Positions 1 through 64,000 of a DNA stretch of 64,000 nucleotides are shown piece after piece. Positions within the stretch are counted from its first letter, which is position 1. Every line of letters begins with the position of its first letter. The stretch is taken from NCBI RefSeq assembly GCF_002283365.1, contig NZ_MQWD01000005.1, positions 1-64,000 on the forward strand. Direction: 5' to 3'. A program made the position numbers and the translations under genes. This stretch comes from Rubrivirga marina (GTDB lineage Bacteria; Bacteroidota; Rhodothermia; Rhodothermales; Rubricoccaceae). A model generated the notes under the pieces. It was given only the letters and a program-made list of their open reading frames with translations. It did no database searches and had not been told where the DNA came from.

Positions 1-22
1 ACAGCCCTAAACCCCCGCACCC

Positions 23-490
23 ATGACCCGCTCCTTTTTCCCCCGCCGCGCCGTCTTCACCGCGCTCCTCGTCGCCCCCCTCGCCCTCGCCGCCTGCGGC
101 GACGGCGACGCCGTCCAGGAGACCGCCGACCCCGCCCCGACGACCGACGCCATGCCGGACATGCCGGGCATGGGCGCGGAGGCCGCGAGCGGCCCGGTCG
201 AGGCCGAGGTCGTCGACGGCGTCCAGACCGTCGAGATCGAGGCCGGGCGGATGGGCTACGCCCCCCGCGAGATCCGGCTCCAGGCCGGCGTCCCCACCCG
301 GCTCGTCTTTACGCGGACGGTCGAGGACGAGTGCTCGTCCCAGGTCACCCTCCCCGCCTACGGCGTCGAGGCCACCGACCTCCCGCTCGGCGAGCCGGTC
401 GCCATCGAGTTCACGCCGACCGAGGCGGGCGAGGTCGAGTGGGTCTGCGGCATGGACATGCAGCGCGGGACGATCGCCGTCGTCTCCTAG
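23..490 (+). CDS. Cupredoxin-domain lipoprotein
   Basis: A 155-residue secreted protein. Residues 1-24 form a signal peptide ending in a lipobox (LAAC), so it should be lipid-anchored in the periplasm. A Met-rich linker (MPDMPGMG) follows. The C-terminal domain (about residues 70-155) has the cupredoxin pattern: a lone Cys (DECSSQV), the FTPTEAGEVEWVCGMDM stretch and a final beta strand, as in proteins that bind Cu(I)/Cu(II) outside the inner membrane. A periplasmic copper carrier is inferred. It heads a copper/envelope gene run on the plus strand and lies about 90 bp before a DUF411 protein. The start is the ATG at 23; an earlier start cannot be judged so near the window edge. Confidence 0.75.
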   Translation: MTRSFFPRRAVFTALLVAPLALAACGDGDAVQETADPAPTTDAMPDMPGMGAEAASGPVEAEVVDGVQTVEIEAGRMGYAPREIRLQAGVPTRLVFTRTVEDECSSQVTLPAYGVEATDLPLGEPVAIEFTPTEAGEVEWVCGMDMQRGTIAVVS

Positions 491-584
491 CCCCGTACGG
501 TCCCCCAGGGGCGTCCCGCCCGCGGCCTCCGCGGGCGGCGCCCTCCCCAGCGTGCGGCCCGTCCGCCCCAGCCCCAGCCCGCCC

Positions 585-1091
585 ATGGCGCGTACCATCG
601 CCGCCACCACGGTCCTCGCCGTCGCTCTCGCCGCCTGCTCCCCGGGCTCGCCCCGGCCCGGTTCCGCCGACGCCCCGGACGCCGCCGCCCCGGCGGCCGC
701 GAACGGGGCCGCGTCGCTCCCGACCGTCACCGTGTACAAGTCGCCCACGTGCGGGTGCTGCGCGTCGTGGGTCGACCACCTCCGCGCGTACGGCTTCCCC
801 ACCGAGACCGTGGAGACGGACGACGTGCAGGCCGTGAAAGCGGAGCACGGGGTCCCCGCCGCCCTCCAGTCGTGCCACACGGCCGTGGTGGACGGCTACG
901 TCGTGGAGGGCCACGTCCCCGCCGCCGACGTCGCCCGCCTGCTCAGCGAGGCCCCCGAGGCGACGGGGCTCGCCGTGCCCGGGATGCCCGTCGGGTCGCC
1001 CGGTATGGAGCAGGGCGACGCGGTCCAGCCCTACGACGTGCTCCTCGTCGCCGACGGCCAGACCTCGGTGTTCGCCGGCCACGGTCGCTAG
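585..1091 (+). CDS. DUF411 metal-binding lipoprotein
   Basis: The ATG at 585 is preferred to the in-frame GTG at 552 because it places a clean lipoprotein signal (MARTIAATTVLAVALAAC) at the N-terminus. The mature domain carries the DUF411 hallmark VYKSPTCGCCASWVDHL, then SCHTAVVDGYVVEGHVP and the late GMPVGSPGME segment. DUF411 proteins are small periplasmic metal-associated proteins found next to copper resistance genes; their exact chemistry is not settled. The neighbouring cupredoxin and multicopper oxidase genes support a copper role here. The 222 bp that follow hold only a weak reading frame (from 1118) and a GC-rich inverted repeat near 1156-1188. Confidence 0.85.
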   Translation: MARTIAATTVLAVALAACSPGSPRPGSADAPDAAAPAAANGAASLPTVTVYKSPTCGCCASWVDHLRAYGFPTETVETDDVQAVKAEHGVPAALQSCHTAVVDGYVVEGHVPAADVARLLSEAPEATGLAVPGMPVGSPGMEQGDAVQPYDVLLVADGQTSVFAGHGR

Positions 1092-1313
1092 CGGCCGCGG
1101 ACAGCACCCACTCCAACATGCCCACGTCCCCCACCGCAGCGTGGTCGCCGCTCGGGGTCCTCCCCCGCCGGGCGGTCGGGGGACCCGGGTCCATGCTCGC
1201 CCGGCGGGGCCTCGCCTCGTTCGTCCTCCCGGACTACCCCGCCGTCGGGGACCCCGCCAGCGCGCCGCCCGCGTTGGGCGGTGCCCTCGGTCGCAGCGCC
1301 GCTCCGTCTGCCG

Positions 1314-3155
1314 ATGCGTGACGCGGACCCCAAGCAAACTCGGACCCTCCGGTTCCGAATCTTCACGGGGCTCGTCATCGGGGTCGTGGGCGTCCTGGGC
1401 GCCCGCCTCGTCCAGCTCCAAGTGGTGGACCAGGACCGGTACGCCGAGGCCGCCCGCGACAACGCCGTCCGCGCCCGTCGCGCCGAGCCCGCTCGGGGCC
1501 GGATGTTCGACCGCCACGGGACGCTCCTCGTGGGCAACGAGGCCACGTTCACCGTCGACGTCCTCCCGTACCTCCTCCCGGCGGGCGCCGCGCCCGAGCT
1601 CGCCCGGCTCCTCGGGCTCCCCGACTCCGTCGTGGCCGCTCGCGTCGACGCCGCCCGGCGGTGGAACCCGTACCGCCCGAGCCCCATCGTCCGGGGCCTC
1701 CCGCTCGCCGGGGTCGCGCGCCTGGAAGAGGCCCTCTTCCGGCTCCCGGGCGTCAGCGTCGCCGAGGGCCAACGGCGGCGCTACGGGCCGGTCCGCGCGG
1801 CGCACACCGTCGGCACGCTCGGCGAGGTCGGCCCCGACCAGCTCGAGCGGCTCGCCGAGCAGGGCGACTACGCCCCCGGCGACCTCGTCGGCCAGACCGG
1901 GATGGAGAAGGCCTACGACGCGCTCCTCCGCGGACGGCCCGGCGCGCGCTTCGACCTCGTCGACGTCCGGGGCCGCGCCGTGGGCCGCTGGCGCGACGGG
2001 GAGCAGGACGTCGCCCCCGTCTCGGGCTACGACCTCACGCTCACGCTCGACGCGGGCCTCCAGGCCCTCGCCGAGAGCCTCTTCGTCGGCAAGCGCGGCG
2101 CGGCCGTCGCCCTGGACCCGCAGACGGGCGGGGTCCTCGCCCTCGTCTCGGCGCCCGACTACGACCCCGCCCTCCTCGCCCCGCCCATCGACCCGGCCGC
2201 GTGGCGCGCGCTGAACACGGACCCCGAGCGCCCGCTCTTCGACCGCGCCCTGCTCAGCGCCCAGCCCCTGGGCTCCACGATCAAGCCGCTCATGGGGCTG
2301 GCCGGGCTGGAGGAGGGGGCCATCACGCCCGAGACGACGTACCCCTGCACGGGGGCCTTCACCTACGGTGGGCGGCGGTTCGGCGGCCACGGCAACTACG
2401 GGCCGCTCGACGTCGCGGACGCCGTCCGGGTCTCGTGCAACGAGTTCTTCTACGCGCTCGGGCTCGAGCTCGGGCTCGACCGCTACAGCGCGTGGGGCCG
2501 CCGCGTCGGGTTCGGCGAGCCCATGCCGACCGACTTCCCGGACCAGAGCCCGGGGCTCTGGCCTGACTCGGCCTACTTCGACCGGACCTACGGCGAGGAC
2601 GGGTGGACGCGGGGGTACCTGGTCTCGCTCGGGATCGGGCAGGGGAACGTGGCCGTGACGCCCATGCAGCTCGCCCGCTACACGGCCGCGCTCGCCAACG
2701 GCGGCACGCTCGTCGCGCCCCACGCCGCCCGGCTCCTCCGCCAGCCCGACACCGGCGACGAGGTCCGGCCGGGCCTCCCGCGCCCGACCCGGCTCGGCGT
2801 TGACCCCCGGAACCTCGCCGTCGTCCGGGCCGCGATGCGGGCCGTCGTGACGGACGGGACGGCCCGCGTGGCCGCCGTCGAGGGCGTCCCCGTGGCGGGC
2901 AAGACGGGGACGGCGCAGAACCCCCAGGGCGAGGACCACTCCCTCTTCATCGCCTTCGCGCCCTACTCCGACCGGCCCGCCGACGCCCGGGTCGCGGTCG
3001 CCGTGTTCGTCGAGAACGCCGGGTTCGGCTCGACGGCGGCGGCCCCCATCGCGAGCCTCCTCATCGAGCGCTACCTGACGGGCGCCGTCGACCGCCCCGA
3101 GCTCGTCCGCCGCCTCGTCGAGGACGTGCGGAGCGAGCCGCTCGACGGCCCATGA
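1314..3155 (+). CDS. mrdA: Penicillin-binding protein 2 (class B transpeptidase)
   Basis: A 613-residue class B penicillin-binding protein that cross-links peptidoglycan during side-wall growth. It has one N-terminal membrane anchor (about residues 10-35), a PBP dimerization domain (about 40-250) and a transpeptidase domain with all three active-site motifs: S321-T-I-K324, S374-C-N376 and K530-T-G-T533. The ATG at 1314 is preferred to a GTG at 1281 because the anchor then follows a short basic tail. Its stop overlaps the dsbD start (ATGA), so the two are probably co-translated. No rodA or mreBCD genes are seen nearby, which is odd for this family and makes a stress-specific or plasmid-borne extra copy plausible. 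Confidence 0.9.
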   Translation: MRDADPKQTRTLRFRIFTGLVIGVVGVLGARLVQLQVVDQDRYAEAARDNAVRARRAEPARGRMFDRHGTLLVGNEATFTVDVLPYLLPAGAAPELARLLGLPDSVVAARVDAARRWNPYRPSPIVRGLPLAGVARLEEALFRLPGVSVAEGQRRRYGPVRAAHTVGTLGEVGPDQLERLAEQGDYAPGDLVGQTGMEKAYDALLRGRPGARFDLVDVRGRAVGRWRDGEQDVAPVSGYDLTLTLDAGLQALAESLFVGKRGAAVALDPQTGGVLALVSAPDYDPALLAPPIDPAAWRALNTDPERPLFDRALLSAQPLGSTIKPLMGLAGLEEGAITPETTYPCTGAFTYGGRRFGGHGNYGPLDVADAVRVSCNEFFYALGLELGLDRYSAWGRRVGFGEPMPTDFPDQSPGLWPDSAYFDRTYGEDGWTRGYLVSLGIGQGNVAVTPMQLARYTAALANGGTLVAPHAARLLRQPDTGDEVRPGLPRPTRLGVDPRNLAVVRAAMRAVVTDGTARVAAVEGVPVAGKTGTAQNPQGEDHSLFIAFAPYSDRPADARVAVAVFVENAGFGSTAAAPIASLLIERYLTGAVDRPELVRRLVEDVRSEPLDGP

Positions 3156-5047
3156 CGCCCATGCGCCTCCTCTCAGCCCTCCTCGCCTTCCTGCTGCTGC
3201 TGGCACCCGCGCGCGCGTGGGCGCAGGCGGGCGCGGCCCCCGGGTCCAGCGCGGAGCGGGTCGGGGTCGAGGCGGCCCTGGAGGCGGACGGCGTGCGCCC
3301 CGGCGAGGCGCTCCGGGCCGCCGTCGTGCTGACGGTCGAGGACGGGTGGCACGTCAACGCGCACCGGCCGAGCGAGGACTACCTCATCGGGACGGAGGTC
3401 TCCCTCGACGGCCGCCCCGGGTTCCTCCTCGCCGACGCCCGGTACCCCCCCGCCCGTCCCGTGGCGTTCGCTTTCGCGGACGCGCCCCTCGACGTGTACG
3501 AGGGGACCGTGCCCGTCCTCCTCTCGATCCGCGTGGGGGACACCGTCGCGCCCGGGGCCTACGGGCTGGGCGTGACCGTTCGCGTCCAGGCCTGCAACGA
3601 CCGGGTCTGCCTCGCGCCGTCCACGCTCCGTGCGGAGGTCCCGGTCCGGGTCGTCCCGGCCGGGGCCGAGACCCGGCCGGTCCACGCCGACGTCTTCGCC
3701 GCCTACGAGTCCGCCGCCTACGGGGCCGCCGGGGCCGCCGGGGGCGCCGGGGCGCCGCCAGACGCGCCGCCGGGGGGCGGGCGCGTCGAGCGCCTGCTCG
3801 CCGAGCGCGGGCCGCTCTGGGCCTTCCTGGCCATCTTCGCGATCGGCCTGGCCCTCAACCTGACGCCGTGCGTGTACCCCATGCTCTCCGTCACGGTCTC
3901 CCTGTTCGGTACCCAGGGGGAGGTCGGCCTGGGACGGTCGTTCGGGCGGGCGTTCCTCTACCTCCTCGGGATCGTCACCACGTACAGCGTCCTCGGCGTC
4001 GCGGCGGCTCTCACGGGGAGCCTTTTCGGGGGGTGGCTCCAGAGCCCGTGGATGCTGGCCGGGATCGGGGCGCTCCTCTTCGGGCTGGCCCTCAGCGCGT
4101 TCGGGCTCTACGAGATCCGGCTGCCGTCGGCGCTGACGACCCGGCTCGGCGCGGCCCACCGCGCGACGGGACCGCTGGGCCTCTACCTGTCGGGGCTCGT
4201 GGTCGGCGTGTTCGCCGCGCCCTGCATCGGGGCGCCGGTCATCGCGCTCCTGGCGTTCGTCGGGACCCGGGGCGACCCCCTCTTCGGGCTGAGCGCGCTG
4301 TCGGTGCTCGCCCTGGGGCTCGGCCTGCCCTACCTCGTGCTGGGCACGTTCAGCGGGCTGCTCTCGCGGCTGCCTCGGTCCGGCGTCTGGATGGTGTGGG
4401 TCAAGAAGCTGTTCGGCGTCGTGCTCCTCGGGGCCGCCCTCTTCTACCTCGGCCTCGCGGTAGCCCCCGCCCGAGCGATCTACGCGGTGCCGCTCGCCCT
4501 CGTCGCCGGGGGGCTCTACCTCGGCTTCGCCGAGACGTCGGCCCGGCGGACCCCCGGGTTCCGGTGGGTCGCGAGGGCCGTGGGCGGGACGGCCGTGGTC
4601 CTGGGCCTCGCGGCGTTCGTTCAGTTTGGCGAGCCCGGCGTCGCCTGGAGGCCGTACTCGGACGCGGCGCTCCGCGACGCGCGGGCCGAGGGCCGCCCCG
4701 TCCTCCTCGACTTCACGGCCGACTGGTGCATCCCGTGCCTCGAGCTCGACCAGGTCACCTTCACCGACGGGGACGTCATCGAGGCGACCGGGGGGGTCGC
4801 CCGGCTCAAGGTGGACCTCACCCACTTCGATTCCCCAGGGGCCGAGGCCCTCCGCCAGCGGTTCGACGTGGCCGGGGTCCCGACGCTCGTGTTCCTCGGC
4901 CCCGGGGGCGACGAGGTCCCGGGCTCCCGCGTCGTCGGGTTCGTCGGGCCAGGCCCGTTCCTGGAGCACGTCGAAGGCGTCTGGCAGGAGCTCGCTCGTC
5001 GCCCGCCGCCCTCCTCCCGATCGGCCCCGGCCTCCCCATCGCCATGA
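3152..5047 (+). CDS. dsbD: Thiol:disulfide interchange protein DsbD
   Basis: A 631-residue DsbD. It has a signal peptide (residues 1-25) and an N-terminal DsbD-alpha domain (about 35-180) containing the Cys pair of QACNDRVC. About eight membrane segments follow (roughly 205-490), with the redox cysteines C240 (NLTPCVYP) and C358 (AAPCIGAP). The C-terminal thioredoxin domain has C526-I-P-C529. DsbD passes electrons from cytoplasmic thioredoxin to periplasmic partners. It overlaps the upstream PBP2 gene and the downstream TlpA gene by 4 bp each. In this setting it likely keeps copper-exposed periplasmic thiols reduced, as Scs-type proteins do; that role is inferred. Confidence 0.92.
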   Translation: MTPMRLLSALLAFLLLLAPARAWAQAGAAPGSSAERVGVEAALEADGVRPGEALRAAVVLTVEDGWHVNAHRPSEDYLIGTEVSLDGRPGFLLADARYPPARPVAFAFADAPLDVYEGTVPVLLSIRVGDTVAPGAYGLGVTVRVQACNDRVCLAPSTLRAEVPVRVVPAGAETRPVHADVFAAYESAAYGAAGAAGGAGAPPDAPPGGGRVERLLAERGPLWAFLAIFAIGLALNLTPCVYPMLSVTVSLFGTQGEVGLGRSFGRAFLYLLGIVTTYSVLGVAAALTGSLFGGWLQSPWMLAGIGALLFGLALSAFGLYEIRLPSALTTRLGAAHRATGPLGLYLSGLVVGVFAAPCIGAPVIALLAFVGTRGDPLFGLSALSVLALGLGLPYLVLGTFSGLLSRLPRSGVWMVWVKKLFGVVLLGAALFYLGLAVAPARAIYAVPLALVAGGLYLGFAETSARRTPGFRWVARAVGGTAVVLGLAAFVQFGEPGVAWRPYSDAALRDARAEGRPVLLDFTADWCIPCLELDQVTFTDGDVIEATGGVARLKVDLTHFDSPGAEALRQRFDVAGVPTLVFLGPGGDEVPGSRVVGFVGPGPFLEHVEGVWQELARRPPPSSRSAPASPSP

Positions 5048-5613
5048 CCGCCCGCCTCCCCGTACTCCTCCTCGCCGTCGTGGCGGGGTGCGCCGACGAG
5101 CCTCCGGAGCCCCCCTCCTCGGCTGCGGCGCCTCCCCCCGCCGCCCTCGCCGAGCTCGACACGCTCGCCTTCCCCGCGCCGGACTTCGAGCGGCCCGCAC
5201 TCGACGGCGGCCCGTTCCGGCTCTCCGACCACCGCGGCGAGGTCGTGCTCGTTAACTTCTGGGCCACGTGGTGCCTCCCGTGCCGGGTCGAGACGCCGGA
5301 GTTCGTGGCGCTCCAGGACGAACTGGGGGACGAGGGCGTCCGCTTCGTGGGCGTCTCGCTCGACGAGGGCGGCTTCGACGACGTCCGGCCCTTCGCCGAG
5401 GAGTTCGGGGTGACCTACCCGCTCGTCCTGGACGACGGGGCGCTCCTCGAGCCCTACGGCGGCCTGGTGGCCCTCCCGACCACGCTCCTCGTCGACCGCG
5501 ACGGGGTCGTCCGGTACCGCCTGCGGGGCTTGACCTCGGACGAACAGCTCCGCCCGCTCCTCCGCGCCCTTCTCGACGCGCCACGCCCGGCGCCCGGCTC
5601 CGCAACGCCGTGA
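5044..5613 (+). CDS. TlpA/ResA-type periplasmic thioredoxin
   Basis: A 189-residue thioredoxin-fold protein of the AhpC/TSA-TlpA group. The N-terminus (MTARLPVLLLAVVAGC) is a lipoprotein-type signal. The active site reads NFWATWCLPCRVE (a CxPC motif with Leu-Pro), and the cis-proline loop is LVALPTTLLVDRDG. The start is fixed by an ATGA overlap with the dsbD stop, so DsbD is its likely electron donor. Probable role: reduction of disulfides, or of cysteines on metal-loading proteins, outside the inner membrane. It ends 11 bp before the multicopper oxidase. Confidence 0.88.
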   Translation: MTARLPVLLLAVVAGCADEPPEPPSSAAAPPPAALAELDTLAFPAPDFERPALDGGPFRLSDHRGEVVLVNFWATWCLPCRVETPEFVALQDELGDEGVRFVGVSLDEGGFDDVRPFAEEFGVTYPLVLDDGALLEPYGGLVALPTTLLVDRDGVVRYRLRGLTSDEQLRPLLRALLDAPRPAPGSATP

Positions 5614-5624
5614 CGGATCCACCG

Positions 5625-7160
5625 ATGGCCCCCTCCTTGCCGACACGGTCCACGACGGACCGCCGCACGTTCCTCCGCAGCGGCACCGCCGCGCTGGCGG
5701 GCCTCGCGGTCGGCGGACCCCTCCTCGCCGGGTGCCGCGACGCCGACCGGGCCGCGGCGGCACTCCCGGCCCGGCGGCCGGTCGCCGACGGCCCCGCCCG
5801 GGAGGTCCGCCTGGTGGCCGGGCCGGTCGAGGTCGAGCTCGCCCCCGGCCGCGTCTGGCGGACCTGGGGCTACAACGGGCAGTACCCCGGCCCCGAGATC
5901 CGCGTCCGCGAGGGCGAGCGGCTCCGCGTCACCGTCGAGAACGACCTCCCCGGAGTCGGCACGACGGTCCACTGGCACGGCGTCCCCGTCCCGAACCCGA
6001 TGGACGGCGTGCCCGGCCTGACGCAGGAGCCGATCCCGCCGGGCGGCCGGACGGTCTACGAGTTCGAGGCGACGCCCTCCGGGAGCTACATGTACCACAG
6101 CCACCAGGGCCTCCAGCTCGACCGGGGCTTGCTCGGTCCGCTCGTCGTCGAAGAGACGACGCCCCACGTCGAGTACGACCGCGAGCACGTCCTCGTCCTC
6201 GACGACGTGCTGATGGACGCCCCGAGGCCGCTCAGCGAGCTGGTCGAGGACGGCGACGGTGGGATGGGGATGATGGGGCGGGGCGGGATGATGGGCCGCA
6301 TGAGGGGACGGGACCGGGGGCAGGGCGGCGGGCGGGAGCGCGGCGGCGGGATGATGGACGGCATGACGGGCGGGGTCGTCCCGCCCTACGCCGGCCTGGC
6401 CGTCAACGGCCGCCTCCCCGAGGCCCCGGCCGAGTTCGAGGTCCGGCGCGGCGAGCGCGTCCGGCTCCGGCTCATCAACCCCGGCGGGGCCACGACCTAC
6501 CGCGTCGCCATGGGCGGCCACCGGATGACCGTGACCCACACGGACGGGCGGCCCGTCGAGCCGGTCACGGTCGACCGCCTCACGATCGGGATGGGCGAGC
6601 GCTACGACGTCGTGGTCGAGGCCGACAACCCCGGCGTCTGGCCCCTCGTCGCGGCGACGGTCGAGGGCGACAGCGCCCCGGCCCGCGCCGTGCTCCGCTA
6701 CGCCGGCGCCGCCGGCTCCTCCCTCCGCGACGGGCTCCCCGAGGGCCTCCAGGGCGGCCGGGCGCTCCGCTACGGCGACCTCCAGTCGGTCGAGACGCTC
6801 CCGGCGGAGGGCGCGCCGGACCGCACGTTCGACCTCCGACTCTCGGGGGGGATGATGATGGCCCCCGACGTGTGGACGATGGGCGGGGAGGCGTACCCCG
6901 ACGCCGCGCCGCTCGAGGTCCGCGAGGGCGAGCGCGTCCGAGTGGACATGTCGAACATGAGCATGATGCTCCACCCGATGCACCTCCACGGCCACTTCTT
7001 CCGGACGGGGAACGTGCTCAAGGACACCGTCCAGGTCGCGCCCCACATGGGCCGGGCCTCGTTCGAGTTCGTCGCCGACAACCCGGGCCGGTGGTTCTTC
7101 CACTGCCACAACCTCTACCACCTCCACGCCGGGATGGCCCGCGAGGTCCGCTACGTATGA
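5625..7160 (+). CDS. copA: CopA-type multicopper oxidase (Tat-exported)
   Basis: A 511-residue multicopper oxidase. A twin-arginine signal (TDRRTFLRSG) precedes a hydrophobic stretch, so it is exported folded. Three cupredoxin domains carry the four copper signatures in order: HWHG, YHSHQGL, HPMHLHGH and HCHNLYHLHAGM. Between domains 1 and 2 is an insert very rich in Met, Gly and Arg (about residues 205-250, MGMMGRGGMMGRMRG), typical of PcoA/CopA enzymes that bind Cu(I). The enzyme should oxidize Cu(I) to less toxic Cu(II) in the periplasm. The symbol copA here means the oxidase, not the P-type ATPase. The ATG at 5625 is chosen because it gives the Tat signal. The stop overlaps the next start (ATGA). 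Confidence 0.93.
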   Translation: MAPSLPTRSTTDRRTFLRSGTAALAGLAVGGPLLAGCRDADRAAAALPARRPVADGPAREVRLVAGPVEVELAPGRVWRTWGYNGQYPGPEIRVREGERLRVTVENDLPGVGTTVHWHGVPVPNPMDGVPGLTQEPIPPGGRTVYEFEATPSGSYMYHSHQGLQLDRGLLGPLVVEETTPHVEYDREHVLVLDDVLMDAPRPLSELVEDGDGGMGMMGRGGMMGRMRGRDRGQGGGRERGGGMMDGMTGGVVPPYAGLAVNGRLPEAPAEFEVRRGERVRLRLINPGGATTYRVAMGGHRMTVTHTDGRPVEPVTVDRLTIGMGERYDVVVEADNPGVWPLVAATVEGDSAPARAVLRYAGAAGSSLRDGLPEGLQGGRALRYGDLQSVETLPAEGAPDRTFDLRLSGGMMMAPDVWTMGGEAYPDAAPLEVREGERVRVDMSNMSMMLHPMHLHGHFFRTGNVLKDTVQVAPHMGRASFEFVADNPGRWFFHCHNLYHLHAGMAREVRYV

Positions 7161-7819
7161 CCGACCGCCCCGCCACTGCCGCCCCGGACTGGACCGAGCG
7201 CGTCCGCGCCGTCTACGACCGCGTGGCCCCGCGCTACGACCTCGCCCTCTCGCTCTACCCGCTCGTCGGCTTCCGCGCCGGGGCCTACCGTCGCCACGCC
7301 CTCCGCGCGCTCGACGTCCGGCCCGGCCACACCGTCCTCGACCTCGGCTGCGGCACCGGCCGCAACCTCCCGCCCCTCGCCCAGGCGGTCGGGGACGCGG
7401 GGCGCGTGGTGGGCCTCGACGTGTCCTCGGGCGCCCTCGCGGAGGCCCACGCCCGCACGCGCCACCTCCCGCAGGTGGACCTCGTCCAGGCCGACGCGCT
7501 CACGGCCGACCTCGGCGCGCCCGACCGCGTCCTCGCCACGTTCTCGCTCTCGATGATGCCGGACCCCGAGGCCGTCGTCGCCCGGGTCGCGGGCGCGCTC
7601 GCCCCCGGCGGGCGCCTCGCCGTGCTCGACTTCCGCATCCCCCGCTCGTGGCCCGGCCTCGTCCAGACGGCCGCCTTCGCGCTCGCCGCCCCGTTCGGGG
7701 AGACGTGGGAGATGGCCCGGCGCGACCTCCGCCCGGTCGTCGCCCGGCACGTCGCGCTCGACGCCGACCGCTCGTTCTACGGCGGTGGGGCCTACGTCGT
7801 GGCGGGGGCGGGCCGCTAG
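7157..7819 (+). CDS. Class I SAM-dependent methyltransferase
   Basis: A 220-residue cytoplasmic methyltransferase of the UbiE/Methyltransf_11 type. The AdoMet-binding motif I is VLDLGCGTGRNL, followed by the acidic loop VVGLDVSSGAL and post-motif DLVQADALTADL. The substrate is unknown. The C-terminus has a distinctive block: ETWEMARRDLRP followed by ALDADRSFYGGGAYV. The same block reappears as a decayed fragment at 12489-12643, next to membrane proteins that may be functional partners. Its start overlaps the oxidase stop (ATGA), making it the last gene of the copper operon. It is convergent with merR, 10 bp away. Confidence 0.85.
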   Translation: MTDRPATAAPDWTERVRAVYDRVAPRYDLALSLYPLVGFRAGAYRRHALRALDVRPGHTVLDLGCGTGRNLPPLAQAVGDAGRVVGLDVSSGALAEAHARTRHLPQVDLVQADALTADLGAPDRVLATFSLSMMPDPEAVVARVAGALAPGGRLAVLDFRIPRSWPGLVQTAAFALAAPFGETWEMARRDLRPVVARHVALDADRSFYGGGAYVVAGAGR

Positions 7820-7829
7820 CTGGCGTCCG

Positions 7830-8237
7830 CTACGCCCCCCGCAGCGTGTCGAGGATGGGGCACGCGCTCCGCGGCCCGGCCCCGGGGCAGGCGTCGGCCA
7901 GCGCCCGCAGCGCGTCGCGGATCGACGCCAGGTCCCGGAGCTTCTCTTCCACGTCGGCCAGCTTCGCCAGCGCCTCCGCGCGGACGTCGCCGCACCCGCC
8001 CTCCGGCGCGTCGAGCCCGACCTCCAGCAGACCGCCGGCCTCGGAGAGCGTGAACCCGAGCTCCTGCGCCCGCTTCACGAACCGGATCCGCTCGACGTAC
8101 GCCGGCCCGTAGAGCCGGTACCCCGACGGGCTCCGGCGCGGCGGCGGGATGAGCCCCCGCTCCTCGTAGTAGCGGACCGTCTCGGACGTCACGCCGGAGG
8201 CGTCGGCCACCTGGCCCCGGGTCATGGTCGTGCTCAT
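7830..8237 (-). CDS. merR: MerR-family metal-responsive regulator
   Basis: A 135-residue MerR protein. The N-terminal winged helix-turn-helix (SETVRYYEERGLI) is followed by a dimerization coiled coil. The cysteines fall exactly where mercury-type MerR has its ligands when counted from the first Met: C82 (GGCGDV), C117 and C126 (spaced nine apart near the C-terminus). Cu(I) sensors such as CueR lack the first Cys and space the last two by eight, so a divalent soft metal such as Hg(II), or Zn/Pb, is favoured as inducer. It is the last gene of a nine-gene minus-strand operon, 4 bp after the SnoaL-like gene. It probably regulates the operon promoter upstream of 11895, although no operator could be fixed there. 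Confidence 0.85.
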   Translation of the reverse strand: MSTTMTRGQVADASGVTSETVRYYEERGLIPPPRRSPSGYRLYGPAYVERIRFVKRAQELGFTLSEAGGLLEVGLDAPEGGCGDVRAEALAKLADVEEKLRDLASIRDALRALADACPGAGPRSACPILDTLRGA

Positions 8238-8241
8238 GAGC

Positions 8242-8718
8242 TCAGCGGCGGGGGCGGCTCAGGTGCGTGTGGACGATCTGCCAGGGGCCGTCGTCGGCCC
8301 GCTCGAAGACCGTCGTGAACACGCCGTCGCTCTCGACGGGCTCGCCGTCGTGCTGGGCCGAGAGCGTATAGCGGCCCGTCGCGACCGCCAGCCGGTCGCC
8401 GGTCCGGACGTGGACGTCGCGGTGGCGGAAGTCGAGGCTGTCGAGGGCGACGAGCTCGGGGCCGAGGTGGCCGTCGCGGTAGGCCGCCCACGAACTGTCG
8501 ACGCCGCCTTGCTCGAAGACCACCACGTCGGGGTCGGCCGACCACAGGCCGTCGAGCGCGGCCATGTCGGCGTCGCGGAAGGCCCGCTCCTGGGCGTCGA
8601 GCACGGTCCGGACGTCGGGCGGCGCGGGCGCGTCTGCAGGGGCCGCCGGGTCGCCCGCGTCGGCGCAGGCGGCGAGGCCGAGGGCGGCGAGCACGATCAG
8701 GGAGAGGCGGAGCGGCAT
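8242..8718 (-). CDS. SnoaL/NTF2-like lipoprotein
   Basis: A 158-residue protein. The first 18 residues are a lipoprotein signal (LGLAAC), so it sits on the periplasmic side. The mature part matches the NTF2/SnoaL-like fold of small cone-shaped domains: an N-terminal helix (VLDAQERAFRDADM), VVVFEQGG, then strand-rich VFTTVFERADDGPWQIVHTHLS. Such domains may be enzymes or simple ligand-binding modules; no catalytic residues can be assigned. It sits between an HMA lipoprotein gene and merR with gaps of only 4 bp each, so it belongs to the metal operon, but its role there is unknown. Confidence 0.7.
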   Translation of the reverse strand: MPLRLSLIVLAALGLAACADAGDPAAPADAPAPPDVRTVLDAQERAFRDADMAALDGLWSADPDVVVFEQGGVDSSWAAYRDGHLGPELVALDSLDFRHRDVHVRTGDRLAVATGRYTLSAQHDGEPVESDGVFTTVFERADDGPWQIVHTHLSRPRR

Positions 8719-8722
8719 GTAA

Positions 8723-9046
8723 TCAGGGGGAAGGGGTGGTGGGGCGCTCGACGTGTCGCATGGTAAACCCGGCGTCGGTGACGGCCTCGCGCACGGCGGC
8801 GTCCGCTACGCGGTGGCCCGGCGCGAGCGCCACGTCCGCGCGCTGGTCCCGTTCGTCGAGGTCGACGGCCACGGCCTCGACGCCGTCGAGGGCCTCCAGG
8901 GCGGCCGTCAGGCTGGCCGCGCAGGTCTCACACGCGAGGCCCGACACGTGGACGGTGAGGTCCGGGGAGGCGACCTCCGAGGCGGCCGGCCCGTCGGGCG
9001 GGCCGCACGCGGCGAGGAGCAGAAAGGCGACGAGGGGCAGGCGCAT
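8723..9046 (-). CDS. Heavy-metal-associated (MerP-like) lipoprotein
   Basis: A 107-residue lipoprotein (lipobox LLAAC at residues 11-14) carrying one heavy-metal-associated domain. The metal site reads GLACETC in place of the usual GMTCxxC, with the two cysteines three apart, and the rest follows the beta-alpha-beta pattern (LTAALEALDGVEAVAVDLDE). A membrane-tethered periplasmic metal carrier is inferred, comparable to MerP delivering metal to MerT. The MerT-like gene ends 2 bp upstream. The ATG at 9046 is chosen because it gives the signal peptide. Confidence 0.82.
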   Translation of the reverse strand: MRLPLVAFLLLAACGPPDGPAASEVASPDLTVHVSGLACETCAASLTAALEALDGVEAVAVDLDERDQRADVALAPGHRVADAAVREAVTDAGFTMRHVERPTTPSP

Positions 9047-9048
9047 GG

Positions 9049-9471
9049 TCAGGCGTCGAGGAAACGGAGGGCGGGGACGAGGCCGTAGGCGAAGAAAGTC
9101 CCGACGGAGAAGATCGCGGCGGAGAGCCAGAACGTCACCTTCGTGAACCGCCCTGCGACGGCGCAGCCCTCGCCCCCCGCGATGGTGCAGGCGACGGCCC
9201 CGCGCGGCCGGTAGATCAGCACGCCGCTCAGCGCGATCATCAGCCCGGAGCCGAGGAAGATCCACCCCTTGTGCTGCGAGAGCGGGACGAGCCACGGGAA
9301 CGTCGAGACGAACGAGGCCACGGCCGCCCCGCCGGCGAGGGCGGCGATGGCCGACGGGAGCGCGCAGCAGAACAGCGTGCCCGTCGACGTGAACAGGGCG
9401 AGGACGCTCGACAGCTTCTGCCGGAACGTCCGGCCGCCGGGGGCCGCGGGCGGGGGGGCGGACGCGCTCAC
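9049..9471 (-). CDS. MerT-like inner-membrane metal transporter
   Basis: A 140-residue integral membrane protein with three to four hydrophobic segments. The first contains a vicinal Cys pair (GTLFCCALPSA), the hallmark of MerT-family mercury importers. A second Cys pair lies in the loop before the last segment (VACTIAGGEGCAVAG). MerT takes metal from MerP at the first Cys pair and passes it inward. Here the GTG start at 9471 overlaps the stop of an HMA-domain gene (GTGA), and another HMA lipoprotein gene follows. No mercuric reductase gene (merA) is present in the window, so direct equivalence to a mercury operon is uncertain. Confidence 0.7.
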   Translation of the reverse strand: MSASAPPPAAPGGRTFRQKLSSVLALFTSTGTLFCCALPSAIAALAGGAAVASFVSTFPWLVPLSQHKGWIFLGSGLMIALSGVLIYRPRGAVACTIAGGEGCAVAGRFTKVTFWLSAAIFSVGTFFAYGLVPALRFLDA

Positions 9472-9965
9472 GACGCCAGGGCCGCGCGCGTCAGCACCCA
9501 GCCGCGAGCGGACGGCGGCCCCTCGCCGACGCGGCCGGTCACGACCACGCGGCGGCCGTCTTGGGCCTGGAGCGCCTCCCGGGCGCCAGAGGCAGCAGAG
9601 GCCACGTGGAACCGCTCGCCGGCGGGCGTCACTAGCTCCCAACGCCCGCCGGTCTGGCGGAGCGTGCCGGCCACGCGGAGCGTCGTCGCGCGCGGGTCGA
9701 ACCCGGCCTCGCGGACGGCCTCGCGGAGCGCGCCCAGGAGGGCGTCGTTGGCGCCGCGGAGCCGGACGACGGCCTCGGCGTCGTTGAGGCTGACGGTCAC
9801 GCCCTCGACACCGTCGAGGCGGCCCAGCCGGCGCTCGAGGGCGTAGGCGCACGGCGAGCAGTCCATCCCGAACACGGCCTGGCGGGCCTGCTGGATCTGG
9901 GCGTGGGCGGGCGGCGGCGCGAGCAGCGCGGCGAGCCCGAGCAAGGCGAGGAGTCGGAGGGTCAT
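9468..9965 (-). CDS. Periplasmic HMA-domain protein
   Basis: A 165-residue secreted protein. The signal peptide spans residues 1-22 (ending AHA). An HMA domain follows with the metal motif GMDCSPC and the helix YALERRLGRLDGVEG, ending near residue 90. The C-terminal part (LRVAGTLRQTGGRWELVTPAGERFHV) looks like a small beta domain and could be an OB-like fold; I do not recognise its function. It is 12 bp downstream of the outer-membrane barrel gene and overlaps the MerT-like gene. Role inferred as periplasmic metal binding and delivery. Confidence 0.78.
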   Translation of the reverse strand: MTLRLLALLGLAALLAPPPAHAQIQQARQAVFGMDCSPCAYALERRLGRLDGVEGVTVSLNDAEAVVRLRGANDALLGALREAVREAGFDPRATTLRVAGTLRQTGGRWELVTPAGERFHVASAASGAREALQAQDGRRVVVTGRVGEGPPSARGWVLTRAALAS

Positions 9966-9977
9966 GGGGGTCGTCGG

Positions 9978-10820
9978 TTAGAACCAGTAGGAGAGGTTGA
10001 CGGCGAGGCGGGCGTCCTCGCGGGGCTGCGGGCCGTTGGAGCGGTCGTAGACGGGGAACAGGACGCCCGCGCCCAGGCCCCAGGCGCGGTACAGCCCGAG
10101 CGCCGTCGGGCCGACGAGCACGCGCTCGCCCCCGCTCGCGGCGACGGCCTCGCCCGCGACCCGGTCGCGCCCGGCCACCTCGGCGACGGCCTCGACGAAG
10201 ACGCGGAGGTCGGGCTTGGGGTAGTCGCCCTGGAAAACCGGCGGGCGGTAGCCGACCACGGCGCTCGCGTAGCCGAGCGGCCCCAGGCGGTCGCCGTCGC
10301 GGGCGAGGTGGCCCTGCGCCCCGGCCCCGACCCACCCGTAGAGGCTCCGCGAGGCGTAGCCGGTCACGACGGCCGCGTTCGCGCCGGGCGCGGCCCGGAC
10401 GCCGCCGCGCTCGGCCACGACGGGCACGAGCACGCTCGCGAGCGCCGTCGACTCGACGCGGCGGCCGCCGCCGGGGTAGTGCTTCTGGAGCCGCCACAGC
10501 GCGAGGGCCTCGAGGTCGCCCATCCCGCCCATCATCGTCCCGATCCGCGTGCGGGACGGGCTAGGCAGCGCGGCGAGGGTCTGGGGGACCGAGAGGTTGA
10601 GCTGGACGTCCTCGGTGAGCCCGTAGCGGAGGGTCTGCCGGGCCATCAGCCCGCGCTCGCCGCCGCGGCCGGCCGACATCAGCGTGGCGTCGCCGTTCCA
10701 GGCGCCCTCGGGGAGCGTCGGCGTGGCGAGCCCGAAGACGGGGCCGTGGCCGCCTTGCGCGGCGGCCGTCCCCCCGAGGAGGGCGGCGGCGAGGAGCAGG
10801 GTGCAGGCGAGTCGGGGCAT
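9978..10820 (-). CDS. Predicted outer-membrane beta-barrel protein
   Basis: A 280-residue secreted protein with a signal peptide (residues 1-21, TAAAQ). The mature chain alternates short amphipathic strands with turns and ends in an aromatic residue (VNLSYWF), the usual signature for outer-membrane insertion by the Bam complex. A His/Met-containing N-terminal stretch and MMGGMGDLEAL are visible. It resembles barrel proteins in the heavy-metal or MetA-pathway transporter-like group, but no substrate can be read from the sequence. It lies between the copper-storage gene and the HMA protein gene with short gaps, so an outer-membrane route for metal is possible. Confidence 0.7.
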   Translation of the reverse strand: MPRLACTLLLAAALLGGTAAAQGGHGPVFGLATPTLPEGAWNGDATLMSAGRGGERGLMARQTLRYGLTEDVQLNLSVPQTLAALPSPSRTRIGTMMGGMGDLEALALWRLQKHYPGGGRRVESTALASVLVPVVAERGGVRAAPGANAAVVTGYASRSLYGWVGAGAQGHLARDGDRLGPLGYASAVVGYRPPVFQGDYPKPDLRVFVEAVAEVAGRDRVAGEAVAASGGERVLVGPTALGLYRAWGLGAGVLFPVYDRSNGPQPREDARLAVNLSYWF

Positions 10821-10824
10821 CGGA

Positions 10825-11151
10825 TCAGGCGGCCATCTGACGGCACTGCTCGGCGCAGCGGCGGCACGCCTCGGCGCACGCCTGGCAGGACTCGGAGTCG
10901 AACCGGGCGCACTCGTCGGCGCACGCCTCGCAGAGGTCGGCGCAGATGGCGCAGACGCGGGCGACGTAGTCCGAGCCGCGCGCCATCATCTGGACGCACG
11001 CCGTGCAGAGGTCGGTGCAGTCGAGGCACAGCGCGAGGCACCGCGCCATCGCCTCCTCGCCGAGGTGCTCGGAGAGGCAGGCGTTGGCGGCCGTGATGGA
11101 GGCGTTGCAGGCGTCGATGCAGTCTTGGAGGTCGTCGGAGAGGGTGGACAT
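10825..11151 (-). CDS. Csp-type four-helix copper storage protein
   Basis: A 108-residue protein with 18 cysteines, mostly in CxxxC and CxxC spacings along four helices (for example DCIDAC, CLALCLDCTDLCTAC and CQACAEACRRCAEQC). This matches the Csp/DUF326 four-helix bundle family, whose core cysteines bind many Cu(I) ions. There is no signal peptide, and length and Cys count are close to the cytosolic Csp3 type rather than the exported Csp1 type. Role: cytoplasmic Cu(I) sequestration. It is the most direct sign that this minus-strand operon handles copper, even though its MerR has mercury-type ligands. Confidence 0.88.
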   Translation of the reverse strand: MSTLSDDLQDCIDACNASITAANACLSEHLGEEAMARCLALCLDCTDLCTACVQMMARGSDYVARVCAICADLCEACADECARFDSESCQACAEACRRCAEQCRQMAA

Positions 11152-11200
11152 GGGAACGGGGATGAGGGAGGAAGGAAAAGAGGGTTGCGGCGGGCGAGCG

Positions 11201-11632
11201 TCACATCGTCGTGAGGGCGACGCTCAGGGCGGGGAGGACGGTGATCTGGGCGACGGGCGCGAGCCCGACGTCGCGGCCGAACACGCGGGCCGTCGGCATC
11301 GCGGGCCGGTAGCGCCAGAGGTCGAGCGCGAGCGCGGCGCGCTCCAAGAGCACGGCGAGCGGGAGCGCCAGCCCGAGCAGGACCAGCCACCCGGCGACGC
11401 CCGGCGGCGTCAGCGCCTCGGCGCCGACGAGCCGGCCCGCGACCCACGCCACGGCGACCACCGCGACGCCGTCGCCGAGGACCGCCGAGAGCGGGAAGAG
11501 CACGCGCTGCCACGGGCTCCACCGCTCCCAGCACGTGTAGAGCGGCCGGAGCTGGACGGCCTCCCAGACGCCGTTGAGCGCCAGTCCGACGAGGCCGACC
11601 GTGACCAGCGTGTGGGCGCCGAGCGGGGTCAC
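11201..11632 (-). CDS. Multi-pass membrane protein, family copy A
   Basis: A 143-residue protein with about four membrane segments; function unknown. It shares a pattern with the genes at 12033 and 12643: an N-terminal NGVWEAVQ with a nearby Tyr and Cys, a Gly-Asp at the start of a helix (VLGDGVAVVAV), and a C-terminal RPAMPTARVFGRDVGL followed by PVAQITVLPALS. It is the most diverged of the three. The GTG start at 11632 overlaps the stop of the thioredoxin-like gene (GTGA), so it is translated with that gene. A periplasm-facing role in metal or thiol handling is possible but unproven. Confidence 0.7.
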   Translation of the reverse strand: MTPLGAHTLVTVGLVGLALNGVWEAVQLRPLYTCWERWSPWQRVLFPLSAVLGDGVAVVAVAWVAGRLVGAEALTPPGVAGWLVLLGLALPLAVLLERAALALDLWRYRPAMPTARVFGRDVGLAPVAQITVLPALSVALTTM

Positions 11633-11895
11633 GCGGCCTGCCCGACGCCGGCCTCGCGGAGGCCCGCCTCGGTCACGCCGCCGGACCGGCAGCACCCGGC
11701 CAGCTCGCCGTCGACGACGACGGCGGGGACGGAGCGGACGCCGAGGGCCACGGCCCGCTCGGCGACGGCCGCGTCGGTCAGGTCGTGGACCTCGACCTCG
11801 CACGAGTCGCAGGCGACCCTGCGGACGAGGGTGACGGCCTCCTCGCAGAGGGGGCAGCCGGTGGTGTAGACGTCGATCTTGCGGGGCGTAGACAT
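11629..11895 (-). CDS. Small thioredoxin/glutaredoxin-fold protein
   Basis: An 88-residue protein with a thioredoxin-like fold: strand (IDVYTTG), CPLC active site, helix, strand (VEVHDL), then a cis-Pro loop (VRSVPAVVVDGE). Extra cysteines (CDSC, and a vicinal pair in AGCCRS) make it Cys-rich for its size. It resembles small glutaredoxin-like proteins in mercury and arsenic loci that move thiols or metals in the cytoplasm. The ATG at 11895 is preferred to an in-frame TTG at 11916. It is the first gene of the minus-strand metal operon; the promoter should lie within 11896-12030, where a short CCCC-T-GGGG dyad (11927-11935) is the only obvious symmetry. Confidence 0.75.
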   Translation of the reverse strand: MSTPRKIDVYTTGCPLCEEAVTLVRRVACDSCEVEVHDLTDAAVAERAVALGVRSVPAVVVDGELAGCCRSGGVTEAGLREAGVGQAA

Positions 11896-12032
11896 GGGGG
11901 AGTGGGGTGGGTTCAAGCGGCCAACGCCCCTGGGGGTAAGACCAACGTTCCGCGTTCGCTAGATCTTCATCTGTTCGGGCCCACGACTGCGCGCCTCCAG
12001 CGGCCCGTATCGTGCGGGTCACGCCACCCGCC

Positions 12033-12473
12033 ATGCTCCGAGGCTACACGCAGCTCCCCCTCCGCCGGATCGCCCTCTGGGGCTTCGGGCTCCACGCGCT
12101 CTGGGAGTTCGGCCAGTGCACGGTCCTCTACGACATGTGGGACTGGGGCTTCTGGCGCGCGACGGTCTGGATGTGGGGGGCCATCGCGGGCGACGTCGTC
12201 ATCACGCTCGGCGTCGCCCTCGGCGCCGCCCTCGCCGTCGGGGCGCGGCGCCTCGACCCGCCCGGCAGCGTCGGCTGGGCGGCGCTCTTGGGCGTCGGGT
12301 TCGTGGCGTCGGTCGGCCTGGAGTGGGGCGCTCAGGCGCTCGACCTCTGGGGGTACACCGCTCTCATGCCCACGCTGACGGTCCTCGGCCACACGGTCGG
12401 GCTCTCGCCCATCGTCCAGGTCACGATCCTGCCCGCCCTCGCCGTTTGGGGGGCCACGCGACATCGCACGTAG
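12033..12473 (+). CDS. Multi-pass membrane protein, family copy B
   Basis: A 146-residue protein with four predicted membrane segments. Conserved features shared with the neighbouring copies are HALWEFGQC followed by YDMWDW, the membrane-embedded GDVVITLGVA, GLEWGAQALDLWGY, LMPTLTVLGH and PIVQVTILP. I do not recognise a named family with known function. The ATG at 12033 is preferred to a GTG at 12012. It is divergent from the metal operon. The conserved Cys, Trp, Glu and His in or near the membrane would suit metal or heme contact, but that is speculation. Confidence 0.72.
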   Translation: MLRGYTQLPLRRIALWGFGLHALWEFGQCTVLYDMWDWGFWRATVWMWGAIAGDVVITLGVALGAALAVGARRLDPPGSVGWAALLGVGFVASVGLEWGAQALDLWGYTALMPTLTVLGHTVGLSPIVQVTILPALAVWGATRHRT

Positions 12474-12488
12474 TCTCTTCTTATCGCC

Positions 12489-12643
12489 ATGCTCGTCATC
12501 GCCCTCCATGCCGCTCGGGGCAACGTGGGAGATGGCCTTCCTGGACCTCCGACTCCCCCCTCCACCGACACGCGCCGCTCGACGCCGACCGCTCCTTCTA
12601 CTTCGGAGCCGCGACCATCGGCGCCGACGCACCCCCGTCCTGA
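12489..12643 (+). pseudogene. Remnant of a class I methyltransferase C-terminus
   Basis: Read across frames, this stretch encodes a decayed copy of the C-terminus of the methyltransferase at 7157-7819. One frame gives PLGATWEMAFLDLRL (compare APFGETWEMARRDLRP). After a shift at a six-C run near 12555 another frame gives HAPLDADRSFYFGAATI (compare VALDADRSFYGGGAYV). A further shift separates the first block from an upstream MLVIALH segment. At least two frameshifts and loss of the AdoMet-binding half make it non-functional. It lies exactly between two copies of the membrane-protein family and its stop overlaps the next ATG, so it probably records an ancestral membrane protein-methyltransferase-membrane protein array. 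Confidence 0.75.
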
Positions 12644-13071
12644 TGGAACGACGTACCCGCTTCGCCCTCTGGTCCGCCGCCCTCCACGGCGCGTGGGAAT
12701 ACGCCCAGTGCCCCCCGTACTACGACATGACGGGCCTGCCGAAGCCCGAGCACGACGCGCTCATGCTCGCGGCCACCGCCGGCGACGTCGCCATCAACCT
12801 CGGGGTGGCCGCCGTCGCCGAGCAGCTCGTCGGCCGCGAGCCCGTCCGGCGCCTCACGCCGAGCGGCACCGCCGCGCTCCTGGGCGTCGGGTTCGCCGCC
12901 GCCGTCGGCCTCGAGTGGGCCGCGCAGCGCCTGAACCTGTGGTCCTACACCGACCGGATGCCGACCGTTCGGGTGGCGGGGCACGACGTCGGCCTGCTCC
13001 CCATCGCCCAGGTGACGGTCTTGCCCACGCTCGCCGCTTGGGCGACGCGGCGTACGGATCTGTCTACCTGA
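12643..13071 (+). CDS. Multi-pass membrane protein, family copy C
   Basis: A 142-residue protein paralogous to the product of 12033-12473. Shared blocks are HGAWEYAQCPPYYDM, GDVAINLGVA, GLEWAAQRLNLWSY and RMPTVRVAGHDVGL followed by PIAQVTVLP. Four membrane segments are predicted; function unknown. The ATG at 12643 overlaps the TGA of the methyltransferase remnant by one base (TGATG), consistent with former translational coupling. It differs from copy B mainly in the loop after the first segment (TGLPKPEHDAL). Confidence 0.72.
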   Translation: MERRTRFALWSAALHGAWEYAQCPPYYDMTGLPKPEHDALMLAATAGDVAINLGVAAVAEQLVGREPVRRLTPSGTAALLGVGFAAAVGLEWAAQRLNLWSYTDRMPTVRVAGHDVGLLPIAQVTVLPTLAAWATRRTDLST

Positions 13072-13111
13072 CAGGAATTTAAGGTGTCGTCCAGGTTGAG
13101 GTCAGGGAGCC

Positions 13112-14236
13112 ATGGCCATCTTCCGCGCTCCCCCCGGACCGCGCATGGACGCCGCCCCCGCCTCGCGCGTCGCCAACCTCGACCTGCTCCGTGCGATCGC
13201 GATCGCGCTCGTCGTGCCCGTCAACCTCGTTGGCGAGCGCGTCATCGACGTCGGACCCACGATGAACCACGTGTTCGAGTCGGGGTGGGTGGGCGTCGAC
13301 CTTTTCTTCGTGCTCTCGGGGTGGCTCATCGGCGGGCTCTATTGGCGCGAGCTCGGCCGCCACGGCGACGTCGAGGTCGGCCGGTTCTGGGCGCGGCGGT
13401 GGCTCCGGACGATCCCGCCCTACCTCGTCGCGCTCGTCGCGGTGTACGGGCTCCGGGCCGCGTTCACGGACAACCCGGACCCGTTCGACTGGCGCTACCT
13501 CGTGTTCGTCCAGAACTACACGGGGATGCCGTACTGGGGCGTGAGCTGGTCGCTCTGCGTCGAGGAGCACTTCTACCTCGGGCTCCCGGTCGTGCTCGGG
13601 ATCGCGCTCCGGGTCCGGGGCGGCGTCCCGGTCGCGCTCGGGGCCGCCGCGCTCGTCTCGCTCGTCGCCCGGGTCCTGACCGTCCCGGACGGGGCCGACC
13701 CGTGGGGGCCGCAGTACACGGACACCCACATGCGCCTGGAAGGGCTCGCGCTCGGCGTCGCGGCGGCTTGGGTCTACCACTGCCGTCCCGGCCTGTGGCC
13801 CGGCCTCCGCCGGGCGGGGCGGCTCGTCGTGCTCCCCGGCCTCGCGTTCGTGGCCACGGTCCCGTGGCTCCCGCTCGACGTCCTCAACCGGTACGCCTAC
13901 ACCGGCGTCGCGCTCGCCTTCGTCGCGCTCGTCGTAGCCACAGCCGACCGACGGCCGCTCCCGCTCGCGTCGAGCCGGGCCGTCCGGGCCGTCGCGCTCA
14001 CGTCGTACAGCGTCTACATGACGCACACGGTGGCGGCCGACGTGTACCGGCGCCTTGCGATGGACGCGCTCCCGGGCGTCCCGCCAGCGGTCCACGTCGC
14101 CGGGGCGCTCGTCCTGATCGCTGCCGTGGGCGGCGCGTTCTACGCCGCCGTCGAGCGCCCGGCCCTGTGGGTCCGCCGCCGCCTGGCCCCCCGGAGGTCG
14201 GACCGGCCGTCGCCCGCCCTCGCCCCCGTGGGTTGA
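13112..14236 (+). CDS. Acyltransferase 3 family membrane protein
   Basis: A 374-residue membrane protein of the acyltransferase 3 (OafA/YrhL, NodX-like) family. It begins NLDLLRAIAIALV and has the next characteristic block GVDLFFVLSGWLIGG, then FWARRWLRTIPPY and the WSLCVEEHFYL segment. About ten membrane helices are predicted. Members transfer acyl groups to surface polysaccharides or lipids from the cytoplasmic pool; the acceptor is unknown here. An internal ATG at 13145 (MDAAPASRV) is an equally plausible start. It has no obvious link to the metal genes before it or the helicase after it. Confidence 0.85.
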   Translation: MAIFRAPPGPRMDAAPASRVANLDLLRAIAIALVVPVNLVGERVIDVGPTMNHVFESGWVGVDLFFVLSGWLIGGLYWRELGRHGDVEVGRFWARRWLRTIPPYLVALVAVYGLRAAFTDNPDPFDWRYLVFVQNYTGMPYWGVSWSLCVEEHFYLGLPVVLGIALRVRGGVPVALGAAALVSLVARVLTVPDGADPWGPQYTDTHMRLEGLALGVAAAWVYHCRPGLWPGLRRAGRLVVLPGLAFVATVPWLPLDVLNRYAYTGVALAFVALVVATADRRPLPLASSRAVRAVALTSYSVYMTHTVAADVYRRLAMDALPGVPPAVHVAGALVLIAAVGGAFYAAVERPALWVRRRLAPRRSDRPSPALAPVG

Positions 14237-14456
14237 GCGTCGGTCGTCGGGGTGGGGAGGAGCCGGTCACTGTGGGCACAAGCCAGGTCGGTCAGAGGGG
14301 GGGAGGGTGTAGACGGAGAGGGTGGAGTCGGCGGGGCTCGCCGTCCCCCCGCGGTGCCGGGCCGGTGGGCGAGCCCGTCAACGCGGCGGGCCGGAGCGCC
14401 CCCGGGTCGTGTCCCGGAACGGGGCCTCCGACTTCGACCCCTATCGAACCCTACCG

Positions 14457-17400
14457 ATGTCTCCTCTCGCTTCGCGGGCTACCCCGTCCGCCGTATCGCC
14501 CCACGTCGAACAGCTCGACCTCTTCGCCCTCCTCGCACCCCGCGTCCGGGCACTCGCCCCGCCCGTCAGGACGGAGCCCCTGCCTCGGCCGAGTGCCGCC
14601 GTCCCGTCGTGGCCCTTCGCGAGCACGTCTCCGGTGGCGGTCGAGGCCGCCGACGCGGACGTGCCCTCCGGCGCGCTCACGGCGAGCGTGTTCGACGCCT
14701 ACCGCCCGAGCGTCCGTGTCCCGGGCAGCCAGCCCCATCCCACGAAGCTCGTGGAGTCGGCGGCGATGGCCGCGGCCACGGCGCCCGAGTGCGACTACCG
14801 CCCGACGCTGCCCGAGCCCCTCGTGACCGGGGGCCACCTCTCCGACGCCCAGCTCGAGACCATCGTCCGAGCGGGCGCCGCGCACGCGGAGCACCTCCCG
14901 GGCGCCGGTGACGAGGTCGGCCCACGTCAGGGCTACTTCGTCGGCGACGCGACCGGGGTGGGGAAGGGGAGGCAAGCGGCGGGGGTCATCCTCGACAACG
15001 TCCTCCAGGGCCGCCGCCGGGCGCTCTGGGTGTCCGAGAACCGGAGCCTCATGCGCGACGCCGTCCGCGACTGGACCGCCCTCGGCGGCCCGGCCGACTT
15101 CGTCTTCGACCTCGGCGCGTGCAAGGGGCCGATCCCCCGCGCCGAGGGCGTCTGCTTCGCGAGCTACGACACGCTCAAGGGCAAGCCGCGCGAGAAGGGG
15201 GGCACCGTGACGGGCGTCGACCGACTGGAGCAGGTCGTCGCCTGGCTCACGGCCGGTGGTGACGAGGCCGGGTTCGAGGGCGTCATCGTCTACGACGAGT
15301 CGCACAACGCCGCTTCCGCCCTGGACACTCAGGGGAGCCGCGGGGTCAGGAAGGCGTCCCAGCGCGCGCTGGCGGTGGTCGATTTGCAAGACCGTCTCCC
15401 CAACGCCCGCGTCGTCTACGCGAGCGCGACCGGGGCCACCGAGGTCGCCAACCTCGCCTACGCCGCCCGCCTCGGGCTCTGGGGCCGGGGCACCCCGTTC
15501 CCGACCGTCGAGGCGTTCGTCGAGAAAGTCAGCGCGGGTGGCATCGCGGCGATGGAGCTGGTGGCGAAGGACCTCAAGTCGATGGGGCTCTACCTCGCGC
15601 GGTCCGTCTCCTACGACGGCGTCGACTACCGGACGCTCGTCCACGACCTCGCGCCCCACCAGGCGGCGACCTACGACCGCTGCGCCGAGGCGTGGCAGGT
15701 CGTCCTCCGGAATTTGGAATCGGCCTTGGAGGTCACGAAGGCCGACAAGTGCGGGAGAGCCAGAGCTACGGCGTACAGCCAGTTCTGGGGCGCCCACCAG
15801 CGGTTCTTCCTCCACCTCTTGGTCGCCATGAGCGCGCCGAGCCTCATCCGCGACATGGAGGCGAGGCTGGCCTCGGGCGAGAGCTGCGTCGTCCAACTCG
15901 TGTCCACGATGGAGGCGGCGACCGAGCGGGCCTACGCGAAGGCCGTGGCGAATGGTGATGATCTACGGGACCTCGACGTGACCCCGCGCGACCAGCTCCT
16001 GCAGTTCGTCGAGGCCTCGTTCCCGACCACGCTCTACGAGGAGTACCTCGACGACGACGGGCGCGTCCGGAGCCGTCCGGTACGGAGTGCGGCCGGGGAC
16101 TTCGTGCGGTCGCCTGAGGCCGTGGCCGCGAGAGACCGGCTCATGCTGGAGGTGGGCGCGGTGTCCGTCCCGCACGGCGTGCTCGACCAGGTCGTCGCCC
16201 ACTTCGGCCCCGACGCCGTGGCCGAGGTGACCGGCCGGGGCCGCCGGTTCGTGACCAAGACCGTCGACGGGGTGGAGCAGGTCGTGGAGGAGCGCCGGAC
16301 GCGGCGGACGTGCGACGCGGAGGCCGACGAGTTCATGGCGGGCAAGCGCCGCGTGCTCGTGTTCAGCCAGGCCGGGGGGACCGGCCGGAGCTACCACGCC
16401 GACCTCGCGGCCGAGAACCAGCAGCGCCGGGTGCTGTACTGCGTCGAGCCGGGCTGGAGCAGCGCCCGGTGCGTGCAGGGGATGGGCCGGGTCCACCGGG
16501 CGAACCAGGCGTGCCCGCCCGAGCTCGTCTTGGTCACGACCAACCTCAAGGCCCAGCGCCGCTTCCTCTCGACCATCGCCCGTCGGCTCGACCAGCTCGG
16601 CGCGCTCACGAAGGGCCAGCGGCAGACGGCGAGCCAGGGGCTCTTGTCGTCGGAGTTCAACCTCGAAACCCCGCTCTCGAAGGCCAGCCTGTTCAACTGG
16701 TTCGTCGACCTCTACACCGGGGGCGGCCGGGCCGGCGCGGCCGGGGTCACGCCGGCCCTCGTCGAGGGCCAGATGGGGATCCGGGTGCTCGACGCTGAGG
16801 GCTCGCTGAACGTCGAGGCGATCCCGGACGTCCCGAAGTTCCTCAACCGGCTCCTGTCCTTGAAGACGGGCTCGATGGACGCCGTCTTCGACTCGTGGTA
16901 CTCCTACTTGGAGGAGGCGACGGAGGCCGCGCGCGAGGCGGGGACGCTCGACGTGGGCGTCGAGACGATCCGGGCCGAGCGCACGCGCAAGACCGACGAG
17001 CGGCTCGTCTACACGCACCCCCGCTCGGGGGCCACGACGCAGGTGGTCACGTTGGAGTTGACCCGGCGGACGGAGATCGTGGACTGGGACGAGGTCTGGA
17101 CGCGAGCGAGGAAGGCGCAGGGGGCGGGCTCGTGGGCCGGGTTCGTCGTCAACCGCCGGAGCGGGCAGCCGTACGCGCTGTTCCGGGCCGGGAGCCGGAC
17201 GACCGAGACCGGCCGCGTCGTCGGGCGGCTCCGCCGTGTCGGCGTCCGCTCGAACCGGCTCATGGACGAGACGGACATCCACCGCTCCGGTGACGAGGGA
17301 GGCCACCAGCCCGTCCCGACGGACGAGGCGAAGCGGCTCTGGGCCGAGGGCGTCCGCTCGGCACCCGAGTTCTACACCGAGCCGGTCCACCTCGTGACCG

Positions 17401-17891
17401 GGACGATCCTCCCGATCTGGGACCGGATCGCCGGGCACCCGAGGATCTACCGGGCTCAAACGGACGGCGGCGAGCGCATGATCGGCCGGGCGGTAGCCGC
17501 AGAGCACCTGAGCGCGACGCTCCGGGCGCTCGGCGCGGCGGACCGCGTCGAGACGACGTCCGAGGCGCTGGCCCAGCGGCTCATGGCGGGTGCCGAGGCC
17601 GACCTCGCCAACGGCTGGCGGCTCCTCCGACGCCGCGTCGCCGGTGAGCACCGGATCGAGCTCGTGGGGCCGGACCTCGCGGCCATGCGCGAGCTGGAGG
17701 CCGACGGGGTCTTCGCCGAGGTCCACAACTGGCGGACGCGGTTCTTCGTCCCGACGGGCGAGCGCGCACCGGGCGTCCTCCGGGCGGTGACCGAGCACCG
17801 GCCCGTGGTCGAGGTCCGGAGTGGTCCGGCAACGGACCACCTCGGGGACCGAGGAGGGGAGACGGGCTACCCCGCTCGTCTCGCCGCCTGA
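14457..17891 (+). CDS. Strawberry notch-like SF2 helicase/ATPase
   Basis: An 1144-residue protein of the strawberry notch (SBNO) family found on large plasmids and phages. The first ATPase half has the Walker A-like site GDATGVGKGRQ (K170), the Walker B box Y-D280-E281-S-H283-N and the motif III-like VVYASATGATE. The second half has a long SBNO C-terminal helicase domain with the motif VI arginines in QGMGRVHRANQ. The ATG at 14457 is preferred over a GTG at 14322, since the upstream segment is low-complexity Arg/Gly. DNA remodelling during replication, transfer or defence evasion is suspected for the family; no precise reaction is established. It heads a run of same-strand cargo genes reaching 24.2 kb. 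Confidence 0.85.
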   Translation: MSPLASRATPSAVSPHVEQLDLFALLAPRVRALAPPVRTEPLPRPSAAVPSWPFASTSPVAVEAADADVPSGALTASVFDAYRPSVRVPGSQPHPTKLVESAAMAAATAPECDYRPTLPEPLVTGGHLSDAQLETIVRAGAAHAEHLPGAGDEVGPRQGYFVGDATGVGKGRQAAGVILDNVLQGRRRALWVSENRSLMRDAVRDWTALGGPADFVFDLGACKGPIPRAEGVCFASYDTLKGKPREKGGTVTGVDRLEQVVAWLTAGGDEAGFEGVIVYDESHNAASALDTQGSRGVRKASQRALAVVDLQDRLPNARVVYASATGATEVANLAYAARLGLWGRGTPFPTVEAFVEKVSAGGIAAMELVAKDLKSMGLYLARSVSYDGVDYRTLVHDLAPHQAATYDRCAEAWQVVLRNLESALEVTKADKCGRARATAYSQFWGAHQRFFLHLLVAMSAPSLIRDMEARLASGESCVVQLVSTMEAATERAYAKAVANGDDLRDLDVTPRDQLLQFVEASFPTTLYEEYLDDDGRVRSRPVRSAAGDFVRSPEAVAARDRLMLEVGAVSVPHGVLDQVVAHFGPDAVAEVTGRGRRFVTKTVDGVEQVVEERRTRRTCDAEADEFMAGKRRVLVFSQAGGTGRSYHADLAAENQQRRVLYCVEPGWSSARCVQGMGRVHRANQACPPELVLVTTNLKAQRRFLSTIARRLDQLGALTKGQRQTASQGLLSSEFNLETPLSKASLFNWFVDLYTGGGRAGAAGVTPALVEGQMGIRVLDAEGSLNVEAIPDVPKFLNRLLSLKTGSMDAVFDSWYSYLEEATEAAREAGTLDVGVETIRAERTRKTDERLVYTHPRSGATTQVVTLELTRRTEIVDWDEVWTRARKAQGAGSWAGFVVNRRSGQPYALFRAGSRTTETGRVVGRLRRVGVRSNRLMDETDIHRSGDEGGHQPVPTDEAKRLWAEGVRSAPEFYTEPVHLVTGTILPIWDRIAGHPRIYRAQTDGGERMIGRAVAAEHLSATLRALGAADRVETTSEALAQRLMAGAEADLANGWRLLRRRVAGEHRIELVGPDLAAMRELEADGVFAEVHNWRTRFFVPTGERAPGVLRAVTEHRPVVEVRSGPATDHLGDRGGETGYPARLAA

Positions 17892-17936
17892 GGGAGATGG
17901 TGCCCCATGAGGGGCGGGAGACCGACGCCGGGGCCG

Positions 17937-17974
17937 CTCCGCGGAGGCGGAGAGCGGCCCCGGCACCCGGCCGG
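17937..17974. repeat. Strong GC hairpin before gene at 18007
   Basis: A perfect 13-bp inverted repeat (GCCGGGGCCGCTC at 17937-17949 and its complement at 17962-17974) with a 12-nt loop. It lies 33 bp upstream of the next ATG. No T-run follows, so it is not a canonical terminator in the forward sense. It is one of a series of similar intergenic hairpins in the 17.9-23.3 kb cargo block. Confidence 0.7.
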
Positions 17975-18006
17975 CGGTCGCCCAGGACCCCCTCGCTCCG
18001 AGACTC

Positions 18007-18522
18007 ATGTCGCGATCCATGCCCGGCCCCGGCGACTTCTGCCACGGGTGCAACCGGCTCCTCTGCCGCTGCCTCCCTGAACCGGACCCCGAAGCGTTCT
18101 ACGAGACGGCGTACCAGGCGGGCTACGAGGCCTGCCTCGCTGACGGGTATTCCGAGCGCCCGATGACGGAGTGGGTAACCCTCACGGGCTCCCGGTGCGT
18201 CTGGGACGCCGCCGAGCGGCGGCTCGTCCACCACATGACGGCGCTCCACTTCAAAGAGCTCACCTGGCGCCACCGCCACGCGAGCGCGGGGGCGTACGCT
18301 CGGTGGTTCGGGCGCCAGTACGGGCACGACCTGGAGGCGTACCTCGCGGGCTACGACGACGCTGGGGCGGGCCTGCCGTCGGCGGTCTGCGACCCCGAGG
18401 CCCACTCGCGAGCCGAGGCCTCGCTCGACGCTTACCGGCAGCCGGGCGAGGCAACCGAGCGGGAGCTGGTGATCGCGTCGGGGTCTTCCGTGGTCATGGA
18501 CGACGACGGGTTGCCGTTCTGA
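18007..18522 (+). CDS. Hypothetical protein with N-terminal Cys cluster
   Basis: A 171-residue protein I do not recognise. The N-terminus has a Cys/His cluster, CHGCNRLLCRC at residues 12-22, that could bind zinc. A repeated Tyr-rich helix pattern (FYETAYQAGYEACLADGY) follows, and a similar one returns later (YLAGYDDAGAG). The C-terminus is acidic (VVMDDDGLPF). No membrane segment or signal peptide is seen. An alternative start is the internal ATG at 18019. It lies in the plasmid cargo block, 115 bp after the helicase gene; function unknown. Confidence 0.55.
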   Translation: MSRSMPGPGDFCHGCNRLLCRCLPEPDPEAFYETAYQAGYEACLADGYSERPMTEWVTLTGSRCVWDAAERRLVHHMTALHFKELTWRHRHASAGAYARWFGRQYGHDLEAYLAGYDDAGAGLPSAVCDPEAHSRAEASLDAYRQPGEATERELVIASGSSVVMDDDGLPF

Positions 18523-18931
18523 ATCGGTTCCATAGCCCGGAGGTGCGGCCTGTCGCTGTCGAAAGCGGGTCGTCGGAGCCAGGGCGGATCGGAGATCCGC
18601 TGAGGCTCCGGCATAGGCCCCTGCCCCCCTCGCTCACAGAGCTTCCGCGAGGGAGTCAGGAGGGGGCGGGGTGTTGGCAGCGGTTTCTGGCAGTTTAGGC
18701 GACGGCCGGACAGCGTCAAGGTCGTTCGCCCCGTGCTCGCGCTGCGACACGAACCCCAACGAGGGGTTCGCGACGGTCGCTCCGCGCGGGGGCGCTCCAC
18801 CCGGGCCGCGAGCGGCCCTTTGACCCCGTAGTCCGGCCTTACGCCTGCTGCCTGTGTGGCCGCTGGCTGGCGGGGACCACTCGGGTCCCCGGGCACGGCG
18901 GTCGTCACGACTCCCTCTCACGAGGACCGCC
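18523..18931. other. Structured intergenic region with five hairpins
   Basis: A 409-bp stretch without a convincing gene. It contains a compound dyad (GGAGCC...GCGGATC gga GATCCGC...GGCTCC, 18575-18609), CCCTCGC/GCGAGGG (18627-18653), a perfect 8-bp stem with a 5-nt loop (CGAACCCC/GGGGTTCG, 18750-18770) flanked by an outer GCGAC/GTCGC pair, GGGCCGC-GA-GCGGCCC (18803-18818), and CGGGGACC/GGTCCCCG (18871-18891). A structured RNA, a leader of the gene at 18932, or a single-strand-active replication or transfer site are all possible. Confidence 0.5.
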
Positions 18932-19627
18932 ATGATCCGCACGTATTCCCGTCCGCACTACGCTCAGGCCCGGACCTGGACCCGCTTCGCGAACCGGCTC
19001 CGCCGGGCGTCGTGCCCCGCGTTCCACCCGTACCACATGAAGGAGCACGCCCTGAGGACCAGCCTCGGCCTCCGCACACGGGGCCTCGTCTTCCCGACCC
19101 GTCTCCAAGACTGCGTGCCCGCCGGGCTCGCCCGGCTCGCCGCTCGGGCCGCCGGAGGCGACCGGTACCCGGAGCTCGTGGCCCGCGTCGTCGTCACGGA
19201 CCCGGCCGAGCACGCGGCCGACGAGGTCCACCTGTTCCTCGAAGTGGCCGACCGGACGGGCACGATCACGGAGAAGCACCCGTTGGGCAAGCTCCCGCCG
19301 GAGGACGCCCTCTGGGTGGCCCCGCTCATCCGGCTCGAGTCCGACGCCTACGGGACCGGCCCGGTCCTCCGGTACCACGTGACCGGCGGCGAGGCCTCCG
19401 CCGCCGGTGGCGGCGGTGAGGTCCACGTCGCGATCAGCCGGGCGCACGAGGCGGCCAAGGCGTGGCTCGACTGGGCCGACGACCGGAAGGCCTGGGCCGA
19501 GGCCCACGCCGTCGCCGAGGAGAGCCCGTACGCCTACCGGGCGAGCTACCGCGACACGGTCGCGCCGGGGTCCAGCTACGGGAGCCTCCTCTACGCGACC
19601 GACCCGTACGCGGAGACCGAGGAGTAG
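18932..19627 (+). CDS. Hypothetical plasmid cargo protein
   Basis: A 231-residue protein of unknown function. It begins with a basic Tyr/Arg-rich segment (RTYSRPHYAQARTWTRFANRLRR) followed by a mixed alpha/beta region (PELVARVVVTDP, DEVHLFLEVADRTGTI) and an acidic helical C-terminus. No membrane segments, catalytic motifs or known domains were recognised. The ATG at 18932 is chosen because it follows an ACGAGGA-type sequence and avoids a low-complexity upstream extension. A strong intrinsic terminator lies 22 bp after the stop, so it may be transcribed alone or end a unit. Confidence 0.6.
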   Translation: MIRTYSRPHYAQARTWTRFANRLRRASCPAFHPYHMKEHALRTSLGLRTRGLVFPTRLQDCVPAGLARLAARAAGGDRYPELVARVVVTDPAEHAADEVHLFLEVADRTGTITEKHPLGKLPPEDALWVAPLIRLESDAYGTGPVLRYHVTGGEASAAGGGGEVHVAISRAHEAAKAWLDWADDRKAWAEAHAVAEESPYAYRASYRDTVAPGSSYGSLLYATDPYAETEE

Positions 19628-19649
19628 ACCCTGAGCCCACCGGCCTACA

Positions 19650-19687
19650 GCCCGGCGACCCCGAAGGGTCGCCGGGCTTCTTTTTTG
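19650..19687 (+). terminator. Rho-independent terminator
   Basis: A perfect 12-bp stem (19650-19661 with 19666-19677, arm GCCCGGCGACCC) closed by a CGAA tetraloop and followed by TTCTTTTTTG. This is a textbook intrinsic terminator on the plus strand, ending the transcript of 18932-19627. A second T-run (CTTTTTTG) follows about 15 bp later with the repeated context GCAACGG. Confidence 0.92.
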
Positions 19688-19861
19688 CCGCAACGGTCTT
19701 TTTTGTCGCAACGGAGGGTGGGGGAGGTGGGCTCTGGCGGTCCGGTCGGCGCGCGCCGTCGGCGAGGCGCGCCGCCCGGCCGCCCTAGAACCCGACGCGC
19801 GACGTGCGCTCCCCTCCATGACCGACTCGCCGACTCGACCTCCCCTCTTCCGGTCGGACCC

Positions 19862-20707
19862 GTGCTGACCGACCGCGTCCAGCGCTGGCGGTCCGGACGG
19901 GACCTCTACCGGCCAGCGGGCGAGCCCTTCGACCCCCAGGCCTACGAGGTCGCCCCGATCCCCGACGACACGACGGCCCGCGCGTTCGTCCAGGCCCACC
20001 ACTACAGCGGGTCGTACCCCGCCGCCCGGTTCCGGTTCGGGCTCTACGCCCGCGTCGGCGGGCGGACCGACCACGGTCCGTTGGTCGGCGTCGCCGTGTT
20101 CTCGGTCCCGCCCCGGCCCGAGGTCACGACGGCGTGGTTCCACGGCGACCCGCTCGCGCACGTCGAGCTCGGCCGGTTCGTCCTCCTCGACCACGTCCGG
20201 GCGAACGCCGAGTCGTGGACGCTCGCCCGGTGTTTCCGGCACCTCCGGCGGGAGGGGGTCGAGGGCGTCGTCTCGTTCTCCGACCCTGCGCCTCGCGTGG
20301 TAGAGGGACGTCGCGTGTTCGGGGGTCACATCGGGACGATCTACCAGGCCTCGAACGCCGTCTACGCCGGGCGGAGCCGGGCGCGGACGCTCCGGCTCCT
20401 CCGGGCCGGTCCCGACCGGGGCCGCGTGTTCTCCGACCGGGCCGCCTCGAAGGTCCGATCCGCCGACCGCGGCCACGCCTACGCCGTGGCCCAGTTGGTC
20501 GCGGCCGGGGCCGACCCGCCCGGGGCGATGGACTCGGACGCTCTCCGGGCGTGGGCCGGCCGCTGGGTCCCGCGCGTGACGGTCCCGATGCGGCACCCCG
20601 GCAACCACCGCTACCTCTTCGGGCTCCGCCGCGGGGTCCTCACCGGCCGCGCGCGGCGCGAGGCCCAGCCGTACCCCAAGCTCGACCTGTTCGGTCGGCC
20701 GAGGTGA
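19862..20707 (+). CDS. Mom-like DNA base-modification protein (GNAT-type)
   Basis: A 281-residue protein resembling the Mom family of phage and plasmid enzymes, which alter adenine in DNA to a carbamoylmethyl form and so block restriction. Visible family features are FVQAHHYSGSYPAARFRFGLY near the N-terminus, LVGVAVFSVP, ELGRFVLLDHVRANAESW, VVSFSDPAPR, HIGTIYQASNAVYAGRS and the C-terminal MRHPGNHRYLFGL. The assignment is by motif memory and needs a profile search. The GTG at 19862 is assumed. A 16-codon frame starting ATG at 19818 ends across this GTG, so the real start may lie there if translation is coupled or the read has an indel. Anti-restriction fits the RadC neighbour. Confidence 0.62.
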   Translation: MLTDRVQRWRSGRDLYRPAGEPFDPQAYEVAPIPDDTTARAFVQAHHYSGSYPAARFRFGLYARVGGRTDHGPLVGVAVFSVPPRPEVTTAWFHGDPLAHVELGRFVLLDHVRANAESWTLARCFRHLRREGVEGVVSFSDPAPRVVEGRRVFGGHIGTIYQASNAVYAGRSRARTLRLLRAGPDRGRVFSDRAASKVRSADRGHAYAVAQLVAAGADPPGAMDSDALRAWAGRWVPRVTVPMRHPGNHRYLFGLRRGVLTGRARREAQPYPKLDLFGRPR

Positions 20708-20745
20708 CGGGTCCGCCGACGTGGCGGTGCAGAAAGCGTGGTGGA

Positions 20746-20795
20746 GGGGCGCCCCCGCCCGCCGCTCCGGGCGCGTCGGCCGGCGGGGGCGCCCC
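20746..20795. repeat. Long GC hairpin before radC
   Basis: A perfect 14-bp inverted repeat, GGGGCGCCCCCGCC (20746-20759) and its complement (20782-20795), with a 22-nt loop. It lies 62 bp upstream of the radC ATG. No T-run follows. Same class as the hairpins before the genes at 18007, 21810 and 22233. Confidence 0.75.
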
Positions 20796-20857
20796 CACCG
20801 CGGTCGAGCGTGACCGTGCGGGGCGACTAGCGGACCTGGCGGTCCGCCCCTGGTGCC

Positions 20858-21703
20858 ATGCCAATCGACAACCCCAACGCTGGTCGCTCCGCAGAGAGCG
20901 GCGGCCTGACCGCAGGGGGCCGCTTGACGGCCCTCAACCTCCACGTGCTCCGCGACATCGAGGCGAAGATGCCCGAGGGCGGAGACCGCGTCGGCGGCGA
21001 GCCCGCCGTGCCCCAGCCCTCGCTCACCCGTCGTGAGCGGTACCACGCGCGCCGTCTCGCCGTCCGCGGACGGCTCCGCCGTGTGGAGACCGACGCGCCG
21101 TGGTTCGCCCGGCGGACCGTGCTCTACGGCTCGGTCCCCGAGCCCTCCGTGCCAGGCTCGCGAGGGGCCGACCCCCAATCCGTCGTCCGAGAGCCCGTCG
21201 CTGCGCTCCGCCAGCCCGACGTGCACGGGAACACAGCTCACGGTGCCTACCGCGACGCCCTGTTCTCCGGCGTCCCGCTCTACACGACCCGGCTCGTCCG
21301 CGAGCGGACGTTCACGTTCCCGACGAGGGACCAAGTTCGCTCGCCGGCCGACGCGGCCGTCGTGCTCGCCGAGTACTTCTCCGACCGAGACAGGGAGGAG
21401 TTTTTAGTCGTTTTTCTCGATACTGCAAACTCCCTTACGGGTTTACATGTGGCTAGCGTAGGCGGGCTCGCGGCGTCGATCGTCGAGCCGAGGCAGGTGT
21501 TCAAGGCGGCCGTCCTCGCCAACGCGGCGGCCGTGATTTTGGCCCACAACCACCCCTCCGGCAACCCGGAGCCGAGCCGGGAGGACGTGGCCGTGACGCG
21601 CCAGCTCGTCGAGGCGGGGAAGGTCATGGGCGTCCCGGTCCACGACCACCTCATCATCACCGACCACGGGCATACGAGCCTGGCGGAGAGGGGACTGATG
21701 TAG
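20858..21703 (+). CDS. radC: RadC-family JAB-domain protein
   Basis: A 281-residue protein. The C-terminal 130 residues form a RadC/JAB (MPN+) domain with the metal-binding signature AHNHPSGNPEPSREDV (HNH-P-S-G with a downstream Asp) preceded by SVGGLAASIVEPRQVFKAA. The N-terminal half is a poorly conserved basic region. RadC proteins are very common on plasmids and phages and are often linked to anti-restriction, but their biochemical role is unresolved. About 75 bp inside the JAB domain (near 21398-21470) use TTA, GTA, TTT and CTT codons and are far poorer in GC than the rest, a hint of patch transfer. Confidence 0.85.
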   Translation: MPIDNPNAGRSAESGGLTAGGRLTALNLHVLRDIEAKMPEGGDRVGGEPAVPQPSLTRRERYHARRLAVRGRLRRVETDAPWFARRTVLYGSVPEPSVPGSRGADPQSVVREPVAALRQPDVHGNTAHGAYRDALFSGVPLYTTRLVRERTFTFPTRDQVRSPADAAVVLAEYFSDRDREEFLVVFLDTANSLTGLHVASVGGLAASIVEPRQVFKAAVLANAAAVILAHNHPSGNPEPSREDVAVTRQLVEAGKVMGVPVHDHLIITDHGHTSLAERGLM

Positions 21704-21730
21704 GCCCAGGGCAGAGCCGAGAGAGGGCAC

Positions 21731-21787
21731 GGGTCCTCCCGGCCAGGGGGGCGTCGGGCGGCGAACGCCCCCCGAGCCGGGGGACCC
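21731..21787. repeat. Nested GC hairpin before gene at 21810
   Basis: The inner arms are GGGGGGCGT (21746-21754) and ACGCCCCCC (21765-21773). An outer, imperfect pair (GGGTCC...CCGGC with GCCGG...GGACCC) extends the structure to about 21731-21787. It ends 23 bp before the ATG at 21810. The core resembles the one at 22164-22193. Confidence 0.7.
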
Positions 21788-21809
21788 CTCGCACGTCACT
21801 CCCGCTGCC

Positions 21810-22127
21810 ATGAGCACGCCCGCTACCCCGACCGTACGGTCCACCGACCGCCCCGCCCGCATCCCGCTCGGCCACGTCGTCGCGACGACGGGCGCCCTCG
21901 ACGTCGTCCGTGCCCACGGGCTCGACGTCGTGGGGCTCCTCCACCGTCACCGGGCCGGGGACTGGGGCGACGTCTGCGAGGGCGACGCGCTCGCCAACGA
22001 CCTCGCCCTCGATCCGGCGTGTCCGGCCCGGGTCCTCTCGGCCTACGAGACGGCTGGCGGTCGGCTCTGGGTCATCACCGAGGCCGACCGCTCGGCGACG
22101 ACGGTCCTCCTGCCCTCGGAGTATTAG
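21810..22127 (+). CDS. Plasmid-associated small conserved protein
   Basis: A 105-residue cytoplasmic protein belonging to a small family frequently seen on large plasmids and often labelled only as plasmid-related. Characteristic blocks are the N-terminal PLGHVVATTGALDVVRAHG, the central HRAGDWGDVCEGDALAND and the C-terminal RLWVITEADRSATTVLLPSEY. Its function is not known. It lies between radC and a DUF6166 gene with a strong hairpin on each side. Confidence 0.75.
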   Translation: MSTPATPTVRSTDRPARIPLGHVVATTGALDVVRAHGLDVVGLLHRHRAGDWGDVCEGDALANDLALDPACPARVLSAYETAGGRLWVITEADRSATTVLLPSEY

Positions 22128-22163
22128 GCCTCACTAGCGGCGCCTGAGCGGGGTCCCCGCCGT

Positions 22164-22193
22164 GGGGGGCGCGGCTCGTGGCGAGCGCCCCCC
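22164..22193. repeat. GC hairpin before gene at 22233
   Basis: Arms GGGGGGCGC (22164-22172) and GCGCCCCCC (22185-22193) with a 12-nt loop, inside a wider imperfect dyad (CCCCGCCG...CGCGGTGGGG). It ends 39 bp before the ATG at 22233. Closely related to the 21746-21773 hairpin. Confidence 0.72.
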
Positions 22194-22232
22194 GCGGTGG
22201 GGGGTGCCGAGTCACCACCCCGCTCTCCTGCC

Positions 22233-23192
22233 ATGCACCTCGCTGCCATCAACTCATCCGACGCGTCCCAGTCCGTCTCCCCGAGCGCCGCGTCCGCCCA
22301 GACCCTCACGGACCAGGCCGCCCGCTGGGCCGACCTCGTCCACGCCACCCAGAGGGCCGACGGGAGCCCCGCGCTCCCCCCCGCCTACGTCACGCGGAAG
22401 GCGCTCACGGCCGTCGCGTTCTCGCTCCGCCACGGGCTCCGCGACTTGGCCGTTCCGACCAAGCTCGTCGGCGTGAAGGCGAACCAGCACGCCGTCGAGG
22501 CCCTCGCGCTCTACGACCAACTCCCCGTCCGCCGTCGGCCCCGGTTGGCCGTCACCGTCGGGGCCGACGGGACCCTCGCCGTCTCCGCCGTGCGGTCTGA
22601 CGGCTCGCTCCAGCCCGTGGGCCGCCTCCAGCCCAAACACGTCGCGTGGGCGACCCCGCTCCTCGGCGCTGGACCCCGTACGGGCCTCGCCGTCCACCTC
22701 CACGCGGTCACGGGCCTCGACCGGCGGGCGCGTGGGCTCCCCGTCACGCTCGGCGTCAACGTCCGCCTGTCCGGCCTCGACGGGGCGTCGGGACCCCCTT
22801 CCCGACCGGCGCTCCGAGCGGTCGCCGAGACGACCGTTCCCTACCGTTCCAGCGGTGGGGGGCGGTCCGGTTCGGCCCCGCCGGTCCTGGCCGTCCGCCT
22901 CTGGCGCGACGGCGACGGCACGGCCCGGATGACGTGCCCTCACGCTGTCCGTCACTCGCCGTCGGGTCCCGAATGGGGGTACGGCGGGAGCGGACCGGCC
23001 GACTGCGCCCGGTCCGTCCTCCTCGCCCTGGCTGACGCGGCGACGGCCGACGCCCATTACCAAGCGTTCAAGGCGGACGTCATCTCGCGCGTCCCCGACG
23101 ACGGCGCCGTGATCTCGCGGGCGGCCGTCGCCGCGTGGCTCGCGGGCCAGACCGACGCGGCGGCCCGGCCGTCGGTGGGCCGCGCCGCGTAG
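22233..23192 (+). CDS. DUF6166-containing plasmid protein
   Basis: A 319-residue protein. The C-terminal 80 residues show the DUF6166 pattern, GPEWGYGGSGPADCARSVLLALADA followed by YQAFKADVISRVPDDGAVISRAAVAAWL, a small domain common on plasmids and of unknown function. The N-terminal 230 residues are not recognised; they contain two similar alpha/beta segments (TRKALTAVAFSLRHGLRDLAVPTK, LAVTVGADGTLAVSAV). The ATG at 22233 is chosen because the upstream in-frame extension runs through the hairpin. No membrane or catalytic features are seen. Confidence 0.65.
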   Translation: MHLAAINSSDASQSVSPSAASAQTLTDQAARWADLVHATQRADGSPALPPAYVTRKALTAVAFSLRHGLRDLAVPTKLVGVKANQHAVEALALYDQLPVRRRPRLAVTVGADGTLAVSAVRSDGSLQPVGRLQPKHVAWATPLLGAGPRTGLAVHLHAVTGLDRRARGLPVTLGVNVRLSGLDGASGPPSRPALRAVAETTVPYRSSGGGRSGSAPPVLAVRLWRDGDGTARMTCPHAVRHSPSGPEWGYGGSGPADCARSVLLALADAATADAHYQAFKADVISRVPDDGAVISRAAVAAWLAGQTDAAARPSVGRAA

Positions 23193-23273
23193 GGGGCAAC
23201 GGGTAGTGACTGGCCCGCCTTCTTGTGACGCGACGTCGGCACGGGGGTCTCCGTTTCGTCGGACCCCCGTCCG

Positions 23274-23299
23274 GCTGCGGGCCGGTCACGACCCGCAGC
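23274..23299. repeat. Hairpin before gene at 23314
   Basis: Perfect 8-bp arms GCTGCGGG (23274-23281) and CCCGCAGC (23292-23299) with a 10-nt loop, ending 14 bp before the ATG at 23314. A second, bulged GGGGGTC...ACCCCC dyad lies just upstream (about 23243-23267). Confidence 0.6.
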
Positions 23300-23313
23300 G
23301 CTCGCGCCCTCCG

Positions 23314-23736
23314 ATGACCCACCTGTTCCACGTTGGCGAGCTCGCCTCGACGCGCGCGGACGGCCCGCTGGCGGCCCGGCCCGGCGAGGCCCGGGCCGTG
23401 GTCGGCCCCGGCGGCATCCAGATCGTCGTGGCCCTCGGAGAGCCCGGTCAGGCCGAGCGCGACGCGGTCGAGGTCGGGGCCGTCTCGCTCGGGGTGGCCG
23501 ACGAGCCCGACTCGACCGGCGACGGCCACCCGGCCGGGGGTGGCCGGACCGCCCTCCTAGTCCGGGTCGGGGAGCCGGGTGAGCCGGGGCACCTCGAGGC
23601 CACGGCCGAGGTCGAGGTCGGAGTGTGGTGGGGGGGCGACGTCGAGCTCGCGCTCTGCGACGCCCGTGGCGTGGTCCGGGCCGTTCGTCGGTTCCAAGGG
23701 CCTACGGTCGACCCTGTCGCTGGCTCCAGCCGCTGA
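23314..23736 (+). CDS. Hypothetical protein, Gly/Glu-rich
   Basis: A 140-residue acidic protein of unknown function. It is rich in Gly, Glu and Val and has repeated short strands (EARAVVGPGGIQIVVALGEPG, EAVSLGVADEP-like, ELALCDARGVVRAVRRF), suggesting an all-beta fold. No known motif. The ATG at 23314 follows a hairpin, as with other genes in this block. The high GC content makes any long frame less trustworthy, but co-orientation and spacing favour a real gene. Confidence 0.45.
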   Translation: MTHLFHVGELASTRADGPLAARPGEARAVVGPGGIQIVVALGEPGQAERDAVEVGAVSLGVADEPDSTGDGHPAGGGRTALLVRVGEPGEPGHLEATAEVEVGVWWGGDVELALCDARGVVRAVRRFQGPTVDPVAGSSR

Positions 23737-23822
23737 GCCAGCCGTTCCTACGCGGGCCTTCAGAAGAGGCCGGCGGTTGGGCGGATGCAACCGTTCTGTG
23801 AAGGGACGGTTAATGGGTCGCT

Positions 23823-24248
23823 ATGCCCCCCGAGAAAGACCACCCCGTCGCCGTATTCCCGGACCGCCGGTTCGGGCTCGTCCAGCCGTGGGGCGACGTG
23901 AGCGCTGAGAGCGCGCTCCGGGCCGCCCGGACCCTCGTGGACCACCCGGAGTGGGAGCCCGGGTTCACCGAGGTGTGGGACCTCCGGTTCGCGGGCCGGG
24001 TCGTCGTCGAGCCCCCGGCCGCCGAACGGTTTCGGGCGTTCGAGGCCGACACGCGCGACCGGCTGGCGGGGTCGCGGACCGTGTTCGTGACGGACCACCG
24101 GCCGCTCCTCACCTACGGCGTCCGGTTCTACGCCCAGCTTGTCCAGCCGCTCGGGCGGGAGGTCGTCGCGTGCCGGACGGAGGAGGAGGCCGTCCGATAC
24201 CTCGACGGGGAATCGATCCCACGCCTCGGCTCGGACAAAGCGGCGTGA
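23823..24248 (+). CDS. Hypothetical protein, possible STAS/SpoIIAA-like fold
   Basis: A 141-residue soluble protein. The pattern of an N-terminal FGLVQPWGDVSAESALRAARTLVDHPEW, a central EVWDLRFAGRVVV strand-turn and a C-terminal TVFVTDHRPLLTYGVRFYAQL recalls SpoIIAA/STAS-like domains, which measure self-other interactions rather than catalyse reactions. That similarity is weak and unproven. It is the last plus-strand gene of the cargo block, convergent with the dead PIN toxin. Confidence 0.5.
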   Translation: MPPEKDHPVAVFPDRRFGLVQPWGDVSAESALRAARTLVDHPEWEPGFTEVWDLRFAGRVVVEPPAAERFRAFEADTRDRLAGSRTVFVTDHRPLLTYGVRFYAQLVQPLGREVVACRTEEEAVRYLDGESIPRLGSDKAA

Positions 24249-24269
24249 TCTCACGCCGGAAGGTCGCCC

Positions 24270-24713
24270 CTAGACATCGACCACCCGCCACGGCTTCGTG
24301 AACGGGTTGAGCACGCGGACCCCCCGGCCCCGGACGTCCTTCACGTTTCGCGTCACGAGGACCATCTCCCGTACTCGCGCCGTCGCGACGAACGCGAGGT
24401 CGTCCCGGTGCTTGGCTTTCTCGCCCTCCAAACGTCCCCACTCCTCGGCGGCCTCAACGCCGATCTCGACGACTCGACTGGCGTAGGTCGCCATGAGCTC
24501 GTCGAACCGCTCGCGGATCTCGGCGGCCTTGTCCGGTTTGGTCTTGGCGAGCCTCTCGATCCCCCGGCTCACCTCGCGGATGGTCATCACGCTCAGCCGG
24601 ACCTCGCAGTCATCGACGCTGTCGAGCCAGGCGCGGACGTTCGTGTGACCGTCGTCGCCTCTCTGGATCTCTCGGAAGACGTTGGTGTCGAGGAGGTAGA
24701 GCGCGGGCGAGGG
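24270..24713 (-). pseudogene. VapC-type PIN toxin without a usable start
   Basis: The reading frame encodes a PIN ribonuclease. Upstream of the Met-Met at 24590 the same frame continues into the canonical N-terminus LYLLDTNVFREIQRG, and downstream it has the late PIN motifs (DDLAFVATARVREMVLVTRNVKDV). The leader codons are the problem: an ATG at 24731 is followed after four codons by an in-frame TGA (24714-24716), and between that TGA and the catalytic Asp there is no ATG, GTG or TTG (the expected Met position is CTC). A start at 24590 would omit the first active-site Asp. The toxin is therefore probably inactive, while its DUF433 partner gene just upstream is intact. Confidence 0.7.
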
Positions 24714-24777
24714 TCAGGTACCTGTCTCCATTATGACGCCGACGCCGTCGTGTCGTCCTCGATGGGTCCTGGCGAGC

Positions 24778-25401
24778 TTACAGACGAACCACGCGCGGTC
24801 CCTTCTCCTCTTCCGGCTCGCCGAACACCTCGTCCGGGAGCGCCAGCTCGCGGAGCATCCGCTTCAGGCTCTTCTTGGGGTACGGGCGGCCTTTCTTCGG
24901 GTACACCTCGGCGTAGGCGACGGCGGCCTCGACGTCCGCCCGCGAGAGCGACGGGTACGCCCGCGTGGCCCCCTCGACCCCGTCTGCTTCGGCGAGCGCG
25001 GCCACGACGTGGACCGGGACCGCCGTCCCTCGCAGGACGGGCTCGCCAGCCGACCCGGACTCGACGACCTCCTTGATCCGCTTCAGCTCCGCCAACCGCT
25101 CGTCGATCTGGCGGTCGACGTCTGCGATGTCGATCTCGAACGGGCCGACGGTCACCCGTTTCCCGCGGGGGTGAAGGATGGCCTCGTAGAGCTTCCTCCG
25201 GCCCTTTGGGGTCAGGTCCTCTTCGACGCCCGTGATCACTTGGAAGAACCGGAGCTCGGAGCGCCCGAACACGCGCCGTGTCCGGCCCCGGATCGTCCGG
25301 GTCCGCTTCTCCACTACGCCGCTGTCGACGGCGCGCTGGACGGCGTCGACGTCGCGGCCCACAGCGAAGGCGGTCTCGTTCGGGGTCAGGGTGAGGCTCA
25401 T
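24778..25401 (-). CDS. DUF433-type antitoxin
   Basis: A 207-residue protein. The N-terminal part looks like a DNA-binding winged helix (TPNETAFAVGRDVDAVQRAVDSGVV). The C-terminal half carries the DUF433 helix-turn-helix pattern (PVLRGTAVPVHVVAALAEADG, AYPSLSRADVEAAVAYAEVYP), used by antitoxins that pair with PIN toxins. Its downstream partner in the same direction, 46 bp away, is the broken PIN gene. It likely represses its own promoter; a perfect TATAAT on the minus strand lies at 25447-25452, about 46 bp upstream of the ATG. Confidence 0.75.
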   Translation of the reverse strand: MSLTLTPNETAFAVGRDVDAVQRAVDSGVVEKRTRTIRGRTRRVFGRSELRFFQVITGVEEDLTPKGRRKLYEAILHPRGKRVTVGPFEIDIADVDRQIDERLAELKRIKEVVESGSAGEPVLRGTAVPVHVVAALAEADGVEGATRAYPSLSRADVEAAVAYAEVYPKKGRPYPKKSLKRMLRELALPDEVFGEPEEEKGPRVVRL

Positions 25402-25812
25402 GGGTCGGTGGGGTGCGGTCCGTATATCGTCCGCAGTATCGGATGTATTATAACAGCCCCCTCAGGGAGCTCCAAGCCGGCCATCGACTCGGGCAGGCTC
25501 CGGGAACCCCCGGTCTGACCCGCACCGGTCGATCCGCCCGGCCCGCAGGAGGAAGTGGCCCCGCCACCCGCCCTGCCTGTCCACCGATGGAGAGGGGTGC
25601 GGGACGTCGTCCCCGTCGACCGCGCTCCGCTAGCGGAGGCCGCTAAGGCTACGGGTTTCGCCTCCACCTAGTCTGAGGTAGAGGCTCGCCGGCCCCCCGC
25701 CGTGGCCCCCACCAATGCTCCGGGCCGCTACTCGCAGGCCCATGCTAGTGGGGTCAATGTTATATTACGCACCGTGCGTAACGCAAGCCGCGTAGCGAGC
25801 CAAGCCCCTCCC
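25402..25812. promoter_or_regulatory. Divergent regulatory region with dyads
   Basis: A 411-bp gene-free stretch between the DUF433 antitoxin and an ATPase. It holds an AT-rich promoter-like patch (25419-25456), a perfect 14-bp palindrome CTCCGCTAGCGGAG (25625-25638) and a near-perfect hairpin GCCTCCACCT/AGGTAGAGGC (25660-25685). Closest to the ATPase is the perfect 8+1+8 dyad TTACGCAC-C-GTGCGTAA (25765-25781), inside an AT-rich segment 31 bp upstream of the ATG at 25813 and well placed as an operator. No transcription factor can be assigned. Confidence 0.55.
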
Positions 25813-26955
25813 ATGCAACCTGTCAACCCCTTCGAGTACGGCGGCGTCGTCGGCCCCGACGCCTTCTGCAACCGCCACCAGGAGCAGGCCGACCTCACGC
25901 GGGCCGCCGAGAACGGCGACCGCCTCTTCGTCTACGCCGAGCGGCGCATGGGCAAGACGTCGCTCGTCAAGCGGGTCCTCGCCGCCCTCGACTCCGACCG
26001 CTACGTCCCGGTCTACGTCGACCTCTGGCCCACCGACGGCGCCGACGCCTTCGTCGAGGCGACCGCGAAGGCCCTCGCGACCGCCGCCGCCACACGGGCC
26101 GACAAGCTCCTCGAGGCGAGCAAGTCGCTGTTCAGCCGCCTCAACCCGACCCTCTCGCTCGACCAGGGCGGCAACCCCTCGCTCCAGTTCGGCGGCCCGA
26201 CCGCCGAGAAGGTCCGCTCCCTCGACGAGGTCCTCGCCGCGCCCCCCCGTGTCGCCGAGAAGCGGGGCCGCCAGCTCGTCCTGGTCTTCGACGAGTTCCA
26301 GCAGATCCTGTTCTACCAGGACGACCACGTCGAGCGCGCCCTCCACTCGGCCGTCCAGCAGTACGACGGCGTCGCCACGTTCTTCCTCGGGAGCCGGAAG
26401 CACCTCATCGAGCGGATGTTCTCGGACAGCCGCCGCCCGCTCTACCGCTCGGCCGGGCACTACCCGCTCGGCCCCATCGCCACCGAGCACTGGGTCCCGT
26501 TCGTCGCCGAGCGGTTCGACGCGGCCGACAAGCCCATCGCGCCGCGCCACGTCGAGGCGCTCTGCGCCCTCACCGAGGGCCACCCGTTCTACACCCAGCA
26601 CCTCGCCCACGCCCTCTGGGAGCGGACGCCCCACGGCGAGCCCGTCGCGGACGGCGGCCTCGAGGGCGCGCTCGACGTGCTGCTGCGCCGCGAGGGCTAC
26701 GCCTTCACCACGCGGTGGGAGACGCTCACCCGGAACCAGCAGCGCTTCGTGCGCGGGCTCGCGCTCGACGGGCCGGACGTCCAGCCCTTCTCGTCCGAGT
26801 TCGTCCAAGCCCACGGGCTCCGGACGCCCTCGAACGCCCAGCGCGCCGCCGAGAGCCTCCTGAAGCTCGACGTGATCGACCGCGAGGACGGCGCCTTCGT
26901 CGTCACCGACCGGTTCTTCAAGCTCTGGGTCCGCCGGCTCGCCGTCCGTTCCTGA
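25813..26955 (+). CDS. AAA ATPase of the archaeal-ATPase type, copy 1
   Basis: A 380-residue P-loop ATPase. The N-terminus reads NPFEYGGVVGPDAFCNR, then Walker A AERRMGKTSLVKR, Walker B LVLVFDEFQQI and a sensor-like FLGSRKHLIERMF, followed by a winged-helix C-terminal domain (LTRNQQRFVRGLAL to FKLWVRRL). This is the PF01637/STAND-like architecture; members are often in defence or mobile loci and act as regulatory ATPases. The ATG at 25813 is chosen because it sets NPFEYGG as the N-terminus. A paralogue with the same layout lies at 42006-43163, on the other side of the defence island. Confidence 0.8.
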   Translation: MQPVNPFEYGGVVGPDAFCNRHQEQADLTRAAENGDRLFVYAERRMGKTSLVKRVLAALDSDRYVPVYVDLWPTDGADAFVEATAKALATAAATRADKLLEASKSLFSRLNPTLSLDQGGNPSLQFGGPTAEKVRSLDEVLAAPPRVAEKRGRQLVLVFDEFQQILFYQDDHVERALHSAVQQYDGVATFFLGSRKHLIERMFSDSRRPLYRSAGHYPLGPIATEHWVPFVAERFDAADKPIAPRHVEALCALTEGHPFYTQHLAHALWERTPHGEPVADGGLEGALDVLLRREGYAFTTRWETLTRNQQRFVRGLALDGPDVQPFSSEFVQAHGLRTPSNAQRAAESLLKLDVIDREDGAFVVTDRFFKLWVRRLAVRS

Positions 26956-27142
26956 GCCCTCTCCGACCCCCGTGCCTCCAGTGGGGACGACCGCCGACCC
27001 GGTCGCGGCGCCTCGTGCGGCCCGTCCGCCCCACCCGTCGGGTCACCCATGGGGGCTCGATCCCGCTCCTCCGCGCGGACCGGGCGGCGTAGACCGTGGC
27101 GCACCGTGGGGGCTAGGTTGACGCCCCTCCCGCCCCTCCCCG

Positions 27143-27493
27143 ATGGCCCCGCTCCTCTTCGACCTCGCCGTGCTCTACCGGGCGCTCGCGTTCGGGGTGG
27201 ACGGCGACCTCGACGTGCGGGAGGCCGACGCCGTGCGGGCGGCCCTCGAGTCGTGGGTCCCGGACCAAGACCCGGCCGGGGTCGATCACGCCATCCGCGA
27301 GGCGGCCCTCGTCGACGTCGGGGTGGTGGGGCTCGGGGCCGTCCTCGAACGGATCGGACGTCGGCTCGACGGACCAGCCCGCGCTCGGGTCCTCGCCGAC
27401 CTCCACCGTGTGGCCGCGGCCGACGGCCGTGTGACGCAGGGGGAGGACCACCTGATCGACTTCGTCAGGCGAGCGCTGGGGCACGACGCCTGA
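27143..27493 (+). CDS. TerB-like tellurite resistance domain protein
   Basis: A 116-residue all-helical protein with the TerB/DjlA N-terminal pattern: an acidic first repeat (ALAFGVDGDLDVREADAVRAAL) and a second one (VAAADGRVTQGEDHLIDFVRRALG) typical of metal-binding TerB folds. TerB-like proteins sit at the membrane or in stress and phage-defence loci; the ligand is not known here. It lies between the ATPase and the type IIG enzyme, in its own short unit. Confidence 0.75.
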   Translation: MAPLLFDLAVLYRALAFGVDGDLDVREADAVRAALESWVPDQDPAGVDHAIREAALVDVGVVGLGAVLERIGRRLDGPARARVLADLHRVAAADGRVTQGEDHLIDFVRRALGHDA

Positions 27494-27693
27494 CCCTGGG
27501 CCGCGGCAGACGGGGCCGTGGATCGCCTCTGAATCCGCCCATTGGCAAAGAACCTTCGCCAGCCGGTAGCGCCCGAGCGATGGCGAGGGGGCACCGCGCT
27601 CCAGCTTTCGACCGGAGGCGGACGTTCTCGCTTCCGGTCGCGCGCTCCCGACCCCGAGGGCGGGTAGGTTTGCCCCTGGATTCCCCCCGGCCG

Positions 27694-30600
27694 ATGCTCA
27701 CATCCGACAGCCCGCCCCACTCCGACGAGGACGTAGACCCCGAGGCGCTCGACACGTTCATCGAGCGCTGGCGGCCCGCCCAGGCCGCCGAGATCGCCAA
27801 CGCCCAGCCGTTCCTGATCGAGCTGGCGGCGCTCTTGGGCGTGCCCGGCCCCGAGCCCGCGACGAAGGACCCGGCCCGCGACGGGTACGTGTTCGAGCGG
27901 CCCGTCGACTTCCAGGACGCCGCCGACGCCGGGACCGGTCGGATCGACCTCTACAAACGGGGGTGCTTCGTGCTGGAGACGAAGCAGGGCGTCGACGCCG
28001 AGAACGCGGCCCGCGCCAGGGGGAAGGGGAAGAGCCGGTCGGCGGGCCACGGCCGACGCGGGACGCCCGCCTGGGACCGGACGCTCGCCGCGGCCAAGCG
28101 CCAGGCTGAGCGGTACGCCCGGAACCTCGACCTCGACGGCCACCAGGAGCCCGTCCCGCCGCTCGTGATCGCCTGCGACGTCGGGTACTGCCTCGACCTC
28201 TACGCCAACTTCGGCCACCCCCAGCGCTATGTCCCGTTTCCCGACAACCGGACGTACCGCGTCACGCTCGACGACCTCCGCGACCCCGACGTCCGCGAGC
28301 GGCTCCGGCTCGCGTGGACCGACCCCGAGGCGCTCGACCCGGCCCGGCGGCAGGCCGCCGTCACGCGCGAGCTCGCGGCCACGCTCGCCGAGCTGGCGGC
28401 GAGCCTGGAGGCGTCCGGCGCCGCGCCCGACGCCGTGTTCGGGTTCCTCTCGCGGAGCCTGTTCACGATGTTCGCCGAGGACGCCCGGCTCATCCCGGAG
28501 CGCTCGTTCTCCGGGCTCCTCGCCGAGTACCGCGACCACCTCGACGTCCTGCCGGACGCGCTCTCGGACCTCTGGGCGACGATGGACGGCGGCGGGTTCT
28601 CGGCCGCTCTCAAGGCCAAGCTCCGCCGGTTCAACGGCGGCCTCTTCGCCGAAACGCAAGCGCTCCCGCTCGACGCCCACCAGCTCGACCTCCTCCTCGC
28701 CGCGGCCGAGGCCGACTGGCGCGAGGTCGAGCCGGCCATCTTTGGGACGCTCCTGGAGCGGGCGCTCGACCCCCGCGAGCGCCACAAGCTCGGCGCCCAC
28801 TACACCCCCCGCGCCTACGTCGAGCGGCTCGTCGTGCCGGCTGTGGTCGACCCGCTCCGGGAGGAGTGGGACGCGGCGCAGGCGGCCGTGGCTCAGATCG
28901 AGGCTGAGGCCGCCGAGAGCGCGCCCGAGGGCGGGAAGGCCCTCGACGCCCACGACCGGGCCACCCGCCGCGCCGTCCTCGCCGAGCTCCGCCGCTACCT
29001 CACCCGGCTGACGTCGGTCCGCGTGCTCGACCCGGCCTGCGGCTCGGGCAACTTCCTCTACGTCACGCTCGAGCACCTCAAGCGGATCGAGGGCGAGGTC
29101 CAGGCCGCGCTCGCCCGCTACGGCGTCTCCGGGCTCGACCTCGAAGGGGCCGCCGTGACGCCGGCGCAGCTCCTCGGCATCGAGGTCAACCCCCGCGCGG
29201 CGGCCATCGCCGACCTCGTGCTCTGGATCGGGTATCTCCAGTGGCACCTCCGCACGCACGACGGGCCGCAGGGCCTCTCCGACCCGGTCCTCAAGGCCTA
29301 CGGCAACGTCGAGTGCCGCGACGCCGTCCTGGCCTACGACGCCAAGACGCCCCGCCTCGGGGGCGACGGCGAGCCGGTGACGACGTGGGACGGCCGGACC
29401 ACCAAGACGCACCCCACGACGGGCGAGGAGGTCCCGGACCCCGACGCGCGCACGACGATCTACGACTATGAGGGTGCCCGCCCCGCCAATTGGCCCCAGG
29501 CCGACTTCATCATCGGCAACCCGCCCTTCGTGGGGTCGAAGCGGATGCAGAGCGTGCTCGGCGACGGGTACGCCCAGGCCCTCCGCGACGCCTACCCCGC
29601 TCTCCCTAACGGCTCGGACTACGTGATGTACTGGTGGCACCGCGCCGCCGAGGCGGTCCGCGAAGGGGAGGCCGAGCGGTTCGGGCTCATCACGACCAAC
29701 TCGATCTCGCAGACACAGAGCCGACGCGTCGTCGCCTACCACGTCGCCGGCGAGGGCGGCAAGAAGGCGCCCCCGCCGCTCGCGCTCGCCGTCGCCGTCC
29801 CCGACCACCCCTGGGTGGACGACGTGTACGCCGCCGCCGTGCGCGTGGCGATGACCGTCGGCGTCCGCGGCCCCGCCGAGGGCGTCGTCGTCGCCGTCGA
29901 GCTGGCGAAGGGCAGCGAGGACGCGCCGGAGGAGGAGCCCCGCCACGCCGAGGTCGTCGTCGAGCGCGGGACGGTCTACTCCGACCTCCGCGCGGGCGTG
30001 GACCCGTCGCTCCTCGCCCCGCTCCGGGCCAACGAGAACATCTCCCACACGGGCGTCCAGACGAACGGGGCGGGGTTCGAGATCGACCCCGACCGCCGCG
30101 CCGAGTTCGAGGCCGACGGCGCGAGCCACACCCTCCTCAAGACGTTCTGGGGCGGGACCCAGATCAAGAAGGGCGCCCCCCGCGACAAGCTCGTCATCGA
30201 CACCTTCGGCCTCTCGCTCGACGAGCTCCGCGACGGCTACCCCGTCGCCTACGGCCACCTCTACGACACGGTCAAGCCGGAGCGCGACGTGAACAACCGG
30301 CCCAAGATCCGCGACCTCTGGTGGATCCACGCCTGGGAGCGCCCCGAGATGCGGAAGGCGACCGCCGGGCTCGCGCGCTACCTCGGGACCGTCGAGACCT
30401 CGAAGCACCGGTACTTCGCCTACCTCGACGCCGACGCGCTCACGAACAACTCGGCCGTCGTCCTCGCCGTCGAGGACCCGTACCACTTCGGCGTTCTGTC
30501 GAGCCGGATCCACACGACGTGGGCCGTCGAGAAGGGGGGGACGTTGGAGGACCGGCCGCGCTACACGCACACCGAGGTCTTCCACCGCTTCCCGTTCCCC

Positions 30601-31242
30601 GACGCCACGGACGAGCAAAAGGAGGCGATTCGAGACGCGGCCACGCGCCTCGACGCCCACCGTACGCGCGTGCTCGCCGCCCACCCTCACCTCGATTACA
30701 CGGCCGTCTACGACGCCGTCGAGGCCGACCGGGCCGCGGCGGCAGGGGAGGGGGAGCCGCTGGACGCGGGGAAGCAGAAGCTCCACCGCGACGTCGGCGC
30801 GACCCTCCTCCGCCAGATCCACGACGACCTCGACCGGGCCGTCGCCGACGCCTACGGCTGGCCCGTCGACCTCGAGCCCGCCGAACTGGTCCGGCGCCTG
30901 TCCACGCTCAACATCGAGCGCCAGGCCGAGGAGGCCGCCGGGCTCGTCCGCTACCTCCGCCCGGCGTTCCAGGCCCCCGGCGAGACGACGCAGGCCGAGA
31001 TCGAGCTCGCTACGCCAGAGGCCGTCGCCAGCTCGGTCGAGCCCGAGCCGTGGCCGTCCGACACGGCCACGCGGGCGCTCGCCCTCCGCCGCGTGCTCCG
31101 CGAGGCCGACCGGCCGATGACGGTCGAGGCCGTCGCCCGCCGGTTCAAGCGCGCCCCCCGCGCCGCCGTCGCCGACCTCCTCGACACGCTCGCCTCGCTC
31201 GGCCAGGCCCGCCGCGCCGACGCCGACACCTTCGCCGCTTGA
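27694..31242 (+). CDS. Type IIG restriction-modification enzyme (MmeI-like)
   Basis: An 1182-residue single-chain enzyme that should both cut and methylate DNA. Near the N-terminus a PD-(D/E)xK nuclease site is visible (D85, E95-T-K97 in IDLYKRGCFVLETKQG). The AdoMet motif I is D446-PACGSGNF and the catalytic motif IV is N609-P-P-F612, indicating N6-adenine methylation. A long target-recognition region follows (about 700-1000), and the C-terminus ends in a winged-helix-like segment (MTVEAVARRFKRAPRAAVADLL). The ATG at 27694 begins the conserved region. The stop overlaps the next ATG by one base (TGATG), linking it with the SEFIR gene. It is intact and probably protects against unmodified phage DNA. 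Confidence 0.88.
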   Translation: MLTSDSPPHSDEDVDPEALDTFIERWRPAQAAEIANAQPFLIELAALLGVPGPEPATKDPARDGYVFERPVDFQDAADAGTGRIDLYKRGCFVLETKQGVDAENAARARGKGKSRSAGHGRRGTPAWDRTLAAAKRQAERYARNLDLDGHQEPVPPLVIACDVGYCLDLYANFGHPQRYVPFPDNRTYRVTLDDLRDPDVRERLRLAWTDPEALDPARRQAAVTRELAATLAELAASLEASGAAPDAVFGFLSRSLFTMFAEDARLIPERSFSGLLAEYRDHLDVLPDALSDLWATMDGGGFSAALKAKLRRFNGGLFAETQALPLDAHQLDLLLAAAEADWREVEPAIFGTLLERALDPRERHKLGAHYTPRAYVERLVVPAVVDPLREEWDAAQAAVAQIEAEAAESAPEGGKALDAHDRATRRAVLAELRRYLTRLTSVRVLDPACGSGNFLYVTLEHLKRIEGEVQAALARYGVSGLDLEGAAVTPAQLLGIEVNPRAAAIADLVLWIGYLQWHLRTHDGPQGLSDPVLKAYGNVECRDAVLAYDAKTPRLGGDGEPVTTWDGRTTKTHPTTGEEVPDPDARTTIYDYEGARPANWPQADFIIGNPPFVGSKRMQSVLGDGYAQALRDAYPALPNGSDYVMYWWHRAAEAVREGEAERFGLITTNSISQTQSRRVVAYHVAGEGGKKAPPPLALAVAVPDHPWVDDVYAAAVRVAMTVGVRGPAEGVVVAVELAKGSEDAPEEEPRHAEVVVERGTVYSDLRAGVDPSLLAPLRANENISHTGVQTNGAGFEIDPDRRAEFEADGASHTLLKTFWGGTQIKKGAPRDKLVIDTFGLSLDELRDGYPVAYGHLYDTVKPERDVNNRPKIRDLWWIHAWERPEMRKATAGLARYLGTVETSKHRYFAYLDADALTNNSAVVLAVEDPYHFGVLSSRIHTTWAVEKGGTLEDRPRYTHTEVFHRFPFPDATDEQKEAIRDAATRLDAHRTRVLAAHPHLDYTAVYDAVEADRAAAAGEGEPLDAGKQKLHRDVGATLLRQIHDDLDRAVADAYGWPVDLEPAELVRRLSTLNIERQAEEAAGLVRYLRPAFQAPGETTQAEIELATPEAVASSVEPEPWPSDTATRALALRRVLREADRPMTVEAVARRFKRAPRAAVADLLDTLASLGQARRADADTFAA

Positions 31243-32711
31243 TGGCCGACGCCGACGACCGCCCCCAGGGACCGCGCACGTTCCTCTTGTACAGCTGGAG
31301 CAGCCCCGAGCACGAGGACTGGGTGCTCCGCCTCGCCACCGACCTCGTGGACCTCGACCTCGACGTCGTCCTCGACAAGTGGGACCTCTAGGACGGCGAC
31401 GACCCGTACCCCTTCATGGAGCGGATCGTGACCGACCCCGCGCTGGGGAAGGTCGTCCTCGTCTGCGACCGCGAGTACGTCCGCAAGGCGGACGCCCGCG
31501 AGGGCGGGGTCGGCACCGAGGCCCAGATCCTCACGACCGAGCTCTACCGCGCCGCCCAGACCGACCCGGACGCTCCGGACCACCAGAAGGCGGAGACGCG
31601 GAAGTTCGTCGCCGTCCTCCGCGAGCGGCCCGAGCCCGGTGGGCGGGCCACGCCGGCGTTCTACGGCGGGCGCATCCACATCGACATGGTCGACGACGAG
31701 GGCTACGGCGATGCCCTCACCCGCCTCGCGCGCTGGATCTACGACAAGCCGCCCCACGTCCGGCCGTCCCGTGGCAAGGCGCCCGCGTTCGTCACCGACG
31801 GCGACGCCCCGACGACGAGCACGTCCGTCCGCCAGCGCTACGCGATCAAGGCCCTCCGCGAGGGCCGTCGCGAGGCCGATGGGGCCGTCGACGACTACTT
31901 CGAGACGTTGGCCGAGAACCTGCCCCGGTTCGACCTCGACCCCGAGGACGACCGCCCGATCCAGACCGCCGTCGTCGAGCGCGCCGACCAGCTCCGGCCG
32001 GTTCGGGACGAGGCCCTCGGTGTCCTCAAGGCGCTCGTCCGCTACCGGCCCGCCCCGGAGGGGTGGGAGCCGGTCCACCTGTTCTTCCAGCGGTGCCTCC
32101 CGCTTCTCGAACCGCTGTTCGTGAACCACCGGGCCAACTCCTGGAATCGCGACCACTTCCGCCTCTCCGTCCCCGAACTGTTCCTCTACGCCCTCGCCCT
32201 GCTCGTCCAGCGCCGCCGCTACGAGACCGCGGCGTACATGCTCTCCGAGCCGTTCACGCTCCCCGAGAGCAGTCGGGGCAGCGGGCTCGTCCCGTTCACG
32301 TACCTCCAGCAGGGGTCCGAGGCCCTCCGCCGGTACCACCAGGACCGGAACGAGCGGTGGATCAGCGACCAGGGCACGTGGCTCCACGGCCGGGCCGACT
32401 CCTCCGGTGTCCCCTTCGACGCCGTCATGCAGGCCGACCTCGTCCTCGCCCTCCGCGCGGCGGGCAGCGACCTCGGTTACTGGTGGCCGAGCACCCTCGT
32501 CTACAAGGCGCGGCGGCACGGGACGTTCGACGTCTTCGCCCGGTCGGTCTCGCGGGAGCACTTCGAGCGCCTGAAGCCGATGCTCGGCGTGTCGTCCGCC
32601 GACGAGATCCGCCAGCGGGCGAGGGGGATGGGGCGGGACGGCTGGATTCACGACCACGACGTCTACGTCCCAGGGCTCATCGGCGACGAGCAGCTAGCCA
32701 CCGTCCCGTAG
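31242..32711 (+). pseudogene. SEFIR-domain protein interrupted by an amber codon
   Basis: The frame starts at the ATG overlapping the type IIG stop and encodes a SEFIR domain: TFLLYSWSSPEHEDWV, then VVLDKWDL. Codon 50 (31389-31391) is TAG, exactly where the family continues with a short polar residue before the Gly-Asp-Asp block; the same frame resumes at once with DGDDPYPFMERIVTDPALGKVVLVCD and runs to 32711. One base change (for example AAG, CAG or GAG to TAG) explains it. Downstream residues 180-489 form a helical C-terminal region of unknown function. SEFIR genes are known anti-phage effectors. Here function would need suppression, or restart at the ATG at 31416, which loses the first half of the domain. 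Confidence 0.85.
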
Positions 32712-32740
32712 GAACGGCTGGTTTCACTCCATAAGGCGTT

Positions 32741-32756
32741 TTCACCGAGCGGTGAA
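32741..32756. promoter_or_regulatory. Inverted repeat operator of the AbiE-like pair
   Basis: A perfect dyad TTCACCG-AG-CGGTGAA, 13 bp upstream of the GTG at 32770. A half-site (TTTCAC) lies at 32732. Type IV antitoxins of the AbiEi group repress their own operon through inverted repeats at the promoter, so this is a likely operator. Confidence 0.65.
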
Positions 32757-32769
32757 GTAGCTTGCAGGC

Positions 32770-33885
32770 GTGAAAGAGTTCGAGCTCGCTCCCCTCGCGG
32801 CGGACCGCCTCCTCTCCGTCCTCGACGGCGTCCCCGCCATCGAGAGCGTCGAGGTGCTGGACGGGGCCGGGATGGGTCGGTCCCTCGAGGGAGGGGGGAC
32901 GCTCCACGCCGAGATCCTCGCCGTCGTCCGCCTGACCGGTGGCGAGACCCACACGCTCGTCGTCGACGTCAAGCGCGTCGGGCACCCCCGGTACGGCCGA
33001 CTCTCGGCCGCGTGGTTCGGGCGGCGTCTCCCCGTCGCGTACGAGGAGGGGCTCCCCAACCCGTACCCCGTCTTCGCCGCTCCCTACGTCTCGGACCGGG
33101 GGGCCGCCGTCGCGGCGGAGGAGGGGATGGGCTACTTCGACCTCGCCGGGAACGCCCGCCTCGCCTTCGGCCCCGTCTACGTCGAGCGGTCCGGGCACAC
33201 GAACCCCGACCCGGAGGGCCGCCCGCTCGCCTCGCTCTTCGCGCCGAAGACCTCCCGCGTCGCCCGCGCCCTCCTCGCCCACCCCGCCCGCGCCTGGCGG
33301 CTCCAGGAGCTCGCCGACGAGGTCGACGTGAGCATCGGGCTCGTCGCCAAGGCCAAGGAGTCGCTCCTCGACGCCGAGTACGCCCGCGATACGCCCGATG
33401 GCCTCGCCCTCGCCGACCCCGACGGCCTCGTCGACGCTTGGCTCGCCGCCGACCGCCGCCGGCCGAAGCCGCGCGGCTACTACTCCCTCGACGGCGTCGC
33501 TGACGCCGAGCGCCGCGTCTGCGACGCCGTCCGGGCCTCTGGCGCACGCGCCGCGCTCACGTCGTTCTCGGGTGCCGAGCGCGTGGCCCCCCACGTCCGC
33601 TACTCCCACGCGAGCGTCCTCGTCGAGGCGGACGCTCTGGAGGAGGTCGCGGAGCGCGCGGGGCTCCGGCCCGTCGAGACCGGCGCCAACGTCCGCCTCC
33701 ACGAGCCCTACGACAACGGCGCGTTCTACGGAGCGCGGGACGTCGACGGTCTCCCCGTCGCCCACCCAGTCCAACTCGTCCTCGACCTCGCACGGGAGAA
33801 GGGGAGGGGAGAGGAGGCCGCCGACCACCTCCGCCGCCACGCCCTCGCGCCCACCTGGGCCGACCTCCGCCCGGCACGCCGATGA
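32770..33885 (+). CDS. AbiEi-type antitoxin
   Basis: A 371-residue protein starting at GTG. Its middle has a winged helix-turn-helix (KTSRVARALLAHPARAWRLQELADEVDVSIGLVAKAKESLL), as in type IV antitoxins that neutralise a nucleotidyltransferase toxin and repress the operon. The N-terminal part contains a nuclease-fold-like block (HTLVVDVKRVGHPRYGRLSA). The C-terminal part has HPVQLVLDLA, which is also found in AbiEi-like regulators. Its stop overlaps the toxin start by 4 bp (ATGA), and a perfect operator-like dyad lies just upstream. Confidence 0.75.
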   Translation: MKEFELAPLAADRLLSVLDGVPAIESVEVLDGAGMGRSLEGGGTLHAEILAVVRLTGGETHTLVVDVKRVGHPRYGRLSAAWFGRRLPVAYEEGLPNPYPVFAAPYVSDRGAAVAAEEGMGYFDLAGNARLAFGPVYVERSGHTNPDPEGRPLASLFAPKTSRVARALLAHPARAWRLQELADEVDVSIGLVAKAKESLLDAEYARDTPDGLALADPDGLVDAWLAADRRRPKPRGYYSLDGVADAERRVCDAVRASGARAALTSFSGAERVAPHVRYSHASVLVEADALEEVAERAGLRPVETGANVRLHEPYDNGAFYGARDVDGLPVAHPVQLVLDLAREKGRGEEAADHLRRHALAPTWADLRPARR

Positions 33886-34751
33886 AGACGACCGAGGCCG
33901 ACTATCCCTCCCGCGCCGTCGAGGCCACGCGCCGCGTGCTCCTCGAGCTCGCGCGCGTGCTCGGCGAGTACGGCGACCACGTCGTCCTCGTCGGAGGGTG
34001 GGTCCCCGAGCTCCTCGCGCCGGGCGCGGGCCACGTCGGCTCCACCGACGTCGACCTCGCGCTCGACCACGTCGCGCTCTCGGACACCGGCTACGCCCGC
34101 CTCCGCGACCTCCTCGACGGCGCGGGCTACCGGAACGACCCCGACCCGGCCCGCCAGTTCGTGTTCTACCGCGACGTCCGCCTCGGCGACGGCGGCACGC
34201 CCAACCCCGTCGTCGTCGAGCTCGACCTCCTCGCGGCTGAGTACGGCGGGACCGGCAAGAACCGACGTTCCCAGGCCGTCCAGGGCACGCGCCCCCGCAA
34301 GGCCCGTGGCGCAGACCTCGCCTTCGAGCGCGACCTCTCGGTCGAGGTCCCCCTGGATGGCGCGCTCCCCGACGGCCGCTTGGCGCGCGCCCACCTCCGC
34401 GTCGCCGGCCCCGTCCCGTTCCTCGTCACGAAGGCCGCCGCGCTCGCTCTCCGCGACAAGCCGAAGGACGCCTACGACGTGTGGTTCCTCCTCCGCCACC
34501 ACCCGGCCGGGCTCGACGGGCTTGCGGCGGCCGTCGCCGCGCACGCGAGCCACGGCCTCGTCCGCGAGGCCCTCGGCCGCCTCGCCGACGCCTTCGCGTC
34601 GGTTGACCACCACGGCCCGGTCGATGTCGCCCGCTTCCGAGGGATGGAGCCCGGCACCGAGGCGTACGACCAAGCCCGCCAGGACGCCCTCCAACGAGTC
34701 GCAGTGCTCCTCGACCGGGTCAACCCCTTCACCGGCGACCCCGAGCTCTGA
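33882..34751 (+). CDS. AbiEii-type nucleotidyltransferase toxin
   Basis: A 289-residue nucleotidyltransferase-fold protein. The active site reads VLVGGWVPELL, then GSTDVDLALDH (the GS...DxD motif with the two Asp that bind metal), and later VVVELDLLAAEY with the third acidic residue. FLVTKAAALALRDKPKDAYDVWFLL matches the helical region of AbiEii/MenA-like toxins, which add nucleotides to tRNA or similar targets. It is intact and directly follows its antitoxin. The next gene starts on its stop codon (TGATG). Confidence 0.78.
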   Translation: MKTTEADYPSRAVEATRRVLLELARVLGEYGDHVVLVGGWVPELLAPGAGHVGSTDVDLALDHVALSDTGYARLRDLLDGAGYRNDPDPARQFVFYRDVRLGDGGTPNPVVVELDLLAAEYGGTGKNRRSQAVQGTRPRKARGADLAFERDLSVEVPLDGALPDGRLARAHLRVAGPVPFLVTKAAALALRDKPKDAYDVWFLLRHHPAGLDGLAAAVAAHASHGLVREALGRLADAFASVDHHGPVDVARFRGMEPGTEAYDQARQDALQRVAVLLDRVNPFTGDPEL

Positions 34752-35119
34752 TGCCGAAGAATCTGGTCCAGCAGTACGGTCCCCTCCTCCCGCACCTTGA
34801 CGACGTCGCCGACCTCTTCTGGTTCTCGGAGCAGGCCTTCGTCGTCGCGGCGGACGAGGGGGGCGCGCAGCCCGAAGACTGGGGGACGATCGAGGGTAGG
34901 GTCGTCCAGCTCCTCATGCTCCACGCACTGAACGCGAGCTACTCCGTCCGCCTCCTCACGGCCTATGCCCAAACGACGGAGGCGTACGCCCTCCTCCGCG
35001 TCCGGCTGGAGCAGGCCATCGTCTTCTCCTACCTCGTCCACGCCGAGCCCGAGAAGGGGACCGTCCCGTACATCGAGGACATCGACCGGTTCGTCCGCCG
35101 GGTCACGGTCGCCCGGTAA
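34751..35119 (+). CDS. Hypothetical helical protein, possibly truncated
   Basis: A 122-residue protein that starts on the toxin stop codon. It has a helical pattern (LLPHLDDVADLFWFSEQAFVVA, VRLLTAYAQTTEAYALLRVRLEQAIVFSYLVHAEPEKG) reminiscent of the N-terminal part of DUF5677-like proteins, which are usually about twice as long. The frame ends in an unusual polar tail (FVRRVTVAR) next to a rearranged region with a PIN fragment, so a C-terminal truncation is likely. Role unknown; it may be a third member of the AbiE-like operon. Confidence 0.5.
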   Translation: MPKNLVQQYGPLLPHLDDVADLFWFSEQAFVVAADEGGAQPEDWGTIEGRVVQLLMLHALNASYSVRLLTAYAQTTEAYALLRVRLEQAIVFSYLVHAEPEKGTVPYIEDIDRFVRRVTVAR

Positions 35120-35220
35120 CCCTGCTTAGCGCGTCGGGACGGGGGCGGGTGGAGTGATCCACCCGCCCCCTCGTGTAGGGGACCCCCCGCCGCGTAGCAA
35201 GAGGCGCTCGGTGCTACTGC

Positions 35221-35233
35221 GACATTTTGCACC
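35221..35233. other. 13-bp truncation-associated sequence, copy 1
   Basis: GACATTTTGCACC, AT-rich against its surroundings, 12 bp beyond the point where the PIN fragment stops matching its family. A near copy (GACATTTTACACG, 56857-56869) lies 17 bp beyond the point where a GrpB fragment breaks off, in the same relative orientation. Possible footprint of one mobile element; no transposase is present. Confidence 0.4.
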
Positions 35234-35244
35234 GATCTGCCCGC

Positions 35245-35337
35245 TACCCTGTACAGCCCGGCCGCCGCGAGCCGGAGCAGGACATCGCGGCTGAACGCGC
35301 CGTAGAGCACGCTGGCGTCGAGGACTGCGATCCGCAC
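35245..35337 (-). pseudogene. 5' fragment of a PIN-domain toxin
   Basis: From a GTG at 35337, one base after the antitoxin stop, the minus strand encodes VRIAVLDASVLYGAFSRDV followed by LLRLAAAGLYRV, the standard first 30 residues of a PIN toxin with its first catalytic Asp. After that the family match ends abruptly and the frame runs on without similarity. The remaining catalytic acids are missing, so the toxin is dead. The break lies 12 bp from the sequence at 35221-35233. Confidence 0.75.
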
Positions 35338-35338
35338 G

Positions 35339-35848
35339 CTACGCCGGTGCCGCCGACGGCGGCCCCTCGGCCCCCGGCATCCGCGGGTCCGCGTCATAGA
35401 AGCCTAGCGCCTGCGCGTCGTCGGTCAAATCCTGTAGCGCCTCGGCCGTCGCCGCTCGCATCCGCTCCCTGTGAGCGAGCACGTCAGCCCGTCGGAGTCG
35501 CCGGTGCGTCCCGACCCGCCGCGCCGGGAGCTCGCCACCGTCGACGAGCTTGACCACGAACGGGCGCGAGACGCCCAAAAGGTCGGCCGCCTCCTGCGTC
35601 GTGAGCTCCTCGGCCACCGTTCGGACCTCGACGGCATGGCCGTCCGCGACCTCCGCCAGCGCCGCCGCCACCACGCGCGCGAGGGCGGGGGGGAGGTCCA
35701 CGGAGTCCCCGTCACCGAACCGAACAGACAGTGTAGACCCCTCGTGCTCGCCGTCCGCTGCTTCGGTGAGCGCTGCCCGGTGGGCGTGGAGGGCGGCGAG
35801 CGCCCGCTGAGGGAGGGAATGGGGGTCGAATACGGTCGGGTCGCTCAT
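35339..35848 (-). CDS. Excisionase-type HTH antitoxin
   Basis: A 169-residue protein with a helix-turn-helix of the excisionase/MerR-like class: LTTQEAADLLGVSRPFVVKLVDGGELPARRVGTHRRLRRADVLAH. The N-terminal part (QRALAALHAHRAALTEAA, VDLPPALARVVAAALAEVADG) matches antitoxins that pair with PIN toxins. The ATG at 35848 is chosen since it begins the conserved part. Its toxin partner downstream is only a fragment. A perfect tandem 9-mer lies 30-47 bp upstream as a likely operator. Confidence 0.75.
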   Translation of the reverse strand: MSDPTVFDPHSLPQRALAALHAHRAALTEAADGEHEGSTLSVRFGDGDSVDLPPALARVVAAALAEVADGHAVEVRTVAEELTTQEAADLLGVSRPFVVKLVDGGELPARRVGTHRRLRRADVLAHRERMRAATAEALQDLTDDAQALGFYDADPRMPGAEGPPSAAPA

Positions 35849-35877
35849 GAGTGGGTCCGGTTCGGAGTGGAGCCAAT

Positions 35878-35895
35878 AAACGAAACAAACGAAAC
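35878..35895. repeat. Tandem 9-mer operator-like repeat
   Basis: Two perfect adjacent copies of AAACGAAAC (35878-35886, 35887-35895) in an AT-rich segment, 30 bp upstream of the antitoxin ATG at 35848. The position suits autoregulation by that antitoxin. Confidence 0.5.
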
Positions 35896-35930
35896 TTGGT
35901 TGTCCCAGCAAACGGCGGCCCCATGAGCGT

Positions 35931-37691
35931 CTACTCAGGAGCGATGCTCGGCTCAGAGGGTGGGGAATGCGAATAGAGATCCGATATTCTTGCGGCGTCA
36001 GCCCGGTGCTGCCGGCGTCTGAGGAACACCAGGTTCCGAGCCTCGCGGATCTCACCGAGTGCTCGGTCGGTCAGCCACGGCGTGTGCTCAGAAAGCGCTC
36101 GGTCGACGGCTTCGGTGGCGAGGTGCCCATCACCAGCGCGCATCATTGTGTCGACCCGGGGTGCGAGGTCGGCGGCGATGCGGTCAGGAAGGAGGGGGAC
36201 TAGGAGCTTCGACGTCTCGCCTGGCTCCACCTTGAGAATCCCCCCGCCGTAACTCCGGCCGACTAGTTCGGCACTGAGTTGGCTCAGAGATGAGAGCATC
36301 CCCAGTGCCAAGGGCAGCCACGGGTCCTCTTCTCTCGTCCGCTCTGGGCCAAAGAGAGAAGGGTGCCGCCCCGCTTCGGGCCAGTCGAGCCGGATGATGT
36401 TGTTGGTGCACGTCGCTCGGGACCGATTCACCACGATCCGCGGCCAGGATGCGGACATGCAGTGCATGAACGCGGGGGGCGTCTCGGTGTGCGGGACGGA
36501 GTACCACGGGTCTCGGATTTGACACTTGTGTGCCCCGTCCACGCCGTTCTGCTCGCCCTCATCGAGGTACGTCTGAAGCGGACTTGGGACGTGGTCGCCC
36601 TTGGCGATGGTGAGGAGGAGCGACCGGGTCTCCCCTGAGAGGTGACTGTCGATGTCGTCGTCAGTCGCGATGAGGCCGGGGAGTTGGGCGAGCTTTCGGA
36701 CAACGGGCTTGAACCACTCGGCGGGAATCTCACGGCGGTCCCGCTCATCGGGCGACATGACGAAGAACCCGTTGTTGCCCGTGACGACCCCAATCCGTGG
36801 CACAGCCACGTCTCGGAGGCGGACGACGCCGTCCGCGTTCGCCAAGTCGTCGTACAGCCGTTCTTGCTCCGGCGACAGGAGGGCGCGCATCCACCCCCCC
36901 ACGTCTCCGCTCGCCGCGAATGGACGTGTGTGCCGGTCGAGGTCCGAGAGAACCGTGGCGAGCGCCTCTGTCCCCTCCACGTCCCCGACCCGGACCTCCT
37001 CGTTTGGGAGGTGAGCCCCGTCCCCACACACGACGACGGCCTCCTCGTCCGTGTGCTCGAAGAGGCGCTCTCGGATCGGGAGAACGTAGACCGTTTTGAA
37101 CAGCCGCGAGAGCTGCTCACGAACGCCAACCGCGTAATCCGTGTGGAGGAACGCCCCCGGCAGAATCATCGCGAGGCGTCCGCCCTCCTCTAGGAAATGC
37201 GCCGAGTAGAGGAGGAAATACGCCCAGTAGCTGGCCCGCCCGGAAACGCTGAGTCCCTGATTGTTGAGGGCCTTGATCGCGACCGCTTTCGCATTTCTCG
37301 GGATGTAGTGGTACCGGATGAAGGGGGGGTTCCCGATCACGGTAGAGAACCGTGCGGTTGGGAAGTCGCAGGGCGTGACCTCCATGAAGTCACTCTCCAC
37401 AAATTGGCTCGGTTCAGCCCCTGCGCGGAGAAGGGGGGGGAGGTACCCCTTCGCACCGGGGTCGACGTCGACCCCGTAGATCTGGCGAGCGGGGACCGTC
37501 GCACCGGCCTCGTCTAGAGCCACCATCGCCGCGTTGAAGAACGCGCACCCCCCGTAGCTCGGGTCGAGCACCGTGTCGTCCGCGCGGCGGACGGCCCACC
37601 GAGCGAGCGCCGTCGCTACGGGGAGCGGCGTGTAGAACGAGCCGAGCTCTCGGCGGCGCTCGGGGGTCATCTCGATCAACGGCTCACTCAT
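35931..37691 (-). CDS. N6-adenine DNA methyltransferase (operon gene 4)
   Basis: A 586-residue class I methyltransferase of the N6-adenine type. It starts with the Eco57I-like entry block LGSFYTPLPVATALARWAV. Motif I is D43-PSYGGCAFF (a variant of DPxxGxG seen in several defence methylases) and motif IV is N121-P-P-F124. A long C-terminal region carries target-recognition-like features. No nuclease motif is seen, so it would act as a modifier or as a DNA-binding sensor. Its ATG at 37691 overlaps the upstream gene stop by 8 bp. It is the last gene of the four-gene minus-strand operon that ends at 35931. Confidence 0.85.
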   Translation of the reverse strand: MSEPLIEMTPERRRELGSFYTPLPVATALARWAVRRADDTVLDPSYGGCAFFNAAMVALDEAGATVPARQIYGVDVDPGAKGYLPPLLRAGAEPSQFVESDFMEVTPCDFPTARFSTVIGNPPFIRYHYIPRNAKAVAIKALNNQGLSVSGRASYWAYFLLYSAHFLEEGGRLAMILPGAFLHTDYAVGVREQLSRLFKTVYVLPIRERLFEHTDEEAVVVCGDGAHLPNEEVRVGDVEGTEALATVLSDLDRHTRPFAASGDVGGWMRALLSPEQERLYDDLANADGVVRLRDVAVPRIGVVTGNNGFFVMSPDERDRREIPAEWFKPVVRKLAQLPGLIATDDDIDSHLSGETRSLLLTIAKGDHVPSPLQTYLDEGEQNGVDGAHKCQIRDPWYSVPHTETPPAFMHCMSASWPRIVVNRSRATCTNNIIRLDWPEAGRHPSLFGPERTREEDPWLPLALGMLSSLSQLSAELVGRSYGGGILKVEPGETSKLLVPLLPDRIAADLAPRVDTMMRAGDGHLATEAVDRALSEHTPWLTDRALGEIREARNLVFLRRRQHRADAARISDLYSHSPPSEPSIAPE

Positions 37692-38460
37692 CACGTTCTC
37701 GCTCCGTGAGGGCCGGGTTGTCCCAGTAGTGGAGCACGCACTCATCCCGCTGGATGGCTTGGAGTGATCGCTCGAGGTACGACCTCAACGCTCCGCCCTC
37801 GCTCCTCTTCACGGCCGCCGTCCACTGCGAGTCGCCGACGAGCTTCTGATGGAGGTCCGGGTAGAAGTTGGACGCGACGATGTCGCACGCCAGCACGAGG
37901 TCGATGGGAGGCGCAGGTAGGCGGGGGATGGAGATCACCCGTGTGAGCCACGGGAACTCGTCATCGCGGGGCTCCCCCCCGAACTGAAGGTGGAACCGCG
38001 GGCCAGGTTGTGAACGCGGCGTGGGGCCGTCCTCGACGTTGGCCCGGTCGTAGTGGCAGCGGTGGATGACCCGGCCCCCGTAGCGAGCCGTCTCGATGGC
38101 GTCGAGGAGAACAGGATCACCTTCGCATGGACTCGCTTCCAGAGCGGCCCTCTCGTGTGGGTGAAGGAACGGTTCGTCGATGTCGGTCCACACCCTGATC
38201 TTCAGGTCCTGCTGGGATGGAAGCGGGTCGTCGCCCTCCCACCGGACATCGCAGTACAAGTCAACCCACACGTCTCGGGCGAGTTCGCCGTAAGGAACGG
38301 GCGCGAACGCGAGGGGCGCCTCGGGGTAGATGACGAACGCGCGCGACGAATACGTCTTCGCCTCCGCCTCCGCGATGACCGCGAGGGCGCCATCGCGAAG
38401 GACGCTCCCCATCGACCGGCGTACCTCTTGGAGTCCCTTCCGGATCTGTGACGGGCTCAT
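37684..38460 (-). CDS. Unknown protein of the double-GHKL operon (gene 3)
   Basis: A 258-residue soluble protein I do not recognise. It has a short coiled N-terminus (SPSQIRKGLQEVRRSMGSVL), mixed alpha/beta blocks (VWVDLYCDVRWEGDDPLPSQQDLKIRVWTDID, FHLQFGGEPRDDEFPWLTRVISIPRLPAPPIDLVLACDIVASNF) and a helical C-terminus. A cluster of Trp, Asp and His residues could form a binding pocket, but no catalytic motif is identifiable. It overlaps the receiver-like gene by 4 bp and the methylase by 8 bp, so it is co-translated with both. Its lack of known family makes it the most informative unknown of the operon. Confidence 0.6.
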   Translation of the reverse strand: MSPSQIRKGLQEVRRSMGSVLRDGALAVIAEAEAKTYSSRAFVIYPEAPLAFAPVPYGELARDVWVDLYCDVRWEGDDPLPSQQDLKIRVWTDIDEPFLHPHERAALEASPCEGDPVLLDAIETARYGGRVIHRCHYDRANVEDGPTPRSQPGPRFHLQFGGEPRDDEFPWLTRVISIPRLPAPPIDLVLACDIVASNFYPDLHQKLVGDSQWTAAVKRSEGGALRSYLERSLQAIQRDECVLHYWDNPALTERERDE

Positions 38461-39563
38461 GCTTGCGTCCCGGAGTCAGCGATGGGATCGGGCAGCGCCG
38501 AGACCTGCTCCAGCATGTCCTGACCCGACGAGTCGAGCAACTCCTCGTCGAACGAGTCGTCGGCGTAGATGGCGCGGTACGAGACGCGGGCGGGGTCCAT
38601 CACGCTCGGACGGGCGTCCGGGTAGTACCGGAGGCTATGGCTGAGCTTCACGGGCTCGTGGAGGACGTAGCACACGGCCTCGGCGCCCTCCGTCCCATCC
38701 CACACGCAGACGGGCGCAGGGAGGGGGGCGTCGTCCTCCCCCAATGCAATGCGGAGATTGGTTCGGACGGGTCCGCGGAGCTCTGCTTCTACGACGAGTT
38801 TCGTGGCGATAGACAGGAGGCGCCCCCGCCACCACCGCCCCTCGTAGGGCGCGAATAGCCCCGCGTATCGCGCGCCTGCAAACACTTTCTGAACACGCTC
38901 GCTCTCGAACGCTTCCCTGGTGATGCCGAGCGAGACCGCAGCGTGGAGCGGCCCGAGAAGCGGCCCGGGGTAGGCGAGGAGCGTGTGACGAATCCATCTC
39001 GCGGCGGGGAACGGCCGCCACTGGGCGGTCCCGACGGGGGGCGATGCCTCCCGGACGGCGTCGATCTCTTCGTCGGTCGCAGCGAGAGCCCACTGGAGAG
39101 CCGCGTTCCGAGACCCCCCGGTCCGATCTCGAAGCGAGGCGTATCCCTCAGCAAGTTCGGCGAGTGTATGGACGACTCTCTCCAGGTCTCGGTTGAACCG
39201 CGCCTTCAGAATTAGGTCGTCCACCACGTGGACGTCGTCGAACCCCTCGGCCGGACGCCCGTACTTCGCCTCGTTCAGGACCGTCCGGCGCGATACGAGT
39301 ACTACGGGGTAGTCGGGGGCCTCCGAACGGATGTGGGCCGCCAACCCGCTCCCGAGGTAGCCCCGTTTGTCTGACAGATCCTGATCGATGAGGTAGAGGT
39401 CGGCTCGGTGCTCCACCATGAACGCGCGGAGCTCGTCGAGGGCTGGCGGATCAATCACACGGCACGAGATCGTGCCACTGCTGCTCAACCTCTCGGCGTA
39501 CCGCGCGGGCTCTCTCTCTTGGTCGTCGATGTAAACGACGTCGACTGGGGACGTTTCGGACAT
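38457..39563 (-). CDS. Receiver-domain-like protein (operon gene 2)
   Basis: A 368-residue protein. The N-terminal 120 residues follow the response-regulator fold: acidic pair D13-D14 in VVYIDDQER, a candidate phospho-acceptor D60 in LYLIDQDLSD, and a Ser at the fourth strand (VVLVSRR). The usual Lys-Pro at the fifth strand is not clear (LILKARF). The C-terminal 240 residues are an unknown helical domain (RWWRGRLLSIATKLVV, TNLRIALGEDDAPLPAPVCVWDG) with no DNA-binding motif. It starts one base after the ATPase stop and overlaps gene 3 by 4 bp, so it is likely the phosphorelay or docking partner of the double-GHKL protein. Confidence 0.7.
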   Translation of the reverse strand: MSETSPVDVVYIDDQEREPARYAERLSSSGTISCRVIDPPALDELRAFMVEHRADLYLIDQDLSDKRGYLGSGLAAHIRSEAPDYPVVLVSRRTVLNEAKYGRPAEGFDDVHVVDDLILKARFNRDLERVVHTLAELAEGYASLRDRTGGSRNAALQWALAATDEEIDAVREASPPVGTAQWRPFPAARWIRHTLLAYPGPLLGPLHAAVSLGITREAFESERVQKVFAGARYAGLFAPYEGRWWRGRLLSIATKLVVEAELRGPVRTNLRIALGEDDAPLPAPVCVWDGTEGAEAVCYVLHEPVKLSHSLRYYPDARPSVMDPARVSYRAIYADDSFDEELLDSSGQDMLEQVSALPDPIADSGTQA

Positions 39564-39564
39564 G

Positions 39565-41901
39565 CTAGGCGAGGGGCAAAGAGACCTGGAGCACCGTCGC
39601 CCATGGGACGGCGCACGGAGGGAGCGACGCGACATCCCGTGGGTCCACGAACGATGCACGCCCCCCGTACTCGGACAGGAGGTCGGCTACGACCATGAGT
39701 CCGAGCCCGGTCCCCGCGCCTAGGACCGGGTCCGGCTCGCTCGTTGAAACGAACGGCTCGAACACCCGCTCCCAGTCCGCCTCTGGGATGCCTGGCCCGG
39801 TGTCGAAAACGTAGAGTCTGAACTCTCCGTCAGAGGCCTCAGCCGAGACGCCGAAGTGCCTCCGTGAGGGGTCGACGTCCCTCAGTGCCTTGAGGGAGTT
39901 TGTATATGCGTTGAGGAGGATGGCTCCGAGCTCGGCCTCGTACAGGGGTGGGGTCCGGAGGCCGCCGGGGACCGCGTTCGTGAACTCGACGGACAGCCTC
40001 TGACGGTAGGCTGAGAACCCGTCCGCCAGATTGCCAACGAACGGGCGGAGCGTGACGCGCCGTCGTCGGTCTTTCGAATTTCGGCCGAGCAAGAACCCGA
40101 GGAGGCCAACCTGCTTCTCTACCAGCTCCTTCCACCCCTCAACGCGACCGACGATAGGCTCGAACGCGACCCGTACGTCTTCGCCGCCGGCTTCGACTGC
40201 CTCCCGGACGTCGGTCGCGATGCTGTCAGCCCCCTCCGTGACGCCCTCGAGCTGGTGCGTCACCACGCTCACCGCCGTTCCCGTCGATGCCAGCACCCGG
40301 AGCATGGCTCGCTCGCTAATCCGGTCCCTAAGCTCGGACTCTGCCGAGTCTCGGACGTCACGGATCTGCGCTCCTAGCGCATCGACTGCCTCCTTGATCT
40401 GGGGGAGCTGCTCGATGACCGTCGAGGGGTCGTCGCCGATCTGGTCCTTCAGCTTCCGGAGAAGACCCTCGGCGTCCTCGGCCTTCACCGCCGCACTCTC
40501 GCGCCGATCCTGGCGGCGGGCCTCCCGCTCAGGGAGGGTCACGCGGGAGTACTGGACGGTCATCCAGTAGATCCCCAGCGACACGAACCCCCGGAGCTCC
40601 TCGAACGCATCGTTTTCAGTCAGCCGTTCGCGGCTCACGTTGACCTCGATGGCGGGCTGGTCGAACCGCGAGATCTCGACGGCCCCGAACAACTGGTTGT
40701 TGCCCGGGACGAGGAGTTCGGGGCGCTCGGATGCGGGGAGACCGGCGGCCTCCTTCATCCCCATGTTCCTCCTCAGGAGCTGGGGGGTCCGGCTCGCCCG
40801 CATCTCGTTCAGGCGGAGCCAGTCGTCTTGGGGGTCTCCGTACGGGAAGACCCGGAAGTCGTCGAGGTAGATCCGCACGCCCCCGACCGACCGACCGATC
40901 CGACGGGCGTCGTTCGAGCCGAAGTTGAACTCGCCGAACAGGTCCCCTTTGTACACGAAGTAGAAGATGACGAACTCGGCCTTGGGGATGCTGGAGAACG
41001 TCCCAGGGTCGGTCTCGTGCGTCAGGTCCTCGCCCGTCTCGCGGATCTTGATCCGGTACCGGGCGCTCCCGTCGGCCTCCACGACGCCTGCCAGCGTGGC
41101 CCATGCCGCCGTGAGGAAGTAGTCGGTGACCTCGCCCTCGTAGTCTGGGAACTCCGGGGCCTCCAGTTTGACTTTGAAGCCGAGCGACTCGGGCGGGCTT
41201 CCCCCCTGGTCGGGCTCGGCTGACCCGTCAGGGTCTTGCTTCGGTTCTGGTCGCACGTCGCCGACGAGCTTGGACCCCGCGAATGGGTTGACCAAGGCGA
41301 CAAGGTCCTTGCGGAGCGCGGCCATGTCGTCCTCCGTCCACCGATCCCGGGTGTCCTCGACGTACACGACGGTCCCGGTCGGGTAGTCGTTCGGGACCGG
41401 GCGGCGGGAGTAGTCGACGTCGATCGTGTCGAGCGACAGCCCGTGCTTGAACCGTCCGGCCCAGTCGAACTCGACGGTCACCTCCTCCCGGTCCCCCTCC
41501 GGCCGCTCGGCGACGGACACTAGCGTGAGCTTGTGCCCGAGCCTCCGGGTCGCGAACCGGCCCACCCCCTTCTCCCCTGTCCTGGGGCGCTTCGCGATGG
41601 GGGAGTAAGGCTCTCTGCGCTTCGCGTCGGTCGCCACCCGCATCCAGTGGTCCCGCACCTGCTCGAACGTCATCCCCGTTCCATTGTCTTGGACGATGAT
41701 TGACCCGTTCGGCTTCGTCACGCCCTCGAGGAGGACTGAGACCTCCGTGGCGTCGGCGTCGTAGGCGTTCTTGATAAGCTCCGAGAGCGCGACGGAGCGA
41801 CGGGCGACGAGCTGCTCGCCCAGTTGGAACAAGAGCCCGGCGTCTACCCCGAATCGAAGGGACCCCTCGGTCGTCTCGGATGTATCGGTGGAGTCGGGCA
41901 T
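39565..41901 (-). CDS. Double-GHKL ATPase/histidine kinase-like protein (operon gene 1)
   Basis: A 778-residue protein with two GHKL ATP sites. The first is Hsp90/MORC-like: N-box E41 and N45 in ELIKNAYDADATEV, G1 box DNGTGM (72-77), G2 GEKGVGRFATRRLG (109-122). A second-half S5-like domain follows (GVRIYLDDFRVFPYGDP near 341-357), then a coiled coil (about 460-530), a DHp-like helix with H549 in VSVVTHQLEG, and a C-terminal kinase-type ATP domain: N-box ILLNAYTNSLKAL, DTGPGI (700-705), FEPF and GAGTGLGL (728-735). No membrane segment. A cytoplasmic sensor that could signal by phosphorylation or by ATP-gated clamping is inferred. It heads the operon and is divergent from an ATPase gene at 42006. 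Confidence 0.85.
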   Translation of the reverse strand: MPDSTDTSETTEGSLRFGVDAGLLFQLGEQLVARRSVALSELIKNAYDADATEVSVLLEGVTKPNGSIIVQDNGTGMTFEQVRDHWMRVATDAKRREPYSPIAKRPRTGEKGVGRFATRRLGHKLTLVSVAERPEGDREEVTVEFDWAGRFKHGLSLDTIDVDYSRRPVPNDYPTGTVVYVEDTRDRWTEDDMAALRKDLVALVNPFAGSKLVGDVRPEPKQDPDGSAEPDQGGSPPESLGFKVKLEAPEFPDYEGEVTDYFLTAAWATLAGVVEADGSARYRIKIRETGEDLTHETDPGTFSSIPKAEFVIFYFVYKGDLFGEFNFGSNDARRIGRSVGGVRIYLDDFRVFPYGDPQDDWLRLNEMRASRTPQLLRRNMGMKEAAGLPASERPELLVPGNNQLFGAVEISRFDQPAIEVNVSRERLTENDAFEELRGFVSLGIYWMTVQYSRVTLPEREARRQDRRESAAVKAEDAEGLLRKLKDQIGDDPSTVIEQLPQIKEAVDALGAQIRDVRDSAESELRDRISERAMLRVLASTGTAVSVVTHQLEGVTEGADSIATDVREAVEAGGEDVRVAFEPIVGRVEGWKELVEKQVGLLGFLLGRNSKDRRRRVTLRPFVGNLADGFSAYRQRLSVEFTNAVPGGLRTPPLYEAELGAILLNAYTNSLKALRDVDPSRRHFGVSAEASDGEFRLYVFDTGPGIPEADWERVFEPFVSTSEPDPVLGAGTGLGLMVVADLLSEYGGRASFVDPRDVASLPPCAVPWATVLQVSLPLA

Positions 41902-42005
41902 CGAGGGCGGTGCCAGAGCCAGTGGCCGCGGGCGTAGAAGGACGGGAGGCACACAGAGGAACGCTGCTTTCGTAATATAGCGCAGCGCACAACCTCGCAG
42001 CAGTC

Positions 42006-43163
42006 TTGACCAACCCCTTCGAGTTCGGCCGAGAGCTCTCCGCCAGCGAGTTGGTCGACCGCGCCGACGAGGTCGACACCGTCCTCCAGACGATGGAAGA
42101 CGGGGGGCGCCTCTTCCTCATCGGCCCGCGCCGTTTCGGCAAGACCTCCATCCTCCGTGCGGCGGCCGAGCGCGCCCGCGCGGGCGGTGCCGTCGTCCTC
42201 CGCCACAACGCCGAGGCTTACCCGACACTCTCACTCCTCTCCCGCGCCCTCGTCGCCGACGCGGCCACCCACCTCACGGGATCGATCAAGAAGGCGGGGC
42301 AGAAGATCCAGGAGGCCTTCGGTGTCCTCCGCCCCCAACTCTCGTACAACCCGCTCGACCAGTCATTCTCCGTCTCGCTCGGGGCTGCCGCGAGCACTGA
42401 CGAGGAGGTCCTCCTCGTCGAGGCGCTCGACGGGCTCGACAAGCTCGCTGGTGCCTCGGGTAAGCGTGTGGCCGTCGTCATCGACGAGTTTCAGCAGGTC
42501 GTCGAGCGGGGGGGCGTGGAGGCCGAGGGCCAAGTCCGCGCGGCCGTCCAGAGCCACGACCACCTCGCCTACGTGTTCGCCGGTTCCAAGACGGCCCTCC
42601 TGTCCGAGATGACGGGCGACCCCGCTCGCCCGTTTTACCGGCTCGGCTCCCGCCTCTTCGTCGGACCCATCCCACGAGACGACTTCCGCCCGTTCCTCCA
42701 AGCCGGCTTCGAGGGGGCCCCCAGGTCACTCGGCGACGACGCTGTTGAGGCCATCCTCGACCTCGCCGAGGACGTGCCATACAACGTGCAACGGCTGGCC
42801 CACGAGTGCTGGGCAACCGTTCGGAGTGAGGGAGCGGACGGCCCCCTCACGGAAGCCGACGTACGCGATGTGCTCGACCGGCTCGTCCGCCGCGACGACC
42901 CGTTCTACACCCAGACCTGGAACCGACTCACAGCCGCCCAACAGAAGTCGCTCCTCGCCGTCGTCGCCACAGACGGAACCGGGCTGTACTCCCGCCCGAT
43001 CCTCCGCCAGTACGGCCTGCCCTTGAGCACGATGCGGACGGCTCTCGACGCGCTCGTCCGCATCGGCGTTGCCCGCGAGGAGGAGGCGAGGGGGAGCGTC
43101 AGACATCGCCTTGAGGACCCGTTCTTCGCTGCCTGGTTATCGCAGTACGTGGTGAGACCTTAG
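42006..43163 (+). CDS. AAA ATPase of the archaeal-ATPase type, copy 2
   Basis: A 385-residue P-loop ATPase starting at a TTG, with N-terminal NPFEFGRELSASELVDR, Walker A GPRRFGKTSILRA, Walker B VAVVIDEFQQV, a sensor-like FAGSKTALLSEM and a C-terminal winged-helix domain (LTAAQQKSLLAVVATDG). The layout is the same as the ATPase at 25813. It is divergent from the double-GHKL operon with only 104 bp between, containing TAATATAGC, so it may share promoter control and could be a fifth component of that system. Function is unknown; AAA ATPases of this class often act with effectors in defence loci. Confidence 0.8.
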   Translation: MTNPFEFGRELSASELVDRADEVDTVLQTMEDGGRLFLIGPRRFGKTSILRAAAERARAGGAVVLRHNAEAYPTLSLLSRALVADAATHLTGSIKKAGQKIQEAFGVLRPQLSYNPLDQSFSVSLGAAASTDEEVLLVEALDGLDKLAGASGKRVAVVIDEFQQVVERGGVEAEGQVRAAVQSHDHLAYVFAGSKTALLSEMTGDPARPFYRLGSRLFVGPIPRDDFRPFLQAGFEGAPRSLGDDAVEAILDLAEDVPYNVQRLAHECWATVRSEGADGPLTEADVRDVLDRLVRRDDPFYTQTWNRLTAAQQKSLLAVVATDGTGLYSRPILRQYGLPLSTMRTALDALVRIGVAREEEARGSVRHRLEDPFFAAWLSQYVVRP

Positions 43164-43194
43164 GACCCTCGCTGTGGGCGTGTAGCGCGGCATC

Positions 43195-44253
43195 TTATCC
43201 GTCGTAGGGGACGTCGAGCCTGGAGGCCGCCTGCTCCTTCGCGCGCTCCCCGCGCCGGTCGTACCCGGCCGTCGTCGTCGGGCTGGCGTGCCCCGCGAGC
43301 TGCTGGGCGACGGCGAGGTCGGCCCCCTCGTCGAGGAGGTCGCCGACGTACGTCCGGCGGAGGTCGTGGGGGCTGAACGCCTCTACACCGGCCTCTGCCG
43401 CCCGCGTCTTGAGCACGTGGTACACTGCCTGGCCGGTCAGCGTGTCGGCGTCGGCCACCAGCGCCCCGCCCCGCCTGGCCCGGACGAAGAGGGGAGTCTC
43501 CTTATATAGAGGCGAGAGGAGGGAGGCCTCGCCGTCCCGGCCGACGAGCCCCCCGGTCCGCACCTCCAGGTAGTCGCGGAGCGCGTGGAAGGCCCCCGGC
43601 GGGATCGGCACGACGCGCTCCTTGTTGCCCTTGCCGCGCACGACGACCCGCCGCTGCACGAGGTCGAGGTCCCCGACGGCGAGCGATGCCAGCTCGTCGC
43701 GGCGGAGCCCGCACCCGTACCCGAGCGCGACGAGCGCCGCGTCCCGCTGGCCCTTCTCGGTGACGACGGGCGCGACGCCCTTCCGAGGTGAGACCGGGGT
43801 CAGGCACGCCTCGATGAGCGCGCGGAGCTCGCCTCTTGCGAGGGACCGGCCTGTGGCCGCCGCCGCCGAGGACCCCTTGACGGCGCGGACGGCCGCCGCC
43901 CGGTGGTAATGCTCGGTCTCCATGAGCCCAAGCTCCCACGCCTCTCGCAGCACGCCCCGGAGCGCGGAGAGCGTCTTGTTGACGGTCGTGTACTTGAACC
44001 GCTCAGCGAGCACGGCCCGGACAGCCTTGGCGTGCTCGGCTCGGAACGACCACCACGGGAACGCCTCCGGATCCGGCGCCGGATCCGCGTCGGGCACGCA
44101 AATGGCGGCCACCGTCGCGAGCGCCCCGCGCATCGTCCGGCGGCTGCCGGGCGCGAGCCGGGCGAAGTAGACCGTCGCCGGGTTGGGGCCCGGCCGTTGG
44201 TGGCCTACCTCGACGACGGCGAGGGCTGGGACAGAAAGGGCCGACTCGTTCAT
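43195..44253 (-). CDS. Tyrosine recombinase/integrase
   Basis: A 352-residue tyrosine recombinase. The N-terminal SAM-like core-binding domain (about residues 20-125) is followed by the catalytic domain with the full set of residues: R184 (GLRRDEL), K211 (GKGNKERVVP), H296 and R299 (HDLRR), H322 (AGHAS) and Y331 (AGYDRR). It should cut and rejoin DNA at a short core site. A candidate site with 12-bp arms and a 6-bp spacer lies 75 bp upstream of the start. Candidate roles are integration of the element, resolution of multimers, or capture of cassettes in the adjoining defence island. Confidence 0.88.
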   Translation of the reverse strand: MNESALSVPALAVVEVGHQRPGPNPATVYFARLAPGSRRTMRGALATVAAICVPDADPAPDPEAFPWWSFRAEHAKAVRAVLAERFKYTTVNKTLSALRGVLREAWELGLMETEHYHRAAAVRAVKGSSAAAATGRSLARGELRALIEACLTPVSPRKGVAPVVTEKGQRDAALVALGYGCGLRRDELASLAVGDLDLVQRRVVVRGKGNKERVVPIPPGAFHALRDYLEVRTGGLVGRDGEASLLSPLYKETPLFVRARRGGALVADADTLTGQAVYHVLKTRAAEAGVEAFSPHDLRRTYVGDLLDEGADLAVAQQLAGHASPTTTAGYDRRGERAKEQAASRLDVPYDG

Positions 44254-44327
44254 TCCGTTATTGCAATTTCACTTCGTCCACTACCCGATCCAAGCGAGTA
44301 GCCGGAGGTCGTCGTCGTGGAACATAC

Positions 44328-44357
44328 GACTTCTGAGAACTGTGATTCTCATAAGTC
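44328..44357. other. Candidate recombinase core site
   Basis: GACTTCTGAGAA (44328-44339) and TTCTCATAAGTC (44346-44357) form inverted arms with 11 of 12 positions matching, around the 6-bp spacer CTGTGA. The geometry equals the core sites of tyrosine recombinases such as dif and att sites. It is AT-rich in a GC-rich region and lies upstream of the recombinase gene start. Binding and exchange are unproven. Confidence 0.6.
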
Positions 44358-44478
44358 AAAATTATCCGCCCCGCCCCCTCCGCTCGGCCCGCCCGCGTCG
44401 GGGAGACGGCCCGACCGGTTGGCGCTCCCGTCGGGGTGAATCGGGGGTATGGGAAATCTGCAATAATGGCTACTCCCG

Positions 44479-44886
44479 TCAGCCCCCCGCAGCGAAGTCC
44501 TCCAGCAGCACGGCCGTCGTCGGGAAGAGCCGGGCCACCGTCCGGTCGCCCGTCACCAACCGGGCGCCCTCGGCCTCGGCCAGCGCGACGTACTCGCAGT
44601 CGTACGCCGAGTGCCCGGTCCGTTCGACGAGTCGGAGCACGTCGGCCGTCCCGGTCGCCCGCTCGCGCCCGCGGAGGTCGGCCTCGGCCTTCTCGGCGAA
44701 CCACAGCGCCTGGCCCAGCGAGACGTAGCCGCCGACGAGGTACTGGCGGAGCACGCTCCGGAACTCGGACCGCCAGAGCGGCGGGACCACCCAGTCCCCG
44801 TCGCGCTTGCGGGCTTGGCGAGCCACCGACGTCCGCCCCCCCCGGATCCAGAACGCCGAGACGACGTCGGTGTCGACGACGATCAC
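44479..44886 (-). CDS. vapC: VapC-family PIN ribonuclease toxin
   Basis: A 135-residue PIN-domain toxin with all the acidic residues in place: D5 in VIVVDTDVVSAFW, a Glu in WRSEFRSVLRQYL, an Asp in SAYDCEYVALAEAEG and an Asp in LVTGDRTVARLFP. It should cleave RNA, often tRNA or rRNA. The GTG start at 44886 overlaps the antitoxin stop (GTGA), which fixes the start. This is the only PIN toxin in the window that appears intact. Confidence 0.85.
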   Translation of the reverse strand: MIVVDTDVVSAFWIRGGRTSVARQARKRDGDWVVPPLWRSEFRSVLRQYLVGGYVSLGQALWFAEKAEADLRGRERATGTADVLRLVERTGHSAYDCEYVALAEAEGARLVTGDRTVARLFPTTAVLLEDFAAGG

Positions 44887-45167
44887 GACGGGTCCCCTGG
44901 GGGCGCCGCCCCCCCCGGGTGGGGCTCCCTGGCCGTCTCGTACTTCCGACCCGCCCGCTTCCCCTCGGCCGCGAGGTCCGGGAGCGGACCGGTGAACCAG
45001 GAGTCGGCCTCGGCCAGCAGGGCCTCGACGTCTTGGGGCGGGGCGAGCGCGGCCTCCTCGAGGAGCGTGACGACCTCGCCGTTGAGGCTCCGGCGGTTCC
45101 GCTCGGCGCGGGCCTTGAGCCGGCGGACGACGGCGTCGGGGACGTTCCGGACAGTGATCGTAGGCAT
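44883..45167 (-). CDS. vapB: Ribbon-helix-helix antitoxin (FitA/VapB type)
   Basis: A 94-residue protein. The N-terminus PTITVRNVPDAVVRRLKARAERNRRSLNGEVVTLLEEAA is a ribbon-helix-helix DNA-binding domain of the FitA/Arc type. The C-terminal tail (WFTGPLPDLAAEGKRAGRKYE) is disordered and would wrap around VapC. The ATG at 45167 is preferred over an in-frame start at 45188. It overlaps vapC by 4 bp and should repress its own promoter. Confidence 0.82.
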   Translation of the reverse strand: MPTITVRNVPDAVVRRLKARAERNRRSLNGEVVTLLEEAALAPPQDVEALLAEADSWFTGPLPDLAAEGKRAGRKYETAREPHPGGAAPPGDPS

Positions 45168-45239
45168 GGCCGTGGGGGCAGGACGCATTCAGAACGATGG
45201 CAACGTACACTCGGTATGCCACCAAGACAACCGATGAGG

Positions 45240-45392
45240 GGACCCACGCGCCTCCTCCACGCTGGTGGCCCCGTCGATGAGCGCGAGGTCGGACGACCGG
45301 AGTCGGACCGTCGGCGGGCCTATGACCAGGCCCGCCGAGCGATCCGACGGCGAGGCCTAGCCGGCGAACAGCACGTCGGCGTCGACCGTCAC
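45240..45392 (-). pseudogene. Dead PIN toxin with amber codon 12
   Basis: A GTG at 45392, 21 bp after the AbrB-type antitoxin, begins VTVDADVLFAG, then TAG (45357-45359), then continues in the same frame with ASPSDRSAGLV and further on SDLALIDGATSVEEARG. Both blocks match the start of a PIN toxin (first Asp in DADVLFAG, then a turn and helix). Later motifs are not recognisable. This decayed toxin is the partner of the antitoxin at 45414-45782. Confidence 0.72.
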
Positions 45393-45413
45393 GCGGAGGA
45401 GAGGCCTCCGGTC

Positions 45414-45782
45414 TCAGCCCTCGGCGTCGGGCGTCGCCAGCCCGTCGACGAGGGTGTCCCCGTACCGCTCGCGCGTGGCCCGCTCGCGCTCGGCGCGCAG
45501 GCTCTCCAATAGGTCCTCGGTCGAGAGTCCGGCCTCGACACGGAGCCGCTCGATCTCGGCCGCGAGCTCGGGGACGACCGACGCCCGGGGGCTCAGGACG
45601 AACACGCCGTCGAGGTCGACGATGTCGAGGACGTCGCCCGTGCCGAGCCCGTACCGCTCGCGGAGCGGTTTCGGGAGCGTGATGACCCCGCGGTCGCGGA
45701 CCTGGACGGCCGCGCCCCGCACGCCGGGGGCTCGACGAGCGGGGCGTTTCTTCGCGGCGGCGCGGTCTCGGATCGTAGACAA
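45414..45782 (-). CDS. AbrB/SpoVT-type antitoxin
   Basis: A 122-residue protein with a swapped-hairpin AbrB/MazE DNA-binding domain: VQVRDRGVITLPKPLRERYGLGTGDVLDIVDLDGVFVLSP. The C-terminal helix (ELAAEIERLRVEAGLSTEDLLESLRAER) would bind the toxin. The TTG at 45782 is the best start I can see; a shorter protein beginning nearer the AbrB domain is possible. The downstream toxin is a pseudogene. Confidence 0.7.
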   Translation of the reverse strand: MSTIRDRAAAKKRPARRAPGVRGAAVQVRDRGVITLPKPLRERYGLGTGDVLDIVDLDGVFVLSPRASVVPELAAEIERLRVEAGLSTEDLLESLRAERERATRERYGDTLVDGLATPDAEG

Positions 45783-46040
45783 GGGGCGCTGAGCAGAATT
45801 TCTGCACGGCCAGAATACGACGCCACGAACGGTGCCGAGCCGCCGCCATGCGCGAGCGTCTACGGAGTGGCTGACGGAGGCGCGCTTGCCGACCGCGGGC
45901 CTGAGCCCGTGAGACCGCCCCTTCCGTCGCGTCCTCCCTGTACGTCCCAGCGAGCCTCGCCCCCACGCCGGTCCTCGCAACCCGACACGGTCCCCGTCAG
46001 TATCTTGCCATCTGGCCGTTCACATAAGCCACCTGTCCCC

Positions 46041-46475
46041 ATGAGCACGACCCCGCTCGGTTGGTCCCTCGGCCTCCGCGCCGCCACCTCCGCCGACGCC
46101 ATCGCCCGCGTCGAGCGGGGGTTCCCACCGACGGCCGCCGACCGCCTCGCCGACCGCCTCGCACTCTCCCCCGCCGAGCTCGCCCGGGCCGCCGGGGCCT
46201 CGCCCCGCACGCTCGCCCGCCGCCGCCAGGCCGGGCGGCTGGCCCCCGAGGAGTCCGACCGGCTCTACCGCCTCGCCCGGCTCTTCGAGAAAGCGGTCGA
46301 GACCTTCGACGCCGACGGCGAGCGCGAGGCGGCCGAGGACGACGCCCGGCGTTGGTTCCACCTCCCCCAGTGGGCGCTCGGCGGCTCGACGCCCCTCGCC
46401 TACGCCCACACGGAGCCCGGCGCCCGTGAGGTCGAGGCCCTCCTCCACCGGATCGACCACGGGGTCCTCGCGTGA
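46041..46475 (+). CDS. MbcA/ParS/Xre-type antitoxin
   Basis: A 144-residue protein of the Xre/MbcA/ParS (DUF2384) class. It has the helical core PPTAADRLADRLALSPAELARAAGASPRTLARRRQAG, followed by LYRLARLFEKAVETF and the C-terminal WFHLPQWALGGSTPLAY segment that contacts the toxin. The ATG at 46041 is chosen since the upstream extension is low-complexity Pro/Ser. It overlaps the RES gene by 4 bp (GTGA) and lies beside the replication origin, where such pairs stabilise plasmids. Confidence 0.85.
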   Translation: MSTTPLGWSLGLRAATSADAIARVERGFPPTAADRLADRLALSPAELARAAGASPRTLARRRQAGRLAPEESDRLYRLARLFEKAVETFDADGEREAAEDDARRWFHLPQWALGGSTPLAYAHTEPGAREVEALLHRIDHGVLA

Positions 46476-46942
46476 GCGACCCACTGGTCGCCTGGCGCGT
46501 CGTCCACGCCCGGTACGCCGCCACCGCTTTCGACGGCGAGGGCGCCCAGCGCGTCGGCGGGCGGTTCAACTCGCCCGGCACCCGCGTCGTCTACTCGGCT
46601 GACACCCTCGCGCTCGCCGTCCTCGAGGTCACTGTTCACCTCCCCTCCTACCGCGCGCTCTTCGGGCGCATCGCCTTTCGGGTCGAGGTCCCCGACGACC
46701 TCGTAGAATCGGCCCCCGAGCCCGACCTCCCAGGCGACTGGCGCTCCACCCCGCCCTCGCGGTCGACGCAGTCGTTCGGGGACACGTGGGTCCACGACGC
46801 CCGCACGCCCGCGCTCCTCCTCCCCTCCGTCCTCCTCCCCCACCACACCAACCTCATCCTCAACCCGGCCCACCCCGCGTTCCCCGAGATCGCCATCGGC
46901 GCGCCCGAGCCCGTCCCCATCGCCCCCCGGCTCGTCAAGTAG
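46472..46942 (+). CDS. RES-domain toxin
   Basis: A 156-residue RES toxin. The family Arg, Glu and Ser are visible: WRVVHARYAATAFDGEGAQRVGGRFNSPG, then RVVYSADTLALAVLEV, and a late Ser in LLPSVLLPHHTNLILNP. RES toxins degrade NAD+. The GTG at 46472 overlaps the antitoxin stop. It ends 11 bp before the first iteron, so toxin, antitoxin and origin are packed together; plasmid addiction is the likely role. Confidence 0.88.
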   Translation: MSDPLVAWRVVHARYAATAFDGEGAQRVGGRFNSPGTRVVYSADTLALAVLEVTVHLPSYRALFGRIAFRVEVPDDLVESAPEPDLPGDWRSTPPSRSTQSFGDTWVHDARTPALLLPSVLLPHHTNLILNPAHPAFPEIAIGAPEPVPIAPRLVK

Positions 46943-46953
46943 CTCAGGCCGTA

Positions 46954-47220
46954 TCGTAATCCTGGGAAACGAGGTTTACGCCCGGTTCACGCGCTCGGCC
47001 CGACCTGGAAGGGGGTGTCGTAATCCTGGGAAACGACCTCGCCCTCTCTCCCAGGTCGGACTTATCCACACCCTCGTAATCCTGGGCAACCGGGCTCGTA
47101 AGGCTGGGCAACCCGACTCGTAATCCTGGGAAAGGGGTGTCGTAAGGCTGGGCAACCGGCATCGTAATCCTGGGAAACGAGTGTCGTAAGGCTGGGAAAA
47201 AGGTCGTAATCCTGGGAAAA
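46954..47220 (+). repeat. Replication origin with nine iterons
   Basis: Nine direct 17-bp repeats of consensus TCGTAAkSCTGGGmAAc at 46954, 47018, 47074, 47096, 47118, 47140, 47162, 47184 and 47204. From the third to the eighth the spacing is exactly 22 bp, two helical turns, so initiator molecules would bind on one face. Two versions alternate: TCGTAATCC (type A) and TCGTAAGGC (type B) in the order A A A B A B A B A. A DnaA box and an AT-rich segment lie within or just beside the array. This is the classic layout of an iteron-controlled plasmid origin. Confidence 0.93.
47062..47070 (+). other. DnaA box
   Basis: Perfect consensus TTATCCACA between the second and third iterons. A near match in the opposite sense (TGTGGATAT, 47232-47240) lies after the last iteron. 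Both suit host DnaA recruitment to the plasmid origin. Confidence 0.75.
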
Positions 47221-47339
47221 TGGCGCCCCAATGTGGATATCCATAGCGCGTTGCGCCCCAACGGTCTAGCCCGCCTCCCGGCCCCTCCAGAACTTGTAGC
47301 TACTCTGTCTTTTGTTCTTGTTTTAAAGAGTGCCCCCCC
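47221..47339. promoter_or_regulatory. Leader and AT-rich segment before the initiator gene
   Basis: After the last iteron come two GCGCCCCAA repeats (47223 and 47252) around GTGGATATCCAT, and then an AT-rich tract (about 47288-47330, TCTTTTGTTCTTGTTTTAAAG). The tract could be the DNA-unwinding element, the initiator promoter, or both. Confidence 0.5.
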
Positions 47340-48773
47340 ATGGCCCGACGTTCCGCCGACCCGACCCCCGAGACGAAGCCCGACGACCAGCTCACGTTGT
47401 TCGACGTGATCGACCAGGACCTCGCCCGTGGTCCCGTCGAGGGCTACGACGACATGAACCTCGTCGACCTCGTCCTGGGCATCCCCCGCACCCGGGCGCT
47501 CAAGAGCGGGGAGGGGATCCGGACGCCCTGGGAGAAGGGCGAGCGCCAGTTCGACATCGAGATCACCGAGACCAGCTACCGCGCCGAGTGGGAGGGCGTC
47601 GTGACCGAGAAGGGGAAGACCGTCCGCAAGCGGTTCTACCGGTCCGTCGTCTGTGCCAACGGGATCCCTGAGCACCACGTCAACGACGTCATGGTCGCCC
47701 TCCTCTCGCTCTCCGAGGACACCGGGTTCTCCGACCGGATCCTGCGGACGACCCGGTACGAGCTCCTCACGCTCATGGGGTGGCCCACGACCAAACACTA
47801 TTACGACCGGCTCGAGCACGTCATCGACCAGCTCCAGACGATGACGATCGAGACGAACGCGCTCTGGAACCCGGAGACCCAGACCCACTGGAAGTTCGCG
47901 TTCAACGTCCTCGACTCCCACGCGATGGACCCGTCCGAGGACAACCCCGTCGGCGAGACGTACGTGGCCTGGGCCCCGACCATGTTCCAGCTCATCTCGC
48001 TCACCTACGGGAAGACGCTCTCGACCCAGTTCTACTACGCGCTCCCGAACGACACCGTCAAGCTGGCCTACCGCTGGCTCGACAAGCGCTTCCTCCAGGG
48101 GTCGACCGTCGAGATGGACGTGGTCGAGTTCGCCAACCGCATCCTCAACTACCGGATCGGGTCCGAGCACCCCTCCCAGATCATCTCCAAGCTCGGTCCC
48201 CACTTCGACACGCTCGCCGACCGCGGCTACTGCACCTGGGAGGTCCGACCCTCGAAGACGGCCTCCGGCAAGAAGTTCGTCTTCACGAGGACGCTCCGGT
48301 TTCAGTGCGTGCTCTACCCGTCCCGCCAGGCCATCGTCTCCGCCCTCGTGGGGCTGGGCGTCGAGCCGGCCGAGGCCGAGACGCTCGTCCGCGAGTACGG
48401 TTGGAACCTCGTCGTCCGCCAGCTCGAGCACTACCACTGGGCCGTCGCGGGGGGCAAAGAGATCAAGAGCCCCCGCTCGTGGATCAAGTCGGCCATCCGC
48501 TACCGCTCCGGCGAGGGCTACCGGCTCCCCCCGGCTCTGGAGGCCGAGATCGCCGAGGCGTACCGCGAGACCGAGCGGTGGTGCACCGAGATCTACCGCT
48601 CGCTCCCCGACGACGAGCAGGCCGAGATCAACGGGACCGTCCACGCCGCCCTCCCCCCCACCGTCCGCGTCGCCCTCGCCGAAGACGACGCCGAGGCCCG
48701 CCGCACCTTTGTCCGCGAGCGGAACCGGCTCCTCCTCGACCGGCTCAACCGGCGCGCCGAGCCCGACTCGTAA
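47340..48773 (+). CDS. repA: RPA-type plasmid replication initiator
   Basis: A 477-residue initiator of the RPA/Rep_3-like group. Visible features are the N-terminal DQLTLFDVIDQDL, the DNA-binding winged-helix region (GFSDRILRTTRYELLTLMGWPTTKHYYDRLEHVIDQL), the second one (VKLAYRWLDKRFLQGSTVEMDVVEFAN) and a C-terminal block KEIKSPRSWIKSAIRYRSGEG shared with many initiators. It should bind the iterons upstream and open the origin. Its stop codon lies inside a tenth iteron copy, which suggests feedback on its own expression or copy-number control by handcuffing. Confidence 0.9.
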   Translation: MARRSADPTPETKPDDQLTLFDVIDQDLARGPVEGYDDMNLVDLVLGIPRTRALKSGEGIRTPWEKGERQFDIEITETSYRAEWEGVVTEKGKTVRKRFYRSVVCANGIPEHHVNDVMVALLSLSEDTGFSDRILRTTRYELLTLMGWPTTKHYYDRLEHVIDQLQTMTIETNALWNPETQTHWKFAFNVLDSHAMDPSEDNPVGETYVAWAPTMFQLISLTYGKTLSTQFYYALPNDTVKLAYRWLDKRFLQGSTVEMDVVEFANRILNYRIGSEHPSQIISKLGPHFDTLADRGYCTWEVRPSKTASGKKFVFTRTLRFQCVLYPSRQAIVSALVGLGVEPAEAETLVREYGWNLVVRQLEHYHWAVAGGKEIKSPRSWIKSAIRYRSGEGYRLPPALEAEIAEAYRETERWCTEIYRSLPDDEQAEINGTVHAALPPTVRVALAEDDAEARRTFVRERNRLLLDRLNRRAEPDS

Positions 48774-48784
48774 TCCTGGGAAAC
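48768..48784 (+). repeat. Tenth iteron overlapping the initiator stop codon
   Basis: A perfect type A iteron (TCGTAATCCTGGGAAAC). Its TAA (48771-48773) is the stop codon of the initiator gene. It lies 1.5 kb from the main array. Confidence 0.85.
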
Positions 48785-48808
48785 GGACGGCGGCCCCGTC
48801 CGCTGGGA

Positions 48809-49198
48809 TCAACCTCCGGCCCCACCCTCGGGGAAGACGGTGAGGGCGACCTCCTCGAACGCCGCCCGCAACCGGCCCACGCGCTCGGCCGATACCGGCC
48901 CACGCTCCGCCTCCGCCTCGAGCTCTCTGACCAGCTCGTACGCCCGCCGCCACGCGGCCACGTCGGGTCCCGGCCCGAGCACGCGGGACCGGAGGTAGGC
49001 CGAGGTCGTCATCCCCACCTCGGCCGCGGCCCGGTCGATCCGGTCGCATTCGGACGGCGAGAGCCGGAAGCTCCGGGTCGTCGTCCTCCGCGTCTCGGCA
49101 GGCCCGTCGGTGAGCCATGACGGTGGGCCGTCGGCGGAATCACTCCCGCCGGTGTCGTCGGCGATGGCGTCTGGGTCGGTCTCTCTCGTAGCGGTCAT
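48809..49198 (-). CDS. Ribbon-helix-helix mobilization-like protein
   Basis: A 129-residue protein with a ribbon-helix-helix DNA-binding core (TTTRSFRLSPSECDRIDRAAAEVGMTTSAYLRSRVLG) resembling MobC/plasmid mobilization regulators, after an acidic, disordered N-terminus. The C-terminal helices (YELVRELEAEAERGPVSAERVGRLRAAFEEVA) may form a dimer. The ATG at 49198 is preferred over 49237. It lies at the 3' side of the initiator on the opposite strand; a role in relaxosome formation or partition is inferred. Confidence 0.65.
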   Translation of the reverse strand: MTATRETDPDAIADDTGGSDSADGPPSWLTDGPAETRRTTTRSFRLSPSECDRIDRAAAEVGMTTSAYLRSRVLGPGPDVAAWRRAYELVRELEAEAERGPVSAERVGRLRAAFEEVALTVFPEGGAGG

Positions 49199-49277
49199 CC
49201 GGGCGGGGGGACGTCGGAATCGTGGGGGGCGGTTCAAAGATAGACGGCGCCCCCGTCCGTTCCGGGGAGGACCCGTC

Positions 49278-49793
49278 TCAATCGTGGAGCGTCCGGCGGA
49301 CGAGGTGCGCGGCTAGGCGCTCCGACTGCCCGCCGAAGTACAGCCGCGCGCGCTCGGGCTGGCGGTCGTCCGTAGCGAGGTGCACCTCGACGAACGCGGC
49401 AGGAGGACTCGTCGCCAACGACACGTCGGCGGGCACCCCCTGGCAGTTCGGCCGGTCGTTGTGGGCCTCCGGTCGTTGGGCGACGAGGAACCCCTCTCGC
49501 CCGTCGACGACGGCGGGCTCGGCCACGTAGCGTCCGACGACGACCTGGTCCCCGCTCTTCGCCATGTACCGGCCGTCGGAGCGGAACCCGATGGACGCCT
49601 CGTGGCACTCTCCGAACCCCGAGCCCACGTCCGCGAGATCCCACACGCCGAGGAGCGGGAGGTCCTCTGCCGTCAAGGCGTGCTCCTCGGAGGTGGACCG
49701 TGGAACCGCCGACTCTCCTCGGGTGCAACCGGCAGCGAAGACCGAGAGACCGACGAGGACCGCGAACGCCCCACGCCGGAGCCAGTCGGCCAT
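49278..49793 (-). CDS. Lipoprotein, internal start of the fused frame
   Basis: A 171-residue lipoprotein if translated from the ATG at 49793. The signal peptide ends in the lipobox FAAGC. The mature part is beta-rich (LPLLGVWDLADVGSGFGECHEASIGFRSDGRYM, VVVGRYVAEPAVVDGREGFLV) and looks like a small lipocalin-like or META-like domain with two cysteines. Function unknown. A cytoplasmic Rep-like extension upstream would block export, which favours an independent start here. No clear ribosome-binding site is seen. Confidence 0.6.
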   Translation of the reverse strand: MADWLRRGAFAVLVGLSVFAAGCTRGESAVPRSTSEEHALTAEDLPLLGVWDLADVGSGFGECHEASIGFRSDGRYMAKSGDQVVVGRYVAEPAVVDGREGFLVAQRPEAHNDRPNCQGVPADVSLATSPPAAFVEVHLATDDRQPERARLYFGGQSERLAAHLVRRTLHD

Positions 49794-50738
49794 GACGTCG
49801 CGGCGCGCGGCCGTGAGCGCGCCGAGCGCGGCCGGCCCGAGCGTCGGCTCGGCGTCCGCGGTGACGGCCCGCTCGACCTCGGCCGCGCCGGGGTGCGAGG
49901 ACGCCCGGAGGTGCTGCACGGCCTCGGCGTCGAGCCGGACCCTCTCGGCGTCCGTGAGCCCCGCTACGTGCTCGTCGAGCCTCCGGTCCTCCTCGGCCTC
50001 CAGCCGCGCGGCCCGGTCGAGGACGAGCGCCGGGGGCGGGAACAGAGCGCGGGCCGTCTCCTTCGCCCGGGCCGACGCCTCTTGCCGGACGGCCGCCCGC
50101 TTCTTCCGGGCCGCCTCGGCGCTCCCGCCCCAGTCGCCCTGGATCGCCCGGTAGGTGTACGCCCCGAGCGCCTCGATCTCCCGGCCGCGCGCGAGCTCGC
50201 CCTCGACGTAGGCCAGGTTCCGCTCGACGTGCTCGGCGGGGAGCTCGAGCGCGCGCTCGACCTGGCGCCCGGTCAGCCCGAACTCGGTGAGCCGCTGCCT
50301 CAGCGCCGGGGTCCCCCCTCTCGCGTCGTCCTCGTCCGGTGAGAGCTGGCGGCGTAGGGCGGGGGACAGGACGCACCGGCACACGGACCCCTCCACCTGG
50401 ACCTCCGCGAGCAGCGGCGCGATCGTCCGGCGGGTCGGGGACGTCCACTCGGCGACGCGCCCGGCGAGCGAGCGGAGGACGGAGGCCGCCCCCTGCGTGT
50501 CGCCCGCGGCCAGCCCGGCCGCTCCGGCGAGGTCGGCGACGGGGACCGAGACCGATCCCGAACCACCGTCTCTCGCGAGGCGGAGGAGGGCTTCGAGCAC
50601 GCCCCGCTCGCCATCCGTGAGCGGGATCGGGGACCGGGTGGCCGAGGTCGCGACGTGGGGGGGGCCGTCCCGAGGTGCGGGCTGATCGGACGTCGCGCGG
50701 GTAGAGCGCTCGGTTCGAGCGCGTGCGGTGGGGTTCAT
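49278..50738 (-). CDS. Second Rep-like protein joined in frame to a lipoprotein
   Basis: One uninterrupted frame of 486 residues. The first 315 residues resemble a plasmid replication protein: a winged-helix region (LTDGERGVLEALLRLARDGGSG, SVPVADLAGAAGL) and the late VERNLAYVEGELARGREIEALGAYTYRAIQGDW typical of initiators, then a basic coiled C-terminus. With no stop codon it runs into MADWLRRGAFAVLVGLSVFAAGC, a perfect lipoprotein signal. Either the stop of the Rep-like gene was lost, or the lipoprotein is translated from its own ATG at 49793. The ATG at 50738 overlaps the M23 peptidase stop (ATGA), so the gene is part of a minus-strand operon. Confidence 0.6.
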   Translation of the reverse strand: MNPTARARTERSTRATSDQPAPRDGPPHVATSATRSPIPLTDGERGVLEALLRLARDGGSGSVSVPVADLAGAAGLAAGDTQGAASVLRSLAGRVAEWTSPTRRTIAPLLAEVQVEGSVCRCVLSPALRRQLSPDEDDARGGTPALRQRLTEFGLTGRQVERALELPAEHVERNLAYVEGELARGREIEALGAYTYRAIQGDWGGSAEAARKKRAAVRQEASARAKETARALFPPPALVLDRAARLEAEEDRRLDEHVAGLTDAERVRLDAEAVQHLRASSHPGAAEVERAVTADAEPTLGPAALGALTAARRDVMADWLRRGAFAVLVGLSVFAAGCTRGESAVPRSTSEEHALTAEDLPLLGVWDLADVGSGFGECHEASIGFRSDGRYMAKSGDQVVVGRYVAEPAVVDGREGFLVAQRPEAHNDRPNCQGVPADVSLATSPPAAFVEVHLATDDRQPERARLYFGGQSERLAAHLVRRTLHD

Positions 50739-51907
50739 CGATCCGGGAGGAGAGCCGTCCGGGAGACGGTGGTGGGAGCGCCGCCCTCCGCCCGGGCGCG
50801 GGCCGCCAGCGCTCGGGCTGTGCTCATGAGCGCGCGGCGCTGGCGGACGGTCTCGGCCCCCCACGACCGGACGCGGTCGTAGAGGACGGCCGGGTCGACG
50901 GCCCGCGCGCTGGAGGCCGCCCGACCGGGCGTCCGCTCGCGGACCTCGTAGTGGACGTGGGGACCCGTCGAGAGCCCGGCGCCAGGCCCCACCCCGCCGC
51001 TCAGCCCGACGACGTCGCCCCGCCGGACGGGCGCGCCCTCGGCGACGGTGGCGGCGTCGAGGTGGGCGTAGAGGGTGGTCGTCTCGAGCCCGGACCGGTC
51101 CCGGTGCTCCAGCTCGACCGTGAGCCCGTAGCCCGGCCGCCGACCGACGGAGAGCACCCGGCCATCGGCCGTCGCCCGGACGGGCGTGCGGAGGGGGACG
51201 GCGAAGTCGGTCCCCCAGTGGTTCCGGACCCGGCGCGTGACGGGGTGTGGCCGGGGACCGAACGGCGAGCTGACGGGACCTGCGACGGGTGCGCCGACCG
51301 GGAGGCCCGGGGGGACGGCGGGCCGCCGCCGGAGGGTCGCCGCACGCCGGTGGAGCCCGGCGACTAGGGCGGAGTCCGGCACCGGCGTGGACGTGGGCCG
51401 CACCACGCCGGGGGTGAGTTCCGCGCCCGCGGACCGGGAGGCCTCGGCGTACGACCACAGAGCGCTCAGCGCCGACGCCGACGCGCCGCCCACGCCAGCC
51501 CTTTCGCCGGACGTGACGACCGGCCCTGCGAGCGCCCCCACGCACGCGCCGACGGTCACGACGGAGAGGGCCGCGCGGGTGGACCACGCGGCGAGCGCTG
51601 ATCCCCTCCGGCGACGGCCCGTCGCCGTACGTGGACCTTCCCTCTCGCGATCAGCGGCGCCGCCCCCGTCGTGCGTCGCCACTCCTCCACTGACGACCTC
51701 GGCGAGCGCGCGGACGAGGACGACGGGGGCCGGTCGGAACACCCCGTTGTGGACGGCAGCGGCCCGGACGAACTGGCCGACGGCGGTGCGGAACCTAGGG
51801 GACGGACGGGGGCGCTCGGACACGGCCGGGTGAGGACTGCGATCCCGACCGCGGTCCGGGCCGGGGGCTCTCCCTGGTAGGTGTCGGAAGCCGTCCGATC
51901 CCGCCAC
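50735..51907 (-). CDS. M23-family metallopeptidase, membrane-anchored
   Basis: A 390-residue protein with one membrane segment (about 107-130, LSVVTVGACVGALAG) and a C-terminal LytM/M23 domain: VSSPFGPRPHPVT, the metal-binding H-WGTDFAVPL, GYGLTVELEH, TLYAHLDA and TGPHVHYEV. All zinc ligands (H, D and HxH) are present, so it should cut peptidoglycan cross-bridges. Such hydrolases help assemble conjugation or mobilization machinery or open the wall. The GTG at 51907 may be too long; a GTG at 51823 is equally plausible. It overlaps the Rep-like gene by 4 bp. Confidence 0.85.
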   Translation of the reverse strand: MAGSDGFRHLPGRAPGPDRGRDRSPHPAVSERPRPSPRFRTAVGQFVRAAAVHNGVFRPAPVVLVRALAEVVSGGVATHDGGGAADREREGPRTATGRRRRGSALAAWSTRAALSVVTVGACVGALAGPVVTSGERAGVGGASASALSALWSYAEASRSAGAELTPGVVRPTSTPVPDSALVAGLHRRAATLRRRPAVPPGLPVGAPVAGPVSSPFGPRPHPVTRRVRNHWGTDFAVPLRTPVRATADGRVLSVGRRPGYGLTVELEHRDRSGLETTTLYAHLDAATVAEGAPVRRGDVVGLSGGVGPGAGLSTGPHVHYEVRERTPGRAASSARAVDPAVLYDRVRSWGAETVRQRRALMSTARALAARARAEGGAPTTVSRTALLPDR

Positions 51908-52509
51908 CCGACCCCGCCGGGCAGACGCCCAAACGAGACGGCGGGCATATGTGCGAGAGACCCACGATCACAGAAGGAGAGGGTCCACGGGGGACGGGTG
52001 AGGCACGGCTCCGTGACCCGCGCCCTCTCCATCGTGACAGACCGCGAGGTCCAGCGTGGGCGGCTCCCTTCCCCCACCGGCGGGAGGCGACCCCCGTCCG
52101 CTCGGACCACCCCGCCCCGCCCACGGAGTCGCGCCTGACGATGTGGCTCCGTCGGCGAGGGAGACCGACAGACACCTCGACCTCGGTGCCCGAGCGTCTT
52201 CCCTCCTGCGATGTCAAATCCGCGCCTGCTGTGTCGGGGAGTTCGGGGCACCGGGGTCGAGCTGCGAAGCGACGGTCACGCCGGGGGTCGAGTGCTCACT
52301 CAGGCCTCGGAGTGGGGTCGCGTCGGTGCTCTACCGCGTCCCGGCGCTCCCCGGCCTCCGCCGGTTCGGTGGGGCTCCCGTGAGGCTCTGAATGGTCCTC
52401 GCTGCTCTCTGCCGTCGGTCGGCCCTCGGCAGAGCAATCGGGGGTTGATCGACGATGGGGCCGTCGTCTATGTTGGGGGTCCTGACTTTGGTGAAGCGAT
52501 TTTCGGCAA
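51908..52509. other. Gene-free region with candidate oriT dyad
   Basis: About 600 bp between divergent units without a convincing gene. The best structure is CTCTGCCG (52407-52414) and its complement CGGCAGAG (52427-52434) with a 12-nt loop, 75 bp upstream of mobC, the usual location of the dyad in an origin of transfer. No relaxase nick consensus could be assigned. Confidence 0.4.
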
Positions 52510-53004
52510 GTGAGGTTTTCTTCCATAAAGAACTCGCCCGACTCCGGCGCCCTGCCTGGGGGTGCCCAGCGGTCGGAGAGCCAGCCCGGTCCCGCCACCC
52601 GGCAGGCTCCGGCCGTCTCTGGCGGAGCACTGGCGAAGGTACGCCGCCAGCGGACCGGGGGGCGTCCGCCGCGAAAACCGGAGGAGGGGCCGAAGGTCCA
52701 GGTCGGGTTCCAGGTCACCTCCGTCGAGCGCGACCAGATCAGGGAGGCCGCGTCCCAGGCCGGGCTCTCCGTCTCGGAGTTCCTGCGGCGCCGAGCGCTC
52801 GGTCGGCCCGTGGTCCCGCTCGCCGACGCGGCGGCCCGGAAAGCACTCCGTCGGATCGGCGTCAACCTCAATCAACTCGTCCGGCGGGCGAATGCGGGCG
52901 GCGCGACCGAGGCCAAGGCGCAGGCCGCGATCGCCGAGGTCCGTGCCGCCGTCGCCCGCGTCGGAAGGGCGGCGGGGGACGACGGTCTGGAGGGGACACC
53001 ATGA
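52510..53004 (+). CDS. mobC: MobC-family relaxosome protein
   Basis: A 164-residue protein starting at GTG, with a MobC signature: VQVGFQVTSVERDQIREAASQAGLSVSEFLRRRALG, then ALRRIGVNLNQLVRRANAGG and a helical C-terminus. MobC binds next to oriT and helps open the strands for the relaxase. The N-terminal 40 residues are low complexity, so a later start is possible. The frame of a 51-codon small open frame (53001-53156) overlaps its stop and bridges to the relaxase start; I cannot say if that is real. Confidence 0.85.
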   Translation: MRFSSIKNSPDSGALPGGAQRSESQPGPATRQAPAVSGGALAKVRRQRTGGRPPRKPEEGPKVQVGFQVTSVERDQIREAASQAGLSVSEFLRRRALGRPVVPLADAAARKALRRIGVNLNQLVRRANAGGATEAKAQAAIAEVRAAVARVGRAAGDDGLEGTP

Positions 53005-53152
53005 GCGCACCAGCACCCCTCCTCTACCGCGAACCAGGCTGGAACTGGACGCGGGCTACCCGTCGCTCTCGGGGAGTGTCGATAATATGTGCACGCCTAC
53101 TACGCCGCGCCGAGGTGGACGCGGGCGAATCCCGCTCAGCGGAGGGGCCGTC

Positions 53153-55147
53153 GTGATCGCTGCGTCGTCATCCGGCCAGAGCTTCGGGGCACTTGGGACC
53201 TACCTCGTCGGCGACGACGGGAGGGTGGGCTGGGCCGAGACGCGGAACATGATGGAGGGGATGGACGGGGGCCGGATCGACCCCGACGCGGTCGCGGCCG
53301 AGATGCGGGACGAGGCCGCCGCGAGCGGCGTGGCGAAGCCGGTCTACCACATCGCCATCGCATTCGACCCCGACGACCACCCGACCGAGGCCGAGGTCCG
53401 GGCGGCGGCCGACCGGACGCTCCGGGACCTCGGGCTGGAGGACCACCAGGCCCTCGTCGTCCGGCACACGGACCAGCCCCACGCCCACGTCCACCTCATG
53501 GTCAACCGCGTGGGGCCAGACGGGAAGGCGTGGTCGACGTGGCGCGACCGCTACCGGCTCCGGGCCTCGATGGAGGCCCAGGAGCGAGAGCTCGGCGTCC
53601 GGTGGACGGGTCGGAACCGGGAGCTCGAACAGGAGCTCCCGGACGGAGCCTCACCTGGGGCGGCCGGCTCGAAGGGCTTCGCCGTGGAGGTCCGGGCCAC
53701 GTCGCTCGGCGACCTCCGGGAGTCGGAGTCGTGGGCCGATCTCAACGCCCGCCTCGCCGCGAGTGGACTCCGCGTGGAGCGCCGGGGCCGGGACGCCGTC
53801 GTGACCGACGGGACGCGAGAGGCGAAGCTCTCGTCGGTCTCACGGACGGTGAGCCGAAAGCGGCTGGAGGACCGGCTCGGTCCGCTCCGTGAGTCGGCGG
53901 GACGGACGGAGGGTGGTGGGCCACGCCACTCCGGAAATGCGGCGTCGGATCGGGACGCTGCCCGCCGCGCAGACAGCCCACGGTCGCCCCGCCGGGGGCG
54001 GCCCAGGACGCGCGGGGCAGCCCGGACGTCCCGACAGGTCCGGGCTCGGCGCCGCGCGCTCGGGCGCACGCCGTCGGCTGGGCACACCGGGGACCGGGCC
54101 TCGCTGGTAGCCCCGAGGACAAAAGCGGTCCTCGCCTCCCGCCTTGCTCGGGGCGGGCTCGCGGCGCTCGGGGCGAGCGGACAGCCGGACACGGACGTCG
54201 AGCGGCGGCTCCCCCGGCTTGCGGGCACCGCCGCGCGCCTCGCGGCCGGGGCCGCCACGTCACGCCGAGCGGTCGGCGGGCCACAGGGTCAAACGGAAGC
54301 GGAGCCCCGGCCGTCCCTCGCCGAGCGTACGCTCGCACAGCGGGCCTCCCACCGCGACGTCAGGCCGGGCGGGCGGGTCGACCGCCTCGCCGCGCTCGTC
54401 GCCGAGCGGGAGAGGGTCGGCCGCCTCGGAGCCCGGCGCGGGCACGCGGCAAACGCGCTCGCCAGGACCCGGGCGAGCGCCTCTCGCACAGCTCAGAAGG
54501 CGACGGCGCGGACCGCCCGAGCGAGCGAGGCGTTTTCGCAGGCGCTCGGACGGGTCTACGCCGACCCGACCGCAGCGGGTGAACGGTTCCTCGGGCTCGC
54601 CGCCCGCGAGGGACCCGACGCGGCGGCCCAGAAGATGGCCGAGCGGCCGGAGGCGTTCGGCGCGCTCCGAAAGGCGGAGACGAAACGCGCGCTCGGCCTG
54701 CTCCGACGCGAGACGACGGACCCCGCGCGGTCGGGGGCCTCGGAGGCCGCCCGTACGGGAGCGGGCTACATCCGCGCGAACCAGGCCCGCGTGGAGGCGG
54801 CAGGGGCGTCGCGGACGTTGAGTGCGGGTGCGGGGCGCCACGCGAGCGATCCCGTCGCACGCGCGCTGGCGGTCCGGCTCCGGCGGATGGAGCGGGCGCT
54901 CGCGGGGCCGGACGGCACGCCGCTGGGGGATCGTCGGCTGCGTGACCTCGACGCCCGGATCAGCCGGGCGGCCGGGCGGATCGGTCGCGTCCCGGAGGGG
55001 CTCCGCGCCGCTCACGGTGCTCCTCGCAGTACCGTCCGTGGGACACGGCGCGCTACCCGTGCGCTCGCCGCTCGGGTGGGCACGGTCGGCGTCCGCGTCG
55101 TCGCTGGGGTCGTCCGTGCGACAGGACGTGGGCTCGGTCGAGAGTGA
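53153..55147 (+). CDS. MOBP-type relaxase
   Basis: A 664-residue relaxase. The start is set at the GTG at 53153, preceded by GGAGGGG, giving VIAASSSGQSFGALGTYLVG with Y17 as candidate catalytic Tyr. The metal-binding motif is H110-A-H112-V-H114 in DQPHAHVHLMVNRV. Following motifs include YHIAIAFDPDDHPT and the relaxase helix ASMEAQERELGV. The C-terminal half is an Arg/Ala-rich disordered to helical tail that likely binds DNA or the coupling protein. The pair with MobC makes the replicon mobilizable; no type IV secretion genes are seen in the window. Confidence 0.88.
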   Translation: MIAASSSGQSFGALGTYLVGDDGRVGWAETRNMMEGMDGGRIDPDAVAAEMRDEAAASGVAKPVYHIAIAFDPDDHPTEAEVRAAADRTLRDLGLEDHQALVVRHTDQPHAHVHLMVNRVGPDGKAWSTWRDRYRLRASMEAQERELGVRWTGRNRELEQELPDGASPGAAGSKGFAVEVRATSLGDLRESESWADLNARLAASGLRVERRGRDAVVTDGTREAKLSSVSRTVSRKRLEDRLGPLRESAGRTEGGGPRHSGNAASDRDAARRADSPRSPRRGRPRTRGAARTSRQVRARRRALGRTPSAGHTGDRASLVAPRTKAVLASRLARGGLAALGASGQPDTDVERRLPRLAGTAARLAAGAATSRRAVGGPQGQTEAEPRPSLAERTLAQRASHRDVRPGGRVDRLAALVAERERVGRLGARRGHAANALARTRASASRTAQKATARTARASEAFSQALGRVYADPTAAGERFLGLAAREGPDAAAQKMAERPEAFGALRKAETKRALGLLRRETTDPARSGASEAARTGAGYIRANQARVEAAGASRTLSAGAGRHASDPVARALAVRLRRMERALAGPDGTPLGDRRLRDLDARISRAAGRIGRVPEGLRAAHGAPRSTVRGTRRATRALAARVGTVGVRVVAGVVRATGRGLGRE

Positions 55148-55386
55148 CTACAGCGTTCGGCTATCGGGGGATTGCAGGGCGCTGTTTCCCAGACGGGTTC
55201 CCGAACAACAGAGGCCCTGCCAGCGCCGGATCACTTCGTTCACCTGGCGCGCCGGGGAAAGCGCCGTTTTCCGGAGACGCCGGCCGAGGCGTGGGGCACG
55301 CTCACGCCCTCCCGGAACGGTCCGCACGGCCTCTGCGTGAAAGCTTGTTGCCACAACTTCTAGCTCAGGTCCTGCTCGACACCCCC

Positions 55387-56238
55387 ATGAACATGAACCA
55401 CGTCCGTAAGGGGACCGGCCCCCCGCTCCTCCTCGTCCACGGGCTCGGCGGCACGTGGCGCTCCTGGGAGACGGTCCTCGACGCCCTCGCCGCCGAGCGC
55501 GACGTGATCGCCCCGGACCTCCCCGGCTTCGGCGAGACGCCGCCGCTCGACGGCGAGGTCTCCATCGCCGCGCTCGCCGACGCCCTCGAGGGGTTCCTGG
55601 ACGGGCACGGCCTCCGGGGCGTCGACGCCGTCGGCACGTCGATGGGCGCCCGGCTCGTGCTGGAGCTGGCGCGGCGGCGGGCCGTCGGCGCGGCCGTCGC
55701 GCTCGACCCGGGCGGGTTCTGGAACGGCCCCGAGCGGGTCGTCTTCGGGGCCTCGGTCGCCCTCTCGGTCCGGCTCTTGCGCGTGCTCGACCCCGTGCTC
55801 CCGCGCGTCCTCGCGAGCCCGGCCGGCCGCACGGCCCTGCTCCTCCAGTTCTCGGCCCGCCCTTGGGCGCTGGACCCGGGGGTCGCCCTCCACGAGCTCC
55901 GGGGCTACGTCGCCGCGCCCTCGTTCGACGCGGCCCTCCGCGCGCTCGTCACGGGGCCGACGCAGGAGGGGATGCCGGCCGACGAGCAGCGCGGGCCGGT
56001 CCTCATCGTGTGGGGCCGTCAGGACCGGGTGTGCTTCCCCTCGCAGGCCGAGCGGGCGACGGCGCGGTTCCCCGGCGCGCGGCTCGAGTGGCTCGACCGG
56101 TGCGGGCACTTCCCCCAGTGGGACCGCCCGGAGGAGGCGGTCCGCCTCATCCTGGCCGCTACCGGAGACGCCGCGACCGGAACGAGCGAGGCGCGGGGCG
56201 TTCAGAGCCCGGCCGCAGGCCCTGACTCTGCGGCCTGA
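55387..56238 (+). CDS. Alpha/beta-fold hydrolase
   Basis: A 283-residue soluble hydrolase. Oxyanion block LLLVHGLGGTWRSW, nucleophile elbow GTSMGA (Ser of the triad), and a C-terminal His in CGHFPQWDRPEE, with an Asp in WGRQDRVCFP as the likely third member. It resembles esterase/haloperoxidase-like hydrolases; the substrate is unknown. The ATG at 55387 (or 55393) is chosen as the start of similarity. The 239 bp upstream hold nothing recognised. Confidence 0.82.
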   Translation: MNMNHVRKGTGPPLLLVHGLGGTWRSWETVLDALAAERDVIAPDLPGFGETPPLDGEVSIAALADALEGFLDGHGLRGVDAVGTSMGARLVLELARRRAVGAAVALDPGGFWNGPERVVFGASVALSVRLLRVLDPVLPRVLASPAGRTALLLQFSARPWALDPGVALHELRGYVAAPSFDAALRALVTGPTQEGMPADEQRGPVLIVWGRQDRVCFPSQAERATARFPGARLEWLDRCGHFPQWDRPEEAVRLILAATGDAATGTSEARGVQSPAAGPDSAA

Positions 56239-56246
56239 CGCCCCCC

Positions 56247-56510
56247 TCACCCCGCCCGGTCCTGGACCCGCATGGCCGCCCCTACGACGCCGCCGTACAC
56301 GAGGTGCCCGATGAACCCCCGGGCGTGCGTCTGCCACGGGAACGCGAGCGGCCCGGGCGAGAACGCGAGCAGCGGGCTCAGCCCCTCGTCGACCACCAGC
56401 GAGGACCCGGCCCCGTAGACGACCCCCCGGCGGAGGCCGCTCCCGGGGACGCGGTCGCGGAGCACGGCGTAGAGGACGCCCCCTCCTATCCCCAACGCGG
56501 GGTCCGACAA
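56247..56510 (-). pseudogene. C-terminal remnant of a DUF1440/YagU-like membrane protein
   Basis: An 87-residue frame starting at TTG. Blocks such as GVLYAVLRDRVPG, GAGSSLVVDEGLSP, SPGPLAFPWQTHARGFIGHLVYGGVVGA match the second half of small membrane proteins with repeated helices (YagU/DUF1440-like). The N-terminal half is missing and no start is found upstream, so it is a truncated remnant. It marks the edge of a rearranged area. Confidence 0.6.
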
Positions 56511-56885
56511 TCAATGGAACGGTACTGTACGATAGGCGGGGCATAAGGCGACGTTAGGCCAGCGTGGGCGTCCGCGTTATCGCAGGGTCCTGGCGCCCGA
56601 CGTGGTCTAGACCACGCGACCACCGTTCACCCGTATTGGGGGACCTTCGGGATACGTGCTCGATGTCACGTTAGCGGACCTGTCCCGGGGGGGGGCCACC
56701 GGGAGCCGGCCGGAAGCGGCTTCTACGCGCTCTCAGGGCCGACCGCTCGCCGTCCCGGAAGGCGGACCTTCTGAGACAGACGGTACCGAGGGCGCCCGTT
56801 CGGGACTCTGAAAACAGCCACGCCGCTCAGTATGGGCGATTCGAGAGCGCTGTGATGACATTTTACACGTATCCCGACGCTGGCC
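56511..56885. other. Gene-poor junction with 16-bp palindrome
   Basis: About 375 bp without a gene. It contains the perfect palindrome CGTGGTCTAGACCACG (56601-56616), a run of nine G (about 56689-56697) and GACATTTTACACG (56857-56869), a near copy of the sequence at 35221-35233. It looks like a rearrangement scar between the DUF1440 and GrpB fragments. Confidence 0.5.
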
Positions 56886-57050
56886 CAAGACGTCGACGAC
56901 GGGCTTGGCCGCGAGTCCGGGGACGGCCGTGCTCCCGACGTGGTGGACGGCGACGGCGGCCGGGCCGAGCGCCGAGCGGAGCTCGGCGGCCGTCGCTCCG
57001 AACCGGACGGGCCACTGGGGGTCGTAGGGGAGGACCTGGACGGCTCGCAC
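56886..57050 (-). pseudogene. 5' fragment of a GrpB family gene
   Basis: A GTG at 57050, 6 bp after the histidine kinase stop, begins VQVLPYDPQWPVRFGATAAEL and goes on to VAVHHVGSTAVPGLAAKPVVDVL, the standard N-terminus of GrpB (UPF0157) proteins, which are about 170 residues long. After residue 55 the match ends abruptly and the frame runs into unrelated sequence. The break is 17 bp from GACATTTTACACG. It is inactive. Confidence 0.75.
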
Positions 57051-57056
57051 GTGGGG

Positions 57057-58421
57057 TCAGCGGCTCGGGCGGCGTGAGGGGACCGGCAGCCGGACGGCGA
57101 ACGCGCTCCCCGTGCCCGGCCCCGCGCTGGCGGCCGTGACCCGCCCCCCGTTCCGCTCGGCCAGCTGCTGCGCGACGGCGAGCCCCAGCCCGTGCCCGCG
57201 CTCGGCCTGGACGCCCGGTGCGTCCGACCGAAAGAACCGCTCGAAGAGCCGGTCGCCCTCGGCCGCGTCGAACCCGACGCCCGTGTCGGCGACGGCGACG
57301 ACGACCTCACCCTCCCCCCCGCGGACCGTGACCGTCACGTGTCCGCCCGACGGCGTGTACTTGACGGCGTTGTCGAGGAGGTTCTCCAGGATCACCTCGG
57401 CGTCGCCCGGGGCCGCCCACGCGGCGGTGCCCGGCGCGGCGTCGACGACGAGCGCGACGCCTTTCGCCTCGGCCGCGGGCCGCACCCGGCGGGCGACGGC
57501 CTCCGCCAGCGCGCCGAGGTCGACGGCCTCGGGCTCGCCCCCGGCGTCGTCGGTCTCGGCCCGGGAAAGCGCGAGGAGCCCCGTCACGAGCCCCGACATC
57601 CGCTCGACGTGGCGGCCGACCCGGCCGAGCGCCTCGCGGTAGGCGACGGGGTCGCGCTCGCGGCGCAAAGCGACCTCGACCTCACTCTGGGCCGCCGTCA
57701 CGGGGCTCAGGAGCTCGTGGGCCGCGTCGGCGCGGAACCGGCGCTCACGCTCGAACGCCGCGTCGAGCCGGGCGAGCATCCCGTTGAACGCCTCCGCCAG
57801 GTCGCCGAGCTCGTCGCGCGGCCCCGGGCCGGTCGGGAGCCGCGCGCCCCGCTCGGACGGGCCGATCCGCCCGGCCGCTTCGGTCAGCGCCGCGACGGGC
57901 CGGAGCGCCCGCCGGGCGAGCGCGTACCCACTGGCGGCGGCGACGGCCACGCCGAGCGCGACCCCGAGGGCGAGGAGCCACCCGAGCCGGTGCGTCTCGC
58001 GGTGGAGCCCGGACTCGACCCCGGCCACGGCGACGGTGCCGCCGCCGGGGACCGGGGCGTAGCGCGTCCGCACGTCGTCGGGGCCGTGCGTGTGCGGCTC
58101 GGCCGCCCCGTCGTCGGGGGCGTGGACCTCGACGTCGGGGAGGCGGCCGTTCGCGGCGACGACGGAGCCGGACGGGGCGATGAGGCGGACGCCATAGGGG
58201 GAGACCTCGGCGGCCCGCCTGAACGCGGCGGCGGGGTCGGCCGCCCCGCCCACGGCCTCGGCTACGCGCCGGGCCTCGCGGTCGAGGTCGGCGTCGAAGT
58301 CGCGGTGGAGCGTGAGGTGGAACCCCGTGTAGAGGAACGCGACGACGAGCCCGAGCAGGAGCGTCAGGCTCAGCCCGTACCACAGCGCGAGCCGGGTCGA
58401 GATGGGGAGCCGCTTAGGCAC
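57057..58421 (-). CDS. CusS-like sensor histidine kinase
   Basis: A 454-residue membrane kinase. Two membrane segments (about 12-35 and 145-165) frame a periplasmic sensor domain with a His-containing EPHTHGPDD loop. A HAMP linker, the HisKA box RADAAHELLSPVTAAQ (phospho-acceptor His), the N-box ENLLDNAVKY, G1 DTGVGF and G2 GHGLGLAV follow. This is the layout of copper/silver sensors such as CusS. The GTG start overlaps the response regulator stop by 8 bp, and the pair is divergent from the efflux operon, which it should activate. Confidence 0.88.
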   Translation of the reverse strand: MPKRLPISTRLALWYGLSLTLLLGLVVAFLYTGFHLTLHRDFDADLDREARRVAEAVGGAADPAAAFRRAAEVSPYGVRLIAPSGSVVAANGRLPDVEVHAPDDGAAEPHTHGPDDVRTRYAPVPGGGTVAVAGVESGLHRETHRLGWLLALGVALGVAVAAASGYALARRALRPVAALTEAAGRIGPSERGARLPTGPGPRDELGDLAEAFNGMLARLDAAFERERRFRADAAHELLSPVTAAQSEVEVALRRERDPVAYREALGRVGRHVERMSGLVTGLLALSRAETDDAGGEPEAVDLGALAEAVARRVRPAAEAKGVALVVDAAPGTAAWAAPGDAEVILENLLDNAVKYTPSGGHVTVTVRGGEGEVVVAVADTGVGFDAAEGDRLFERFFRSDAPGVQAERGHGLGLAVAQQLAERNGGRVTAASAGPGTGSAFAVRLPVPSRRPSR

Positions 58422-59187
58422 CGTCGTTTGGCCGCCCGGCCTCGACCCGGTACCCCACGCCGCGGACCGTCTCCAGCCGGACTCCCGAGGCCGCCGCCGC
58501 GAGCCGCTGGCGGAGCCCCGACGCCGTGACGTCGATGGCGTTGTCGGTCACGTCGAACGCCGAGCCCCACACGCGCTCGGCGATCCGGGTCCGCGAGACG
58601 GTCTCGCCGGGGTGGCGCATGAGGAGCTCCAGCAGGCGGAGCTCCTTGTCGCGGAGGCCGAGGTCGACCGGGCCACCGTCGGCCTCCGCCTCGGCCACGC
58701 GACGGGCGGCGTCGAGGTGGACCTTTCCGAGGCGGAGGTGGACGGCCTGGTGCCCCGGCGGGACCGCCCCGCCCGGACCCCCGGCTGCGGAGCCCTCGGC
58801 CGCGCGGCGGAGGAGCGCCCGGAGCCGGGCGAGCAGCTCCTCGAAGGCGAACGGCTTGGGGAGGTAGTCGTCGGCCCCGGCGTCGAGGCCCGCGACCCGG
58901 TGCTCGACGTCGCCGAGCGCGGTGAGGAGCAGGACCGGGGCCGTCCGCCCGGCCGCCCGGAACTGCTCGACGAGCGTCCGGCCGTCGAGCCGGGGGAGCC
59001 GCCAGTCGACGACGAGCGCGTCGTGGTCGCCCGCGAGCGCCTCGGCCAGCCCGCGCGCGCCGTCGGCCTCGACGGACACCGCGTACCCCTCCTCCTCGAG
59101 CCCGCGGCGGACGGGTCCGGCGATGTCGGCGTCGTCCTCGACGAGGAGGAGCCGGGCGGCGGAGGGCGAAACAGGGGCGAAGGCCAC
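58414..59187 (-). CDS. OmpR/CusR-like response regulator
   Basis: A 257-residue regulator. The receiver domain has the acidic pair in LLLVEDDADIAG, phospho-acceptor Asp in ALVVDWRLPRLDG, Thr in LLTALGD and Lys in YLPKPFAFEE. The C-terminal winged helix carries the DNA-recognition pattern LRLLELLMRHPGETVSRTRIAERVWG and VRGVGYRVEAG. It should bind the divergent promoter region. A perfect short dyad CCGGTA-AGG-TACCGG at 59251-59265 is a candidate site. The GTG at 59187 is the chosen start. Confidence 0.88.
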   Translation of the reverse strand: MAFAPVSPSAARLLLVEDDADIAGPVRRGLEEEGYAVSVEADGARGLAEALAGDHDALVVDWRLPRLDGRTLVEQFRAAGRTAPVLLLTALGDVEHRVAGLDAGADDYLPKPFAFEELLARLRALLRRAAEGSAAGGPGGAVPPGHQAVHLRLGKVHLDAARRVAEAEADGGPVDLGLRDKELRLLELLMRHPGETVSRTRIAERVWGSAFDVTDNAIDVTASGLRQRLAAAASGVRLETVRGVGYRVEAGRPNDGA

Positions 59188-59250
59188 GGGCGAACGGGCG
59201 TGAACCTGTGAGATCCAACAGACGGGCGACAGGTCCCTGCGGGGGGACGT

Positions 59251-59265
59251 CCGGTAAGGTACCGG
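59251..59265. promoter_or_regulatory. Dyad in the divergent efflux promoter
   Basis: CCGGTA-AGG-TACCGG, perfect 6-bp arms around a 3-bp spacer, 16 bp before the GTG of the TolC-like gene and 64 bp from the response regulator start. Candidate binding site for the response regulator. The rest of the 94-bp region shows no clear -35/-10 pair. Confidence 0.4.
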
Positions 59266-59281
59266 CCTCCCCCCGCGCCCC

Positions 59282-60709
59282 GTGATCGCCACCGCCCTCG
59301 TCCTCGTCTGGCTCGCCCTCCTCGGGGCGTGGGCCGCCGTGGGACGGAGCCTCGGTCCCCGGCCCGCTGCCGGCGCCCGCCGCGTGCTCCCCCTCGTGGT
59401 CGCCACGGTGGCATCGGCCGCGACCGCCCAGCCCGTCGATTCTCTCGCCGTCGACTCGGTCGCGGTCGAGCTGGCGGTCCCGCCTCCGGTCCCGGTCGAC
59501 CCCGCCGGGGTCCGACGTGTGACGCTCGCCGAGGCCCTCGCGCTCGCGGCCGAGACGAGCCCCGCGCTCGCGCTCGCCCGCGCCGACGTGGCCGAGGCCG
59601 AGGGCCGCGCGCTCCAGACGACGCTGCGGCCCAACCCCACGGTCTCCGGCGAGCTGATCCCGCTCGCCCCGCTCGGCGGGGGACCGTTCGACGTCGAGGC
59701 GACCGTCGGCGCCAGCCTGTACCTCGAGCGCCCGTCGCTCCGCGAGGCCCGCCTCGACGCCGCCACCGGCGCCACGCGCGCCGCCGAGGCCCGCGTCGAG
59801 GCCGAGGCGCTCCGGCTCCGGGCCGACGTCGCGCGCGCCTACGTCGAGGCCGCCGTCGCCGAGGCCCGGACGGCCACGCTCGCCGAGGTGGCCGCCGTCG
59901 TCCGCGAGGCCGTCCGGTCGGCCGAGTTCCGCTACGCCGAGGGCGAGCTGTCGGGGTTCAGCCTCCGGCGGCTCCGGGTCGAGCAGGCCCGGTACGAGAC
60001 GGCGCTCGCCGAGGCCGCCCTCGACGGCGCCCTCGCGCGGCGCCAACTCTCGGCCCTCGCGCTTTCGCCCGAGGCCCTCGCCGACGGCGCCGTGCTCGCC
60101 CCGGCCGAGACGCTCACCGGCCCCGCCCCCTCCGTCCTCGTCACCGACGCGCTCGCCGCGGCGGCCCGCCCCGAGGTCCTCGCCGCCCGCGCCGAGCTGG
60201 AGGCGGCGCTCGCGGGTGTCGAGGCCGTCCGCCTCGGCGCCCGCCCGGCCCCGACCGTCTCGGCCGGGCTCACGCGGCAGCCCGGGGGCGGCGTCGGCCC
60301 CGCCGTCGGCGTCTCGCTCCCCCTCGCCCTCTACGACCGCCGCGAGGGCGACGTCCAGGCCGCCCTGGCCCGCGTCGAGGGCGCGCGGGCTCGCCTGGCG
60401 CTCGCCGAGCGGGCCGTCCAGGCCGACGTCCGCCGCGCCTTCGAGGCCTTCGACGCCCGCCGCCAGCGGGCGGCGCTCCTCCGCGGCGGGCTCCTCGACG
60501 GGGCCGACGACCTGCTCCGCATCGCGCGCGTGGCCTACGGGCTCGACGAGATCTCGCTCGTCGAGCTGCTCGACGCGACCGACGCCTACCGCGAGGCCCG
60601 GGTGGCCGTGGCGGCGGCCGAGGCCGCCGCCGCGCTCGCCTACCTCGACCTCCGCCGGGCCGCCGGCGGCGCGCTCCCCGCCCTCACGCTCACCCCCCGA
60701 ACGCCATGA
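59282..60709 (+). CDS. TolC/CzcC-family outer-membrane efflux protein
   Basis: A 475-residue outer-membrane factor. After the signal region (GTG start; ATAQPVDS) it shows the repeated TolC helices: ALALAAETSPALALARADVAEAEG, LRADVARAYVEAAVAEA, LRRLRVEQARYETALAEA and, in the second half, AELEAALAGVEAVRLGARPAP and DEISLVELLDATDAYREA. It should form the trimeric exit duct of the heavy-metal RND pump. The stop overlaps the small His-rich lipoprotein by 4 bp. Confidence 0.87.
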   Translation: MIATALVLVWLALLGAWAAVGRSLGPRPAAGARRVLPLVVATVASAATAQPVDSLAVDSVAVELAVPPPVPVDPAGVRRVTLAEALALAAETSPALALARADVAEAEGRALQTTLRPNPTVSGELIPLAPLGGGPFDVEATVGASLYLERPSLREARLDAATGATRAAEARVEAEALRLRADVARAYVEAAVAEARTATLAEVAAVVREAVRSAEFRYAEGELSGFSLRRLRVEQARYETALAEAALDGALARRQLSALALSPEALADGAVLAPAETLTGPAPSVLVTDALAAAARPEVLAARAELEAALAGVEAVRLGARPAPTVSAGLTRQPGGGVGPAVGVSLPLALYDRREGDVQAALARVEGARARLALAERAVQADVRRAFEAFDARRQRAALLRGGLLDGADDLLRIARVAYGLDEISLVELLDATDAYREARVAVAAAEAAAALAYLDLRRAAGGALPALTLTPRTP

Positions 60710-60966
60710 CGCGCCTCCTCCCCCTCGCCCTGGTCGCCCTCGCCCCGCTCGCCGGCTGCGCCGACGACCCGGACCCCGCCGAAACGCCGTCGCCCGTGAC
60801 GGGCACCGCCGAGGTCGCCCCGGACCTCGCCGCCCCGGCCACCGCGACCGTCCTCGACACGACCGGCGCCGCGCCCGACACGACCGGCTTCTTCGACGAG
60901 GCCGAGGCCGCCGCGGAGGAAGCGGGCGCCCACACCCACGCGGACGGCGAGACCCACGAGCACTGA
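60706..60966 (+). CDS. Small His-rich lipoprotein of the efflux operon
   Basis: An 86-residue lipoprotein (lipobox LAGC). The mature chain is acidic and Ala/Thr-rich, and its last residues are HTHADGETHEH, a strong candidate metal-binding tail. I do not recognise the family. Lying between the outer-membrane duct and the adaptor genes (ATGA overlap upstream), it may buffer Cu/Ag/Zn in the periplasm or deliver it to the pump, comparable in role to CusF but without its fold. Confidence 0.65.
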   Translation: MTRLLPLALVALAPLAGCADDPDPAETPSPVTGTAEVAPDLAAPATATVLDTTGAAPDTTGFFDEAEAAAEEAGAHTHADGETHEH

Positions 60967-61042
60967 TCCCCCGCCGGGCTCGGAGCCCGCGCACTGCGCC
61001 ACCACCGGACTCCGAGCCCGGCACCCTCCCCGACCCGCCCCC

Positions 61043-62524
61043 ATGAGGCGCCTCCTCTTCCTCCCCCTCGCCCTGCTGGCGGCCTCCGGCTGCGGCGGCG
61101 ACGCCGAGCCCGCGGCCGACGACCACGGCCACGAGCACGGCGGCACGGCCGTCACGGTCTGGTCCGACTCGACCGAGCTGTTCTTCGAGCACCCGGTCCT
61201 CATCGCGGGCCAGCCGAGCGGCCCGTGGGCCGTCCACGTCACGCGGCTCTCGGACTTCTCGCCGGTGACCTCGGGCGCGCTCCGGCTCCGGTTCGAGCGG
61301 CGCGAGGGCGGGGCCTACGTCACCGAGGCGGAGGCCCCCGCCCGGCCCGGCATCTACACCCCGCAGACGACGGTCCCCGAGGCGGGCGTCTACCGGCTCG
61401 TCGTCGAGGTCGACGGGCCGGGGCTCCGGGACCGGCTCGTCGCCGGGGCCGTCCAGGTCGTCGCCGACTCGTCGGAGGCCCCGCACCCGCCCGACCCGGT
61501 CGGCGAGATCGCGTTCCTCAAGGAGCAGCAGTGGCCCATCGACTTCATGACCGCCGAGGCCGGCGTCCGCGAGGTCGAGCGGTCGGTCGAGGTCCGGGGC
61601 CGCGTGACCCCAGCGTCGGGCGCCGAGGCGACCGTCACGGCACCCGTCGGCGGCGTGGTTCGGGGCTCGGGTCCCGGCGAGGGCCAGGCGGTCCGCGCGG
61701 GGCAGACGCTCGCGGCCATCCAGCTCCCCGGCGCCCCCGACGGCGGGGCGTCGGCGGCCGGGCTCGTCTCGCTCCGGTCCCGGATCGAGGAGCTGGAGCG
61801 CGAGGCGGCCCGAGCCGAGCGGCTGGTGGCCGTCGAGGCCGTCCCCCAGATCCGGTTGACCGAGGCCCGTCACGCACTCAGCACCGCCCGCGCCGAGCTG
61901 GCGGCCATGCGCGGCGGCGGCTCGGCGCGCGACGCCGAGCCCGTCCGCGCCCCGATCTCGGGCGTCGTCGCCGAGCGGATGCTCTCGCCCGGCGCCCGCG
62001 TGTTCGCCGGCGACCCGCTCTACCGGATCGTGAACCCGGGCAACCTCTGGCTCCGGCTCGAAGTCCCGGCCCGGTTCGCGAGCGAGGGGCTCGGGGCCGA
62101 CGCCGCCGTGTTCACCGTCGAGGGCGGCGACCGCCCCTACCGGGCCTCGGGCCGCGTCGGCGCCGCCCCCGCCATCGACCCCGAGACGCGGACGCTCCCG
62201 GTCCACCTCGCCGTGGCCTCGAACGACGGGACGCTCCGGGCCGGGATGCTCGCCGACGCCCGCGTGTTCTTCGGCGGGGCCGAGCGCGCGACGACGATCC
62301 CCCAGGCCGCCGTCCAGCTCGAGGACGGCCAGCCGGTCGCCTACGTCCAGACGGGCGGGGAGTCGTTCACGCGCCGCCCGCTCTCGCTCGGGACGTCCGA
62401 CGGCGAGTTCGTCGTCGTGTACTCGGGCGTCGAGCCCGGCGAGCGCGTCGTGACCGACGGGGCCTACGCCGTCCACCTCGCCTCGCTGGGCGCCCAGGAG
62501 ATCGGCCACGGCCACGCCCACTAG
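61043..62524 (+). CDS. CusB/CzcB-type periplasmic adaptor (membrane fusion protein)
   Basis: A 493-residue lipoprotein (ASGC lipobox). The N-terminal part has a His cluster (DDHGHEHGG) and an extra beta domain (about 40-150) as in CzcB. The canonical barrel-sandwich pieces follow: ATVTAPVGGVVRGSGPGEGQAVRAGQ, a helical hairpin (LRSRIEELEREAARAERLVAVEAVPQIRLTEARHAL) and VRAPISGVVAERMLSPG. The C-terminus ends GHGHAH, another metal-binding tail. It bridges the RND pump and the outer-membrane duct. Confidence 0.9.
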   Translation: MRRLLFLPLALLAASGCGGDAEPAADDHGHEHGGTAVTVWSDSTELFFEHPVLIAGQPSGPWAVHVTRLSDFSPVTSGALRLRFERREGGAYVTEAEAPARPGIYTPQTTVPEAGVYRLVVEVDGPGLRDRLVAGAVQVVADSSEAPHPPDPVGEIAFLKEQQWPIDFMTAEAGVREVERSVEVRGRVTPASGAEATVTAPVGGVVRGSGPGEGQAVRAGQTLAAIQLPGAPDGGASAAGLVSLRSRIEELEREAARAERLVAVEAVPQIRLTEARHALSTARAELAAMRGGGSARDAEPVRAPISGVVAERMLSPGARVFAGDPLYRIVNPGNLWLRLEVPARFASEGLGADAAVFTVEGGDRPYRASGRVGAAPAIDPETRTLPVHLAVASNDGTLRAGMLADARVFFGGAERATTIPQAAVQLEDGQPVAYVQTGGESFTRRPLSLGTSDGEFVVVYSGVEPGERVVTDGAYAVHLASLGAQEIGHGHAH

Positions 62525-62550
62525 CGCCCCGCTCGTAACCGACCGCCGCC

Positions 62551-64000
62551 GTGCTCGACCGACTCATCCGCTGGTCCCTCCAGAACCGCCTCGTCGTCCT
62601 GTTCGCGGCGGCGGTCCTCCTCGCGCTCGGGGCGTGGGCCGCCGTCTCGACGCCGGTCGACGTGTTCCCCGACCTCACGGCCCCGACGGTCACCGTCCTC
62701 ACCGAGGCGCACGGGATGGCCGCCGAGGAGGTCGAGAGCCTGGTCACGTTCCCCGTCGAGACGGCCGTGAACGGGGCCTCCGGCGTCCGCCGCGTCCGCT
62801 CGGCCTCGTCGCAGGGCATCTCCATCGTCTGGGTCGAGTTCGACTGGGGCACCGACATCTTCCGCGCCCGCCAGGTCGTGAGCGAGAAGCTCCAGCTCGT
62901 CGGGGCCGGGCTCCCGGCGGGCGTCGAGCCGCCGGTGTTGGCGCCCGTGACCTCGATCATGGGCGAGGTCCTGCTCGTCGGCCTCACGAGCGAGGCGCAC
63001 ACGCCGATGGAGGTCCGCGCGGCGGCCGACTGGCAGGTCCGGCGGCGGCTCCTGGCCGTCCCGGGCGTCTCCCAGGTGGTCCCCATCGGCGGGGCCGTCA
63101 AGGCGTACCAGGTGCTCGTGGACCCCGCCGCGCTCCAGGGCTACGACGTGACGCTGGGCGAGGTCGTCGAGGCCGCGGCGGCGTCCAACCTCAACGCGGC
63201 GGGCGGGGTCTACCAGGAGAGCGGGCGCGAGGTCCTGATCCGGGGGATCGGGCGCGCCCAGGACGTCGGCGATATCGCGCGGACGGTCGTCGCCACGCGC
63301 GGCGGCGTCCCCGTCCTCCTGGGCGACGTGGCCCGGGTCGAGGTCGGCCCGCAGCCGCGGTACGGGACGGCCTCGGTCGACGCCGAGCCCGCCGTCATCC
63401 TCTCGATCCAGAAGCAGCCCGGCGCCAACACGCTCGACCTCACCGAGCGGATCGCGGCCGAGCTCGACGCCATTCAGACCCAGCTCCCCGACGGGATGGA
63501 GGTGAACCCGGCGCTCTTCCAGCAGGCCGGGTTCATCGAGGTCGCCGTCGACAACGTGGTCGAGGCGCTCCGCGACGGGGCCGTCCTCGTCGTGGTCGTC
63601 CTGTTCCTCTTCCTGTGGAACGTCCGGACCACGTTCATCTCGGTGCTGGCGATCCCGCTCTCGCTCGCCGCCGCGCTCCTGGTGATGAAGGGGCTCGGGG
63701 CGACGATCAACACGATGACGCTGGGCGGGCTGGCGATCGCGATCGGCGCGCTCGTCGACGACGCCATCATCGACGTCGAGAACGTGTTCCGGCGGCTGAG
63801 GGAGAACCGCCAGCGGCCGGAGGGAGAGCGGCACCCCGCCCTCGCCGTGATCTACCAGGCCTCGAAGGAGGTCCGCGCGCCGATCCTCAACGCGACGCTC
63901 ATCATCACGGTCGTCTTCCTCCCGCTCTTCTTCCTCTCGGGCGTCGAGGGCCGGATGCTCCGCCCGCTCGGGTTCGCCTACGTCGTGTCCATCATGGCGT
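62551..64000 (+). CDS. CusA/CzcA-type RND heavy-metal efflux pump (partial)
   Basis: The first 483 residues of a heavy-metal RND transporter; the gene continues beyond the window. Start at GTG 62551 gives the standard VLDRLIRWSLQNRLVVLFAAA. The porter domain shows GMAAEEVESLVTFPVETA and the WVEFDWGTDI block. The membrane motif GGLAIAIGALVDDAIIDVEN (with the Asp pair used for proton coupling) is present. Whether it is a Cu/Ag (CusA) or Co/Zn/Cd (CzcA) type cannot be decided, since the later Met or Asp/Glu ligands lie outside. Confidence 0.92.
   Translation, partial: MLDRLIRWSLQNRLVVLFAAAVLLALGAWAAVSTPVDVFPDLTAPTVTVLTEAHGMAAEEVESLVTFPVETAVNGASGVRRVRSASSQGISIVWVEFDWGTDIFRARQVVSEKLQLVGAGLPAGVEPPVLAPVTSIMGEVLLVGLTSEAHTPMEVRAAADWQVRRRLLAVPGVSQVVPIGGAVKAYQVLVDPAALQGYDVTLGEVVEAAAASNLNAAGGVYQESGREVLIRGIGRAQDVGDIARTVVATRGGVPVLLGDVARVEVGPQPRYGTASVDAEPAVILSIQKQPGANTLDLTERIAAELDAIQTQLPDGMEVNPALFQQAGFIEVAVDNVVEALRDGAVLVVVVLFLFLWNVRTTFISVLAIPLSLAAALLVMKGLGATINTMTLGGLAIAIGALVDDAIIDVENVFRRLRENRQRPEGERHPALAVIYQASKEVRAPILNATLIITVVFLPLFFLSGVEGRMLRPLGFAYVVSIMA

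Follow-up and report, generated by a model that had tools for sequence, protein, structure and literature searches.

A conjugation-type plasmid of Rubrivirga marina encodes a long-form enzyme of the Mom family, and we think it highly probable that the gene is a one-gene cargo insert whose product modifies DNA for protection. The sequence and the structural model cover family, fold, active site, insertion, and selection, and from these we infer base modification and protection. The window analyzed here is 64 kb long and is the start of a 170,049-base contig. The gene, mom, is placed as follows.

19862 to 20707, plus strand: long-form Mom-family DNA modification enzyme, 281 amino acids, open from a GTG start at 19862 to the stop at 20707 (assigned by profile, structure, and ortholog start).

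Assignment to the Mom family, proposed in an earlier note, is borne out by profile, structure, and active-site residues. The blocks that the note had named were located at residues 46 to 53 (HHYSGSYP), 102 to 110 (ELGRFVLLD), 157 to 165 (IGTIYQASN), and 245 to 253 (HPGNHRYLF), and the profile search that it had proposed, when run, gave a score far past chance, 86.8 bits against Pfam Mom (PF25680; E value, 2.1e-24; curated cutoff, 27.1). Mom was the sole Pfam family to match the protein at an E value of ≤1, and thus no unrelated acetyltransferase family, the alternative that the note had raised, was found. Moreover, PHROG family phrog_1384 ("Mom-like DNA modification protein") matched residues 26 to 273 (E value, 2.6e-26), and an hhalign comparison with Mom of phage Mu returned a probability of 98.3 (E value, 1.6e-14). 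PADLOC gave no match for the protein. A sequence search of solved structures found only ankyrin and designed proteins at the C-terminal helices, and we read these matches as chance hits within Ala-rich sequence. Between window mom and its ortholog in a genome of the same genus (G003), dN/dS is ~0.32 (dN, 0.22; dS, 0.68); relative to that ortholog, the gene is, on this sequence measure, under purifying selection.

The predicted structure points to the same family. The AlphaFold model of window Mom, built from 63 sequences, has a mean pLDDT of 92.7, and its best match in the PDB is Mu Mom (8bv8; Z score, 18.1; 201 residues; 3.6 Å), with the runner-up GNAT structure at a Z score of 12.1; Foldseek against 8bv8 gave an E value of 5.4e-11. 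As modeled, window Mom has the GNAT fold of the Mom family and is closest to the solved Mu protein. Besides Pfam family and fold, it shares with Mu Mom (NP_050657.1) the motifs HYS, E..R, N.E[ST], SF.D, G..YQASN, and YPK and a Ser at the position of Mu S124; this residue, S118 of window Mom, aligns with the Ser changed in the PDB entry, which is titled "inactive mutant S124A." Moreover, H47, Y48, R105, E117, D141, and Y161 are identical in all 63 aligned long forms, rows that were picked for full length, and are the same in Mu. We conclude from the alignment that window Mom keeps the Mu-type active-site residues.

The earlier note also placed mom on a plasmid, and here too the evidence agrees. 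Conjugation genes on the contig encode a MobA/VirD2-type relaxase and homologs of VirD4/TraG, VirB9/CagX, VirB4, and VirB11, and the contig also encodes an S26-type peptidase like TraF, ParA, and an RPA-type initiator. The replicon with mom has a relaxase, a coupling protein, type IV secretion ATPases, and a partition gene together, and 32 kb separate the relaxase gene from mom.

53153 to 55147, plus strand: MobA/VirD2-type relaxase (PF03432, E value of 2.8e-26; PF22863).

The ends of a same-genus contig, G003:C11 (113,154 bases), match each other, with a shared end at 50 bases but not at 100. The window contig is without matching ends, and its two ends align to neighboring stretches of G003:C11. 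Both contigs are probably circular, judging from these alignments. The relaxase, the type IV secretion genes, ParA, the RPA-type initiator, and the matching ends of G003:C11 together bear out the plasmid location.

Within the plasmid, mom sits between two genes of a conserved module, and the features around it are these.

14409 to 17891, plus strand: strawberry-notch-type helicase, anchor of the conserved module (PF13872, E value of 4e-101; PF13871, E value of 1e-73).

18932 to 19627, plus strand: upstream plasmid-module gene, MIRTYSRPHYAQ..., adjoining radC in four mom-less contigs.

19649 to 19678, plus strand: intrinsic terminator of the upstream gene, a 13-pair stem with a T tail.

19681 to 19714, no strand: tandem repeat of two TTTTTTGYCGCAACGG copies (16 bases, period 18) at the left edge of the mom insert.

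19697 to 20742, no strand: mom insert, ~1,046 bases (~1.05 kb), defined against contigs without mom at this place.

20858 to 21703, plus strand: RadC-like JAB-domain protein, downstream neighbor of mom (PF04002, E value of 1.4e-41).

The insert was delimited against mom-less contigs G001:C7, G004:C10, G004:C14, and G007:C141, a subset of the helicase-bearing contigs, plus G003. On the left, blastn homology breaks at 19694 to 19696 in G001, G004:C10, and G003 and earlier, at 19613 to 19614, in G004:C14 and G007; on the right, homology to the window picks up again at 20743 to 20748 in all five comparison contigs. The gap between the breaks is what places mom within an insert. In related contigs, the conserved module consists of the strawberry-notch helicase, small genes, radC, and a further open reading frame. 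The helicase occurs in 6 of 20 genomes, counting its own, with several helicase contigs in one genome, and has relatives in 631 plasmid records. The radC gene adjoins the homolog of the upstream gene in the four mom-less contigs and in G003, with 219 to 258 nucleotides between the matches, and the upstream gene itself had no match in Pfam or PHROG. The terminator is strong, is also found in related mom-less contigs, and is predicted from its sequence to isolate mom from upstream transcription. The first TTTTTTGYCGCAACGG copy belongs to the conserved terminator tail, and no exact copy beyond the two of the tandem repeat occurs in the 4.98-Mb assembly. The G003 copy of mom is at another site, downstream of a homolog of the window open reading frame at 21810 to 22127. 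An RNA family search found none in the window and none in locus L014, and a sigma-70 scan, a model that may not suit the promoter type of this organism, found no promoter-like site on the plus strand. We note that radC of G003 is interrupted by ~3.35 kb (about 84615 to 87969 of G003:C11, within L014), a piece that by eye contains a tyrosine-recombinase-like frame.

How Mom might serve a plasmid is suggested by phage Mu. Mu Mom adds a bulky tag to DNA, hiding it from bacterial restriction enzymes; iron and acetyl-CoA are used, and the product is carbamoylmethyl-adenine. By analogy, it is reasonable to infer an anti-restriction role for window Mom. Expressed probably from a promoter within the insert (19697 to 19861), the enzyme would, in the donor cell, attach a Mom-type group at N6 of numerous adenines in plasmid DNA and probably also in host DNA. 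The transferred strand would then reach the recipient already modified, and the hemimodified duplex would be a poor substrate for the restriction enzymes of the recipient. To evade restriction, plasmids are known to use DNA mimics and also orphan methyltransferases. Protection by a bulky Mom-type base modification would be broader, as few restriction enzymes can read it. Anti-defense genes in plasmid leading regions, orphan methyltransferases among them, protect entering DNA (PMC11541004); a word search of that study gave no occurrence of Mom, and none of the papers covered by our literature search was seen to describe a Mom gene carried by a conjugative plasmid. Further literature cited for the mechanism is PMC6483171, PMC5512222, and PMC11602122. 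If active, Mom would disturb sequencing-based methylation calls and the cloning of such plasmids, and it offers a natural set of variants with which to work out the unusual Mom chemistry. Moreover, as the empty-site comparison shows mom arriving alone, a transfer benefit is directly testable with and without mom.

Whether the enzyme does what Mu Mom does is complicated by features of the long forms. Window Mom has 281 amino acids, versus 241 in Mu Mom, and unlike Mu it has an N-terminal QRW hairpin and a longer loop with R145; its helices between residues 192 and 239 mostly fall in gaps of the aligned Mu sequence. R145, H156, K197, H245, and G247 are specific to the long forms and the same in all 63 that were aligned. 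H156 stands where Mu has R154, and R145, K197, H245, and the hairpin fall outside the Mu-aligned part; window Mom could therefore differ from Mu Mom in the group that it transfers or in its target sequence. Moreover, at the position of Mu S124, 39 of the 63 long forms have Thr and the other 24 have Ser. Perhaps, then, the protein is a Mom-fold acyl or carbamoylmethyl transferase of diverged chemistry, acting at a different base position or transferring a different group but still protective. We hold that reading to be possible but doubtful, as the core Mu residues are retained, Mu Mom leads the structural matches by far, and the invariance was counted on rows chosen for full length. A small-molecule or protein substrate, as for an ordinary GNAT acetyltransferase, would fit the GNAT fold and is very improbable: no non-Mom Pfam family reached an E value of ≤1, Mu Mom scored far above other GNAT structures, and relatives of the protein are located among DNA modification genes.

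The plasmid itself raises another alternative to a long-form Mom that protects the plasmid during transfer. A type IIG restriction-methyltransferase (27694 to 31242) and a type II methyltransferase (35931 to 37691) are encoded on the same contig, and mom could consequently have another role, serving a modification-based attack-and-protect pair, formed with the type IIG enzyme or some other nuclease, rather than the evasion of host defense. Mom-endonuclease proteins in which a Mom domain is fused to a nuclease are described from jumbo phages (PMC7824862), which speaks for the pairing; window Mom has the Mom domain of those proteins without a fused nuclease. There is, however, no nuclease in the insert or beside mom, which is alone in its insert, and the type IIG gene, 7 kb off, has its own methyltransferase. 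We consider such a pairing improbable and retain the single-gene protective Mom as the preferred reading.

Where long-form Moms are found suggests traffic between phages and plasmids. Matches to window Mom by tblastn occurred in 84 of 72,556 plasmid records, 57 of them at a coverage of at least 80%, and in 30 of 50,697 phage records, of which only 1, an unverified fecal scaffold, reached that coverage. A pattern scan of IMG/VR, however, gave 70 long-form mom loci in viral contigs. The best IMG/VR relative, L036, is 62% identical across residues 1 to 274 of window Mom, and aligned plasmid homologs are up to 48% identical; long forms from IMG/VR and PLSDB resemble window Mom over their full length and have the same N- and C-terminal elements. 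A scan of genome contigs found five Mom loci, one of them on the G003 plasmid. The own genome has a single mom copy, and counting that genome, mom is present in 2 of 60 relatives (2 of 9 at the family level). Thus, mom is not a core plasmid function. In the tree, window Mom, the same-genus plasmid Mom, and viral L036 cluster together (support, 100/99). A single plasmid-only clade is ruled out, as plasmid rows are interspersed with viral rows, and this scatter makes repeated exchange of mom between phages and plasmids likely, as far as the sequences tell. Among the phage-type genes close to relatives are those for a terminase (L057) and a DnaB helicase (L079). One might go further and propose that the long form is a separate, widespread branch of hypermodification with its own chemistry or target, citing the invariant QRW hairpin, R145, H156, K197, and H245, and that it travels as a plasmid-borne single-gene cassette through which DNA enters hosts premodified while being largely missing from cultured-phage records. 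We offer that proposal tentatively, as something that could be true but probably is not.

Relatives differ from window mom in what lies upstream. Phage long-form mom often overlaps the upstream gene, with the upstream frame often ending 4 to 7 nucleotides inside mom, whereas window mom stands alone behind a terminator. As the DNA is G+C rich, many upstream open reading frames in relatives are probably spurious, and only those with homology were kept. A C5-methyltransferase homolog, an identity checked by Pfam on three proteins, occurs in 18 of 69 mom loci (including L047, L101, and L088), and in 7 of the 69 its gene ends exactly 4 nucleotides inside mom, two of the seven being near-identical. 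In Charybdis elements, a MOM-like protein is in an accessory module with methyltransferase, PAPS-reductase-like, and SprT-like genes (PMC12324425), and these gene types recur near some relatives of window Mom. Charybdis is a virus-like marine element, however, whereas window mom is on a conjugation-type plasmid. We note that in L093 a DpdA-like protein (2545 to 4320; 7-deazapurine in DNA) is encoded upstream of a long-form mom, and L093 is possibly a phage with two DNA modifications.

How translation of mom begins was a further subject of the earlier note, which presumed the GTG start and proposed that a small frame across it couples or limits translation.

19818 to 19868, plus strand: 16-codon ATG frame, MTDSPTRPPLFRSDPC, probably not a functional gene (chance level, not conserved).

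The GTG start is supported by alignment with the G003 ortholog, which has an ATG at the matching codon; in many relatives the match begins at query residue 1, and starts as assigned among 65 relatives are 41 ATG, 19 GTG, and 5 TTG. Given the G003 start and the matches from residue 1, no frameshift from ATG 19818 into Mom needs to be invoked. The small frame exists as described (ATG at 19818 to TGA at 19866 to 19868, overlapping the GTG by 7 nucleotides), but the regulatory proposal was unsupported. A leader is suggested by ATG 19818 being, by eye, the first ATG past the upstream terminator, by the frames that end just inside mom in relatives, those of C5-methyltransferases included, and by Mu, where com overlaps the mom start. 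Frames of this kind are at chance level, however: of the arbitrary ATG/GTG codons in the window, 39 of 1,171 on the plus strand and 38 of 1,324 on the minus strand have an out-of-frame ATG frame running across them, 14% of shuffled upstream sequences give a comparable frame across the start, and such a frame lies over the start of 9 of the 152 genes predicted on the contig and, mom included, of 3 of the 73 without a close upstream gene. Moreover, the G003 ortholog has no small out-of-frame ATG frame across its mom start, such frames occur in 11 of 65 relatives, and that of L036 is the last part of an upstream gene of some 90 codons that has no likeness to the 16-codon frame. Window mom is plasmid-borne and without com, the single Cys of the 16-codon frame is too few for a Com-like zinc finger, and Mu-like control by Com is ruled out by the lack of a zinc-finger frame over the start. 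We conclude from the sequence comparisons that the frame is most likely incidental; that it is a leader coupling or limiting translation is unlikely.

Other genes on the mom plasmid deserve mention. The type IIG gene (PADLOC E value, 0) is adjoined by bSEFIR (31416 to 32711) and AbiE-like antitoxin (32770 to 33885) genes, and the three are a defense island. The region from 35931 to 41901, which has a lower G+C content, also encodes, besides the type II methyltransferase, proteins of 258 and 368 amino acids and a protein with a HATPase domain at each end (39565 to 41901), with an integrase adjoining at 43195 to 44253. It is possibly an unlisted defense island. Finally, contig G000:C5 encodes at 62551 to 72998 proteins that by eye resemble RND efflux and membrane-fusion components.
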